A stretch of 64,000 nucleotides of DNA from Saccharopolyspora phatthalungensis. Its GTDB lineage: Bacteria; Actinomycetota; Actinomycetes; Mycobacteriales; Pseudonocardiaceae. Of the stretch, positions 1-64,000 are shown piece by piece. The stretch's first letter is position 1. Every line of letters begins with the position of its first letter. Made by a program: the position numbers and the translations under genes. The notes beneath the pieces are model-generated. The model saw only the letters and a program-made list of their open reading frames with translations, ran no database searches and was not told the origin of the DNA. The stretch is taken from the NCBI RefSeq assembly GCF_014203395.1, contig NZ_JACHIW010000001.1, forward strand, positions 3,827,501 to 3,891,500, in the 5' to 3' direction.

Positions 1-972
1 ATCACGCTCATGTTGGACGCGGCGGCAACCGGCGCCGCAGGGCGCTACCGCAACGCCCTCGCTGATGTCGATGGGCATGTTGCAGCGCTCGCGCATCGCC
101 GAGTCGACGCTGCGATGGCTCGCATGAAAGCCGGCGAGCTTCCGGGATTTCGCGAGTACGACGTGTTCTTCGGCTTGGCTGGGATCGGCGCGCTGCTGCT
201 GCGCCGATCGCCGGGTAGCAGCGCGATGGGGCGCATCCTGGACTATCTCGTCGCCCTGACGAAGCCGCTCCAGATCGAGGACCAGGGTGTGCCGGGCTGG
301 TGGGTCGGCCACGATCCGCACCGCCGGAATTCCGCTGCGTATCGAAGCGGACATGGCAATTTCGGGATGGCCCATGGAATCTGCGGTCCGCTGGCCTTGC
401 TCAGCCAGGCGATGCGGCGCGGCGCGACTGTCGGCGGGCACCTGGACGCGATCATTACCATCTGCGATTGGCTTGATGCTTGGCGTCAGGACGCGGACGC
501 CGGACCGTGGTGGCCGGAATGGATCACTCTCGACGAGCTGACCCGCGGCACTCCCAGCCAGCCGGGTCCGGCGCGCCCGAGTTGGTGTTACGGCACGCCC
601 GGCATCGCGCGTGCAGTCCAGTTGGCCGCTATCGCCATCAGCGACGCACAGCGCCAACGGAGCTACGAAGAAGCATTGATCCGATGCCTGGATGACCCTG
701 ACCAGGAGAACCGGATCACAGACGGCGGCCTGTGCCACGGCTGGGCCGGCGTGTATCAGACCGCCTGGCGTGCCGCCCAGGACGCAGTCAGCCCAGAACT
801 CGCCAGTCACCTGCCGCGCCTGGCCGCGTGCCTGACCTGCCAAGTCCACCTCACTACTGCGGCCAGGCCGGGGCTTTTGGAGGGCAAAGCCGGAACAGTC
901 CTCGCCCTGCACACCGCCGTGCACGACGTCGCGCCGATCTCCGGATGGGATACATGCCTACTGATCGACTAG
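1..972 (+). CDS. LanC-like lanthionine synthetase (5' end outside window)
   Basis: A LanC-family cyclase would add Cys thiols to dehydrated Ser/Thr of a precursor peptide to form lanthionine rings, acting in the cytosol with a LanB dehydratase. The frame is open to the first base of the window, so the N-terminus is missing. Family motifs occur in order: GHGNFGMAHGICGPLAL, then WCYGTPG, then GLCHGWAG, and a final LLEGKAGTVLAL block. The Cys of WCYG and the Cys-His of CHG are the expected zinc ligands, so the catalytic site looks intact. The last 28 bases overlap the next gene, which encodes a LanB elimination-type domain, indicating a class I-like lanthipeptide operon. No precursor peptide is visible in the window; it and the dehydratase should lie upstream. 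Confidence 0.88.
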   Translation: MTLMLDAAATGAAGRYRNALADVDGHVAALAHRRVDAAMARMKAGELPGFREYDVFFGLAGIGALLLRRSPGSSAMGRILDYLVALTKPLQIEDQGVPGWWVGHDPHRRNSAAYRSGHGNFGMAHGICGPLALLSQAMRRGATVGGHLDAIITICDWLDAWRQDADAGPWWPEWITLDELTRGTPSQPGPARPSWCYGTPGIARAVQLAAIAISDAQRQRSYEEALIRCLDDPDQENRITDGGLCHGWAGVYQTAWRAAQDAVSPELASHLPRLAACLTCQVHLTTAARPGLLEGKAGTVLALHTAVHDVAPISGWDTCLLID

Positions 973-2069
973 CACAGCCAACGTCAGCACACAGCAGCGC
1001 AGCGGACCCGCCTGCCGTCACGCAGAACACCGAAAACATGGAGCGCGCCGTGCTGGCGACGCTAACGGGCACACCCGCGGCCGAGGCCGCACGCGTTGAG
1101 CGCGTCGAGCCGACGGATCTCGCCGAAGCCGTCGAAATCTACCGACGGGCTGGACGGTACGCCCTCCAACAGCAGACGGCCTCGGACTGGTGGCAGCTAT
1201 ACATCCAGTTCACCGACTGGAAAAGTGCCGAACAGACCTTCACCAATCACATCGTGCCGGTCCTGCACCAGGCCGAAAACGACGCGCTTGTCACCGCATG
1301 GTGGTTCATGCGCAAACACCCCTGCTGGCGACTCCGGCTCCACCCCGGACCGGATGGTCAACAAATGAAACCACGCCTGGGCACGACACTCGATGAACTC
1401 GCCGCCAACAGCCGGATCGCGGCCTGGTGGCCCGGCATCTACGAGGCCGAAACCGCAGCGTTCGGTGGCGACATGGGCATGAGCCTCGCCCACGGCCTGT
1501 TCTCCGCAGACAGTCGCGCCATCGTGCATGTGCTCCGCGACGGCGACATCGCTCTCGGTCGCCGTGAGCTGTCGCTACTTTTGTGCAGCATCCTCATGCG
1601 CGCCCCCGGATTGGAATGGTACGAGCAAGGCGACGTCTGGGACCGGGTGTCCCAGGAACGACATTTTCCGGAAAACGTGCCGACCGCGAAGCTGACGGCG
1701 ATGACGAACGATCTCAAGCAGTTGATGCTCGCCGACACATCTCCCGACGGGCCGTTGCTGGGCAAAAATAGCCCGCTAAACGCTACCTCCGAGTGGGCCG
1801 ACGCCTTCCGCCGAACCGGCCAATCTCTCGGCGCCGCGGCCCGCGCGGGAACACTGCAACGCGGCCTCCGCGAAGTCCTGGCCTATTTGGTGATCTTCCA
1901 TTGGAACCGCATCGGGCTGCCCGCTAGAACACAAAGCATCCTCGCCTGCGCAGCGCGTACCGCCATCCTCGGCCAGCCCGCAGCATCGGCAAGCAGGCCC
2001 GCAGCGAACCGACACATCGCGGCACCTCTGGTGCGGCCCGACGGCCCCGCCGGAGAATCCGCGAAGTGA
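945..2069 (+). CDS. thiopeptide-type bacteriocin biosynthesis protein (LanB glutamate-elimination domain)
   Basis: This resembles the stand-alone C-terminal (SpaB_C / 'thiopept_ocin') domain of split LanB dehydratases, which eliminates glutamate from glutamylated Ser/Thr of the precursor peptide. The diagnostic stretch WWQLYIQFTDWKSAEQ, then AWWFMRKHPCWRLRLHP, lies about 75-135 residues from the start, and helical segments follow. About 50-60 residues at each end are low-complexity. Start choice is uncertain: ATG codons at 945 and 954 lie inside the end of the LanC gene, and another at 1038 begins MERAVLATL, a plausible conserved start. None has a strong ribosome site. Order LanC then this domain suggests one operon. 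The final GTGA overlaps the start of the next small ORF. Confidence 0.8.
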   Translation: MGYMPTDRLAQPTSAHSSAADPPAVTQNTENMERAVLATLTGTPAAEAARVERVEPTDLAEAVEIYRRAGRYALQQQTASDWWQLYIQFTDWKSAEQTFTNHIVPVLHQAENDALVTAWWFMRKHPCWRLRLHPGPDGQQMKPRLGTTLDELAANSRIAAWWPGIYEAETAAFGGDMGMSLAHGLFSADSRAIVHVLRDGDIALGRRELSLLLCSILMRAPGLEWYEQGDVWDRVSQERHFPENVPTAKLTAMTNDLKQLMLADTSPDGPLLGKNSPLNATSEWADAFRRTGQSLGAAARAGTLQRGLREVLAYLVIFHWNRIGLPARTQSILACAARTAILGQPAASASRPAANRHIAAPLVRPDGPAGESAK

Positions 2070-2359
2070 GCCGCGACGCGATTCCCGCCGGTGCTCCAGG
2101 GCCGCCGCTACTGCGCGGACCTGGAAACCCCGAATTGATCGCAGCGGATCTCCCGCCTGGGGCAGACCTAGAGGACGTGGGCCTGCTGTACGCGGAGCCG
2201 ATCGACGAGGCCGAGCGATCGGCTGATGCCTTCGCCGCCCCCGAAGTGCTCGACCACCCACCCCTGCCGGACACGCATGACATCTGCCCAAGCTCCCGCC
2301 CTGACCGCGCTCGTTTGAACGAGCCGGGCTCCGCAGCGGATCGAGTCGCTGGCCCATGA
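2066..2359 (+). CDS. small uncharacterised protein coupled to the LanB-type gene
   Basis: A 97-residue frame starts with GTG in a GTGA overlap with the preceding stop, a typical sign of translational coupling. It is rich in Pro, Ala and Asp and has no recognised domain. It has no Ser/Thr/Cys-rich core, so it does not look like a lanthipeptide precursor. The central part (GADLEDVGLLYAEPIDEAER) looks like genuine coding sequence, while the C-terminal third is low complexity. It could be a degraded or accessory lanthipeptide gene. Only the coupling and the position support it. Confidence 0.42.
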   Translation: MSRDAIPAGAPGPPLLRGPGNPELIAADLPPGADLEDVGLLYAEPIDEAERSADAFAAPEVLDHPPLPDTHDICPSSRPDRARLNEPGSAADRVAGP

Positions 2360-2460
2360 CCTGAGGGACTCAGTGCGGACCGACGGCACCGTTTCGCACA
2401 AACCCTTGGTATCAAAGACAAAGACACGGACAGCTGCTGGTGTCCCCGGTAACAGTCACG

Positions 2461-3264
2461 TCACCGTGCGGTGCACAGGAGAATGCCGCCTCGGCAGTGG
2501 ATATGGAAGGCGCCATCGCGCTCGATTAGCTCGTGGAGTCGCTGCCGCGCGCGGTCCAATGTCACGTCGAAAGGCACACCAACTGAGTCAGCCCACGCGC
2601 GGTAGGACGCCAGATGGGCAATCACGGGTTCCGGCTCCGTCACGGTGATCACACCGGGGAGCTCCACAACACGAACGTCGGCAAAGTACGTCCGCAGCAA
2701 ATCCGGCGCGTCGTCCAGTGAGAATCCGCTACTCAACGAGATCCGTAGCGGTCTATGGTCTGTCCCGAGGACATCGGCTGCGGCGGAGCCCCAGAGATCG
2801 TCGAGTTCCCTCTTGTCGTCCCGGGCATTCGTCGACGCGATGACGACGCCTCCAGGCTTGAGGACTCGCGCAACTTCGGACAGAGCCGCGTTCAAATCAG
2901 TGACGTGATACAGCATGTGCATCGCGAGCACCGCAGCCGCACAGTCGTCCGCTGCGGGAAGTGCTGCGGCATCCGCAACGGCCACAGGCGGCCCCACGCC
3001 AGTCAGGATGCCTGCCGAAATGTCCATGCCAATGACGGTGAGATCGGGGCGTTGCGCCCGGATGCGCGTCACGTACTTGCCATTTCCGCACCCCACGTCG
3101 AGCACAACACCCACCTCGACTGGCAGATGGTCGAGCACGATGCCCGGCAAATCATGGCGCGGGCGCTGCCAGCCGTACAGAGACTGGCGCGCGGCGAGAT
3201 GACGCTCGTCGCTGTAAGCGCTCTCTGCCAGGACTGCGCGGCTGGTAGTGTCGGGCCCCTTCAC
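2461..3264 (-). CDS. class I SAM-dependent methyltransferase
   Basis: A 267-residue protein with the Rossmann methyltransferase plan: SAM-binding motif I VLDVGCGNGKY near residue 55, an acidic residue at the end of strand 2 (VIGMDIS), motif II/III AVLAMHMLYHV, and motif post-III RVLKPGGVVIAST. This is the Methyltransf_11/25 type; the substrate cannot be read from sequence. Its start overlaps the stop of the upstream TPR gene by ATGA, so the two are translated together. Because it converges on the lanthipeptide genes it could be a tailoring enzyme, but it may equally belong to the regulator-led minus-strand operon. Confidence 0.88.
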   Translation of the reverse strand: MKGPDTTSRAVLAESAYSDERHLAARQSLYGWQRPRHDLPGIVLDHLPVEVGVVLDVGCGNGKYVTRIRAQRPDLTVIGMDISAGILTGVGPPVAVADAAALPAADDCAAAVLAMHMLYHVTDLNAALSEVARVLKPGGVVIASTNARDDKRELDDLWGSAAADVLGTDHRPLRISLSSGFSLDDAPDLLRTYFADVRVVELPGVITVTEPEPVIAHLASYRAWADSVGVPFDVTLDRARQRLHELIERDGAFHIHCRGGILLCTAR

Positions 3265-4127
3265 ACTTGCACCGTAGCCGTAGCGTTCGGCAAGGCCGGC
3301 GGGGACGCACAGAAAGCCGTGATCGCTGACCGCAGCTGCCGCCCCTGTGCGGAGTTGGCGTATCGCGAATGATCGAGGCGTTGGCCAATGTCAGCGGCGC
3401 GCTTGACGACACTGGCGGTGCGTCGGATCGGTGGGACGGCCAACACTATTTCCAGATGGCCATGAAGGCCGTCCAAGTCGTCCTGCAAGAGGTAGGCGCT
3501 GCCGAGGTCTAGCCGAGCCGCGAGCATGTCCCCCGACGAGCGATCAGTTGGCGCCGCTGCTTCATAGAGCTCCAACGCCTGCGACGACTCACGCGCAGCC
3601 CTGGCCGCTGATGCTCGATCGCCAAGGGCGAGCAGTGTGGTTCCGGCATAGACGGCTTGTTTTGCCCTTGGGAACGTCAACAGGCCCGCGTCGTCATCGA
3701 CGACGATGGAGCGTGCTCGATCAGCGCGATCAAGTGCTGCCAGCGCGTTATTTTTGTCTCCCAGTGCCGCACACGCCCGTGCCTCCAGGCTCGGCAGTCG
3801 AGCTGCAACTGAACCCTGGGCACAGTGGCGGGCACCGTCGCGGGCGAATTCCACGGCATCAGCCAGATGGCCATCCCAGTAGGAAATCAGGCTCTGAAGG
3901 CCACGAACCCACGCGCGCATTCCGTTGTGCCCAGCCAAGTCTGCGCACAGAAAAGCAGTTCCAGCATGTGTGTGCGCCTCACGATAGTGCCCAAGATCCA
4001 GACAAAGGTGCGCTTGGAGACCGGTCACCCGGCTCGCCTCCAGATACAGCTGCCGCATTTGGTGTGGGAACCGATTGCTCCACGGGGTCGTAGAGACCCA
4101 CAGCTTCCGGAACACTGACGAAGCCAT
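3261..4127 (-). CDS. TPR-like C-terminal half of an XRE-type regulator, HTH not present
   Basis: The 288 residues form antiparallel helical repeats (for example LEARACAALGDKNNALAAL and ARLDLGSAYLLQDDLDGLHG) like the C-terminal sensor half of actinobacterial XRE regulators. The N-terminal helix-turn-helix that normally precedes this region is absent. An in-frame TAG lies 27 bases before the ATG, and a GGGGGG tract just before the ATG may serve as ribosome site. Either this is a stand-alone TPR protein or a 5'-truncated regulator. The stop overlaps the start of the methyltransferase by 4 bases. The nearby XRE gene at 6933-7673 has the opposite defect, a missing C-terminus. Confidence 0.7.
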   Translation of the reverse strand: MASSVFRKLWVSTTPWSNRFPHQMRQLYLEASRVTGLQAHLCLDLGHYREAHTHAGTAFLCADLAGHNGMRAWVRGLQSLISYWDGHLADAVEFARDGARHCAQGSVAARLPSLEARACAALGDKNNALAALDRADRARSIVVDDDAGLLTFPRAKQAVYAGTTLLALGDRASAARAARESSQALELYEAAAPTDRSSGDMLAARLDLGSAYLLQDDLDGLHGHLEIVLAVPPIRRTASVVKRAADIGQRLDHSRYANSAQGRQLRSAITAFCASPPALPNATATVQV

Positions 4128-4296
4128 CGCCCCCCGGTTTCGTACGGAGGACTATCCCGACGGCGCCCGCTCTGGCAGCAGCCAATCGGTCAGACGTCGA
4201 AGACTGTTTCCGTGCGTGGCAACGAGTGAGGACGGCAAGCGGATGAAGATTTTTTGGGGGCTGTTCTGTCCCGGTGGCGAGTGCGCGTAGGCGGGG

Positions 4297-4344
4297 CCGG
4301 CCCGCCGCCGGTGTGGGAGGGGAAGTGCAGCGGCGGCGGGCCGG
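4297..4344. terminator. strong GC-rich hairpin, probable terminator
   Basis: Perfect 14-bp inverted repeat (CCGGCCCGCCGCCG at 4297-4310 and its complement at 4331-4344) around a 20-base loop. It lies 9 bases beyond the stop of the minus-strand gene at 4353-4634 and upstream of the TPR gene. This suits an intrinsic terminator of the U-less actinobacterial kind. A regulatory hairpin for the downstream gene is the alternative. Confidence 0.6.
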
Positions 4345-4352
4345 AGTTTGAA

Positions 4353-4634
4353 TCAGCGGACGGGTTGTCGGTTCAGATCGGCGACACTGCCGGTGCGGAG
4401 TTCCAGCGGCTCTTCATATGTGGTGGCGTTTCGGCATACCTCGCAGGGCGCGCCGCCGCCTTGGTACATCACGAATGCTAGCGGGAGCATTTCGCGGCAG
4501 GCGCTTACGTGGTACTCCGCAACTTCGGCAGGGGTCTGGGATTCGGATTCGATGGTTTGGATGAATCCGCCTTCGGAGGCAAAGGCGTGGCTGAGGGCGT
4601 CGAGCCCGGACTGCCGCCAGGTGTATTCGTTCAT
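4353..4634 (-). CDS. small uncharacterised protein with C-terminal Cys pair
   Basis: A 93-residue protein beginning MNEYTWRQSGLDALSHAF. The frame extends upstream to 4808, but that part is low complexity and the ATG at 4634, with AGAAAG about 8 bases ahead, is the better start. A CEVC pair near the end could bind metal, together with an earlier Cys (VSACREM). No family is recognised. It is the last of a run of small minus-strand genes and is followed by a strong hairpin. Confidence 0.55.
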   Translation of the reverse strand: MNEYTWRQSGLDALSHAFASEGGFIQTIESESQTPAEVAEYHVSACREMLPLAFVMYQGGGAPCEVCRNATTYEEPLELRTGSVADLNRQPVR

Positions 4635-5061
4635 GGCGATGCTTTCTGGTCGTGCTGCCCCCGGGGCAGCGTCTTCTTCTTGGGTGGGCGAGCGGTCCCC
4701 GGTAGCGTCTGAGCTCACGCTGGGCACCAGCGGGGGATGGCCCTGGGGGTCCGCGACGTGGAGGTGTCCGGACGGCATCTGCCGTGCACCGGTTGTCCTT
4801 CTTCGCATGGCAGATCTCGATCAGTGTCAGGACGCGTGCCGGGAAAGTCAGCAAGAGCAACCCGGCAGAGTCTGTTGAGAAGTAAAGGTTTCCTCGAATT
4901 GATGCGGCGTATGGGGCCGTGGTCGCGGGCACATACGCCGGTCCTTTCCAGAGGTATCGGCACCCGCTGGGGGGCGTCCGCGACGACACGAAGCGCTGCG
5001 GTAGCTGACGGGGCTCAGCGTTGCAACCAGCACCGACCGGCTCCGGAGGTTCGGAACTCAT
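4414..5061 (-). CDS. uncharacterised ORF, C-terminal half doubtful
   Basis: The start is well supported: ATG at 5061 is preceded by GGAAGGGA and overlaps the stop of the upstream gene (ATGA). The first ~95 residues include a hydrophobic stretch, SAGLLLLTFPARVLTLIEIC. After about residue 100 the product becomes Arg/Pro-rich, and the last part overlaps the gene at 4353-4634 in another frame. Third-position GC is lower than in neighbouring genes. The true product may be shorter, or the gene may be frameshifted near 4790. No family recognised. Confidence 0.4.
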   Translation of the reverse strand: MSSEPPEPVGAGCNAEPRQLPQRFVSSRTPPSGCRYLWKGPAYVPATTAPYAASIRGNLYFSTDSAGLLLLTFPARVLTLIEICHAKKDNRCTADAVRTPPRRGPPGPSPAGAQRELRRYRGPLAHPRRRRCPGGSTTRKHRHERIHLAAVRARRPQPRLCLRRRIHPNHRIRIPDPCRSCGVPRKRLPRNAPASIRDVPRRRRALRGMPKRHHI

Positions 5062-5393
5062 GAGGCGATCCCTTCCGCAGTGCTCAACTGGCCGGTCATG
5101 GTGCCGAACCCGCGGTTTGCCACAGCGGAGGGCGCTGGGAGCGGCAGCCGTTGGGCATCCGCGGGGTGGGCACGTGCACAGTCCTGGCACTTTGTCGGAG
5201 TCCGTGCGGAGAAGTTCTCGGCGTTGGACGGAAACGCTGGTGAGTTGCATGCTGACCAGTAAGCGACCCGGCCACGGACGGCAATTGGCCGGGCACCGGC
5301 GAAGATCCGGTGCTCAAGGTTGCGGAATACGCCCACACCGACCATGTCGTGCTGCGCCGGGCGCAGCCCGGTCTCGGCGCCAACACCGGCCAT
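5058..5393 (-). CDS. small uncharacterised protein
   Basis: A 111-residue frame. ATG at 5393 has GGGAGGG about 7 bases ahead, a good ribosome site. The middle contains GRVAYWSACNSPAFPSNAEN, and then TPTKCQDCARAHP with a CxxC pair that could bind zinc. This looks like coding sequence, but no named family can be assigned. The stop overlaps the next start by ATGA, so it appears to be part of a coupled minus-strand operon (5796 down to 4353). Confidence 0.55.
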   Translation of the reverse strand: MAGVGAETGLRPAQHDMVGVGVFRNLEHRIFAGARPIAVRGRVAYWSACNSPAFPSNAENFSARTPTKCQDCARAHPADAQRLPLPAPSAVANRGFGTMTGQLSTAEGIAS

Positions 5394-5445
5394 CAGACGG
5401 CCCTCCCATGCTCGCGCAGAACGGAGACCTCCAGTAGCGACACGG

Positions 5446-5796
5446 TCATCGCGCACCACCCCGGGACTCCTGCGGGCGCGCTGCGTGCCACATGCCGCCC
5501 AGTTCGTTGAGGCGATCCAGCCACGGAAAGCCCGACTCCTTGACCCCATCCGAACCGTGCTCGCGCCGGTGCAAAACCGTGAACTCCTGGCTGACACGGT
5601 CACGGAAAACATGCACGACCTCGCCACGGGCACGCTTGCGCTGCATCGCGTACTCCAGCTGCGGATGCACCTCCCGAACGAAGTCCAGGAACCCGGGCTC
5701 TTCCAGCGGAGGCAGATGCGCGGGACGTTCCTTCACATTGTCGTCGTCGGTCAGCAATAGCAGCGGCACGACTGCGTGTGCAGGGCTCACCGTCAT
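5446..5796 (-). CDS. uncharacterised actinobacterial protein
   Basis: A 116-residue soluble protein starting MTVSPAHAVVPLLLL. The frame opens further upstream (to 5862), but ATG at 5796 gives the clean start. Codons show good third-position GC. The sequence has charged, mixed alpha/beta character (PGFLDFVREVHPQLEYAMQR, then VVHVFRDRVSQEFTVLHRR). No domain is recognised. It lies 53 bases upstream of the next gene, in the same orientation. Confidence 0.6.
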   Translation of the reverse strand: MTVSPAHAVVPLLLLTDDDNVKERPAHLPPLEEPGFLDFVREVHPQLEYAMQRKRARGEVVHVFRDRVSQEFTVLHRREHGSDGVKESGFPWLDRLNELGGMWHAARPQESRGGAR

Positions 5797-5828
5797 AGGG
5801 GGATCACGTCCTCGACTAGGTTGGTTGA

Positions 5829-6056
5829 TCATTCGTCCACTAAGGATTGCTGAGGCTTGCACGTGTCGAGCTGCTTTGGGTCGTCGGATCCCCGTTGAAA
5901 CACCTGCGGCCGACTCCCGAGTTCAGCCAGTGCTGGGGCCGAGTCCATCTGCTGCGGCGAGATCGAGGAAGGCCAGTGTTCCTGGAGTGCTCGCCGCCAG
6001 CGGGCATCGCAACGTTCCCGCCAGCGGTCCAACGCTGCTCGCAGGCGCCGGATCAT
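5829..6056 (-). CDS. small basic uncharacterised protein
   Basis: A 75-residue frame with ATG at 6056 and GGGGAG about 7 bases ahead. The N-terminal half is a basic amphipathic helix (MIRRLRAALDRWRERCDARW); the rest is polar. It sits 32 bases upstream of the next minus-strand gene and may head that small operon. No family recognised. Confidence 0.5.
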   Translation of the reverse strand: MIRRLRAALDRWRERCDARWRRALQEHWPSSISPQQMDSAPALAELGSRPQVFQRGSDDPKQLDTCKPQQSLVDE

Positions 6057-6102
6057 GACGGACTCCCCGCACTCGTCACCGGACCTGGAAAGCAGGACGC
6101 GG

Positions 6103-6306
6103 CTATGCTGAGCATGCCGTCAGCGACGGAGGCGAGGCGACGTGCACAGCGCGTCTCGGTGTCTGATCGGCGAACGCGAGCGAGGCGAGCGTGTCGGCGA
6201 GGCAGTCCCGGCAGAAAGCGGTGATCTCCTCAGCGTCGCCGCGTCGAGGCTGCCGGACCCGGCGCTTTGCGGCTTGTCGGATTTCGTCGATGCGGGGTCG
6301 GTGCAC
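6103..6306 (-). CDS. small uncharacterised protein
   Basis: A 67-residue frame with GTG at 6306 and a weak GAGA ahead of it. It includes a CRDC pair (EEITAFCRDCLADTLASLAF). The amphipathic N-terminal half looks like coding sequence. It is supported only by composition and by position in the minus-strand series. Confidence 0.38.
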   Translation of the reverse strand: MHRPRIDEIRQAAKRRVRQPRRGDAEEITAFCRDCLADTLASLAFADQTPRRAVHVASPPSLTACSA

Positions 6307-6687
6307 GTCGATCTCACAACGCCTAGTAAATGATCCCCGTGATGCGTGGACCAGAGCATCGATGGAGCATCCATGCGGCGTTGGGAGAGCAAGGAAATCT
6401 GTGGCTTGTCTTGCGGGCGCAACGCTGAGCGAAACAAGCTTCGCAATAGTGCCCTGCGGACCAAATTTTGTGGAAGCTACGCTGAGTGCGGCAATCTACC
6501 TCGGGCGCACGTGGTGAATGGCAGGGGCTGCCATGTCTACGCTACGAGCAACGCGCGCTATCGACTGAGGGCAGCGAACGTGGGGCGTACCCTCGGACGG
6601 AACCTAGCCACGTCATGCCGACTGACCTCGCAACTGCCGACGCGTGAGCTGGAGATGACCAAATACGAACGTATACAAGGAGGGCTG
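6307..6687. other. stretch without a convincing gene
   Basis: No frame here has both a ribosome site and coding-like composition. Base composition is less GC-rich than the genes around it. The only distinct element is the first copy of the direct repeat at 6605-6650, followed by the strong ribosome site of the HAD fragment. Confidence 0.5.
6605..6650. repeat. direct repeat copy 1
   Basis: A 46-base copy beginning TAGCCACGTCATGCCGACTG and ending GACGCGTGAGCT. It is nearly identical to 8105-8151 in the same orientation; two substitutions and one inserted base separate them. The pair brackets about 1.45 kb that holds the truncated HAD and XRE genes. It may be a duplicated 3' gene end or a recombination footprint. 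Confidence 0.8.
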
Positions 6688-7086
6688 ATGATCCGCTCGG
6701 TCGTCTTTGACGTGGGTGAGACCCTGTTAGACGACACCAGTGAGTGGGGGCGGTGGGCAGACTGGATCGGCGTTCCTCGGCATACCTTTTCCGCCGTTCT
6801 GGGGGCGGTCACCGCGTCCGGTCGGGACAACGCCGAGACCTTCCAGTACTTCCGCCCGGGGTTTGACCTCTCCCAAGAGCGTCGCCGCCGCGAGCTCGCC
6901 GGTGCTGGTGAGCAGATCGATGAGCACGATCTCTATCCGGACGACATGAGCCGGCCCGCCGCAAGCTGGCCGTTTGCGAAGAAAGTCTCGGCACGCACAT
7001 ACCTCGTCGCGGCAACCGCCAACGGGTCTTCTGATAGTTCGGCCGCCCACCGCATCACCCCGATGATCCGTCCGGAAAGGTCGTAG
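6688..7086 (+). pseudogene. N-terminal fragment of a HAD-family hydrolase
   Basis: The start is excellent: AAGGAGGG lies 3 bases before ATG. The protein opens MIRSVVFDVGETLLDD, which is HAD motif I with its nucleophile aspartate, followed by a helical cap region to about residue 90 (EQIDEHDLYPDDMSRPA). From about 6955 the HAD plan is lost: motifs II to IV are missing and the frame continues as sequence antisense to the regulator at 6933-7673 before stopping at 7086. Typical family members are about 200-230 residues long. It is therefore a 3'-truncated, presumably inactive gene joined to foreign sequence. Confidence 0.75.
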
Positions 7087-7673
7087 AAGCCGAACTTGTC
7101 AGCGATCGCGTCTGCGGCGCGGTACGCCTGTATCAGCAGTCGTGCCGCATTAGTGCGTTCGAGCCCGTCGTGCAGGAACAGTGCACGCGTCAGTTCCGGT
7201 ACCAGGTCAGGCAACTTTCTGAGCAGCTTTGTGTAATCCGAGTTCAGGCGCGCCTTCACGATCGCCTCAGCTTCACGCCGAAGCTCCGGCAGCGGGCGTG
7301 TCGGCCCGTCAGTTGGCAAGTCGTACACATCAACCAGACGGCGCAATGCCGCGATCCCCGGCGCCTGCTCATGATTGATAGCCGTTGTGCTCAGAGCTGG
7401 CAGGGCGACAGGTGCCGCGTCTGCCGCCTCGCTCCTTCGTTGTTGTTCGTCAGGTTGATGATCGGAACTCAGAGGCAGCAACTCTTCCAGCTCAGCTGGG
7501 GAAACGTCCAGTGCGGACGCTAGGCCGGGACGCTGCCACGGCTGAGGCTGGACCAGTCCTCGTTCCCACCTGCCGACGGTGGATCGCTCAACCTGAAGAA
7601 ATTCGGCCAGAGACTCCTGCGTAAAACCCCGCGCGGTGCGTCGCTGGATAACCGCGGTACGACGTGTGGCCAT
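6933..7673 (-). CDS. XRE-family transcriptional regulator, C-terminally truncated
   Basis: A 246-residue protein with an N-terminal HTH of the XRE type: RGFTQESLAEFLQVERSTVG, then RWERG (residues ~15-40). A linker and a partial helical C-terminal region follow (AARLLIQAYRAADAIADKFG). ATG at 7673 has GGGGAGT ahead of it, which excludes the longer frame to 7910. Relatives usually continue for another 100-150 residues of TPR-like repeats; this frame ends ...GQLAAGRLMSSG exactly where the opposing HAD gene also loses homology. DNA binding could persist, but the sensor half is lost. Confidence 0.8.
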   Translation of the reverse strand: MATRRTAVIQRRTARGFTQESLAEFLQVERSTVGRWERGLVQPQPWQRPGLASALDVSPAELEELLPLSSDHQPDEQQRRSEAADAAPVALPALSTTAINHEQAPGIAALRRLVDVYDLPTDGPTRPLPELRREAEAIVKARLNSDYTKLLRKLPDLVPELTRALFLHDGLERTNAARLLIQAYRAADAIADKFGFYDLSGRIIGVMRWAAELSEDPLAVAATRYVRAETFFANGQLAAGRLMSSG

Positions 7674-8229
7674 GTGACTACTCCCCGAGACAGCCTGGAC
7701 AATATCGCAACCTGAAGCGCACGCTGCACGCGAGTCGAGTCGATGCCGCACGAATGCCTCATAAGGGCTTCCTGAATGCTCTGACACAGCACCGCCTGAA
7801 CAAAGCCCGCCGGTTCGCCGCCCTGCTGGATGAGCATCCGCGTCTATTGGCGACAGCATGTGCGGCAGCGGGCGACCTTGAGGGCTATCAAGATGCGGCC
7901 GGCACCACACCTTGTTGGAGCGCTCTCAGGCCGATCCGGACCGGCCGCGCTTCCTCGGCTCTTTTCTGACATCTCAGCTGGCGGCCGAATCTGGGCAAGC
8001 GTTGGTGGACCTCGCACGCAACTCCGCTCTTGCCTCGCAGCAGCGACGTCGCCTCCGCGCCGAGGCGATATCGGCGCTCAAGCCGCTCAGCACCGCAGCA
8101 CCCATAGCCACGTCACGCCGAACTGGCCTCGCAACTGCCGACGCGTGAGCTCTCCGCGTAGACGCGCACCTGTCGGGGTCGAACTGCGAGAACCCGATGA
8201 GTGTGAGGAGGTTTTTGCTGATCCGAACT
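7674..8229 (+). other. possible decayed gene remnant between regulator and STAND gene
   Basis: No intact gene is visible. Two plus-strand stretches look coding-like in different frames: about 7770-7890 (RFAALLDEHPRLLATACAAA) and about 7906-8148 (RFLGSFLTSQLAAESGQALV). A frame change near 7890 would join them, suggesting a pseudogene of unknown family ending ...GLATADA at 8148. The second copy of the direct repeat forms its 3' end. Confidence 0.3.
8105..8151. repeat. direct repeat copy 2
   Basis: A 47-base copy of the element at 6605-6650, same orientation, with CACGCCGAACTGG in place of CATGCCGACTGA. In both copies one frame ends LATADA-stop, so the repeat may have started as the 3' end of a coding sequence. 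Confidence 0.8.
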
Positions 8230-8253
8230 GACATCAAAAAACTTGTTGATGTC
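8230..8253. terminator. AT-rich hairpin after the STAND gene
   Basis: Inverted repeat GACATCAA (8230-8237) and TTGATGTC (8246-8253) with an 8-base loop. It is unusually AT-rich for this DNA and lies 29 bases beyond the stop of the minus-strand STAND gene, so it is a candidate terminator. Confidence 0.5.
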
Positions 8254-8281
8254 AACGCGAAGGCGTCAGGATCACGAAGTG

Positions 8282-11200
8282 CTAGAGGTTGGTCAGGGAT
8301 TCGTGGGTTGTGTGGGTGGTTGGGTGTTGTGGGCCCAGGCGGTGGGTTCTTACCTGGAGTGCCGTGGTTAGCTCGCGTTGGGCGGTGGCTTGGTCACTGG
8401 TTTCCTTGGCGAGCATGCCCAGGTGATGGCGGGTGGTGGCCACGTCGGGGTGGTGGGCTCCGCGACGCCGTAATTGGGCGTTGAGCACGGAACGCAGTTC
8501 CGGCAATCCGCTGGCTACGCCGAGATCCGCACGGATTGCCGCTAGTGTCGCCCTCGCCGACAGCGCGTGGGGGTGTTCGGCGCCAAGTAGGGTGGCACAT
8601 TCCTCGACCGCCTGTCGCGCATGTTTTTCGGCCACGGCCAGGTCGCCGATTCGGTGGAAGGCCACGGCGAGTGCGTGTCGCAGCAGCGTTTTCTCTCGAT
8701 CGGGTAGGGACGAGTGGTGCTGGCGGGCGGCCAGTGTTTCGTCCAGTTCCGCTACGGCACCTGTCAGCGCACCCCGGCGCAGCGACAGTTCGGCGCTGCC
8801 TCGGCGCATTCGCAGCGCCAGCTCGTGCTCTGCTCCGACTTCGGTGACGACCGCGCGGTACACGCGATCGATCTGCTCGGGCAACTCGTCGCCGCCGTCG
8901 TCCGGTCGCGCGACCGTCGCATCCACCAGGTATCGCAACCGTTGTGCCGGCTCGGCTCTGGGGGCAGCCCTGCGGTGCAGCGCGAGCGCCGCGCACATCT
9001 GCGCGTGTGCTGCGGCGGGGAATCCCTGGTCGTCGAGCGCCAGTGCGTACTGGCGTCGGACGCCCGCGCGTTCCGGGTCGGTCAGGCCCGGCTGAGTCAG
9101 GTATTGCGCCAGAACCGCGGTCAGGCGCGCGTCTTCCCGTTGTGTAGTGCAGCGTTCGCGGTGGATGCCCACCAGGTGAGCATCCACCGCGAGCCAAACG
9201 TCCTTAGTGGACAAGAGGGGTATCAGGACGCGCTCGGCTTCCGCCAGCCTGCCCTGTGCGCGGAGTGCGTCGGCCACATCGAACGGATCCGGTTCGCCTT
9301 GACGGGCCTGGGTTGGCCGCGCGGACGGCGCGGGTTGCGGGGAGGCATCGGGCGGCGTCATGTCGCGCTCGGAAATCCGGACGCGCGGCACGTCCGGATC
9401 ATCGGATTCTGTCGCAGCAGGGGACGGCCCGGGGCGGGGTTGTGTCCCGGCGAGATAGCCACGCCACGAGTCGGCGGATTCCAGACCGGGTGCATCCGCC
9501 GGCGGGGCTTCCTCGGGTTCGGCGGGTGTGGCCGTGCCTCCTGCTGGCTTGGCCTGCGCCTGCAGTTCGGCGGAAACCGCGGACAGCGCGCTTCGTACCC
9601 GATCGGCCAGCGGCCCGTCCTGACCGGACAGATCCGCCTGCGCGAGTTGCAGGTACCGTTCGGCTTCCGTCAACCTGCCTGCCTCGTGCAGCACTTCGCC
9701 GAGGTCGGCCCACACCTCGGTGAGGTTGCCGTCCTGTTCGCCGAGCCCGTCCAGCACGCTCAGAAGTAGCCGCGCGGCTTCGTCGTACTCGCCGCGGTCC
9801 CTGAGGACGCTGCCGAGTATCCACCGCACCACGAGGATGTCGTACTCGTGGCCCTCCGGCAGCCGGTCCAGCGTGCCGAGCACCGCGCGCAGGTCCCGCT
9901 CGGCCTCGGCGGCCCGCCCCTCCTGCCACCGAACCAGCGCCAGCATGACCTGCGCCGCCAGCGCGTCGTTGGAGTCGGGTTCCGTGCGGTCCAACGACTC
10001 GACCAGCGGCAGCAACTCCCGTTCGGACTCCTCGTACCGTTCCAGCTCGCTGAGCACCTGCGCCAGCGTCGTCCTGGTCGCCCTGGCGTCCTTGTGATCG
10101 GGGCCATGCAACCGCAGCGACGTGTCGAGCGACTCGCGAAGCAGGCGCACGCTTTCCTCAAGACCGCCGTTGCGGAAGCTGATGTTGGCCAGCGCGTACC
10201 GCACTACCGCCGTCTGCGGGTGATCAGAGCCGATGGTTCGCAGTTGCGCGGCCAGCAGGTCGCGCAACTCCGCTTCCGCTCTCGGGTTGTCCTGGTCGGC
10301 CTCGACGAGCAACTGCGCATAGATCAACCGAGTGTTCAAGGTCGCGACGTGGTCAGGACCGAGCATGGCGCTCTGCCGGTCGAGCAGGTCCCGGACGGCG
10401 ACCTCGGCGCCGTCCGTGTCGTACCGGCTGCGTTGGATCGCCGCGCTGAGCCGAATCGCCAGGACCACCGGGTTGTCCTCGCCCATGGTCCCGGCCATGG
10501 CGGCGGACACCTCGTTGAGCCGGAGCTCGGTGGTCCGCGGGTCGGCGTCGGCCACGGAGTGCAGCGTCCGGTCGTTGATCAGCGCGGCGAGCCCGAGCAG
10601 GGCCAGCGGGTGTTCCGGGTTGAGCGCGTCGCGCTGGATGCGCAGCAACTGGCTCAACTGGTCGTGCGCCCCGCCCTCGTCGCGAAGCAGGTTGAGCACC
10701 GCCACCAGCTCCATCCGCACGGCGAGGGTGAGCGGGCTTTCCGGGCCGTGCACCCGTTCCTGTGCCCGCAACACCGCGCGCAGCTCGTCGCGGGCCGCCA
10801 CCAGACGCCCCTGGCCTGCCCAGATGTCGGCGAGCACGATCCTGGTGTTCAGCAGCTCCGGATGATCGGGGTCGTCGGCGAAGAGTTCGCGCTCCGCGGC
10901 CAGCACGGCGGTGATCTCGCGTTCGGCCACCTCGAACTGCCCCCTGGTGCTCATCAGTTGCCCGAAGCCGAACCGGGTGGCGATCTCTCGATCCACGCCG
11001 ATTCCCCGCTCGTGATCCGCGAGCAGTTCGCGATAGATCTCCTCGGCTTCGTCGAGCTGATCGGTGGAGGCGACGGCAGCCGCGAGTTGCTGGCGGACGA
11101 CGATCAGGAACACCTCGTCCGGCGGCAGTGCTTCGCGGGCGTCATTGAGCAGCGCGCGCAGCTCGTCGCGCACCACGGAACTGCCCTGGGCCTGGTTCAC

Positions 11201-12718
11201 CACCGCAGCGGCCAGTCGCGCCGCGAACCGCACCGGATGGCGCGGTTCCAGCTCCGCGGCCCGGTCAAGAGCCAACGTGCTCATCTGATGCGCCGCAGGC
11301 AGGGCTCCGGTCCGCACCAGGTATCCGGCGCAAATGCTGCCATGCCCCACCGCATCTGCCAGCGGTTCGGTGAGGCGCGCCGGCAGTCCCTTCAGCACCG
11401 CCTCGTACACGGCGGGCATCGTCCGCCATCTCTCCCACCTCGCGGGATCAGCCGACCGAGGCGATGCGTTGTCCAGCAACCGGATCGCGGCGGTCCAGAT
11501 CTCGTCACCGCGTGGCGACTCGTCTCGCGTGGTCGCGATCACCTCCGCGAGTAGCGGGTGCAAAGCGAGCTGACTGATCGGGTCGCCGCCACCGTCATCG
11601 AGATCGATCCGGTCCACCAGCGCCGACGCGATCAAGCTCGTCAACACGTGATCGAATAGATAGGTTTCGGTCAGTTCGCGGCCGCAATCCACGGGTGTGC
11701 CGCGAAGTTGTTCGGCGACCAGCAGGTCGACCGAAATCGGATGCGGCGCACCGTAGCAGGCCAGCAACTCCAGCAGCGGGCGCGCCGGCCGCAGATCGCG
11801 GTCCTCCAGCAACGTCAACGACAATTCCCAGGTCAGGCGGATGGACCGGCGGGCCGACTCCTCGTCGGACAGGGTGGCCGGCGTGGGTTCGCCGGCGTCG
11901 AGCAGTTCGAGGTTGCTCTGCACCGCTTCGCGATACGCGGCGAAGGTTCGGTGCCGCAGCGGTCGGTTGGCGAGGTAGTGGCCCGCGAGCCGCAGGGCGA
12001 GCGGCAGTCCGCCGAGCCGGGTGGCGAGCCGTCGCGCGTCTTCCTCCGGCCCGGCATCGGGGGCCAGTTCGCACAGCACCGCAGCGCCTTGCCCATCGTC
12101 GAGGCAATCGACCCGGCAAAGCACGGCATCGTCGCCCCACGTCCGCGGGTCACCGTGCCGAGAGGTGACCACGACCAGCCCGGCACGGCTGGCGCGAATC
12201 CATCCGGTGCCGTCGAACCGCGTTCCGGACGAGCTGCGCAGGCCGGGTTGGTCGACGTCGTCGACATCGTCGAAGACCAGCAACCACGGCTCGGTCACGC
12301 GCTCAAGCGATTCCCATACCTCGTCCGGCGAGGGGTTGCGCTGGTCGAGATCGACACCCCGGTGCGCGGCGACCGCATACATGGACTGCGCGACGTTGCC
12401 GTTGCGGATCCAGTAGACGTTCCGGCCCTGGTTGTTCGCCTCCCCGGCCAGCCACAACGCCAACGAACTCTTGCCGCCCCCCGCGATGCCGTGCAGAACA
12501 CGGATTCTGCGATCCGGCGAGCCCAAAGCCGAGACCAGTCGCGGCTTGATGTCGTCGCGGCCGTGAATTCTCTTCGGCAACAACGCAAGCGGCGGCTCAA
12601 GGGAAGGGGGATGATGTTCCCGGGTGCGGGGGTCGCGGCCCGCTTGACCGCCCTTCAGCGAGACCGGAGCGTCCTGCAGAACGCCGTCATGGGGGCCTCG
12701 GCCACCAGCGTCACTCAT
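8282..12718 (-). CDS. STAND NTPase with C-terminal TPR array
   Basis: A 1,478-residue protein. After ~50 low-complexity residues comes a nucleotide-binding module of the NB-ARC/STAND class: Walker A GIAGGGKSS (about residue 80), Walker B WLLVFDDVDD, sensor VVVTSRHGD, and GLPLALRLAGHYL. A winged-helix-like region follows. From about residue 500 the protein is built of tetratricopeptide repeats of ~40 residues (for example LGSVLRDRGEYDEAARLLLS), with a Pro/Ala linker near 1,090-1,170 and more TPRs to the end. ATG at 12718 has GAGG ahead, better than GTG at 12724. Such proteins are signal-sensing ATPase switches; some relatives are regulators and some anti-phage sensors. No effector domain is recognised. 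It diverges from the DUF4407 operon with 108 bases between. Confidence 0.88.
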   Translation of the reverse strand: MSDAGGRGPHDGVLQDAPVSLKGGQAGRDPRTREHHPPSLEPPLALLPKRIHGRDDIKPRLVSALGSPDRRIRVLHGIAGGGKSSLALWLAGEANNQGRNVYWIRNGNVAQSMYAVAAHRGVDLDQRNPSPDEVWESLERVTEPWLLVFDDVDDVDQPGLRSSSGTRFDGTGWIRASRAGLVVVTSRHGDPRTWGDDAVLCRVDCLDDGQGAAVLCELAPDAGPEEDARRLATRLGGLPLALRLAGHYLANRPLRHRTFAAYREAVQSNLELLDAGEPTPATLSDEESARRSIRLTWELSLTLLEDRDLRPARPLLELLACYGAPHPISVDLLVAEQLRGTPVDCGRELTETYLFDHVLTSLIASALVDRIDLDDGGGDPISQLALHPLLAEVIATTRDESPRGDEIWTAAIRLLDNASPRSADPARWERWRTMPAVYEAVLKGLPARLTEPLADAVGHGSICAGYLVRTGALPAAHQMSTLALDRAAELEPRHPVRFAARLAAAVVNQAQGSSVVRDELRALLNDAREALPPDEVFLIVVRQQLAAAVASTDQLDEAEEIYRELLADHERGIGVDREIATRFGFGQLMSTRGQFEVAEREITAVLAAERELFADDPDHPELLNTRIVLADIWAGQGRLVAARDELRAVLRAQERVHGPESPLTLAVRMELVAVLNLLRDEGGAHDQLSQLLRIQRDALNPEHPLALLGLAALINDRTLHSVADADPRTTELRLNEVSAAMAGTMGEDNPVVLAIRLSAAIQRSRYDTDGAEVAVRDLLDRQSAMLGPDHVATLNTRLIYAQLLVEADQDNPRAEAELRDLLAAQLRTIGSDHPQTAVVRYALANISFRNGGLEESVRLLRESLDTSLRLHGPDHKDARATRTTLAQVLSELERYEESERELLPLVESLDRTEPDSNDALAAQVMLALVRWQEGRAAEAERDLRAVLGTLDRLPEGHEYDILVVRWILGSVLRDRGEYDEAARLLLSVLDGLGEQDGNLTEVWADLGEVLHEAGRLTEAERYLQLAQADLSGQDGPLADRVRSALSAVSAELQAQAKPAGGTATPAEPEEAPPADAPGLESADSWRGYLAGTQPRPGPSPAATESDDPDVPRVRISERDMTPPDASPQPAPSARPTQARQGEPDPFDVADALRAQGRLAEAERVLIPLLSTKDVWLAVDAHLVGIHRERCTTQREDARLTAVLAQYLTQPGLTDPERAGVRRQYALALDDQGFPAAAHAQMCAALALHRRAAPRAEPAQRLRYLVDATVARPDDGGDELPEQIDRVYRAVVTEVGAEHELALRMRRGSAELSLRRGALTGAVAELDETLAARQHHSSLPDREKTLLRHALAVAFHRIGDLAVAEKHARQAVEECATLLGAEHPHALSARATLAAIRADLGVASGLPELRSVLNAQLRRRGAHHPDVATTRHHLGMLAKETSDQATAQRELTTALQVRTHRLGPQHPTTHTTHESLTNL

Positions 12719-12826
12719 CCGCACCTCGTTTCGGTGCCCGGTATCTCGCCGAAAACCGGGACGGGCCTCGCTCGGTCAGGATAACGTTGGCGATATTGCG
12801 GACTGCGGCGTTTTTTCGGGGGTGGC

Positions 12827-13465
12827 ATGACCTCATCAGCATCACGGTTGCCCGGATTCGCCGGTCACGCCGCCGTCATTACCTTGTTCGAAGTCGATCG
12901 CGCCGCCGTCCTGGCCGGCGAGCAGGTGACCGTGCGGTGGCGGACGGAGCACGCGGGGACGATTCGAATCACGCCGCCGGACGGGTTCCCGATCGATCTG
13001 GACGCCGGCAGCGGATCCGGCTCCCACCAGTTCGTTGCGGCCAGGACCGGCATGATCAGGGCGATGGCCTATGGACGGGCTGGTCCGCCTGCCGAGGCCG
13101 GTTGTCCGATAGCGGTATTCGAACTCCCCGCGCTGGTGCCCGTGCCCGTTCCCGAGCCGAGCGAGGCCTCGATGCCGGTATTCGCCCGGACACCGCTTCC
13201 GTTCTTGGACCGCTCCGCCCTCGGTTCGGCGCTCCTGACCGCCTCGTCGGGGCACCGGTCGTTGGCGATTTCTCCCGCCGGGCGGGGCGAGGGCCGACCG
13301 GCTTGGACGACGACGCCGGCGCGGTTTCTGTCGGTCATGCCGAGCAGGTCGCCCGGGCGCCCGGCCCGGCCCATTGACCTTCGCGCCGTTTTCGTTCGCT
13401 GGATCGGCGGATGGCAGGTGATGCGCCGACGGAACGGCCCGATGCGCCAAGGAGAGCAGCGGTAA
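12827..13465 (+). CDS. uncharacterised protein with N-terminal beta-sandwich-like domain
   Basis: A 212-residue protein with no signal peptide. The first ~90 residues (ITLFEVDRAAVLAGEQVTVR, then WRTEHAGTIRITPPDG) have alternating strands like an Ig-type sandwich; a Pro/Val-rich linker and a basic C-terminus follow. Family not recognised. GGGGGTGG precedes the ATG. Its stop overlaps the next ATG (TAATG), so it is translationally coupled to the DUF4407 membrane protein and probably works with it. The divergent STAND gene may share the promoter region. Confidence 0.65.
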   Translation: MTSSASRLPGFAGHAAVITLFEVDRAAVLAGEQVTVRWRTEHAGTIRITPPDGFPIDLDAGSGSGSHQFVAARTGMIRAMAYGRAGPPAEAGCPIAVFELPALVPVPVPEPSEASMPVFARTPLPFLDRSALGSALLTASSGHRSLAISPAGRGEGRPAWTTTPARFLSVMPSRSPGRPARPIDLRAVFVRWIGGWQVMRRRNGPMRQGEQR

Positions 13466-14853
13466 TGGCCGGACGGTGGCTGGTGCGTCTGGCCGGTGCC
13501 CGGGACGACGTGCTGGCGATGACACCGGTCGACCGCTTCCGGTACATCGCCATCGGCGGCGTCCTGGTGACCACGGCCGCGATCGCCGGGGTTTCGGCGA
13601 CTTTCGCGCTGATCATGGCGGTGCGCCTGCCGGTGCCGGCGGCGATCCTCGCCGGTATCGGGTGGGCCGTGGTGATCCTCAACCTGGACCGGTTGCTGAC
13701 TCTCGGGATGACCCGTCGCGGCGGCTGGTGGCGCAACGTCGCTGCCGCGTTGCCGCGGCTCGCGTTGGCCCTCCTGCTCGGTGCGATCATCTCCACGCCA
13801 CTGGTGCTGCAGATCTTCCAGTCGGAGATCAACGCACAGTTGGAGGTGCAGCACAACCAGCGTTCCGCGGAGTTCCAGGAACAGTTGGACACCAACCCGA
13901 AATTCGCGGCCATTCCCGGTCTCGAACGGCAACTCGCCGCACTGCACGCCGCGGCCGACCGGAGCCCGGCCGCCATTGCCGCCGACGATCCGGCTGTCCG
14001 GGACGCGCAGCAGCAGGTCGACCGGGCGGCTGCGGCATACGCTTCCGCGCAACGCGACGCCCTGAATGAGATCGACGGCACCGGTGGCACCGGCGTGCCC
14101 GGCGTCGGAGACTCGGCCCGGGAGAAGCTGAAGGCGGCCGAGGTCGCACGGCAGAACTACCAGAACGCCGTGGCCGCGCTGGACGCGGCACGGGTGAAAG
14201 CGGAAAGCGCGGCAAGCAATGCCTCGGCAACGGCCGACAGCCAAGCCAAGCAGGTTCAGCAACAACTCGACAGGGCACGGGCGGAGCGGGCCAATGCCCA
14301 GGCCGAGTACGAAGCGACCGAGGCGAACGACACCGGGCTGCTGGCCCGGATCGAGGCGTTGGACGCGCTCGGCGACAACCGGCCGAGCCTGGGTCTCGCC
14401 CAGCTCATGCTGTTCCTGCTGTTCATGTCCATCGAGTTGCTGCCGGTGCTGGTCAAACTCCTGCAACTCAGCGGTCCGCCGTCGGTGTACGAGCAGCTCA
14501 TCGACGAGATGGAGCGACAGGCTCGAAGCGAGTTCGCCAGAACGACCGCGCGCCAGGCCAGCATCGACGACAGCCGCGCCGAGTACGAGGCCGAGCTCGA
14601 ATACGATCAAGCTCGCCGCCAGTACGAGGCCGGCCTGCGTGCGAACGAGTTGCTCGTCGCCGAGCAGTCGGCCATCGCCGAGCGGGCGATTCGCCAGTGG
14701 GCCGAGCAGGCCCGGCGACACAGCGAGCGGGACTTGACCGAGTGGTTCAGGCAAAACGATCCGTGCCGCGGCGACCGAGACGGTGTGCCCCGCGGCAGTG
14801 ACCATCCGACCGACGGGACGGTGCCGTTCAACACTCGACTTCCGGAATTCTGA
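13465..14853 (+). CDS. DUF4407 family membrane protein
   Basis: A 462-residue protein matching the DUF4407 plan. Near the N-terminus are the motif DRFRYIAIGGVLVTTAAIAG and two or three membrane helices (IAGVSATFALIMAV; ILAGIGWAVVILNLDRLLTL; LALALLLGAIISTPLVL). A long Ala/Gln/Glu-rich coiled coil follows (~residues 150-290), then another membrane segment (LMLFLLFMSIELLPVLVKLL) and a charged helical tail. ATG at 13465 has AAGGAGAG 8 bases ahead and overlaps the previous stop; an in-frame upstream ATG at 13411 is less likely. The molecular function of DUF4407 proteins is not established. The neighbouring STAND ATPase raises the possibility of a sensing or defence role, which is inference. Confidence 0.85.
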   Translation: MAGRWLVRLAGARDDVLAMTPVDRFRYIAIGGVLVTTAAIAGVSATFALIMAVRLPVPAAILAGIGWAVVILNLDRLLTLGMTRRGGWWRNVAAALPRLALALLLGAIISTPLVLQIFQSEINAQLEVQHNQRSAEFQEQLDTNPKFAAIPGLERQLAALHAAADRSPAAIAADDPAVRDAQQQVDRAAAAYASAQRDALNEIDGTGGTGVPGVGDSAREKLKAAEVARQNYQNAVAALDAARVKAESAASNASATADSQAKQVQQQLDRARAERANAQAEYEATEANDTGLLARIEALDALGDNRPSLGLAQLMLFLLFMSIELLPVLVKLLQLSGPPSVYEQLIDEMERQARSEFARTTARQASIDDSRAEYEAELEYDQARRQYEAGLRANELLVAEQSAIAERAIRQWAEQARRHSERDLTEWFRQNDPCRGDRDGVPRGSDHPTDGTVPFNTRLPEF

Positions 14854-14956
14854 TCGGCGGCAAAAGGTGGGACGAGACGGCCAGCGCGGCGGAGCGGGCG
14901 ACTCTCCTGAATAGCCACTGTGGATTGATCGAGGTGGGCTATATCTCAGAACCGCC

Positions 14957-14971
14957 GATTTCGCGCGAAAA
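14957..14971. repeat. CGATTTCGCGCGAAA palindromic element, copy 1
   Basis: Contains the perfect 12-bp palindrome TTTCGCGCGAAA. The same 15 bases recur at 56218-56232, just after the giant gene, so the two copies flank it. A related but imperfect copy (GCGATTTCGCGCGCGG) lies near 59655. Confidence 0.7.
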
Positions 14972-15141
14972 CGCCACGCGCCCGCGAACAGCCCTGGCTC
15001 GAAAGGCGTCGTCTGCCGAACCGGATTTCCCGGAGGTGTCGGAAATCACGATCCAGAAATCAAGCGGGGCGGCCGAGTTCCCCTTCTCTCGATTTCCCGT
15101 TGGTTGAACGTGCATAGTCGTTGCGTGTGCGGGGTGTCCGG

Positions 15142-15171
15142 TTTACCGAGGCGGTGCGGCTGGCTCATACT
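15142..15171 (+). promoter_or_regulatory. possible promoter of the giant gene
   Basis: TTTACC (15142-15147), an 18-base spacer and CATACT (15166-15171) resemble a degenerate sigma-70-type -35/-10 pair about 57 bases before the GTG start. This rests on sequence similarity alone and is weak. Confidence 0.25.
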
Positions 15172-15227
15172 ACGGTGCGGTGGTCGTTTCGGCCTAGTCC
15201 GAGTGTGAGCTGAGTGGGTGTTCTTGC

Positions 15228-18200
15228 GTGTCTGTGATGGTGCCGGAGGAGGTGAGACGGCTATTTCAGGTACTTACCGGTGAAGACATGACGGATGCGG
15301 ATGAGGATGCGTTATTCGCGGCGGCGGGGGCGTTGGAGTCGGATGCGGCGACGGTGGAGACGTTGGGCCCGGTGGTGCGGGATGTGGTGGAGCGGGTACG
15401 GGGACGGTTCTCGGGCAAGGCGGCGGACCGGTTCGCCGAACGGTTGGCGGGGTTTGGCCCGGTGCTGGAGTCCGGTGGCGCGGGGTTACGACAGTTGGCG
15501 GAGTTCGTGCGGGGTTTGGCGTTGCAGGTGCAGTATTTGAAATTGGTGACAGTGGGGGGTTTGCTCCTGCTGTTGGCGGAAATCGCGTGGGCGGTGTCGA
15601 TGGCCGGGCTCACTGGTGGGGCCAGTATGGCGTGGCTGGCGGCGCGGTTCGCGGTGATGCGGTTTCTGCTGTCGCGGTGGTGGGGGCAGCTGTTTATGCG
15701 TCTTGCGGTGGCGCAGGTGGTGGGGGTCGGGTTGCAGGTGGTGATAGATGCTGGGGCTCAGGGGTTGCAGTTCGCGTTGGGGACGCGGAAGAAGTGGGAT
15801 GCGGCGATGTCGGAGATGGCGGTGGGGGTCGGCTCCTTCAGCGCGCTGTTGGCGGTGCCATTGTCGGCGTTGGGCAATGTGGTGGGCAACGCGATCACCA
15901 AGGTCTTGGTGCGCGGTTTGGGCGATGAGATCGATGCCGAGGTGTTGACGGCGGCGGCCAAGCATGTGGCGGAGGAGCACGCGGAGCAGTACCCGGTGTC
16001 AGCGATGGCCAAGTTCGCTGATGTGGTGTCCAAGAGCTTAGATGATTACACCGGTATGTCGGTGCGGGCGATGTGGGTGGCCCGGTTCGGTCACGGCTTG
16101 GGCGAGTCCCTGGAAGAGGGCCTGACCGAAATGCTCGGCGAAGCCGGGTATGGCGCGCTGAGCGGTCAGGGGGCGCAGTGGAACCCGTTCTCGTTCACCG
16201 CCGGGTTGTCGGAGGCGGTGGGCTCGGGTATGGGGAACCTGGCGGGCCTGGCCTTGCGGGGGCAGTTGATTCCGGCGGGCCGGGCGCGGGAGAACGCCGG
16301 CGAAGAGGAGGATTCCGGCAGCGCCGACACGCCTACCGACACGGACTTCTCGGAAGAGTTGAAGACCGATTCCGGGTCGCAGACGGGCGAGAAGCCTGCC
16401 GCTACGGCACACTTCAGTGAGAAGTCCGGCTTCCCGGAGAAGATGTCCAATGTGGATTCTGAGGTGCCGGTTCCCGGATCCGAAACGGTGGACACTGGCC
16501 CGGCACCGGGTTTGGTGGGGACGGGAATTCCGGTCACCTGGTCTCTCCCGCCCGCTGGCTCCGCCCCCGGGAAAGCGGCGCCGGATGGTGTGCCCGGGGC
16601 GCGGGATCGCGGAGATGGCGTGCTGGCCGAGGATGCGGAGGGCCCGTCTTCGTCCCCGGGCGCGCCGTGGACGGGCAGCCCGGCTCATCAGACCTCGGTA
16701 CCGGATACGAGGATTGTCCCGCCCGCCGCCGGGGCCCAGCCCGCCGCCGGGGCCCAGCCCGCTGCCGGGGCCCAGCCCGGCGCGGCGGCCGGGAATGCGG
16801 GTACCGGTGCCGGCGAGTATTCCGGTGAGTCTGTGACGCCGGAGGTCACCTCGCCGGTGGCGTGGCTTGAGGATGATGCGGCGGCTCCGGGTGCGTTGTG
16901 GGGTCGGGACAATCCAGATGTACCGCCGCCGTACAGTCCGTCTCGGGATCAGGACCATGTCCGCAACGACGCAGCGGGTTCCGACACCGGGATCGGCGGC
17001 TCCCGTGCCGGAACGCCACCGCCCGCCTACAGCCCGGCTGCCGATGCTGGCCGGGCCGGTCCGGGCGGGTCGCATGTGGACGGATTCGATGACTCGGTTG
17101 GGCATTCGTCGCCGGTACCGAGGTCTGGTTCGCTCGACCAGGGTGGCTTGTCCGCCTCTGCTGGTGGGGCGCGGACCGGAGATTCCGACTCGTCGAGGCG
17201 CGACGAGAAGGCCACGCCCGCATTGTCCCATATGGACACTCCAGGTGATTACCAAAGCGGTTCGACGAGATCTGATGGTGGGGTGACGGAGGCGGATCCC
17301 TCTGTCGATTCGTCGCCGAGCGATGACCATGCCGACATCGCATCGTCTGGTGTGGACAGTCCGAGCGCTGCATTGGATGGAGAGACTAAGACAGGCGTGC
17401 CCGGCTCGGTGGCGGACAAGCCATTGACGAGCGCAACTGATGCGCCGGGTGCGTTGTCGGACGGCGTGGTTTCGGAGACTGCTTCCCCTGTGGCTGGGGT
17501 GGTTCCGGCAACTGGGGGCGGGGAGACGTTGCCGGCGCAGGGATCCGGGCAGGATGATGCGAGCGTTCCTGGTGCATTTGCGGGAGCGGATTCGGTTGTG
17601 GGGAATGGGGATGCGGCTCGTGCGCCGCAGTCGCCGGTATCGCCGGAGTCGGCTCTGCCGGACCCGTCGGGCGTGGTGTCCTCGGGTGGCCCGGTGCCGG
17701 GTGCGGGGCCGGTGGGGTTGCCTCCGGGTGCGGTGCGGGTGCAGGTGCCTGGGGATGTGGTCTCCGGCGGTGGGGTTGCGGCGTTCGTGCGCGGCCGGGT
17801 GGGGGATGCGGGTGCGGGTCCGGTGGTGTTGGTGTCTGGCGATGATTCGGGTGCCGTGGTGTTGTCGGGTCAGGCTTCCGAGGTGGCGCGGGGTGTGGGG
17901 CGTGATGTTGTTGCGTTGGTGCCGGGGCGGCGTGGTCCGCGGTGGATGCGGTTTGGTGCGGATGGGGCACGTCCCCGTCCGGTAGGCGGGTCGGGGCCGA
18001 AGCAGACCGGCGAGGTGCTGGATGTGGCGGCGAGTTCGTCGACTGCTGTCCCGAGGGGTGCGGCGGAGGCGGCGGTGCCGGGTTCGGCCGAGGAGGGGCG
18101 TGCTGAGACGGCCACGGCGACCGGCACGTCTGGTGGTTTCGCGGCGAGTTCGGCGGCGGTGGCACCGGAGAGCCAGCGGCGTGGTGTGGTGTGGTCGGCG

Positions 18201-21200
18201 GGTGAGGATGCGGTTCCCAGCGCTTCGGTGAGCCTGCGGGTGCGGGGGGCGAGGGAACGTGCCGAATACGCCGGGTGGACCCGGTCGCCGGATCATGCCG
18301 CCGCCCCGCAGGGCACTCGGCCGCTGCTGGTACTCGGGCACAACGAGAAGGCCGTTTCCGGTGATGCGCTGGCCGAGGTGCAGGGCGTCGGGGCGGATGT
18401 GTTGGCGCGGGTCGACTTTGGTCAGGGACCGACGTGGATGTTGTACGGGGCGGATGGGAGTCGGCCTCGGTTGGTCGATCCTCCTGCCGAGTTGGCGGGT
18501 CGGCCGAGGCCGGAGCCGTTGTTGTTCGGGGGGCCTGGTGATTCCGATGGGTTGATGGATCGTGCCGCGCGGCTGGCACCCGCTTTGCCGGATACCCAGG
18601 TTGTGGGTGTGCATGTGACGGCGCGGGGGAGTGCGGTACTGGCGGATGGCCGGCGGGTCGGGCCGGAGGATTTCGTGGCGGAGGTGCGGCGGGATCGGCG
18701 GTTTGTGCCGGGGCTGAAGGTGGCGTTGCTGGGGTGTGCTGCGTATCGGCGTCCGGGTCCGGGTGCGTTGTCGTTTGCCGAGCGGTTTGCTCGTGCGTTG
18801 CGCGGTTCGGCTTGGGTGGCCGATACCGACGTGGTTCAAACGGTGGACGGCGGTGTGCATGCCACCGAGGTGTCGGTGGCCTCGGATGGCAGGTTGTTGC
18901 CGAGGTTCGTGGATGGTGTGGGCACCGGTCGCTGGTCGTTGTTGGGGTCTGACGGTGAGCTGCTGGATTCCTCGGGCCCGGAATTGCGGGCGGCGGCAAG
19001 CCATGCGGTTGCGTCGCGGTATCCGGATGATGCGCGGATAGAGGCGGTCGTCCGCTGGCCCGGGCATGGGGAGCGCGAATCGGTCGACGAGCTGTTGACC
19101 AGGTGGGGATTCACGACCGCGCCCGAGGACGTGCGGAGACTGGCTGACGCGGTGGAACTGCGGTACCGGGATGGCGTGGGCGGACCAGGGTCGCGCAGTG
19201 GGGACCGGTTGCGGGGCAGGCTTTTCCTGGCTCTTGAGCTGACCGCTGAGCTGGTCGAGCGACCGGACATCGCGGATGCGCGGGATGTTCGGCTGGTGGC
19301 GGACTGGATCCGGGATGCCAGCCGGATGCAGGGGCCGACGGTGACGGCTGCGGACGTGCACAGCCTCGTGCAGGAGCTGACCGAGACAACCACGGATGTT
19401 CGCCTGCACGAAGTGCGCTACTTGGCTGGTGTTCTTAGGCAGGTTGAGCAGCGGTTGGAGTTAGGGGGCGAGCAGCGGCGGGCAACGGTGGCGGAGTTGC
19501 GGGCGCGGTGGCGGTATGGGGGCACGCGGGCCGTGACGCTGGCGATGGGAGGCCAAGCGGAGAACACCGTGGTGTATCCGGTCGACGCGGTGTCGTCCCG
19601 GTGGTGGCAACGTTTCCAGAGCGGCTTGGTGGACTTGGGCCAGGTGCGGCGGGAGATGGGGATCGCCGGAGAGCGGGATCCGGTCGTCGTCGTGGTGGAG
19701 GCGCGGCGGCGGACGGCTGGTGCGGAGAAGTCGTTCCTGATCGGTGATGCGGTTCGCGGTACGACCGCGCACCTGGAGACGCCGTGGGAGCTTGGTCAGT
19801 GGGTGGCCGGTACCGAGCAGTACCAGCGGATTGCCGTAAGCAACGAGGACGGCCCGGTCGTCTTGGTGATCCTGGGTGGTAACGCGGGACTCGGCGTGCA
19901 TTTGAGTGCCGACGAGCTCACACGGCGATTCGCCGAGGGACTCGGCGAGGGCGGGGACGGTACCCGGCAGGTTCTGCTGGCCGAGGGCTATATCTCGCAC
20001 GGTCCCTCAAGGTTCGGGTTGGTAGCCGTGGGATCACGGGCTGGTCAGACGTACGGCGGTGGGCTCGTATTGGCCTCTGGCGTGCGAGCGAGCGTGCTGG
20101 CGCTACAGCTGGACTCGGAACGGGAGAACACGATCGCCTATCCCGTGGATGCCGAGAACATGGACGAGTTCGAGCGGCTCGCCGCCTCGCGACTCGACAT
20201 GGCAACGGTTCGGGTGGCTGTTGATGCTGATTCGCCGATCTTCGTACTCGCATGGACCACCCCGGGGAGCCGGTTCGTCGTCGCCGACGCGAACACGTGG
20301 GAAACGCAGGAGGTGAATCCACGCGAGTTCGCTCGTCGGGTGGTCGAGGACGCGCGGTCCCACGGGATCGTCGGCGACGACGATCACCGTGCCGTCGTCG
20401 TCTGCACCTACTTCCGCGACGGCGTGCGAGAGATGACAGGGCGAGCCCGGCTGGAAATGGCCGAGGGCTTCCGCGCGGCGGGATATCGCGGGCCGATTCA
20501 CATGACCGCAAAGAACAGTAAGGTGGAGGGCCCCGCCTTCGATCACGACGAACCGTTCGTGATTCAGTCCTTCCACCAAGTGGTCCCGTGGTCTCCGCAA
20601 CTGCGGCTGACGATACCGGCGGGTTCAAGCGTCATCAATGCCTTCGCATATCCGCGCAACAGCGATGAGGAGGCCGCGTGGCGGCGATGGGCGGAGTCGG
20701 GGCCTGATCTGGAAGAGCTGCGGGCACAGGTGCGTGATGAGTCACCGATCCTCGTGCTGGCGTGCTGGCAGCCTGGTGAAACCATCATCCATGTCGACGC
20801 CGAAACCCGGAAAACCGAGCGGCTGCGGACCGGGGCATTCGGTCGGGTCGTGGCCGGAGCAATACGCGATACAGCGGCCTCGAATCCCGGAAATGCGGTC
20901 GTCTTGCTTGTGGTGCGGCCGGATGCCGGGGTTGCCTTGGGAGAGAACGCGTGCCAGGAATTCGCGAGCGGAGTACGCCGATACGGCCACGACGGTCCGG
21001 TTTATGTTGCTGACGTTGAGCAATACAGTGACGGCGACAATATCCGGTTCGGAGTTCAGGCGTTCACTCTAGCCGGAGGTCGTCCGCGCGCCGCTGAACT
21101 GTCGGTGCTGGATCTGTCCACTAATCAGGCGCATCGTTTGCTGGCCGCCGGAGGGACCAGCGCGGATGTCGAGTGGTGGAGGCGATGGTCGAATCGTTTC

Positions 21201-24200
21201 CGGTTGGGTAGTACGCCCCGGTTCGGGGAGCGTTCGACCACGGTTGTGCTAGCGCGGTTGTGGGGTGATGAGTTCGTCACGCCGTCGGGCACGTTGTCAG
21301 CCTTCGAATTCGGCCGCCAGCTGGCGCGCAGCGAGCCGTACGAGTCCGTGGCCTCGCGCTCAGACGCTCCTGTTCTGTTGGCGACCGTGGGAGCCGAGAC
21401 GGGGCTCAGTGAGCCTGCCGCGCAGGAGTTCGCCCGTGGCGTGCGAAGCAACGACGTGGATCGCATGGTCCTGGTCACGGACCGGGATTTCCGGTTGGGG
21501 CGCGATCCGGGGGGAGTGGCCGTTCTCCCGCTCGACTTGAATCCCCCGAGGTTCGTGCCGCCGCCGGACTTCTCGCCGGCGACCGCCGTGATCCGCACCG
21601 CGGACGACGACTTCGGGCCGGTGGTGTCGTATTCGCCCCACCGGCGGCGAAACGTGGATACGGACTGGATCGCTTCGGAGGTTGGCCACCGGAAGCCATT
21701 CGTTGTGGTGGTGTCGTCGGAGCACGGACGGTTCCCCGTGTTTGATCCGGATTGGAAGGCAAGGGTTCTCGGGCCTTCGGACTTCGGTACGCGGGTGCTC
21801 AGAGGTGCGGAGTTCCAGCAGTTCGTCGGTGACGATCCGCTCCGCCCGGTTGTGGTGTTGTTCGAAACGTGGCCGTCCGGCTTGACCGAACGGGACGCGC
21901 GGTCGTTGGCGGAGGGATTGCGCAGCGACGGCGTCCAGCGGCCGGTTTTCTTGTCTATGGGCGAGCTCAAGTCCGACTGGAGAGGCTTGTCGCGGGCGCA
22001 CGCGCTGGTCGAGGCCCCGTCGGCGCAGTCGGCGCTGCTCACCCATCCCGCCAGTGCTGTCGAGGCGCGGCAACCGTCGTTGGTCGCCTGCGTGGACAGG
22101 GTGTATGAGGATGTTGTCGGACAGCTTCGTTCGTACGGGCTTTCCCGGTTATTGTCCGAGTTGGGGTATCGCGATCCCCAGCCGCCGGTTGTGGTCCTGG
22201 CCTTCGTGGAGTTCGATAAGTTCCTTTCGCCAGACGGCGCCAAGAGATTAGCCCCTGGAAACTTTGCCTCTCTACTGGCGCGCAACCCGGACTACCTTGA
22301 CGCGACCCGAGGGGACTGGCGGCGGCCCGTCGTGATCGTGACATTCGGGCCGGGGCACAACCCCGATGCGGTGCCGGATCTCGTTTCCTTCGCCGCCCAA
22401 CTACTAGGCACATCCGATGCTGACCGGCCCGTCTACATCACAGAAAACAACATTTCGCAGTTAAGGCTCAAGTCGCCGGAACGCGGGAGCGCCGTGTCGG
22501 GCGGGCTGAGCCAGTTGACGCCCGGCGCAATGCTGTCTCCCCCTCCGAAGGAGGAACTGCTGAGCGAGGAGTTCCGGGTCGGCATTGGTCCGGAGTCGGC
22601 CAGTAACGCCGTGAGCTTCCCGCCGCAACCAGACGTCCCCTACTGGCAGGCATGGGGCTCGTTGGATTACCCCGGATACGGGCCCATGCTGCGGCGCGCG
22701 GTGGCCGAGTTCGATCCGGACCCGCTGTTCGTCTTTGTGTACGTGCAGGATGGAAAAATATTAGTTCGCAACGGAAATAGTGCGATTGTTTCACCGGAAC
22801 CGGTAGTCCTGGGCATGAACATGCAGCATTCCCGGGATTTCCAGAACGCGGATCGCGGGCAACTCGGGCGCACGGTGGTGCTCGTGGCGATGTCGAGAAA
22901 TGGTGCGCCGCTTCCGGACTGGTACGCCAGAGCACTCGCCGAGGGGTTGCGTCGAGTTGGTGGGCCGCCGCGACCCGTGTTCGTCTACGACGGATACCAC
23001 CAAGAGGCGTTCCACACCGATATGGTGTTGGACCGGTTGCGGAGCGTGACCCCGGAGGCGCATTGGCGGCGGGCTGGGGATGTTCCTGACGTGGAGCATC
23101 CTGGGGAACTCGTGCCGCGCTATGAGCCGGATCTGCCGCCGAGTTATGCGAGCGCCGGGGAGGTCGCCGCCGCGGTTGCGGCGGTCGACAGGCAGCGCGC
23201 GGCGGGTGGGTCCGATGCCGGCCGGCCCGCCCGACCTGGTGAGCTCTCGGAGATCGAGATCGCGAACGTGGCTCGGCGGTGGAGCGGGGAGTTCGAGGAA
23301 GCCGAGCGGGTGTTGAGCGCGCTTCCGGCCGATTGGGTGGCGGATCTGCAGGCGCGGGCCAGGACGATCCTGGACAGTGTGTGGGAGCGTCCGAGGGAGC
23401 GTGATTCGTCCTCGGCGATGGCCGTGCAGGGCTTGTGGGATCGGATGGCGCAGCGGGTCGCGTTCCGGTTGCATGGCGATGGCCGGTCGGAATCGGGTGC
23501 CTGGGCGGATGCCGCGGCGATGGTGGCAACTATTCCGTTCTTGCCCGTGGTGCTGGCGGCGCGTGGGTCGGAGGAGTCATTTACCTACCCGGGATGGACG
23601 AGGTCGCCGGGGTTCGCTGAGGCTTCCCCGGAGCGCGGCCGGTTGTTTGTGCTGGGCAGTGACGGCGTTGTGGTGTCTGGTGAGCTGGTGGCCGAGATGC
23701 GGCGGCCGGGCGTGGATGTGCTGGCGCGGACGGACACCGACGATGGTCCACAGTGGATGCTGTTCCGGTCGGACGGGAGTGAGCCGTTACCGGTGGAGCC
23801 GGCGGCGGAGGTGACGCGGTTTGTGCGTGCGGAGCCGTTGATGTTCTTCGGTGCTGGTGAGGATGAGGCGGCGGTTGAGGCGGCGGCGTTGGCTGCGGAT
23901 GTGCCGGGTGTGCAGGTGGTGGGTCTGCATGTGACGCCCGAGGGGGGTGCGCGGTGGCCGGATGGGGAGTTGGGGCCGGAGGAGTCGGCGGAGCGGGTAT
24001 GGCGGGATAGGCGTTTTGTTGCGGGGATGCCGGTGGCGTTGTTCGGGTGTGGTGCGGGGCGGCAACCGGGGTCGGGTGAGGCGTCATTCGCGCAGCGGTT
24101 TGCGGCGGGGGTGGGGGCGCATGTGTGGGTGACGGATTCCAGTGGCGTGTGGCAGACGCGTGATGGTGCGGTGCATGCCACGGAGTCGGTGGTGTCCGGA

Positions 24201-27200
24201 GATGGGCGGATGCGGCCGGTGTTCGTTAATGGCATGGGTACTGGTCGGTGGTCTTTCCTGAGCCCTGATGGGCGGGAGTTGTTCTCGGGTGGTCCGGAGT
24301 TGCGGGCGGCGCTGGCCGGTGCGGTTCCGCCGCGCTATGCGGAGGGGGCGAGTCCGGAGCCGCTGATCAGGTGGGCGGACAATGCTGACGCTGAGGGTGG
24401 TGCCGGACGGCCGGTCGATGACTTGTTGCGGGAATGGTGGGCCGCGGGTGAGCCTGAGGATGGTGAGCCGGCCGCTAGGCGGAGGTTGCCCGATGAGGAT
24501 GTGCTGAGGCTGGCAGATGCGGTGAAGTTGCGTTATCGGGGTGCGGTGGGGCAGCGGCCGGGGACGCGTAGTTGGGAGCGGTTGCGGGGCAGACTTGTTC
24601 ATGTTCTTGAGCTGACCGAGCAGTTGGGCGGGCAACCGACCGTCGCGGATGCGCGGGATGTTCGGTTGGTGGCGGACTGGATTCGGGATACCGGTCGGAT
24701 GCAGGGGCCGATGGTGACGGCTGCGGATGTGCACGGCGTCGTGCAGGAGCTGACCGACGATCCCAAGGACGTTCGTTTCCACGAAGCCCGCTACCTGGCC
24801 GGCGTTCTCCGCGATCAGGGCATGGAAGGAAGGCGTCAACGGCAGGCCAGCGTGGCCGAGTTGCGGGCGCAGTGGCGGCGTGGGGCCACGCAAGCCGTGA
24901 CTCTGCGGATGGGTGGGCACGCCGAGAACACCGTGGCGTATCCGGTCAGCATGGCGTCGTCGCGGTGGTGGCGGGATTTTCACGGTGGCCGGGTGGATCT
25001 GGATCGGGTGCGGCGGGAGATGGGGATCGCCGGTGACCGGGATCCGGTCGTCGTCGTGGTGGAGGCGCGGCGGCGGACGGCTGGTGCGGAGAAGTCGTTC
25101 CTGATCGGTGATGCCGTTCGCGGTACGACCGCGCACCTGGAGACGCCGTGGGAGCTTGGTCAGTGGGTGGCCGGTACCGAGCAGTACCAGCGGATTGCCG
25201 GAAGCAACCGGGATGGTCCGGTCGTCTTGGTGGTCACGGGTGGCAACGCGGGGCTCGGGGTGCATCTGAGTCGTGACGAGCTCACGCGGCGATTCGCCGA
25301 GGGGCTTACCGCGGGTGGGGACGGCAGCCGGCAGGTTCTGCTGGCGGAGGGCTATATCTCGCAGGATCCTTCCGGGTTCGGGTTGATCGCGATGGGCTCA
25401 GGGACTGGTCGTGCGCGGGATGCGGGGCTGATGCTGCCCTCGGGAGTGCGAGCGAGCGTGCTGGCGTTGCGGCTGGACTCCGAGCGGGAGAATGCGATCG
25501 TCTATCCCGTGGATGCCGCGAACAAACAGCAATTACTTTCAGCGGCGGACGAGGGCCTGGCGCGCGGGTTTAATGACGCTGATTCGCGGATCTTCGTGGT
25601 CGCATGGATCACACCGTGGGGCGGGTTTACCGTCGCTGACGAGAACACGTGGGAAACGCAGGATCTCACCCCACGTGAGTTCGTTCGCCGGGTGGTCGAG
25701 GATGCACGATCCCACGGGATCGCCGGGCATGACGAGGACCGCGTGGTCGTGGTGCGCCCTTGCGTCAGTACGCGTGAGCAACTGCTGCCGGCGCGGGCCC
25801 GGCAGGAGCTGGCCGAGAGCTTCCGCGAGGCGGGATATCGCGGGACGATTCAGGTGGCCGGATGGAACCCCGCGACGAACAGCACCAGCTACGACCTCGT
25901 GACCCCGTGGTCGCCGCGATTGCGGCTGACAATCGCGGCGGGCTCAGGCGTTCTCGACGTGGTTGCGTACCCGCGCAACAGTATTGAGGAAAAGGCGTGG
26001 AGGCGGTGGGCGGCGTCGGGGCCGAACCTGGATGCGCTGCGGGCGCAGGTGCGTGATGAGTCACCAATCCTCGTGCTGACGCGCCAGCGGACTGATGAGA
26101 CTTTCTTCTACGTCGACCCCGAAACCCGGGCCACCGGGCACCTCTCCGCCGGGGCGTTCGGCCGGATCGTGGCTGGAGAAGTGGCCGAGATAACGGCCTC
26201 GAATCCCGGCAAAGCCGTCGTCATCCTTACCGTGCCGCCGGAATTTGGGGTTGCGCCAAGCGAACAGGCACGTCAGCAGCTCGCAAGCGGGGTGCGCCGA
26301 TATGGCCACGAAGGGCCGGTTTATGTTGCTCCCGTTGCGGAATACCGGGGTGTCTCGTTAGCGATAGGGGACATCACTCTCGCCGGAGGACGTCCGCGCC
26401 CCGCCGAACTGTCGGTGCGGGAGCTGAGTTTCTCCAGCCCATCGCATCGCTTGCTGGCAGCCGGTGGAACCTCGGTGGATGTGGATTGGTGGCGCCACTG
26501 GGCGTCGGAAGGTTTCCGGGTGACAGCCGCCCAACGGTTCGGGCTGCGCTGGACGACCGTTGTGCTCGCCCGGTTGTGGGGTGATGAGTTCGTCACGCCG
26601 TCGGGCACCCTGTCGGCCTTCGAATTCGGCCACCAGCTGGCGCGCAGCTCGACTTACGAATTCTCGGGCCTGCGCCCAGACCCTTGTGTCGTGTTGGCGA
26701 CCGTGGGAGCCGAGACTGGGCTCAGCGAGGAAGCCGCGCGTGAGTTCGCCCGTGGCGTGTGGAGCAACGACCCGGATCGTGCGGTACTCGTGACGGATCG
26801 GGATTTCAGATTGCGGCGAGATGCGGACGACGTCGCCGTTCTTCACTTCGGGACGGACCGCCCGAGGTTCGTGCCCCCGCACAACTGGTCCCCGGTGACT
26901 GAGTTGAGCCGACCCGGGGACGATGACTTCGGGCCGGTGGTGTGGTATCCGGCTCGGTCAGGAACCGAGTCCGAGTTTACTGTGGACACCGACTGGGTTG
27001 TCGCGGAGACCGGCCACCGGAAGCCTTTCGTTGTGGTTGCGCAGGCGGCACAGGGACGCTTCCACGTGCTGGATCCGACTGGTCAGACGAGGGTACTGGG
27101 GCCTTCGGACTTCGGTACGAGCGTGCTCAGAAGTGCGGCGTTCCAGCAGCTCGTCAACGACGATCGAGCTCGTCCGGTTGCCGTGGTGTTCCGCAACTGG

Positions 27201-30200
27201 CCGTCCGGTTTGACCGAGCGGGACGCGCGGTCGTTGGCGGAGGGGCTGCGCGGCGACGGGGTCCAGCGGCCGGTTTTCCTGTCGATGGGTGAGTTTGTGG
27301 AATACGAGAGCGGGTGGGGGTCTTATGCCTTGGTTGCGGCGCCGTCCGCGCAATCAGCGTTTTCCGCCCATCCGGCTGGTTCTATCGAAGCCCAGCGTCC
27401 CTTGCACATATCCTATGTGGACAGAGATCACGAGGAGATCCATGAACGGCTTCGTTCGTTCGGGATTTCCCGGCTGTTGTCAGAGCTGGGGTATCGCGGC
27501 TCCCCACAGCCGATTGTCGTCACCGTGAGCGCGAATTACCCTGGCTTATTAGCACCGTTCGGCGAAAGCTCAATGTCGGCTGCGCGCTTTGGTGAATTTC
27601 TGGGTCGAGACCGGAATTACCTTGAGGCGATACGAGGTGACTGGCGGCGGCCGGTCGTGATCGTCCCGCTAGGGAATCCGCCCCACGTTACCGAGGCAAA
27701 TCTCATTCCGTTCTTGACGCGGCTGCTGGGCACCCTCGACGCTGATCGGCCCGTCTACATCTCCCAAGAGAACATTCCGGTGGGCAGACTGGCCACGCTG
27801 GGAGACGGGCGCGTCGTGTCGGCCGGTCTGAGACTGTTGACGCCCGACCGAATGCAGCCTCCCCGTATGCAGGAGGAACTGGACTCCGAGACACTGCATG
27901 TCGGCGTTGGCACGGCGTGGGACCTCAATGCCGTGGGTTTCCCGCTGGAGCCGGCAGACCTGGAAGCCTGGCAAAGATGGGGCTCGTTGGATTACGACGG
28001 GCACGGGCCCATGCTGCGACGCGCGATGGGTGAGTTCGATCCGGACCCGATGTTCGTTTTTGTGAAAGTGTCGGGCGGAAACATCGAAGTAGTGCACAAG
28101 CGAGATGACGAGTCGGACCCGGACCCGGACCCGGAGTCGGAGTCGGGGTCCGATCCCGGGTCTGAGCGGGAGCGCCGGCGGGAAGCATTGGATCCTGTCG
28201 AGCTGGGCACGCTCATCCACCGTTCCCCGCATTTCCAGGACCTTGCCTACCCGTATTCCGCATTTGCGGATCCCGGGCAACTGGGGCGAACGGTTGTGGT
28301 CGTGCCGGCATCGGACGATGGTGAGCGGCTTCCGGACTGGTATGCCAGGGCATTTGCCGAAGGGTTGCGTCGAGTCGGCGGGCCGCCGCGACCCGTGTTC
28401 GTCTACGACGGCTACTACCACGAGGCTTTCGACACCGATACTGTGCTGGATCGGTTGCGGAGCGTGACACCTGAGTTGCATTGGCGACGGGGTTGGGGAG
28501 CTCGTGACGCCGAGGAGCCCCGGGAATTGGTCCCGGGTTATGAGCGGGATTTGCCGCCGGACTATGCGAATGCCGGCGAGGTCGCGTCGGCGGTCGCGAC
28601 CATCGACAGGCAGCGTTCGGCAATCGTGTCCGGTGTTGCGCGGCCTGCCGAGGTCGCGGAGACCGAGGTCGCGAGTGTGTATCAGCGGTGGAACGGGGAT
28701 TTCCAGGAAGCAGAACGTGCGCTGAGCGCCCTTCCGGCCGATTGGGTGGCGGATCTGCACGCGCGGGCCAGGACGATCCTCGAAAGCATGTGGGAACGCC
28801 CGAGGCAGGGAGATACGTCATCGGCGATGGCCGTGCAGGACCTGTGGGACCGGATGGCGCAGCGGGTCGCGTTCCGGCTCTACGGCGGCGGCCGGTCGGA
28901 AACGGCCGCCTGGGCAGATGCCGCGTCCATGGTGGCAACCGTTCCGTATTTGCCTGTCGTGCTTGCGGTGCGGGGATCGGATGAGTCGGTGGCCTATCCG
29001 GTGTGGACGAGATCGCCCGGGTTTGCGGAGGTCTTGCCGGACCGGAGCGGATTGCTGGTCTTGGGCAATGAGCGCCTGGTGGTGCCTGAAGAGCCGGTGG
29101 CCGAGGCGCTGCGCTCGGGTGTGGATGTGCTGGCGCGGACCGACACCGAAGATGGTCCACAGTGGATGTTGTTCCGGGCGGATGGGAGTACACCGCTCCG
29201 GGTGGAGCCGTCGGCGGAGGTGGCGCGCTGGGCGAGTCCGGCGCCGTTGATGTTCTTTGCCGATGGTGAGGGCGGGGTGGCGGTTGAGGCGGCGGTGTTG
29301 GCGTCGGGCTTGCCGGGTGTGCAGGTGGTGGGTGTGCATGTGACGCCCGAGGGGGGTGCGCGGTGGCCGGATGGTGAGTTGGGTCCGGAGGAATCGGCGG
29401 AGCGGGTGTGGCGAGACCGGCGCTACGTCACGGGGCTGCCGGTGGCGTTGTTCGCATGCGGTGCCGGACGGCGACCTGAGCCGGGCGAGTCGTCGTTCGC
29501 GCAGCGGTTCGCGACAAGGCTGCGGGCGCAGGTGTGGACGGCGGATGCCAGCGACGTGTGGCAGACCAGGGATAGCGCGGTACACGCCACGGATTCGGCA
29601 GTGTCCGGTGATGGTCGGATGCTGCCGGTGTTCGTCGACGGCCAGGGAACCGGCCATTGGTCGCTGCTGAGCCCCGACGGGCATGTGGTGTTCTCGCGTG
29701 GTCCGGAGCTGCGTGCGGCGCTGACCGACTCGCCCTCGCCGCGCTATGCGGCGGGAGCGGGTCCAGAGCCGCTGATCAGGTGGGCGGAGGACGGCGATGC
29801 CGCGTCCACCGCTGCGGATGAGGATGGTGTGACGGGTTCGGCCGAGGAGCTGTTGAGCAGGTGGTGGTCCGCGACTGGGCATGAGGATGTCGGCGCGCGG
29901 AGCTTGGCTGATGAGGATGTGCGGAGGTTGGCCGATGCGGTGGAACTGCGTTACCGGGGTGGCGTGGATGAGCCGGGTACGCATAGCGGGAAGCGGTTGC
30001 GGGGCAGGCTTGTTCAGGTCCTTGAGTTGACCGAAGGGTGGGGCGGCCAACCGTCGATCGCGGATGCGCGGGATGTTCGGCTTGTGGCCGACTGGATTCG
30101 GGATGCCGGTCGGATGGCGGGGCCGACTGTCACCGCAGCGGACGTGCACGGCCTCGTGCAGGAGCTCACCGAGAGCACGACGAATGTTCGCCTGCACGAG

Positions 30201-33200
30201 GTGCGCTTCTTGGCTGGTGTTGTGCAGCGGGTAGAGCAGGGGCTGGAACAAGGGGGCGAGCAGCGGCGGGCGACAGAGACAGAGCTACAGGCCCAGTGGC
30301 GTCGTGAGGCCACGCGGGCTGTGACGCTGCGGATGGGGGGTCAAACCGAGAACACTGTGGTGTACCCGGTGGACGAGGCATCGTCGCGGTGGTGGCAGAG
30401 CTTTTACGGCGGCCGGGTGGATATGAGCCAGGTGCGACGGGCGATGGGGATCGCCGATGATCGGGACCCGGTCGTCGTTGTGGTGGAGGCGCGGCGGCGG
30501 ACGGCTGGTGCGGAGAAGTCGTTCCTGATCGGTGATGCGGTTCGCGGTACGAGCGTGCATCTGGAGACGCCGAAGGAGCTGGGGCGGCGGGTGGCCGGCA
30601 CCGAGCAGTATCGGCGGGTTGCCGGAAACCACGAGGACGGCCCGATCGTCTTGGTGGTTTTGGGCGGTAACGCCGGACTCGGGGTGCATCTAAGCCGCGA
30701 CGAGCTCACGCACCGATTCGCCGAGGGGCTCAGTTCGGGCATGGACGATGTCCGGCAGGTGCTTCTGGCGGAGGGCTACATCTCGCATGAACCTTCCGGG
30801 CTCGGGTTGGTCGCCGTGGAGCCACGGACCGCCGGCCGGCCGGACGCGGGGCTGGTGCTGCTGTCGGGCGTGCGACCGAGGGTGCTGGCGCTGCGGCTGG
30901 ATTCCGTCCAAGAGAACACCATCGGCTATCCCGTTGATGTCGCGAGTTTCACCGAGTTGGCGCGGCTGGCCGGTTCGGATTCGCTGGATATGGGCTCGGT
31001 GCGGGAGGCCGTTGACGCTGCTTCGCCGATCTTCGTGCTGACATGGACCACCCGGAGAGGCGGGTTCACCTTCGCTGACGCGGATACGTGGGAGACCGAG
31101 GAGATCAGGCCATGGGAGTTCGCCCGTCGGGTGGTCGGGGATCTGCGATCCCACGGAATCGCGGGACCAGACGATGACCGCGCAATCGTCGTCTGCACCG
31201 CCAGCGAGGGTTGGCCAGCGCTGACGCAGTGGGAGTTGCGGGAGCTGGCCGAAAGCTTCCGCGAGGCGGGGCATCGCGGGCCGATTCACGTGACCGAACG
31301 GGGCACCGTCCTCTACGACCCGAACCTTTCTCCCGAAGACGCACTGAGGAACCGGACCTTCGAACGCGTGGTCCCGTGGTCGCCGCGATTGCGGATGGCG
31401 ATACCGGCGGGCTCACACCTGATCGACGCGGTCGCCTTTCCGCGCGACAGTGTTGAGGAGGCGGATTGGCGGCGGTGGGCGGAGTCCGCGCCCGACCTGG
31501 ACGGGCTGCTGGAAGAGGTGCGTGATGAATCGCCGATCCTGGTGCTGGCGTGCTGGCGGCCTAACGAAGCTTTTGTCTACGTCGAGCCCGGAACCTGGGA
31601 CACCAGGTACCGGAGCGCCGGAAAATTCGGTCGGCTAGTGGCCGGAGAAATCCGCGAGATAACGGCCTCGGATCCCGGCAGGACCGTCGTCGTGTTCGCG
31701 GTGCTGCCGGACGATGCCTGGGGTGTCCTGGGCGTGCAGGCACGCCAAGAACTCGCGAGCGGCGTACGCCGATATGGCCACGGCGGGCCGGTTTATGTCG
31801 CTACCGTTGAGGAATACCATGAGGGCGGCAGCATTCGGTTTGCACCGTGGGACATGATTCTCGCCGGAGGTCGTCCGCGCGCCGCCGAACTAAGGGTGCA
31901 AGACCTGACCTCCACACCGTCGCATCGTTTGCTGGCGGCCGGCGGAACCTCGGCGGACGTGGATTGGTGGAGCCGGTGGTCGTCGGATGGCGTCCGGCTG
32001 AGCGGCGTGGAACGGTTCGGATTGCGTTCGGCGACCGTCGTGCTCGCCCGGTTGTGGGGCGATGAGTTCGTCACGCCCTCGGGCACCGTGTCGGCTTTCG
32101 AATTCGGTCGCCAGGTCGCGGGTAGCGCGCTGTACCAGACCTCGATCGCCGTGGATCCGGATGCTCCGGTGCTGCTGGCGACGGTGGGAGCCGAGGCCGG
32201 GCTCAGCGAGCAGGCCGCGCATGAATTCGCCCGTGGCGTGCGGGTCAACAACCCGGATCATGCGGTCCTGGTCACCGACCGGGACTTCCGATTGCAGCGC
32301 GATGCGGACAATGCGGCCGTTCTCCACTTCGGCGCAGATCCCCCGAGGTTCGTGCCACCGCGCAACTGGTCGCCGGTGGCGGGGCTGAGCCGGCCCGCGG
32401 ACGACGACTGCGGGCCGGTGCTGATGCATCCGTCCAACCCCGGACCGGTGCCGCCGCTTACCATCAACACGGACTGGATCATTTCGGAGATCGGCCACCG
32501 AAACCCAGTCGTTGTGGTGGCACCGCCGGTGCGCGGACGTTTCCACCTGGTCGACCCGTTGACCGACGAGACGAGGGTTCTCGGGCCTTCGGACTTCGGC
32601 ACGAGCGTGGTCAGCAACCCGGATTTCCAGGAGTCCGGAGGCGGTGATCCGGCCCGCCCGGTTGTGGTGCTGTTCGCAATATGGCCCTCCGGCCTGACCG
32701 AGCAGGACGCGCGGTCATTGGCGGCGGGTTTGCGCAGCGACGGGATCCAACGGCCCGTTTACCTGTCGATGGGCAATTTCGACCGGCTTCCGTCCGGGTG
32801 GCGGTCGTACGCCCTGATCGAGGCGCCGTCAGCGCAGTCGGCACTGCTCACACATCCGGCCGGTCCCGTCGATGCGCAGCGGCCGTTGCTCATTTCCTTC
32901 CTGGGCAGTGACCACGCGGATGTTGCGGACCAGCTTCGGTCGTACGGAGTTTCCCGGCTGTTGTCGGAACTGGGATATCGCGGCATCCAACAGCCGATCG
33001 TCGTCCTCGCGAGCAGGACGGGCGATTACTTCATCGCCCCAGGCAGGAGAAGGACAATACGCCCAGAAAAACTGGGCTTCAGACTGGCGCACGACCTGAA
33101 ATACCTTGAGGCGACCCGAGGGGACTGGCGGCGTCCGGTCGTGATCGTCCCAGTAGTGGGCCCGCACGAGCTCGATGAGGCGATGGACCTCACCGCTTTC

Positions 33201-36200
33201 ACGGCAAAACTGCTGGGCACCCCCGACGCCGACCGGCCCGTCTACCTCTCGGCAGCCAACATCCCGGCAGACAGGCTCGCCATGCCGGGAGAAGGGCCTG
33301 TCGTGGTGCCCGGCCTGAGATTGTTGACGCCCGAACGAATGCAACTTCCCCTGCCGCAGGAGGAATTGGCGGCCCAGACCTTGTGGGTCGGCATTCCCCC
33401 AGGGGGGACGGACAATGCCGTAGGTTTCCCGGTGGAGCCGGATGACGAGGAAGCCTGGGTGGCATGGGGCTCGTCGGACGATGACGGCAACGGGGCCATG
33501 CTGCTACAAGCGGTAGGTGAGTTCGATCCGGATCCGGCCTTCGTTCTTGTGCGAATGCGGGACGAAGAAATCGTAGTGCGCGAGCAAGATGGCGAGGTTG
33601 AGTCACCGGAACCTGTTGCGCTGGGCGTCCGCATTCAGCAGCGTTGCCTGGATTTCCAGTTTGTAGATGGAATTGTGCTTGGGCGGACGGTGGTGATCGT
33701 GCCGATGTCGGAGGACGGTACGTCACTGCCGGATTGGTATGCCAGAGCACTCGCCGAAGGCTTGCGGCGAGTTGGTGGGCCGCCGCAACCCGTGTTCGTC
33801 TACGACGGCTACCACGACGTGATTCTCGACTCCGATGACGTGTTGGACCGGCTGCGAAGCGTGACGCCGGAGTTGTACTGGCGGCGGGCAGGTGAGGTCC
33901 GTGACGTGGAGGAGCCTAGGGATGTCGTTCCGCGTTATGAGCGGGATTTGCCGCCGAGGTATGAGAGTGCTGGGGAGGTGGCGTCTGCGGTCGCGTTGGT
34001 TGACCGGCAGCGTGCGATGGCGTTGTCCGATCGGCCCGTCCGGCCTGGTGAGGTTGCGGAGTCCGAGGTGGCGACGCTGTTTCAGCGGTGGTATGGGGAG
34101 TTTCGGGAGGCTGAGCGTGCGTTGAGTGTGCTTCCGGCTGGTTGGGTGGCGGATTTGCAGGCGCGGGCGAGGGCGGTGTTGGGCAGTGTGTGGGAGCGTC
34201 CGAGGCAGGGTGATTCGTCTTCGGCGATGGCGGTGCAGGGCTTGTGGGACCGGATGGCGGAGCGGGTCGCCTTCCGGTTGTTTGTCGGGGCGGAGACGGG
34301 TGCGTGGGCGGATGCCGCGGCGATGGTGGCAACCGTTCCGTCCTTGCCTGTCGTGCTGGCCTTCCGGGGGTCGGATGAGTCCGTTGTCTATCCAGAGTGG
34401 ACCAGATCACCGGGGTTCGCGGAAGTTTCCCCAGATCTGGGGAAGTTGTTGGTGCTGGGCAGTAACCGGGTGACGGTGCGTGCTGAGTCGGTGGCTGAGG
34501 CGCTGCGGTCGGGTGTGGATGTGCTAGCGCGGATGGAAACCCAGGATGGTCCACAGTGGATGTTGTGGCGGTCGGACGGTAGTGGGCCGCTGCCGGTGGA
34601 GCCGTCGGCGGCGGTGGCGCGGTTGGCCAGTCCGCAGCCGCTGATGTTCTTCGGCCCCGGTGATGGTGCGGTGGCGGTTGAGGCGCTGGCGTTGGCCTCG
34701 GACCTGCCGGATGTGCAGGTCGTGGGCGTGCACGTGACGTCGCACGGGCGTGCGCGGTGGCCGGACGGACAGGCCGGGCCGGAGGAATCCGCCGAGCGGG
34801 TGTGGCGAGACCGGCGCTACGTCACGGGGTTGCCGGTGGCGCTGTTCGGCTGCGGTGCCGGACGGCAACCGGGGTCGGGTGAGCCGTCGTTCGCGCAGCG
34901 GTTCGCGACAAGGCTGCGGGCGCATGTGTGGATGACGGATGCAAGTGGCGTGTGGCAGACCCGTGATGGTGCGGTGCACGCCACGGAGTCGGTGGTCTCC
35001 GGTGATGGGCGGATGCTGCCGGTGTTCGTTGACGGCGAGGGGACCGGCCGGTGGTCGTTGCTGGGTCCTGATGGGCGGGAGTTGTCCTCGGGTGGTCCGG
35101 AGTTGCGGGCGGCGTTGTCCGGTGCGGTTGCGCCGCGCTATGCGGAGCACGCGAGCCCGGAGCCGGTGATCAGGTGGGCAGACGATGCTGCCGCTGAGGG
35201 TGGTGTGAGACGGCCGGTCGATGAACTGTTGCGGGAATGGTGGGTCGCGGGTGAGCACGAGGATGGCGGGCCGGCCGCTAGGCGGAGGCTGGCCGACGAG
35301 GATGTGTTGAGGCTGGCGGATGCGGTGGAGTTGCGTTATCGGGAGGGGGTGAGTCAGCGGCCGGGTACGCGTAGCTGGGAGCGGTTGCGGGGCAGGCTCG
35401 TTCATGTTCTTCGGTTGACCGAGGGGTTGGGTGGGCGACCGGTTCTCGCGGAGGCGCTGGATGTCCGGTTCGTGGCGGACTGGATTCGGGATGTCGGCCG
35501 GATGCAGGGGCCAACGGTGACCGCTGCGGACGTGCACAGCTTGATACACGACGTGACTGAGAGCACCGCGAATACTCGCCCGCATGAAGTGCGTTATTTG
35601 ACCGGTGTTCTGAAGCGGGTTGAACAGGCACTGGAACAGCGGGGTGAGCAGCGACGAGCGACGGTGGCGGAGGCGCGGGCGCAATGGCGGCGGCAGGCCA
35701 CGCGGGCTGTGACGCTGCGGATGGGCGGACAGGCCGAGAACACCGTGGTGTACCCGGTCAGCATGGAGTCATCGCAGTGGTGGCGAATTTTCCACGGCGG
35801 CCGGGTGGAGCTGGATCGAGTGCGGCGGGAGATGGGGATCGCCGGTGGCCGGGAGCCGGTCGTCATCGTGGTGGAGGCGAGGCGACGGACGGCCGGTGCG
35901 GAGAAGTCGTTCCTGATCAGTGATGAGATTCGCGGCACGACCGCGTACCTGGATACACCGCGGGAGCTTGGTCAGCGGGTGGCCGATACCGAGCAGTATC
36001 GGCGGGTTGCCGGTAACAACCAGGACGGCCCGGTCGTCTTGGTCGTCCTCGGTGGCAACGCCGGACTTGGGGCCCATCTGAGTCCTGACGACCTCACTCA
36101 GGGGTTCGCCGAGGGGCTTGGTGCGGGCGGGGACGGTGCCCGGCAGGTGCTTCTGGCGGAGGGCTATATCTCGCATGACCCTTCGGGGTTCGGGTTGGTC

Positions 36201-39200
36201 GCCGTGGGGCCACGCACCGCTGGCCGGCAGGATGCGGGGCTCGTGCTCCCGTCGGGCGTGCGGCCGAGTGTGCTGGTGCTGCGGGTCGGCTCCGCAGAGG
36301 AGAACACGCTTGCCTATCCCATTGACGCCGAGAACAGGAGCGAACTCTTAGCCGGTTCGGTGCGGTGGGAGGTGGGTCCTGGCGCGCCGATCTCCGTGCT
36401 GGTATGGGCAGCCCCGGGAGGCAGGTTCACTGTCGCCGACGGGGATACGTGGGAAACGCGGGAGGTAAGCCCCCGTGAGTTCGCTCGTCAGGTCGTCGAG
36501 GATGCGCGATCCCACGGGATTGCCGGGGCGGACGATGAGCGCGCATTCGTTGTCTACGCATATTTCAGCACGCGAGAAGAAGCGCTGCGAGAGCGGGCCC
36601 GGCAGGAGCTGGCCGAGGGTCTCCGCGAGGCGGGACATCGCGGGCCGGTTCTGGTGACCACCTGGAAACGCGCGACGGATCCCCCCAACCCCACTCGCGT
36701 GGTCCCGTGGTCGCCGCGATTGCGGCTGGCGATACCGGCGGACTCGGGCGTGATCGACGCGGTCGCATATCCGCGAAACAGCGATGAGGAGGCCGTCTGG
36801 CGACGATGGGCAGAGTCGGGGCCTGACCTGCGCTGGCTGCTGGACGAGGTGCGTGATGACTCGCCTGTCCTCGTTCTCGCGCACCGGGAGCCTAATGAAC
36901 GCTTCGCCTACGTTGAGCCCGCAACCCGGCACTCCGCGCGCCTGACCGTCGGGGCATTCGGCCGAGAAGTGGCTGGAGCGTTGGGCGAGCTAGCGGCCCC
37001 GAATCCCGGCAGGACCGTCCTCGTGATCGCTGTGCAGCCGGATCACTGGGCTGCTATGGGAGAACAGGAGGCCCAGGAGCTCGCGAGCGGAGTACGTCGG
37101 CATGGCCATGACGGGCCGGTTCATGTTGTCAGTGTTGTGCAACGCGAAGAAGGCGAGAGCATCCGGTTTGAAAAACAGGATCTCATTCTCGCCGGCGGAC
37201 GTCCGCGTGCCACTGCACTGTCGGTGCGGGAGCTGACCTCTAACCAGCAGTATCGTTTGCTGGCGGCCGGTGGAACCTCGGCGGATGTGGACTGGTGGAG
37301 CCGGTGGTCGTCGGGTGGTCTCCAGTTGGAGAATGCGCATGGGCGCGAGTTGATGCCGACGACCGTCGTGCTCGCCCGGTTGTGGGGAGACGAGTTCGTC
37401 ACACCGGCGGGCACCGTATCGGCTTTCGAATTGGGTCGCCAGGTAGCGGGCAGCGTGCCGTACCGGACCACGGTCTCTCGGCCTCCGGAGGTTCCGGTGC
37501 TGTTGGCGACAGTGGGAGCCGAGACCGGGCTCAGCGAGAAAGCCGCGCGCGAGTTTGCCAGTGGCGTGTGGATCAACGATCCGGACCGCGCCGTTCTGGT
37601 CACGGAACGGGATTTCCGGTTGCGGCGCAGCGCGAACGGCGTGGCCGTTCTCGGCCTCGATATTTATCCCCCGAGGTTCGTGCCACCGCAGTCCTGGTCT
37701 CCGCTGGCCGAGCGGGTTCAACCCGCGGACGACAACGTCGGTCCAGTCGTTACGTATCTGTCCTTTCCAGAACCGGTGCCGTGGCTTACCGTGGAAACGG
37801 GCTGGATTGCTTCGGAGTACCGATACGCCGAATCGGGGCCACCACTGCTGGACAAGGGCTGGATTTCTTCCGAGACCGGCCACCGGAGGCCATTCGTTGT
37901 GGTGGCCAGGTCAATGCGCGGACGCTTTCACCTGGTTGATCCGATGGTTGGCGAGACGCGAGTTCTCGGGCCTTCGGAATTTGGTACGAGGGTGGTCAGT
38001 AACCCGGAATTCCGCCAGTTCGCCGGCGGCGATCAGGCTCGTCCGGTTGTGGTGATGTTCGATCAGTGGCCGTCTGGTTTGACCGAGCGGGACGCACGGT
38101 CGTTGGCGAAGGGATTGCGCAGCGACGGTGTCCAGCGGCCGGTTTTCCTGTCGATGGGCGAGTTCGCCGAGCGCGAGGCCGGATGGCGGTCGCACGCCCT
38201 GGTTGAGGCGCCGTCCGCGCAGTCGGCGCTGCTCGCGCATCCGGCGAGTGCTGCCGGCGCGCAGCGGCCGCTGGTCATTTCCTTTGCCGACAATCCCGCC
38301 CACAGGGATGTGCTTGACCAGATTCGTTCGTTCGGGATTTCCCGGCTGGTTTCGGAGCTGGGTTATCGCGGCCCCCAACAGCCGATCGTCGTCCTTGCGA
38401 GCAGAGGTTTCAATGGTTTCATCTCCCCCGGCGGGGAAAGGGAACTGTCCCCTGGCGAGTTTGGCGAGCTTCTGGCGGGAGACCCGCAATACCTTGAGGC
38501 AACCCGAGGAGACTGGCGGCGGCCGGTGGTGATCATCGTAGTAGCAGGGCCGTTCGACTCCCCTGCGCCGCAGGACCTCACGCGCTTCACGTCACGACTG
38601 CTGGGCACCCCCGACGCTGACCGGCCCGTCTACATCTCGGCAGACAACATTTTGGAAGACAGCCTCGCCATGCTGACCGGCGGGAGCGTTGCGGCGCCCG
38701 GCCTGAGACTGCTGACGCCCGACCGGATGCAGCCTCCCCCAATGCAGGAGCGTTTGCAGTCCGGCACCTTGCGTGTTGGCGAGGACCCGGCGCTCAACGC
38801 CGTGGGTTTCCCGTTGGAGCCGCAAGACATGGCGGCCTGGGCAAGATGGGGCTCGTTGGATTTCCACGGGCACGGGCCCATGCTGCGGCGCGCGGTGGGT
38901 GAGTTCGATCCGGACCCGCTGTTCGTCTTCGTGAAAGTGTCCGGCGGCAGCATTGAAGTAGTGCGCCTCCGGGATGACGAGTCTGATGTCGAGTCTGAGC
39001 ATGAGCATGAGCGTGAGTCACCGGATCCTGTCGAGCTGGGCATGCACATTCAGCACTCCCCGCATTTCCAGGATCTTGAGTACCCGTCTTCCGATTTCGC
39101 GGATGCCGGACAGCTCGGGCGAACCGTGATAATCGTGCCGGAGTCGGAGGATGAAGCGCCGCTTCCGGACTGGTATGCCAGGGCGCTTGCCGAAGGGTTG

Positions 39201-42200
39201 CGTCGAGTTGGTGGGCCGCCGCGCCCCGTGTACGTCTACGACGGTTACCAGGACGAGGCCGTCGATACCGATGACGTGCTGGATCGGTTGCGGAGTGTGA
39301 CGCCGGAGTTGCACTGGCGGCGGGCCGGGGCGGTTCGTGATCCGGAGGATCCTCGCGAGCTTGTGCCGCGCTATGAGCGGGATTTGCCCCCGGGTTATGC
39401 GAGTGCCGGGGAGGTGGCGTCGGCGGTCGCGGCGGTCGACAGGCAGCGTGCGGTGGCCCTGTCCGGTGCTGCCCGCCCGGCTCGGCCCGCTGAGGTGGCG
39501 CAAACCGAGATCGTGAGTGTGTACCGGCGGTGGAGCGGCGGGTTCCAGGAGTCCGAGCGGGTGCTGAGCACCCTTCCGGCTGATTGGGTGGCGGATCTGC
39601 AGGCGCGGGCCAGGACGATCCTCGGAAGTCTGTGGGAACGCCCGAGGCTGGGTGATACGCCATCGGCGATGGCTATGCAGGGCTTGTGGGACCAGATGGC
39701 GCAGCGGGTCGCTTTCCGGTTGTCCCGTGGTGGGCTGGAGACGGGTGCGTGGGCGGAGGCTGCGGTGCTGGCGGCGAGTGTTCCGGCTTTGCCTGTGGTG
39801 TTGGCGGTGCGGGGGTCGGATGAATCGGTGACGTATGCGGAGTGGACGAGGTCGCCGGGGTTCGCGGCAGGTTCCCCGGATAGGGGGCGGTTGCTGGTCC
39901 TGGGCCATGACCGCATGACGATGAGTCGTGATTGGGTTGTCTGGACGCTGCGGTTGGGTGTGGATGTGCTGGCGCGGGCGGAAATCCAAAATGATCCACA
40001 GTGGATTTTGTTCCGCTCGGGCGGGCGTGGGCCGTTGCTGGTGGCGCCACCGGCGGCAGTGGCGCGGTTGGCGAGTCCGGCGCCGTTGATGTTCTTTGGT
40101 CCCGATGAGAGTGGGCCGGCGGTTGAGGCGGTGGCGTTGGCTGCGGATGTGCCGGGTGTGCAGGTGGTGGGTCTGCACGTGACGCCGCAGGGGGCTGCGC
40201 GGTGGCCGGATCGGGAGGTGGGGCCGGAGGAGTCTGCGGACCGGGTGTGGCGCGACAGACGCTTCGTGGTGGGGATACCGGTGGCGTTGTTCGGATGTGG
40301 TGCGGGGCGGCAACCGGGGTCGGGTGAGGTGTCGTTCGCGCAGCGGTTCGCGACGAGGCTGCGGGTGCACGTGTGGACGGCTGGTGCCGGCGATGTGTGG
40401 CAGACCCGTGATGGGGCGGTGCATGCCACGGAGTCGGTGGTGTCGGGTGATGGGCGGATGCTGCCGGTGTTCGTTGACGGTGTGGGTACTGGTCGGTGGT
40501 CGTTGCTGGGTCCTGATGGGCGGGAGTTGCTCTCGCGTGGTCCGGAGTTGCGGGCGGCGCTGACCGGTGCGGTTGCGCCGCGCTATGCGGAGGGAGAGGG
40601 TCCAGAACCGTTGATCAGGTGGGCGGACGACGGCGATGCCGCGCCCACCGCGGTGGATGAGGGTGGGTGGTTCGATGAGCTGCTGAGCGAGTGGTGGGCC
40701 CAGCCCAGGGACGAGGATGGGTGGTTCGATGAGCTGCTGAGCGAGTGGTGGGACGAGGATGGGGAGTTATCCGTTATTCGGGGGCTGGCTTATGCGGATG
40801 TGCGAGTCTTGGCCTCCGCGATTGCACTGCGTTACCGAGGTGAGCCGGGTATGCGCCGTGGGGAGTGGTTGCGGGGCAGGCTTGTTCAGGTTCTCCGGCT
40901 GACCGAGGAGTTGGGTGGGCGACCGGACGTCGCGGAGGCGTTGGATGTCCGGTTTGTGGCGGACTGGATTCGGGATGTCGGTCGGATGCAGGGGCCTACG
41001 GTGTCCGCTGCGGATGTGCACAGTCTGGTGCAGGAGCTGACTGACGCCCCGCAGAACGTTCGTCTCCGTGAAGTGCGTTTCTTGGCGGGTGTGCTGAACC
41101 GGGTGGAGCAGGATTTGAAACAGGGGGGCGAACTGCGGCGGGCGACGGTGGCGGAGGTGCGGTTGCAGTGGCGGCGGCGGGCTACGCGGGCTGTGACGTT
41201 GCGGATGGGGGGCCAGGCCGAGAACACCGTGGTGTACTCGGTCGACGAGGCGTCGTCGCGGTGGTGGAAGTTTTTCCACGGTGGCCGGGTGGATCTGGGC
41301 CGGGTGCGGCGGGAAATGGGGATTGCCGGTGATCGGGATCCGGTCGTGGTTGTGGTGGAGGCGCGGCGGCGGACGTCTGGCGCGGAGAAGTCGTTCTTGA
41401 TCGGTGATGCGGTTCGCGGTACGACCGAACACCTCGACACGCCTTGGGAACTGGGGCGGCGGGTGGCCGACACCGAGCAGTACCGGCGGGTCGCCGAGAC
41501 CAACGCGGATGGCCCGGTCATCTTGGTTGTCCTGGGCGGCAACGCCGGACTCGGAGCGCACCTGAGCCGCGACGAGCTCATTCAGCGATTCGCGGCGGGA
41601 CTCGGTGCGGCTGGAGGCGGTGTCCGGCAGGTCCTTCTGGCGGAAGGGTACATTTCGCACAATCCTTCCGGATTCGGGTTGGTCGCCGTGGGGTCACGGG
41701 CTGGTGGCCGGCAGGGGGCGGGGCTGCTGCTGCCCTCGGGCCTGCGAGCGAGCGTGCTGGCGGTGCCGGAGGGCGGTGCCACGCCGGAGAGCACGATCGC
41801 TTATCCCATTGACGCCACTGAATTGGGCCGATATCAGGAGTTGGTCGACTCCCGTTCGCCGGTGCCGGGGGAGCCGGGGGTTGGCCCTGATTCGCCGATC
41901 GTCGTGTTGGTATCGACTGCCTCGTCCAGCAGGTTCCTCGTCGCCGACGGGGACACCTGGGAAACGCAGGAGGTGACCCCGCGCGAGTTAGCCCGCCGGG
42001 TGATCGAGGATGCGCGATCCCACGGGATCATCGGGCATGACCGCGAAGTTAACGTCCATTGTGGGCGAAGGCTGACCGACCAGGCCCGGCAGGAACTGGG
42101 CGAGGGCTTCCGCGACGCTGGGCATCGCGGGCCGGTTTACGTGGTCCTACTGGATCAGCGAGACAACGCCATCTTCTATCCTGCGGCCCCGTGGTCGCCC

Positions 42201-45200
42201 CGATTGAGGCTGGCGATACCGTCGGGTTCAGGCGTGATCGACGCGATCGCATATTCGCGCAACATTGACGATGTGGCCATTTGGAGGCAGTGGGCGGAGT
42301 CGGGACCCGATCTTGACGGGCTGCTGGCAGAGGTAGATGGTGAATCACCGATCCTCGTCCTGGCGCGCTCGGCGGAAGAAACCTTCGACTACGTTGTGCC
42401 CGGAACCCGGGCCACCAGGCATCTGAGTGCCGGAACATTCGGTCAGATCGTGGCCGGAGCCTTGACCGAGACAAGGGCCTATGATCCCGGCAGAACCGTC
42501 GTCGTGCTTGCTGTGCAGCCGGAGGACGGGATCGCCCTGAGCGAGTCGGCACGTCGGCAACTCGCCAGCGGAGTAGGCCGACATGGCCACGACGGACCGG
42601 TTTACGTTGCTGACATCGTGGAAGTCAGCGACGGCGACCTTCTCCATTTTGAGATTCGGGATATGAGTCTCGCCGGAGGTCGTCCGCGCGCCGCCGAACT
42701 GGCGGTGCAGGAGCTTACCTCGACCCAGCAGCATCGTTTGCTGGCGGCCGGTGGAACTTCGGCGGATGTGGACTGGTGGTACCACTGGTCGTCGGGCGGT
42801 CTCCGGGTGGACGATGCGCACCGGCTCGGGTTGATGCCGACGACCATTGTGCTCGCCCGGTTGTGGGGCGATGAGTTCGTCACTCCGTCGGGCATTTTGT
42901 CGGCCTTCGAATTCGGTGGCCAGCTTGCGCTTAGCGCGCCTTATCAGTACTCGATCGCTACGGATTCCGACGCGCCTGTCGTGTTGGTGACGGTGGGAGC
43001 CGAGACTGGGCTCAGCGAGCAGGCCGCGCATGAGTTCGCCCGTGGGGTGCACTACAACGATCCGGACCGTGCGATCCTCGTCACGGACCAAGATTTCAGA
43101 TTGCAACGCGATGTGCACGGCGCGGCCGTGCTCCACCTCGACGCAGATCCTCCGAGGTTCGTGCCACCGCAGAACTGGTTCCCAGTGGCGTTTGACGTCC
43201 AAGACGTGGACGACAACGGTGCGCCAGTGCTGGTGTTTCCGTCCCGTCTAGGGCAGATGGGACAGCAGACCCTGGACATGGACTGGTTTGCTTCGGAGAC
43301 CGGTCACCGGTCCCCGGTCGTGGTGGGGGCATGGTCGGCGAACGGTCGTTTTCAGGTGATCGATCCGTCGTCTGATGAGGCGAGGCTTCTTGGGCCTTTG
43401 GATTTCGGTGCGAGTGTGGTGAGGAATCCGTGGTTCCAGCAGCTTGTCGGTGACGATCCGGCTCGTCCGGTCGTGGTGGTGTGCGGCACGTGGCCGTCTG
43501 GTTTGAGCGAGCGGGATGCGCGGTCGTTGGCGGAGGGGTTGCGTGGCGACGGGGTCCAGCGGCCTGTTTTTCTGTCGGTGGGTGAGTTCGAGGAGCGCGA
43601 GGCCGGGTGGCGGTCGTATGCGCTGGTTGAGGCGCCGTCGGTGCAGTCGGCGCAGCTGAGGCATCCGGCGGGTGCCGTCGATGCGCAGCGGCCGTCGTTG
43701 ATCTCGTTTGTGGGCAGTGACCACGCGGATGTTGCGGGCCAGGTTCGTTCATTCGGGGTTTCCCGGCTGTTGCGGGAGCTGGGGTATCGCGGACCGCAAC
43801 AGCCGATCGTCGTCCTCGCGAGCAGGGCGGGCGACGTTTTCATCGCCCCAGGCGGGGAAGGCGAAATGTCCCCTGAACGGTTGGGTTTCGTGCTGGCGCG
43901 AAACCCGGATTATCTTGCGGCGATCCGGGGGGACTGGCGGCGGCCGGTCGTGATCGTCCCGGTAGCCGGGCCGCATTCTTCCTTTGCGATGCATGACCTC
44001 ACCGCGTTCACGTTAGAACTGCTGGGTAACCGCGACGCTGACCGGCCCGTTTACATCTCAAGACACAGCCTTCGGGCAGACAGGCTGGCCACGCCCGAAG
44101 AGGGGCGGGTCATCACGCCTGGGCTGCGACTGTTGACGCCCGAACGACTGCAACCTCCCACGCCGCAGGATGAATTGGCATCCCAGCCCTCCTGGGTCGG
44201 GGTTGGCCGGGGGTCGAAGGAAAACTGCGTCCGTTTCCCGGTCGAGCAGGAAGACGGGGACGCCTGGGACCGTTGGGGCGCGTTGGATTACGCCGGGTAC
44301 GGCCCCATGCTGCTACGAGCGGTAAGCGAGTTCGACCCGGATCCGCTGTTCGTTCTCGTGCGAGTGCGCAACGATGAAATAGTGGTGCGCAACAAAAACG
44401 GTTCGGTCGAATCACCCGAACCCGTTGACCTGGGCATGCTCATCCAGCGTTCTTCGGATTTCGACCTCGTGAGCGAGGGGCAGCTTGGGCGGACGACGGT
44501 GATCGTGCCGATGGCGGAGGACGGTACGTCACTGCCGGATTGGTATGCCAGAGCACTCGCCGAGGGCTTGCGCAGGGTTGGTGGCCCCCCGCGACCCGTG
44601 TTCGTCTACGACGGCTACCACAACGAGGCTGCCGACACCGATGCAGTGCTGGACCGGTTGCGGAACGTGACGCCGGAGTTGCACTGGCGACGCGCCGGGG
44701 AGGTCCGTGATCTGGAGGAGCCTCGGGAACTCGTTCCGCGCTATGAACGGGATTTGCCGCCGAGGTATGAGAGCGCTGGGGAGGTGGCGTCTGCGGTCGC
44801 GTTGGTTGACCGGCAGCGTGCGATGGCGTTGTCCGATCGGCCCGTCCGGCCTGGTGAGGTTGCGGAGTCCGAGGTGGCGACGCTGTTTCAGCGGTGGTAT
44901 GGGGAGTTTCGGGAGGCTGAGCGTGCGTTGAGTGTGCTTCCGGCTGGTTGGGTGGCGGATTTGCAGGCGCGGGCGAGGGCGGTGTTGGGCAGTGTGTGGG
45001 AGCGTCCGAGGCAGGGTGATTCGTCGTCGGCGATGGCGGTGCAGGGCTTGTGGGATCGGATGGCGGAGCGGGTTGCCTTCCGGTTGTTTGTCGGGGCGGA
45101 GACGGGTGCGTGGGCGGATGCCGCGGCGATGGTGGCGAGTGTGCCGTCTCTGCCTGTTGTGCTGAGGGTGCGGGGGTCGGACGAGTCGGTGGCCTATCCG

Positions 45201-48200
45201 GTGTGGACGAGGTCGCCGGGGTTCGCGGAGACGTCGGCGGACCGGGATGGGGTGTTGCTGGTATTGGGCAGTGACCGCGTGGTGGTGCCTGGTGAATCGG
45301 TGACTGATGTGCTGCGGTCGGGTGTGGATGTGCTGGCCCGGGTGGAAACCCAGGATGGTCCACAATGGATGTTGTGGCGGTCGGACAGGGATGTGCCGTT
45401 GCCGGTGGAGCCGCCGGCGGCGGTGGCGCGGTTTGTGCGTGCGGAGCCGTTGATGTTCTTCGGTCCCGGTGATGGTGGGGTGGCGGTGGAGGCGGTGGTG
45501 TTGGCCTCGGAGGTGCCGGATGTGCAGGTGGTGGGTCTGCATGTGACGCCCGAGGGGGGTGCGCGGTGGCCGGATGGGGAGGTGGGTCCGGAGGAGTCGG
45601 CGGAGCGGGTGTGGCGGGATAGGCGTCTGGTGGCCGGGTTGCCGGTGGCGTTGTTCGGCTGTGGTGTCGGGCGGCGTTCGGGGCCGGGGCAGGCGTCGTT
45701 CGCGCAGCGGTTCGCGGCGAGGTTGCAGAGGTTGCCGGTGGCGTTGTTCGGATGCGGTGCCCGGCGGCGTTCGGAGTCGGGTGGGGCGTCGTTCGCGCAG
45801 CGGTTTGCGGTGGGGTTGGGGGCGTATGTGTGGACGGCGGGTGCCGGCGATGTGTGGCAGACCCGTGATGGGGCGGTGCATGCCACGGAGTCGGTGGTGG
45901 CTGGTGATGGTCGGATGCGGCCGGTGTTCGTCGACGGTCGGGGGACCGGCCGGTGGTCGTTGTTGGGGCCCGATGGGCAGGAGTTGTTCTCGGGTGGTCC
46001 GGAGTTGCGGGCGGCGCTGGTCGGTGCGCCCTCGCCGCGCTATGCGGAGGGAGCGGGTCCGGAGCCGTTGATCAGGTGGGCGGACGACGGCGATGCCGCG
46101 CCCACCGCTGTGGACGAGGGTGGGTCGGTCGATGAGCTGCTGAGCGAGTGGTGGGCCGAGGCCGAGGCCGAGGATGGTGAGTTATCCGTTATTCGGGGGC
46201 TGGCTTATGCGGATGTGCGAGTCTTGGCCTCCGCGGTTGCACTGCGTTACCGGGGTGGAACGGATGAGCCGGGTATGCGCCGTGGGGAGTGGTTGCGGGG
46301 CAGGCTTGTTCAGGTTCTCCGGCTGACCGAGGAGTTGGGTGGGCGACCGGACCTCGAGGAGGCGCTGGATGTCCGGTTTGTGGCGGACTGGATTCGGGAT
46401 GTCGGCCGGATGCAAGGCCCCACTGTTTCCGCTGCGGATGTGCACGCTCTCGTCCAGGAGCTTACTGCCGCACCGCAGAACGTTCGTCTCCGTGAAGTGC
46501 GTTTCTTGGCGGGTGTGCTGAACCGGGTGGAGCAGGATTTGAAACAGGGGGGCGAGCTGCGGCGGGCGACGGTGGCGGAGGTGCGGTTGCAGTGGCGGCG
46601 GCGGGCTACGCGGGCTGTGACGTTGCGGATGGGCGGTCGGGCCGAGAACACCGTGGTGTACCCGGTGGACGGAGCGTCGTCGCGGTGGTGGCGGGATTTT
46701 CATGGTGGCCGGGTGGATTTGAATCAGGTGCGGCGGGAGATGGGGATCGCGGATGATCGGGATCCGGTCGTGGTTGTGGTGGAGGCGCGGCGGCGGACGT
46801 CTGGCGCGGAGAAGTCGTTCTTGATCGGTGATGCGGTTCGCGGTACGACCGAACACCTCGACACGCCTTGGGAACTGGGGCGGCGGGTGGCCGACACCGA
46901 GCAGTACCGGCGGGTCGCCGAGACCAACGCGGACGGCCCGGTCATCTTGGTTGTCCTGGGCGGCAACGCCGGACTCGGAGCGCACCTGAGCCGCGACGAG
47001 CTCATTCAGCGATTCGCGGCGGGACTCGGTGCGGCTGGAGGCGGTGTCCGGCAGGTCCTTCTGGCGGAAGGCTATATCTCGCGCGATCCTTCCGGATTCG
47101 GGTTGGTCGCCGTGGGGTCACGGGCTGGTGGTCGGCAGGGTGCGGGGCTGCTGCTGCCCTCGGGCCTGCGAGCGAGCGTGCTGGCCCTGCGCGCGGGTGG
47201 TTCCACACGAGCGAACATGATCGCCTATCCCACTAGCGCCAGAAATGTGGGCGAATACCAAGAGTTGGCCGAATCCGATTTGCCGGTGCCTGGGGGGTCG
47301 GAGAACACCGAGCCGCCGATCATCGTGATGGTATCGCGTGCCTCGTCCAGCAGGTTCATCGTCGCGGACGAGCAGACGTGGGAAAGACAAGAGCTGACCC
47401 CACGCCAGTTCGCGCGCCGGGTGGTTGAGGATGCGCGATCTCATGGCGTCGCCGGGCACGACGATGACCGCGACATCCGTGTCCATTGTGGTCAATCGAT
47501 GCCGGCGTGGGCCCAGCAGGAACTGGGCGAGGGCTTCCGCGACGCGGGACATCGCGGGCGGGTTTACATGGTCCTATGGGATGATCAGAGCGAGATCGCC
47601 ATCTTCTATCCTGTGGCCCCGTGGTCGCCCCGGTCGCGGCTGGCGATACCGTCGGGTTCCGGCGTGGTAGACGCGATCGCTTACTCGCGCAACGATGATG
47701 AGGAGGCTGCCTGGAGGCGGTGGGCGGAGTCGGGTCCTGACCTGGACTGGCTGCTGGCAGAGGTGCGAGACGAATCGCCGATCCTCGTGCTGGTGCGCCG
47801 GGAGTCAGAAACCTTCGACTACGTCGTTCCCGGAACCCGGGCCACCAGGCACCTGAGCGCCGGTGCGTTCGGTCGGGTCCTGGCTGGAGAATTGCCCGAG
47901 ACAGGGGTCTCGGATCCCGGCAGAACCGTCGTGGTGCTTGCCGTGCAGCCGGAGGACGAAATTGACCTGGGCGAGCCGGCACTTCGGCAACTCGCGAGCG
48001 GAGTGGCCCGACGTGGCCACGACGGACTCGTTTACGTTGCGACCGTTGTGGAATCCAGTGGCGACGGCGACGATGTCGGTTTTGAGATTCGGGATATCGT
48101 TCTCGCCGGAGGTCGTCCGCGCGCCGCGGAACTGGCGGTGCAGGAGCTGACCTCTACGCAGCAGCATCGTTTGTTGGCGGCCGGTGGAACCTCGGCGGAT

Positions 48201-51200
48201 GTGGACTGGTGGAACCAGTGGTCGTCGGGCGGTCTCTGGGTGTGGATGAGCGGAGCGGAACGGCTCGGGTCGAGTCCGACGACCCTGGTGATCGCTCGGT
48301 TGTGGGGCGATGAGTTCGTCACGCCGTCGGGCACTTTGGCACCGTTCGACTTCGGCCGCCAGCTGGTGCTCAGCGCGCCTTATCAAGACTTGGTCGCTGC
48401 GGGTTCCGACGCGCCTGTCGTGTTGGTGACGGTGGGAGCCGAGACTGGGCTCAGCGAGCAGGCCGCGCATGAGTTCGCCCGTGGGGTGCACTACAACGAT
48501 CCGGACCGTGCGATCCTCGTCACGGATCGGGACTTCAGATTGCAACGCGATGTGCACGGCGCGGCCGTGCTCCACCTCGACGCAGATCCTCCGAGGTTCG
48601 TGCCACCGCGCAATTGGTTCCCGGTGGCGTTCGAGATCCAAGCCGCGAACGACGGTGGGTCGGCGCTGGTGTTTCCGTCCCGTCTAGGGCAGATGGGACA
48701 GCAGACCCTGGATGCGGACTGGTTTGCTTCGGAGACCGGTCACCGGTCCCCGGTCGTGGTGGGGGCATGGTCGGCGAACGGTCGTTTTCAGGTGATCGAT
48801 CCGTCGTCTGATGAGGCGAGGCTTCTTGGGCCTTTGGATTTCGGTGCGAGTGTGGTGAGGAATCCGTGGTTCCAGCAGCTTGTCGGTGACGATCCGGCTC
48901 GTCCGGTCGTGGTGGTGTGCGGCACGTGGCCGTCTGGTTTGAGCGAGCGGGATGCGCGGTCGTTGGCGGAGGGGTTGCGTGGCGACGGGGTCCAGCGGCC
49001 TGTTTTTCTGTCGGTGGGTGAGTTCGAGGAGCGCGAGGCCGGGTGGCGGTCGCATGCGCTGGTTGAGGCGCCGTCGGTGCAGTCGGCGCAGCTGAGGCAT
49101 CCGGCGGGTGCCGTCGATGCGCAGCGGCCGTCGTTGATCTCGTTTGTGGGCAGTGACCACGCGGATGTTGCGGGCCAGGTTCGTTCATTCGGGGTTTCCC
49201 GGCTGTTGCGGGAGCTGGGGTATCGCGGACCGCAACAGCCGATCGTCGTCCTCGCGAGCAGGGCGGGCGACGTTTTCATCGCCCCAGGCGGGGAAGGCGA
49301 ATTGTCCCCTGAACGGTTGGGTTTCGTGCTGGCGCGAAACCCGGATTATCTTGCGGCGATCCGGGGGGACTGGCGGCGGCCGGTGGTGATCGTCCCAGTA
49401 GCGGGGCCGCACTCCCCTCTTTCGACGGATGACCTCACCGCCTTCACGGCAGAACTGCTGGGCACCCCCGACGCTGACCGGCCCGTTTACATCTCAAGAG
49501 AAAACCTTCGGGCAGACAGGCTGGCCACGCCGGAAGAGGGGCGGGTCATCACGTCTGGGCTGCGACTGTTGACGCCCGAACGACTGCAACCTCCCACGCG
49601 GCAGGATGAATTGGCATCCCAGCCCTCCTGGGTCGGGGTTGGCCGGGGGTCGAAGGAAAACTGCGTGTGTTTTCCGATCGAGCCGGGCGACGAGGGCGCC
49701 TGGGAAAATTGGGGCTCGTTGGACTATGACGGGTACGGACCCATGCTGCTACGAGCGGTAAATGAGTTCGACCCGGATCCGCTGTTCATTCTTGTGCGAG
49801 TGCGTAACGAAAAAATAGTAGTGCGCAACAAAAACGGTACGGTTGAGTCACCCGAGCCCGTTGACCTGGGCATGCTCATCCAGCATTCCCCGGATTTCGA
49901 GCTCGTGGGTGATGGGCAGCTTTCGCGGACGGTGGTGATCGTGCCGACGTCGGAGGATGGTACGTCACTTCCCGACTGGTATGCCAGAGCACTCGCCGAG
50001 GGGTTGCGTCGAGTTGGTGGGCCGCCACGACCGGTGTTCGTCTATGACGGCTACGGCTACGAGGCTGCCCACACCGATGCGGTGCTGGACCGGTTGCGGA
50101 ATGCGACGCCGGAGTTGCACTGGCGGCGGGCCGGTGAGGTCCGCGAAGTGGAGGAGCCTCGGGAACTCGTTCCGCGCTATGAACGGGATTTGCCGCCGAG
50201 GTATGAAAACGCTGGGGAGGTCGCGTCCGCGGTCGCGTCGGTCGGCAGGCAGCGTGAGATGGCGCTGTCCGATGGTGGCCGGTCCGTCCGGCCCGTTGAG
50301 GTCACGGAGGCCGAGGTCGCGATCCTGTATCAGCGGTGGTACGGGGAGTTCCGGGAGGCTGAGCGCGCGTTGAGTGTGCTGCCGGCTGACTGGGTGGCGG
50401 ATTTGCAGGCGCGGGCGAGGGCGGTGTTGGGCAGTGTGTGGGAGCGTCCGAGACAGGGTGATTCGTCGTCGGCGATGGCGGTCCAGGATTTGTGGGACCG
50501 GATGGCGCAGCGGGTCGCCTTCCGGCTGTATACCGGGGCGGAAACGGGTGCCTGGGCGGATGCCGCGGCGATGGTGTCAACCGTTCCGTCCTTGCCTGTC
50601 GTGCTGGCCGTCCGGGGGTCGGATGAGTCGGTGGCCTATCCGGTGTGGACAAGGTCGCCGGGGTTCGCGGAGGTGTCGGCGAACCGGGACGGAGTGCTGC
50701 TGGTATTGGGCAGTGACCGCGTGATCGTGCCCGGTGAGTCGGTGGCTGATGCGCTGCACTCGGGCGTGGACGTTTTGGCGCGGATGGACACCGTCGCTGG
50801 TCCACAGTGGATGTTGTGGCGATCGGACAGGGATGTGCCGTTGCCGGTCGAGCCGCCGGCGGCGGTGGCGCGGTTTGTGCGTGCGGAGCCGTTGATGTTC
50901 TTCGGTCCCGGTGATGGTGGGGTGGCGGTGGAGGCGGTGGTGTTGGCCTCGGAGGTGCCGGATGTGCAGGTGGTGGGTCTGCATGTGACGCCCGAGGGGG
51001 GTGCGCGGTGGCCGGATGGGGAGGTGGGTCCGGAGGAGTCGGCGGAGCGGGTGTGGCGGGATAGGCGTCTGGTGGCCGGGTTGCCGGTGGCGTTGTTCGG
51101 CTGTGGTGTCGGGCGGCGACCGGGGCCGGGGCAGGCGTCGTTCGCGCAGCGGTTCGCGGCGAGGTTGCAGAGGTTGCCGGTGGCGTTGTTCGGCTGCGGT

Positions 51201-54200
51201 GCCCGGCGGCGTTCGGAATCGGGTGGGGCGTCGTTCGCGCAGCGGTTTGCGGTGGGGTTGGGGGCGTATGTGTGGACGGCGGGTGCCGGCGATGTGTGGC
51301 AGACCCGTGATGGTGCGGTGCATGCCACGGAGTCGGTGGTGGCTGGTGATGGTCGGATGCGGCCGGTGTTCGTCGACGGTCGGGGGACTGGCCGGTGGTC
51401 GTTGTTGGGGCCCGATGGGCAGGAGTTGTCCTCGGGTGGTCCGGAGTTGCGGGCGGCGCTGGTCGGTGCGCCCTCGCCGCGCTATGCGGAGGGAGCGGGC
51501 CCGCAGCCGTTGATCAGGTGGGCCGACGACGGCGATGCCGCGCCCACCGCAGCGGATGAGACTGGGTCGGTCGATGAGCTGTTGAGTGCGTGGTGGGACG
51601 CGGGTGGGCAGGAAGATGGTGGATTGCCTGCTGGGCGGAGGCTGGCCGATGAGGATGTGTGGCGGGTCGCTGATGCGGTGGAGTTGCGTTATCGGCGTGG
51701 GGTGGGGCATCGGCCGGGTACGCGTAGTTGGGAGCGGTTGCGGGGCAGGCTTGTTCATGTTCTTGAGTTGACCGAGGGCTTGGGTGGACAACCGACCGTC
51801 GCTGATGTGCGGGATGTTCGGTTGGTGGCGGACTGGATCCGGGATATCGGTCAGATGCAGGGGCCGACGGTGACCGCTGCGGACGTGCATCGCGTCGTGC
51901 AGGAGGTGACCGAGACCGCCACGAATGTTCGCCCGCGCGAGGTGCGTTTTTTGGCTGATGTGCTTCAGCGGGTTGAGCAAAGTCTGCAACGGGGACTTGA
52001 ACACCGGGCGACCGTGGGCGAGCTGCGGGTGCAGTGGCGGCGTGAGGCCACGTTGGCATTGACTGTGCGGATGGGCGGACAAGCCGAGAACACCGTGGTG
52101 TACCCGGTCGACGAGGTTTCGTCACGGTGGTGGCAAGATTTCGACGGCAGCCGGGCCAAGCTCGATCGAGTGCGCCACGAGATGGGCATCAACGACGACC
52201 GGGAGCCGATCATCGTCGTGGTCCAGGCCAGACGGCGGACCCCGACCGGTGCGGAAAAGTCGTTCCTGATCAGTGATGCGGTTCGCGGCACGACCGCGCA
52301 CCTGGAGACACCGAGAGAGCTCGGTCAGCGGGTGGCCGGCACCGAACAGTATCTCCGGGTCGCCGCGGCCAACCAGGACGGCCCGGTCGTCTTGGTAGTC
52401 ATGGGTGGCAACGCCGGACTCGGGGTGCACTTGAGCCGCGAAGCCCTCACGCGGCGATTCGCCGAGGGACTTACCGAGGGTGGGGACGGTGCCCGCCACG
52501 TCCTGCTGGCCGACGGCTACATCTCGCACGATCCTTCCGCGCTCGGGTTGGTAGCCGTGGAAGCACAAGCTGGTCAGCCGCACGACAGCGGGCTCGTGCT
52601 GAGCTCCGGCGTGCGTGCGAGCGTGTTGGCGCTGCAGCTGGATTCCGAGCGGGAGAACGCGATCGCCTATCCCCTCGGCGACGGGAACATGGACGAGCTC
52701 CAGCAGCTGTCCGGCTCGGATCTTAGCCTGGAAGCGGTGCGGCGGGCCGTTGTCGGTGATTCGCCGATCTTCGTCTTGGTATGGATCTCACCGCGCGGCG
52801 AGTTCACCGTTGCCGGTGGGGACACGTGGGAAAGGCAGAACCTGACTCCACGCCAGTTCGCTCGTCGGGTGGTCGAGGACACCCGATCCCACGGGATCAC
52901 CGGCCACGACGACGATCACCGCTCATTCGTTGTCTGCACGTACTTCGAGGAATATGAACAACCGTTGCCGGAGCAGGCCCTGGTGGAACTGGCCGATGGC
53001 TTCAGCGAGATGGGGTATCGCTGGCCGATTTTTGTGACCATGTTGGACGGTGAAGTAAACGGCCCCACCTTCGACAACAGCGGCGAACCGTTCGTGAATC
53101 AAATTTTCCACCGCATGGTCCCGTGGTCGCCGCGATTGCGGCTGGCGATACCGGCGCGTTCAAGCGTGATCAACATGATCGCATACCCGCGCAACGGTGA
53201 TGAGGAGGCCAAGTGGCGGCGGTCGGTTGAGTCGGAGGCCGACCTGGAGATACTGCTGGCCCAGGTGCGTGACGAATTGCCGATCGTCGTGTTGGCGTGC
53301 TGGCAACATGATGAAACCTTCGCCTGCGTTGATCCCCGAACCCGGGACGTCGAGCACCTGAGTGCCGGAGCATTCGGCCGGGAAGTGGCCGGAGCCTTAC
53401 GCGAAATAGCGGACCCGGATCCCAGCAAGCCCGTCGTCGTGTTTGCAGTGCAGCAGAATGACGATGTCGTCGTGGGGGCAAACGACCGCCAGGAGCTCGC
53501 GAGCGGAGTACGCCGATATGGTCACGAAGGACCGGTTTACGTTGCTACCGTTGTGGAATACATTGAGGGCTACGATATCCGGCTCGGAGTTCAGGAGGTC
53601 ACTCTTGCCGGCGGACGTCCGCGCGCCGCTGAACTGTCGGTGACTGAGCTGACCTCTAATCCGTCGTATCGTTTGCTGGCCGCCGGTGGGACATCGGCGG
53701 ACGTGGAGTGGTGGGGGCAGTGGTCGTCGAATCGTTTCCGGGTGACCGGTGCGCCGCGGTTCGGGCTGCATTCGACCACGGTTGTGCTCGCGCGGTTGTG
53801 GGGTGATGAGTTCGTCACGCCGTCGGGCACGGTGTCAGCCTTCGAATTCGGCCGCCAGCTGGCGCGCAGCGCGACTTACGAGTCCTTGGCCTCGCAGTCA
53901 AATGCTCCTGTGCTGTTGGCGACCGTGGGAGCCGAGACGGGGCTCAGCGAGCGTGCCGCGCATGAGTTCGCCCGTGGCGTGCGGAGCAACGACGTGGATC
54001 GCGTGGTCCTGGTCACGGACCGGGATTTCCGGTTGCGACGCGATGCGGGAGATCTGGCCGCTCTCCACTTCGACACAGATCCTCCGAGGTTCGTGCCGCC
54101 GCCGGACTGGTCGCCGGTGGCTGGTTTGAGCCGGCCCGCCGACGACGACTTCGGGCCGGTGGTGTCGTATTCACCCCACCCGGGGGAGGTGCGACTGCGA

Positions 54201-56162: not shown

Positions 56163-56217
56163 CGGTGTGAGCCACGGAACGCCCACCGGGACCCCACCCA
56201 CCACCCAAGCAGAGTTA

Positions 56218-56232
56218 GCGATTTCGCGCGAA
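56218..56232. repeat. CGATTTCGCGCGAAA palindromic element, copy 2
   Basis: Identical over 15 bases to the copy at 14957-14971, containing the perfect palindrome TTTCGCGCGAAA. It lies 56 bases after the stop of the giant gene and directly before the ribosome site of the small ORF at 56240. Confidence 0.7.
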
Positions 56233-56239
56233 AGGGGCT

Positions 56240-56413
56240 ATGAAGCAGTGGCCCTTCACGCGGCACCTGGCAGGTGGGTCCGAGCTGAAACCGGGGGAGC
56301 AGTTCCAGCGGAAGATCATGAACCTCTTCCCGGTCCACCCGCCGCTCTCCGTCAGTCAGTTCCGGTTGGTCACCGTGAGCGCGGCTAGTGTCTCATCACG
56401 ATTGGTGATGTAG
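56240..56413 (+). pseudogene. short ORF, probable 5' fragment of an unknown gene
   Basis: AAGGGG sits a few bases before an ATG opening MKQWPFTRHLAGGSELKPGE, followed by QFQRKIMNLFPVHPPLSVSQ. This reads like the start of a genuine protein, but after ~45 codons the frame runs antisense into the small minus-strand gene and stops. No family recognised. It is most simply a truncated gene, one of several in this interval. Confidence 0.4.
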
Positions 56414-56532
56414 TCGTAAAACTCCACAGGGCTCTCGTACATCGCAAGCAGATTCGCCAGCATGTCCCGTTCCTCCGAAGTAACCGGGATCTTCCTCTTG
56501 ATCAGGCTGGCGCACATGACATCGATCAGCAT
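56356..56532 (-). CDS. small uncharacterised protein
   Basis: A 58-residue frame beginning MLIDVMCASLIKRKIPVTSE and ending with TNRDETLAALTVTNRN. The frame opens further to 56619, but that extension is Arg-rich, and GGTGA precedes the ATG at 56532. It looks helical. Because it sits in toxin/immunity debris it could be an immunity-type or orphan fragment; no family can be assigned. Confidence 0.4.
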   Translation of the reverse strand: MLIDVMCASLIKRKIPVTSEERDMLANLLAMYESPVEFYDYITNRDETLAALTVTNRN

Positions 56533-56687
56533 GTCCAAGTCACCGACATCGCTTGGTGGGGTCGACGCGCGGCAACGGCGCCGCAACCGTGCCCCGCCAC
56601 GCCGGGGGACGGCGGCCAATTGGGTGGAAGCAGTTGATCAGATGCGGTGAAGATCGTCCGTAGCGCCCTGTTTCGGTCGGGGTGCTG

Positions 56688-57007
56688 ATGAGCATCGGGG
56701 GCGTGGGCGACGATGTGGGGGCGATAGCCGCGAAACTGCGCGCGGTGCTGGCCGTGCTGCTCCCGGCGATCTTGCAGCAGGCGGGCGAGCTGATCGACGA
56801 CGCCGGAATTGTGTTGTAGCGGCGCAGATGCGACCAGGCCAGCACGAGACGATCCTCCTGGACCGGCCGCCATGCGGCCTCGACGAGCAAGAGTGGCTAC
56901 GGTGCAACCAGCAGCTACCGCGGTTCCTGCCGCCGGTGGCCGTGCTGAACGTGGTCACCAGGGACGGCACCACCTACAGCTACGAGGGGATACGTGATGC
57001 GGATTGA
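56688..57007 (+). pseudogene. decayed DddA/SCP1.201-like deaminase toxin
   Basis: ATG at 56688 opens a short helical frame (GAIAAKLRAVLAVLLPAILQ) that stops at 56819, like the N-terminal helix of actinobacterial deaminase toxins. From 56819 a second frame encodes the toxin's C-terminal part: VAAQMRPGQHETILLDRPPC, then WLRCNQQLPRFLPP, then a final strand pair ending YEGIRDAD, stop at 57007. This matches the family pattern of 'hydrophobic strand, PC, Cys, LLP, LP-G-LTV'. The HxE half of the active site is missing, so a frameshift or deletion at ~56819 has removed it. The second frame's stop overlaps the Imm1 start, the usual toxin-immunity coupling. Confidence 0.62.
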
Positions 57008-57422
57008 TGTCTGGTTCCGAGCCTTCAACCTGGGCGGAGCCGAGCAGCACATCACTGTCGACAACGTCGACCAGGTGCGCGCGCTCGTCGACCAGCTTGC
57101 CGATGCCGACGCTGGATCGGCGGTCATCACCCATAGTGACCGGCCGCTCTGGAACGAGCAGGGGCCCGATCACGAACTCGTTGTCGCGGTCGCTACCGAC
57201 GGCCGTGCCGCGCTGAGCTACTGGGACCAGGACACCTCGCGGCACTACAGCCGTGGAGGCAGTGAGCCATCCGGCGGTTGGGAGGATGAGGACATCTCAC
57301 CCCCGGCCGATGCGTGGGTGCAACGCAGCGAGCTTGAAGGGGCGCTCGCCGAGTTCCTGCGCTCAGCACAGCGACCGAATACGGTGCAGTGGCAGCCAGA
57401 CCCGCTCCCGCTGACCTTCTGA
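56997..57422 (+). CDS. Imm1-family immunity protein
   Basis: A 141-residue protein matching the Imm1 pattern throughout: VDNVDQVRALVDQLADA, then SDRPLW, DHELVVAVATDGRAALSYWD, a Ser/Gly stretch, SPPADAWVQRSELEGALAEF, and RPNTVQWQPDP. Imm1 proteins neutralise deaminase-type toxins of polymorphic toxin systems. ATG at 56997 has GAGGGG 7 bases ahead; the longer GTG start at 56994 is less likely. It overlaps the stop of the decayed toxin. Its frame is intact, so it may be kept as an orphan immunity gene protecting against toxins of sister strains. Confidence 0.82.
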   Translation: MRIDVWFRAFNLGGAEQHITVDNVDQVRALVDQLADADAGSAVITHSDRPLWNEQGPDHELVVAVATDGRAALSYWDQDTSRHYSRGGSEPSGGWEDEDISPPADAWVQRSELEGALAEFLRSAQRPNTVQWQPDPLPLTF

Positions 57423-57429
57423 TCAATGA

Positions 57430-57747
57430 CGAAAGCGCCCCGTACTCCTCCACTGGGGCAACCTCTCCGCCGAGGGGCACATCATCGACTGGGAGGACTG
57501 GGGCGCTGCGCCGCGCGGGCACGATGCCGCGACCCTGTGGCAGTCGGCGCTGCCTGATCCCCAGATGGCCGCGCGGGTTCAACAGGAGTTCGCTGCTGAT
57601 CTTGAGACCCGTTCAGGCAAACTCGCGCAACTGTTGCAGTGCGCGAACGCGATCCGAGTTGCCGCCCGTAGCGGAGCCCCGACACCGCTGTCTGAACCCG
57701 CGCGGGCGGCTGCGGACGTTCTGCTTGCTGAGCTACGGGGTGCGTGA
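57430..57747 (+). pseudogene. C-terminal fragment of an APH-like phosphotransferase
   Basis: The reading frame from 57430 encodes LLHWGNLSAEGHIIDWEDWG then AAPRGHDAATLW, the end of the catalytic loop (HGDLHxGN region) and the IDWE metal-binding motif of aminoglycoside phosphotransferase-like kinases, followed by a helical tail to TGA at 57747. The HGD residues and the entire N-lobe are missing, with an in-frame stop at 57427. It is a 5'-truncated remnant. Confidence 0.65.
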
Positions 57748-57749
57748 GC

Positions 57750-57965
57750 CTACACCGACGTAGCCCGCCGCCCGTTCCTCGGTCCGAGCTCTACGCTCCG
57801 CTGGCGTGCGGCGTCGTAGTACTGCCCGCCCTTCCCGCTCTCCAACATCGCCGCGTCGCCGTTGGGTGTGAACCAGCGGCCGTGGGTCTTACCTGGCCTC
57901 CGCGGCGGCGGAGACGTGGGCAGTGCCATGGCGATCATCGTCTTCGTCCGCGCCGACGTCTCCAA
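57750..57965 (-). pseudogene. inverted N-terminal half of a deaminase toxin domain
   Basis: A 71-residue frame whose core is PRRPGKTHGRWFTPNGDAAM, then LESGKGGQYYDAA. This resembles the opening strands of the DddA/SCP1.201-like deaminase domain ('KTHGRWF..G....L.SG'). The catalytic HxE helix and the PC...C zinc ligands are missing; the frame stops just where they should follow. Orientation is opposite to the decayed toxin at 56688-57007, which has the complementary C-terminal half. Confidence 0.5.
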
Positions 57966-57995
57966 TCCCCAATGGTGCTAACCCCAATGGGGATT
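57964..57995. promoter_or_regulatory. possible operator/promoter of the XRE gene
   Basis: Inverted repeat AATCCCC (57964-57970) and GGGGATT (57989-57995), with the direct repeat CCCCAATGG at 57967 and 57982. A TTGACA-like -35 box (57994-57999) overlaps its right end. The site lies about 125 bases before the XRE regulator gene, so autoregulation is plausible. Confidence 0.4.
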
Positions 57996-58120
57996 GACAG
58001 CGCGGTGGCAGACGCGGCTGACTATGGTCGACCGCTGGGGTGGTGCACGGCATACCTCGACTGAACGGGCGTAACGCCATGACCCCGGACGAGCACTTGT
58101 CCGTCAATGGAAGGCGAGCC

Positions 58121-59587
58121 ATGAATGGTCCGGGACAACGCTGCCGGTGCTGCGGCACTGTGCTGCGTGTCGGCGTGAATGACCCGTTTTGCGGACCCTG
58201 CGCCCGCGCCGCCGGGTTCCGCAAGCCGATCCCGGCGGGCTCTTACGATGACGCGGACCTGCGCGCTGCGTTGGAAACCTATGACTTCGGAGCGGTATTC
58301 GCCGCCGTGCGGCAGCACACAGGTTTGACACAGCTCCAGCTCGCCGACCTGCTCGGCTTGTCCCAAGGCCGGATCTCCGCTGTCGAGCGGGGCGAGCGTC
58401 GTCTGACCCACGTCAGGACGGCCGCTCGGTTGGCCACCGTCCTGCGCATCCCGGCCTGCTTGCTCGGATTTTCCGCCACCCAAACCGGCATGACTGATAA
58501 CGTGCATGTCAAGGAGGTGAGTTGGTTGGAGCGCAGGGACTTTCTCTCCCTGGTCACGGCTGCCACGTTGGGATCCAGTCTGAATCCCGAACTTTCCCGG
58601 CTGGGCTCGCTGTTGCCCAGCCAGGTCGAGCCGGTGACCCGGCCCCGGATCGGCGCGGCCGACATCGACGCGATCGAGGCGATCACCGACGGGTTCCGCC
58701 GCTCAGACTCCGCCTACGGCGGTGGGCTATGCCGCGCCGCAGCCGTCACACAACTACACCAGGTGCGCCGCTTGGAAGACGCCCTCTGCTCGCCGGAGAT
58801 CCGCACCCGACTGCTGGTGGCCATCGCCGACCTGGCCGGCACGGCAGCGTGGATGGCCTACGATGTCGACGATCACGACGCCGCCCGCCGCCTGTGGGCC
58901 TACGCCCTGGACACCACCCGCCGCGCCGACGACCACCCCCGCGCCACCGACCTGACAGTCCACGTGCTGCTGGACATGACACACCAAGCCCTGCACCTCG
59001 AACGCGCAGATGAGGCACTGCGCCTGGTGCAGCTCGCCTCGGCGACCGCCGCCAACCGCAGGCACCCGGTCAGCACAGTCACCCAGGGCTGCATTTCCTC
59101 GGCCCTTGGCTGGTGCCGCGCCGCGCTCGGCGAGCCAGAGCCCACCCGCCGCGCCCTCGGGCAAGCCCAAGAGACCTACGCCGCCGCCGATCGGGCCACC
59201 ACATCGCCGTGGACATCGTTCGTCACCGACGCCGAGATCAACGGCCGACAGGGCTACGCCCTATACCTGCTATCGCTGTCCCGCCCGGAGTTCGCGCCCC
59301 AAGCCATCGAAAAACTGACCAGCTCAACCACCGCGTACGGCGCGGAATACGAGCGCACCCGCGCCATGGGCCTGCCTCCGCTGGCCTCGGTGCAGTTCCA
59401 GGCCGGCGACATCGACGCCGCGGTGGCCACCGGCTACGACGCGGTGAACGTGATCACCGGGCTGACCTCCACCCGCGGCTATGCACGGCTGCGCGTGTTG
59501 GACACCGTGGCCGCACCGCACAGCGGCAAATCCGAAGTCGCCGACCTCCGCGAACATATCCGCACCGCGATCACCACAGCCGCCTAG
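58121..59587 (+). CDS. zinc-ribbon/XRE-family transcriptional regulator with TPR-like C-terminus
   Basis: A 488-residue protein. It opens with a small zinc-ribbon-like motif (CRCCG ... FCGPC), followed by an XRE helix-turn-helix near residues 65-95 (LTQLQLADLLGLSQGRISAV, then ERG). The remaining ~330 residues form TPR-like helices (AARRLWAYALDTTRRADDHP and others) that probably sense a ligand or peptide. ATG at 58121 has GGAAGG 6 bases ahead; upstream in-frame ATGs at 58040 and 58079 lack one. It appears complete, unlike the two truncated regulators near 3.3 and 7 kb. The palindrome at 57964-57995 may be its operator. Target genes are unknown. Confidence 0.85.
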   Translation: MNGPGQRCRCCGTVLRVGVNDPFCGPCARAAGFRKPIPAGSYDDADLRAALETYDFGAVFAAVRQHTGLTQLQLADLLGLSQGRISAVERGERRLTHVRTAARLATVLRIPACLLGFSATQTGMTDNVHVKEVSWLERRDFLSLVTAATLGSSLNPELSRLGSLLPSQVEPVTRPRIGAADIDAIEAITDGFRRSDSAYGGGLCRAAAVTQLHQVRRLEDALCSPEIRTRLLVAIADLAGTAAWMAYDVDDHDAARRLWAYALDTTRRADDHPRATDLTVHVLLDMTHQALHLERADEALRLVQLASATAANRRHPVSTVTQGCISSALGWCRAALGEPEPTRRALGQAQETYAAADRATTSPWTSFVTDAEINGRQGYALYLLSLSRPEFAPQAIEKLTSSTTAYGAEYERTRAMGLPPLASVQFQAGDIDAAVATGYDAVNVITGLTSTRGYARLRVLDTVAAPHSGKSEVADLREHIRTAITTAA

Positions 59588-59655
59588 CAGCCGCGGAGGA
59601 CACTGAGCTCTGGACGCAGCGCCAAGTCGTCATTCCGCCCGGCCTGGGCGGGGTT

Positions 59656-59821
59656 TGCGATTTCGCGCGCGGGAATGGGCTGCCAGCAGCAAGGGCTACT
59701 GGCGGATCGCCGGGTCGCCGGGGCGCCCATCCTCCAACGGGCGCTGCCCAACATCTACTGGGACGACCTTGGTCTGCTGGGACTACGCAACACCTGGCAG
59801 AGGCTCAGAAAGGCGGCTTGA
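59656..59821 (+). pseudogene. C-terminal fragment of a group II intron reverse transcriptase/maturase
   Basis: EWAASSKGYWRIAGSP in one frame (to ~59718) continues in another as APILQRALPNIYWDDLGLLG, then LRNTWQRLRKAA, stop at 59821. This is the typical end of actinobacterial group II intron-encoded proteins, interrupted by a frameshift near 59720. All catalytic RT motifs are missing. It directly precedes the intron's domain V/VI sequence. Confidence 0.65.
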
Positions 59822-59822
59822 C

Positions 59823-59895
59823 GAACCGCCGGATCCGGGCCCGCATGTCCGGTGCTGTGCGAGGAGGGTCGGGCGACCCGCCCCTCCTACTCGAT
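59823..59895 (+). ncRNA. group II intron 3' end (domains V and VI)
   Basis: GAACCGCCGG ... CGCATGTCCGGTGCT has the layout of domain V. The following GAGGAGGGTCGGG-CGA-CCCGCCCCTCCTACTC forms a domain VI hairpin with an unpaired A near its 3' base. The intron would end near ...CTCGAT at 59895. The 5' domains are not found upstream, so this is a 5'-truncated remnant that cannot splice alone. Confidence 0.6.
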
Positions 59896-59932
59896 TTATT
59901 GAACAAGATGCTTAAGATCGGGGTGGTGGCGG

Positions 59933-60277
59933 GTGAAGGAGCAGGAGAGCCCAATTTTAGGCAAAATCGGGAAACTTCGGAGCCTTGTCAGCGCGTTCCG
60001 GTTGCGACGATCGCTACCCGGGGTAGTTCGGCTGGACGATCATTGCGGGACCACGGTCGTGCGGTTCTCGGTCAACAACATCGTGCGTGACGACAGCGAC
60101 CCCGTCGCGACGCTGCAATCGGATTGGCAACGGCTCTTCGGCGAACAGCACATCGCGATCGGCTATCAGCGCAATGACATGCTGGTGTGGGACAACTGGC
60201 GCTTGCTACACGCGCGCAACGCGTTCGAGGACCCGCGCCGCCACCTGCGTCGCATCCACATCGCCGAACCGACGTAA
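59933..60277 (+). pseudogene. C-terminal fragment of a TauD/TfdA-type dioxygenase
   Basis: The last ~85 residues match the end of Fe(II)/2-oxoglutarate dioxygenases of the TauD/TfdA family: LVWDNWRLLHARNAFEDPRR then HLRRIHIAEPT, which includes the distal iron-binding His and the Arg that binds 2-oxoglutarate. The HxD motif and the N-terminal two thirds are absent. The upstream ~25 codons from 59933 are unlike the family. It is a remnant next to the truncated intron. Confidence 0.65.
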
Positions 60278-60308
60278 CGGGATCCGGGAACGCCGTTCTC
60301 CTGGTGGC

Positions 60309-60361
60309 TGGGGCGATTTCAATGGGAATCAGCAAGTGTCGATTTCCATTGAAATCGCCCG
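60309..60361. repeat. GCGATTTC-type inverted repeat at the aldolase 3' end
   Basis: GGGGCGATTTCAATGGG and, after a loop, TCCATTGAAATCGCCC form a long hairpin with a 13-bp core (GCGATTTCAATGG). The gene ending at 60319 runs through it, so its last ~14 codons come from this element. Similar GCGATTTC half-sites occur near 56218 and 59655, suggesting a dispersed REP-like family. It may also act as a terminator. Confidence 0.65.
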
Positions 60362-61332
60362 TGCGCATCGCGAAGGTACTCGGCGGTGACCTCCATCAGT
60401 TGGCGGGATGGCCGGATCGGGTCACGGCGGCCGACCTCCCGGACCAGGTCCGGCAGCGGCACGTCATGGCTGTCGGCGATCTCGCGCGCCATCTCCAGCC
60501 GCTCGGTGTGGAACCGTCCTTCCCCGATGGCGATGTCCAGATAGGAAACTCCGCGGTCGCGCAATCTGCGGCCGGCTATCAGTTCCTCGGCGCGCCTAGC
60601 CAGCAGGTCGCCATCCACGGCACTGAGAAAGCCGTTGCGCTGCGCGGCTTTGACGAGTACTTCGAGCTGCGCGTTGCCGGCGCTGCGGCCGGCCCCACGA
60701 AGCGTGCCGTCGACCATCACGGCACCGCTGTCCAGTGCCTCCAGTGAGTTCGCGACGGCCAGGGAAGTGTTGTCGTGGCCGTGGAATCCGGTAGCGATGC
60801 CGCGTTCATGCAGCGACCGGGACAGGTGTGCTACCTCGGTCGGCAGCATGCACCCTGCGGAGTCGGCGGTGTAGAACACATCCACCCCGGCGGCGCAGGC
60901 GTCCTCGGCGATGCGGATCGCTTCGGCAGCCGAGACCGCATATGTCTTCATGGCGTTGAAGGTGACCAGCGGGACACCGAGGTCCTTGCTTCCTTCCGCC
61001 AGCGGCAGGATGTCCGCCGCCTCGGTGATGTTCGCGGCCAGGCGGACACAACCGGCGCCGGCGGCGACCGCCCGCGCGATGGTCTCCAGGCAAGCACCCG
61101 GGTAGACCATGATGGCCACGGTGGTCCGCGGGGCGGCCTGCGCCACCGCGCTGACGTAGTCCTCGATCTCCAGGTCTGCCCACGACGGAGCACCCCGGTC
61201 CGCCACTTCGAGATAGTGCACCCCGGCTGCGGAGAGCTCGCTTGCGATCTGGACGGACTCGGCGAGGGTGAGATGGGTTTCGTACTCGACTTCGCGCAGC
61301 GTGCAGTCCACGAGGCTGACCGAAGCGGGCAT
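60319..61332 (-). CDS. DRE-TIM metallolyase (HMGL-like aldolase)
   Basis: A 337-residue TIM-barrel protein of the HMGL/4-hydroxy-2-oxovalerate aldolase superfamily. The metal/catalytic start motif reads LVDCTLREVEYE (usually DTTLRDG), and the metal-binding GFHGHDNTSLAVANSLEAL and VDGTLRGAGRSAGNAQLE follow. Most likely it cleaves or forms a 2-oxo-acid carbon-carbon bond; the exact substrate is not predictable. The C-terminal ~14 residues derive from a hairpin repeat. It starts 45 bases after the FMN oxidase gene on the same strand, so the two are probably co-transcribed and act in one pathway. Confidence 0.85.
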   Translation of the reverse strand: MPASVSLVDCTLREVEYETHLTLAESVQIASELSAAGVHYLEVADRGAPSWADLEIEDYVSAVAQAAPRTTVAIMVYPGACLETIARAVAAGAGCVRLAANITEAADILPLAEGSKDLGVPLVTFNAMKTYAVSAAEAIRIAEDACAAGVDVFYTADSAGCMLPTEVAHLSRSLHERGIATGFHGHDNTSLAVANSLEALDSGAVMVDGTLRGAGRSAGNAQLEVLVKAAQRNGFLSAVDGDLLARRAEELIAGRRLRDRGVSYLDIAIGEGRFHTERLEMAREIADSHDVPLPDLVREVGRRDPIRPSRQLMEVTAEYLRDAHGRFQWKSTLADSH

Positions 61333-61377
61333 GGTGGTTCCTCCAGCGATTTCTATGATGGGGCCGGCGGGGCGAAG

Positions 61378-62532
61378 TCAGCGCAGCGCGGCGCGGCCGA
61401 GTTCGGCGGGGCTGCGATACCCGCAGAGCCCGAGAGTGATGTCCAGGTCGGCGAGCAGGCTGCGCAGTACGTGGCGCACGCCGGCTTCACCCGCGTGCGC
61501 GAGCCCATATGCGCAGGGGCGACCGACCAGCACGGCTTTGGCGCCCAGGGCAAGGGCTTTGATGACATCGGCACCGGTCCGGATCCCGGAGTCGAACAGC
61601 ACGTCAACCTCCGCGCCGACGGCGTCGACCACCTCGGGAAGCATGTCCAACGCCGCTACCGCGCCGTCCACCTGGCGTCCGCCGTGGTTGGAGACGACGA
61701 TTCCGTCTGCTCCGCAGCCGACGGCCCTGCGCGCGTCGTCGGGGTGCAGGATCCCCTTCACCACGATCGGGCCGGACCAGTGATCGCGCAAGAAGGCGAA
61801 CTGCTCCCAGCTCTTGCTCGCGCCAGTGGGCATCCGCTGCCACTCCTGGATTGCCGCGGTCGGGTCCTCTTCGGGGGGCCTGGCGAGCCGGGAGCGGAAA
61901 ACGGGATCGGAGAACGGGATCGCCATGTCGACGCCTTGCCTGGACGGGGAGTAGCGCCGGTCCATTTCGTGCGGGCGCCAGCCGCGGATCCAGGTGTCCA
62001 CAGTGACCACCAGCGTGGAGAAGCCGGCACGCTTGCCGCGGTCAAGGATGCTGGCGCAGATCTCGCGGTCGCCGGACCAGTACAGCTGCATCCACCTCGG
62101 CGCGTCCCCGTTGGCGGCGGCGACCTCCTCGATCGACCGCGACGACGAGGAGGAGAGCACCAGCGGCAGTCCGAGTTCCGCTGCCGCACGCGCGCTCGCC
62201 AGTTCCGCGTCCGGGTGCAGGATGGATTGGACCCCGACGGGTGCCAGCAGCACGGGCGCGGGCATTTCCATGCCGAGCACCGTCGCGCGCAGATCTCTGC
62301 GGTCGGCGTTGCGGAGCACCCTGGGCACGATCCGCCAACGCTCGAACGCCGAGCGGTTGGCGCGCACAGTGGAGCCCGTTCCGGCACCGCCGGCGACGTA
62401 ATTGTACGAATCGGCCGGAACTTCTGCGCGAACAGCCTCTTCCAACGCGGCCAGATCTGTGGTGAGAGGCGGCGTTTCTCCGGCTGCGTCGAGCTCGAAG
62501 ATTTCCCGCTGATATGCAGCGAACCCGGTCAT
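61378..62532 (-). CDS. FMN-dependent alpha-hydroxy-acid oxidase/dehydrogenase
   Basis: A 384-residue enzyme of the lactate/glycolate/mandelate oxidase family. Visible motifs: SYNYVAGGAGTGSTVRANR (N-terminal), PVLLAPVGVQ, WMQLYWSGDR, the FMN-binding lysine in PIVVKGILHPDDARRA, the active-site region GIVVSNHGGRQVDGA (catalytic His and Arg), and LFDSGIRTGADVIKALALGA. All key residues are present. Start taken at ATG 62532 (MTGFAAYQREIF), which fits the family; upstream in-frame extension to 62793 is not family-like. It oxidises a 2-hydroxy acid to a 2-oxo acid, which suits the co-directional aldolase. It diverges from the TauD-like gene over ~260 bases without a gene. Confidence 0.9.
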   Translation of the reverse strand: MTGFAAYQREIFELDAAGETPPLTTDLAALEEAVRAEVPADSYNYVAGGAGTGSTVRANRSAFERWRIVPRVLRNADRRDLRATVLGMEMPAPVLLAPVGVQSILHPDAELASARAAAELGLPLVLSSSSSRSIEEVAAANGDAPRWMQLYWSGDREICASILDRGKRAGFSTLVVTVDTWIRGWRPHEMDRRYSPSRQGVDMAIPFSDPVFRSRLARPPEEDPTAAIQEWQRMPTGASKSWEQFAFLRDHWSGPIVVKGILHPDDARRAVGCGADGIVVSNHGGRQVDGAVAALDMLPEVVDAVGAEVDVLFDSGIRTGADVIKALALGAKAVLVGRPCAYGLAHAGEAGVRHVLRSLLADLDITLGLCGYRSPAELGRAALR

Positions 62533-62791
62533 GACGGCCAGTCTGCCCAATCCTCGGCAGAGGGCACACCACAACGCGCCAACATCACGCATCCGGCGCA
62601 ACAAATAGTGATCCATGTCGTGGATGTGCCCGATTTTCCTACCACGAAAGGATTGTCGAGCTCGGCAATGCACTCGCCTCATGCCGCACGGGGTGCCGTA
62701 CATCATGCAGCGACACCCACATGGACCATTGTTGGCCGTGCTTCCCGGCGGGCACGATTGGCTCAAGCACCTGGACCACGGAAAGGCGACC

Positions 62792-63178
62792 ATGACGTCC
62801 GTGCTCGATACCTTGGCGAATCAAGGCTGGGCAGTGATCGACAGCGCCGATCTTCCGGAGCGGACGTCCGCGCTGCTTCGCGAACGCATCTGGCGCTGGG
62901 TCCCGCCGGTCACCTTCGGCGGTGCACCCGACATCGCCCGCGCGGTGTCCACAGGCGACGGGAGGATTCGGTGGCGGGTAGACACTCTCGACGTCGACGA
63001 GCCACTGCGTGCCGTGGCGAGCGAGTTCGACGAGTACCTGTACTCCCACCCCGATGCGATTGACTTCCTGCTGCCCACCGACAGCGTGCTCATCTGCGAC
63101 AACGAACGCGCGCTGCACGGCCGGACCTGGTTCTCCGACCCGAAAAGACTTGTCCTGCGAGTCAGGTTGGTCGTCTGA
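62792..63178 (+). CDS. short TauD/TfdA-like oxygenase, possibly internally deleted
   Basis: A 128-residue frame with GGAAAGG ahead of ATG at 62792. The C-terminal third matches the end of 2-oxoglutarate dioxygenases (LLPTDSVLICDNERALHGRT, then WFSDPKRLVLRVRL), with the distal His and the 2-oxoglutarate Arg. The N-terminal ~35 residues (NQGWAVIDSADLP) fit the beginning of such enzymes, but the middle with the HxD iron site is missing; the family is normally 250-330 residues. It may be an internally deleted, inactive version. Its stop overlaps the next ATG (TGATG), so translation is coupled. Confidence 0.6.
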   Translation: MTSVLDTLANQGWAVIDSADLPERTSALLRERIWRWVPPVTFGGAPDIARAVSTGDGRIRWRVDTLDVDEPLRAVASEFDEYLYSHPDAIDFLLPTDSVLICDNERALHGRTWFSDPKRLVLRVRLVV

Positions 63179-64000
63179 TGACGCCCGGCGGCGCACTTCT
63201 CGGGCTCGCCATCGACGTGCCCGTCTCGGGACGGGAGGCCGACGACTGGCGCGCTCGGAACATGGCAGAGCTGCTGCTCGCGGCCCGAACCTCGGGCGAC
63301 CCGTCCCTGGTATCGGCGGTCGACGATTTCGTTTCCGCGTTGCCGCCCGTGTACTCGCGATTCGCCGACCGGCTTCGCCGGATGCGCGGGTTCCTCGCTG
63401 ACGCACCCGCGAACTATGTGCGGGATCGCATCCAGGACCCCGCTCCGCCGTGGCCGAGACCGGCCGTCCGCGCTCGCGCGGTGCAGCTGGCGCGCTTCGT
63501 TGACGGGTGCGCGCCGGAGGGGTGGGACGAGCAACAGTCCGAACCGGCCAATGCCGCGGAAGTCTCCGCAGAACTGGATCGCAACGCACCGACCCGCGTG
63601 CTGGGCCGCACCGGCCACCGCTGCCGCGACACCGATCTTCCCGCCGAGCTCGTCTGGCGGGAGTGGTTGGTGGACAACGACGTTCCTACGCTGATCGTGG
63701 TGCAGTTCGGCGAGGGCCTGGTCGTCGCCGAAGCCGTGGCGATGGCTTGCGAGTTCATCGCGCTGGCCGATACCGGCACGAGCGCCTTGTACCGGGAATC
63801 GCTGCGGCGGCTGGCGATCAACCGCCTGCGAAGACTCCCGTGGATCTCGGAATGGGGTGCGCGAATGCTGCCGGGCTCACCCACGATGGCGCAGGTCGTG
63901 CGATCGGCCGCCGTCGACGAGTTCGCGGCGCTGCCCGCCCTCGCCGAGGCATACATCGCCGGGCCATTCGACCTCGCCGACCGGGGCTTCGACCATCCGC
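63178..64000 (+). CDS. uncharacterised protein, runs off the window
   Basis: A frame beginning ATG 63178, overlapping the previous stop, stays open to the window end (at least 274 residues). It begins MTPGGALLGLAIDVPVSGRE and is soluble and alpha-rich, with LRRLPWISEWGARMLPGSPT near the end of the visible part. No motif is recognised. Coupling to the TauD-like gene and divergence from the oxidase/aldolase pair suggest a shared small-molecule pathway. Function unknown. Confidence 0.75.
   Translation, partial: MTPGGALLGLAIDVPVSGREADDWRARNMAELLLAARTSGDPSLVSAVDDFVSALPPVYSRFADRLRRMRGFLADAPANYVRDRIQDPAPPWPRPAVRARAVQLARFVDGCAPEGWDEQQSEPANAAEVSAELDRNAPTRVLGRTGHRCRDTDLPAELVWREWLVDNDVPTLIVVQFGEGLVVAEAVAMACEFIALADTGTSALYRESLRRLAINRLRRLPWISEWGARMLPGSPTMAQVVRSAAVDEFAALPALAEAYIAGPFDLADRGFDHP

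Follow-up and report, generated by a model that had tools for sequence, protein, structure and literature searches.

The 64,000-nucleotide window from Saccharopolyspora phatthalungensis (the whole stretch of DNA analysed here) contained a giant open reading frame of 13,644 aa (15228..56162, forward strand) formed by seven modules, each combining one domain carrying a His-Cys pair (the Cys domain) with seven sub-repeats lacking this pair. We consider it fairly likely that the encoded protein is a polymorphic-toxin carrier of a type VII secretion system (T7SS), with one clan CD protease and seven dyad-less copies per module, which would cut itself after export. This reading is supported by the predicted fold, the homology between the copies, the conservation of the His and Cys or their loss, the export-type N-terminus, the immunity gene and the toxin domains of relatives; the catalytic nature of the dyad, the cutting in cis, the cut site and the trigger are what we infer from it.

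Organization of the giant open reading frame

The giant frame, located in a genome of 8.54 Mb, started with a WXG100_2-like N-terminal domain (aa 5-142, 15240..15653; PF25547, E 7.7e-10, above the cut-off) and a Ser-, Gly-, Pro- and Ala-rich low-complexity linker (16245..18227, limits set by eye); these and all the window features given below with coordinates were on the forward strand. The seven modules were of 1,769-1,858 aa and 61-84% identical to one another, with the same order in each: the unit containing the Cys domain, a linker, seven sub-repeats and a second linker. They corresponded to positions 18228..23534 (module 1, aa 1001-2769, start placed manually; Cys domain 18600..18956, with His1129 and Cys1170), 23535..28943 (module 2, aa 2770-4572), 28944..34337 (module 3; Cys domain 29325-29681), 34338..39782 (module 4; Cys domain 34719-35075), 39783..45143 (module 5; Cys domain 40164-40520), 45144..50585 (module 6; Cys domain 45528-45977) and 50586..56159 (module 7; Cys domain 50970-51419). 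The Cys domains of modules 6 and 7 harboured an internal duplication of 31 residues that included the Cys strand, so that a second Cys segment was present 31 residues downstream of the first; a similar duplication was observed in the paralogue L083. The frame stopped just past the linker following the last sub-repeat (r7) of module 7, and no toxin tip was found in it. Overall, 56 domains sharing a single predicted fold were arranged in it in a strict 1+7 register, the His-Cys pair being present in one of every eight.

The earlier note had drawn attention to the stretch 23541..28949, which coincided with module 2 to within a few bases, and the Cys-domain motifs that it cited were present in the protein sequence. 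The modelled piece containing the Cys domain of this module (aa 2867-3040, 23826..24347; His2901 and Cys2941) was followed by a linker (24408..24869) without significant similarity to the sub-repeats when seven-sequence profiles were used, and by sub-repeats r1 (a putative pseudoprotease, 24870..25448), r2 (25449..25922), r3 (25923..26402), r4 (26403..26891), r5 (the one modelled, 26892..27377), r6 (27378..27863) and r7 (27864..28493).

Nine more frames encoding a Cys domain, of 1,354-9,136 aa, were present in the same genome. In the window pieces that were scanned, the Cys domain was not matched by any Pfam, NCBIfam or PADLOC model, and PADLOC gave no result for three window proteins. "Lonely Cys", the term applied to the domain in the earlier note, is probably an NCBI protein name.

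Conservation and predicted fold of the Cys domain

The His was located 40 residues before the Cys in modules 2-7, as the earlier note had reported for module 2, and 41 residues before it in module 1. From 136 hits to relatives, 17 were removed (gap in the His or Cys column, or fewer than 60 columns covered); redundancy filtering of the other 119 at less than 80% identity left 43. In these 43 non-redundant relatives, which spanned both positions and had a mean pairwise identity of 36%, the His and the Cys were each conserved without exception (43/43 in both cases), as was one further column, an Ala; a lack of conservation of the His across homologues was one of the outcomes that the earlier note had set against a caspase-like domain. 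Thirty hits came from loci representing much, not all, of the window genome's paralogues: 26 had both residues (including three first parts of duplicated copies), three were second parts of duplications, and one was a degenerate copy (L087/1876) in which the His column was a gap and the Cys column held D. By eye, L132 had an R close to the Cys position.

The model of the Cys domain showed the order b1-aA-b2(His)-hairpin-aB-b3(Cys)-aC-b4, with the His and the Cys at the ends of strands b2 and b3. This type of order is that of clan CD, in whose folds the corresponding strands are adjacent, and we take the His-Cys pair to be positioned as in this clan. The best structural matches of the model were C80 protease domains, so that the caspase-like topology proposed by the earlier note is upheld at the level of the prediction.

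The likeness to C80 may reflect a common alpha/beta arrangement alone, with the Cys domain belonging to no protease clan; we judge this very improbable. The Z scores and Foldseek E-values of the matches were middling, nitrilase-type amidases and other folds appeared lower in the lists, a sequence search against solved structures found no protease, and no sequence match to C80 was obtained: searching the window's genome with PF11713 (peptidase C80) at E<=10 gave no match, and a Pfam scan of modules 1 and 2 plus the N-terminal part was likewise free of C80 hits. Against this, rows 1-29 of the VIA list obtained with the Cys domain are, Tce1 apart, what we take to be clan CD proteins, the presumed placement of the His-Cys pair is that of clan CD, C80 also headed the list for the modelled sub-repeat (r5), with weak scores, and the Cys-domain profile reached the CHAT protein L101 (E 7.6e-6), in a match covering the Cys part and not the His. 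Tce1, which was among these rows, is according to its entry title a Pseudomonas aeruginosa T6SS protein in complex with Hcp3 (9qpe).

By prediction, then, the Cys domain is C80-like in fold, with a His-Cys dyad conserved in 43 of 43 relatives, and by Pfam it is not a C80 member. It shares with peptidase C80 (the processing domains of MARTX and clostridial glucosylating toxins) a His followed by a Cys at strand ends, but differs in the many domain copies per protein and in the lack of a PF11713 match. C80 domains are activated by inositol hexakisphosphate and cleave after Leu. As for CHAT domains (PF12770), the window pieces that were scanned gave no Pfam match at E<=1, and the partner domains of the giant protein differ from those of CHAT, TPR-CHAT and Csx29 proteins.

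Sub-repeats lacking the His-Cys pair

The sub-repeats were of 154-210 aa, and a profile built from the 49 sub-repeats of the window found 49 in the giant frame, i.e. seven in each of the seven modules. None of the 49 had the His-Cys pair, in agreement with the seven inactive copies per module that had been put forward for this stretch; in module 2, for example, the Cys position was occupied by T in r1 (VVTGGNAG) and by V in r4 (ATVGAETG), within the two sub-repeat motifs cited by the earlier note. A Cys one column before the aligned position was observed in four of the 49.

The Cys unit and the sub-repeats gave no significant match when seven-sequence profiles were compared, and deep profiles were needed: with these, hhalign gave probabilities of 82-92% and scores of 35-43 in 25 comparisons, vs. 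at most 0.23% and 11.6 for the reversed-profile control, a likeness beyond chance. Together with the r5 model and the missing pair, these comparisons support the reading of the sub-repeats as pseudoenzyme relatives of the Cys domain. The earlier note's reading of a caspase-like Cys domain accompanied by pseudoenzyme sub-repeats is thus supported; the self-processing which it also suggested, we infer. The sub-repeat profile matched 11 of 150 genomes of the family, own genome included and several of them weakly, in open frames as long as 16,768 aa.

Seven in eight domains without the pair, a frame without a toxin tip and an array both long and regular would also suit a scaffold or adhesin-like stalk, in which the dyad would be kept for other chemistry or for structure and nothing would be cut; the retention of the His and Cys across 36%-identical relatives, many of them in proteins without sub-repeat hits within the stretches examined, argues against this role, which we regard as quite improbable. 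An unlikely variant of the favoured reading, self-cutting after export, is that of a polyprotein delivered in one export event, in which each active domain would excise its own module of ~1,800 residues while the seven dead copies, more than spacers, would retain the peptides after cleavage or control the live protease (a protease-pseudoprotease machine).

Genomic context, relatives and possible roles

A gene for an Imm1 immunity protein (56994..57422; PF14430, E 2.2e-12) was located downstream of the giant gene. No remnants of modules or paralogue frames were found by tblastn in the ~1.9 kb 3' of the frame (56163-58100), whereas a control slice including the end of the frame gave 27 rows. Two EccCa genes above the cut-off were present in the window's genome, and two related giants in other genomes were located ~10 and ~7 kb from EccC; because of these genes, the giant protein is probably exported by a T7SS. 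WXG100_2 N-termini were also found in these two related giants (G277 and G566). A single open frame in a genome of a different genus (G012) encoded a Cys domain together with seven sub-repeats; it was ~10 kb from an AAA protein, which passed the EccA cut-off but scored higher for SpoVK.

The Cys domain was detected in 6 of 396 genomes of the phylum sample (an underestimate, 11 candidates being scored per genome), in 9 of 148 of the class sample and in 10 of 101 of the order sample, own genome included in all three, plus one CHAT protein (G619) in the last. It was followed by at least 296 residues in all 28 named loci. Of these 28 C-terminal stretches, 17 were scanned and seven had Pfam matches above the cut-off: ADP-ribosyltransferase (L042 and L050), Scabin-like (L046), GT4-conflict (L053), RelA/SpoT (L054), phosphotransferase (L056) and folate enzyme (L062). 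Weak hits to ADP-ribosyltransferases or deaminases, below the cut-off, were obtained for five others (L040, L044, L051, L052 and L055), and there was no toxin-like match in the remaining five of the 17. Among three whole relatives, one had an ADP-ribosyltransferase (L035), one a nuclease domain (L028) and one neither (L033). The paralogue L084 had a WXG-type N-terminus resembling that of the giant frame, then two Cys domains, one on either side of an array of seven sub-repeats, and finally a Scabin-like tip.

The WXG100_2 N-terminus, the Imm1 gene and the placement of the domain in relatives point to a T7 polymorphic toxin: the WXG100-type N-terminus and the adjacent immunity gene characteristic of these toxins were found, and the variable C-terminal toxin domain was not, the frame ending just past the final linker of module 7. 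Since it has no toxin tip, the giant protein may be a carrier that is truncated or lacks a tip; alternatively, the effector may be the protease itself. In the latter case the Cys domain would cut proteins of the target cell, seven copies would be delivered, and self-cleavage would be secondary or absent. No other toxin was found in the window's protein, and the Cys domain was the C-terminal tip of several relatives: a phage minor-capsid fusion (L067), a WXG100_2 protein (L068), a Rhodococcus plasmid protein separated by two genes from an FtsK/SpoIIIE-type gene (L125) and frames of ~300 aa (L126-L128). The L067 tip had no match in the phage collection and the window's Cys domain none in the plasmid collection, in which relative L039 matched eight records. 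In E. coli, the domain was immediately 3' of RHS core sequence. At least 80% of a query spanning core and domain was covered in 364 of 5,426 genomes, and the two whole-query records among the matches listed carried the names RHS protein and sel1-repeat protein. A toxin role was also proposed for C-terminal copies in the description of Zhang et al. 2012 (PMC3482391). The domain is, however, internal in the window's protein as in the 28 named loci, seven effector copies in tandem would be unusual, and in the E. coli stretch examined, L123, it is not a clear RHS tip, being encoded in a separate 131-aa frame unjoined to the core. We regard an effector protease as rather unlikely.

In the favoured reading, the giant protein would be a polymorphic-toxin carrier exported by the T7SS, each module contributing one clan CD cysteine-protease domain (C80-like in fold, with a His-Cys dyad) plus seven domains folded in the same way that have lost the dyad and may serve as a structural or peptide-binding array. 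After export, the active domains would most likely cleave their own chain, freeing the modules and, in those paralogues that have one, the C-terminal toxin.

Caspase-like peptidases (Tox-Caspase) with His and Cys were described in polymorphic toxins by Zhang et al. 2012 (PMC3482391), either internal, upstream of variable toxins, or C-terminal, in T7SS (WXG), RHS and Caudovirales contexts; processing of the toxins was proposed for them, and repeat arrays, some without catalytic residues, were reported (e.g. in a Streptomyces flavogriseus protein). As far as the published description can be compared, the His and Cys, the internal or C-terminal placement, the three contexts and the partly inactive arrays are shared with the proteins analysed here. 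The caspase-like alpha/beta fold, including the H and C, was recovered in the prediction, and placement before a C-terminal toxin or at the C-terminus was found in relatives, not in the window's own protein. The giant protein differs in its 49 inactive and seven apparently active domains, in their strict register, in its size and in the lack of a toxin tip; it is of the kind outlined in 2012, larger and more regular as far as that description tells.

To that description, the present analysis adds predicted structures and domain counts. These provide a structural basis, by prediction, for the proposals made in 2012 of toxin processing by caspase-like domains and of dead members among the arrayed copies, and the 56 domains of one predicted fold in a single protein show the reach of this pattern. 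The system allows direct testing of the role of pseudoproteases in bacterial toxins.

Duplication inside the Cys domains of modules 6 and 7

The Cys domains (the putative clan CD protease domains, one per module) of the last two modules of the giant protein, module 6 (window 45528-45977) and module 7 (window 50970-51419), each carried an internal duplication of 31 residues, which comprised the Cys strand and the helix after it. A similar duplication was present in L083, a paralogue locus of the same genome.

Genes flanking the giant ORF

An Imm1 immunity gene (window 56994-57422) was located about 830 bp past the end of the giant ORF, which itself lacked a toxin tip; the gap between them contained no sequence that could be recognised as left over from a module or a paralogue. 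Immediately upstream of the giant gene was a gene for a DUF4407 protein (window 13411-14853), and nearby, on the minus strand (window 8282-12724), another encoding a protein with TPR repeats and a weak NACHT match, for which PADLOC gave no match. LanC-like and lantibiotic dehydratase C-terminal domains were encoded at the window's edge (window 10-2069), perhaps as part of a lanthipeptide gene cluster.

Related open frames and fusions

An open frame of 16,768 aa, longer than the window's giant protein, was observed in another genome (G054, contig 4, near 6294751) and matched the profile of the sub-repeats (the dyad-less look-alikes of the Cys domain) weakly (E 6.8e-8). The C-terminal part of the paralogue L085 (16106-18025) appeared amidoligase-like by eye, and this region had no match in Pfam. 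In locus L089 (1827-5888, minus strand), a Cys domain continued in frame into alpha/beta hydrolase (TAP-like) sequence, representing either a fusion or a decayed paralogue. In the relative L067 (1-1806), a phage minor capsid protein (PF06152) was fused to a Cys domain of the same kind, a MuF-like arrangement.
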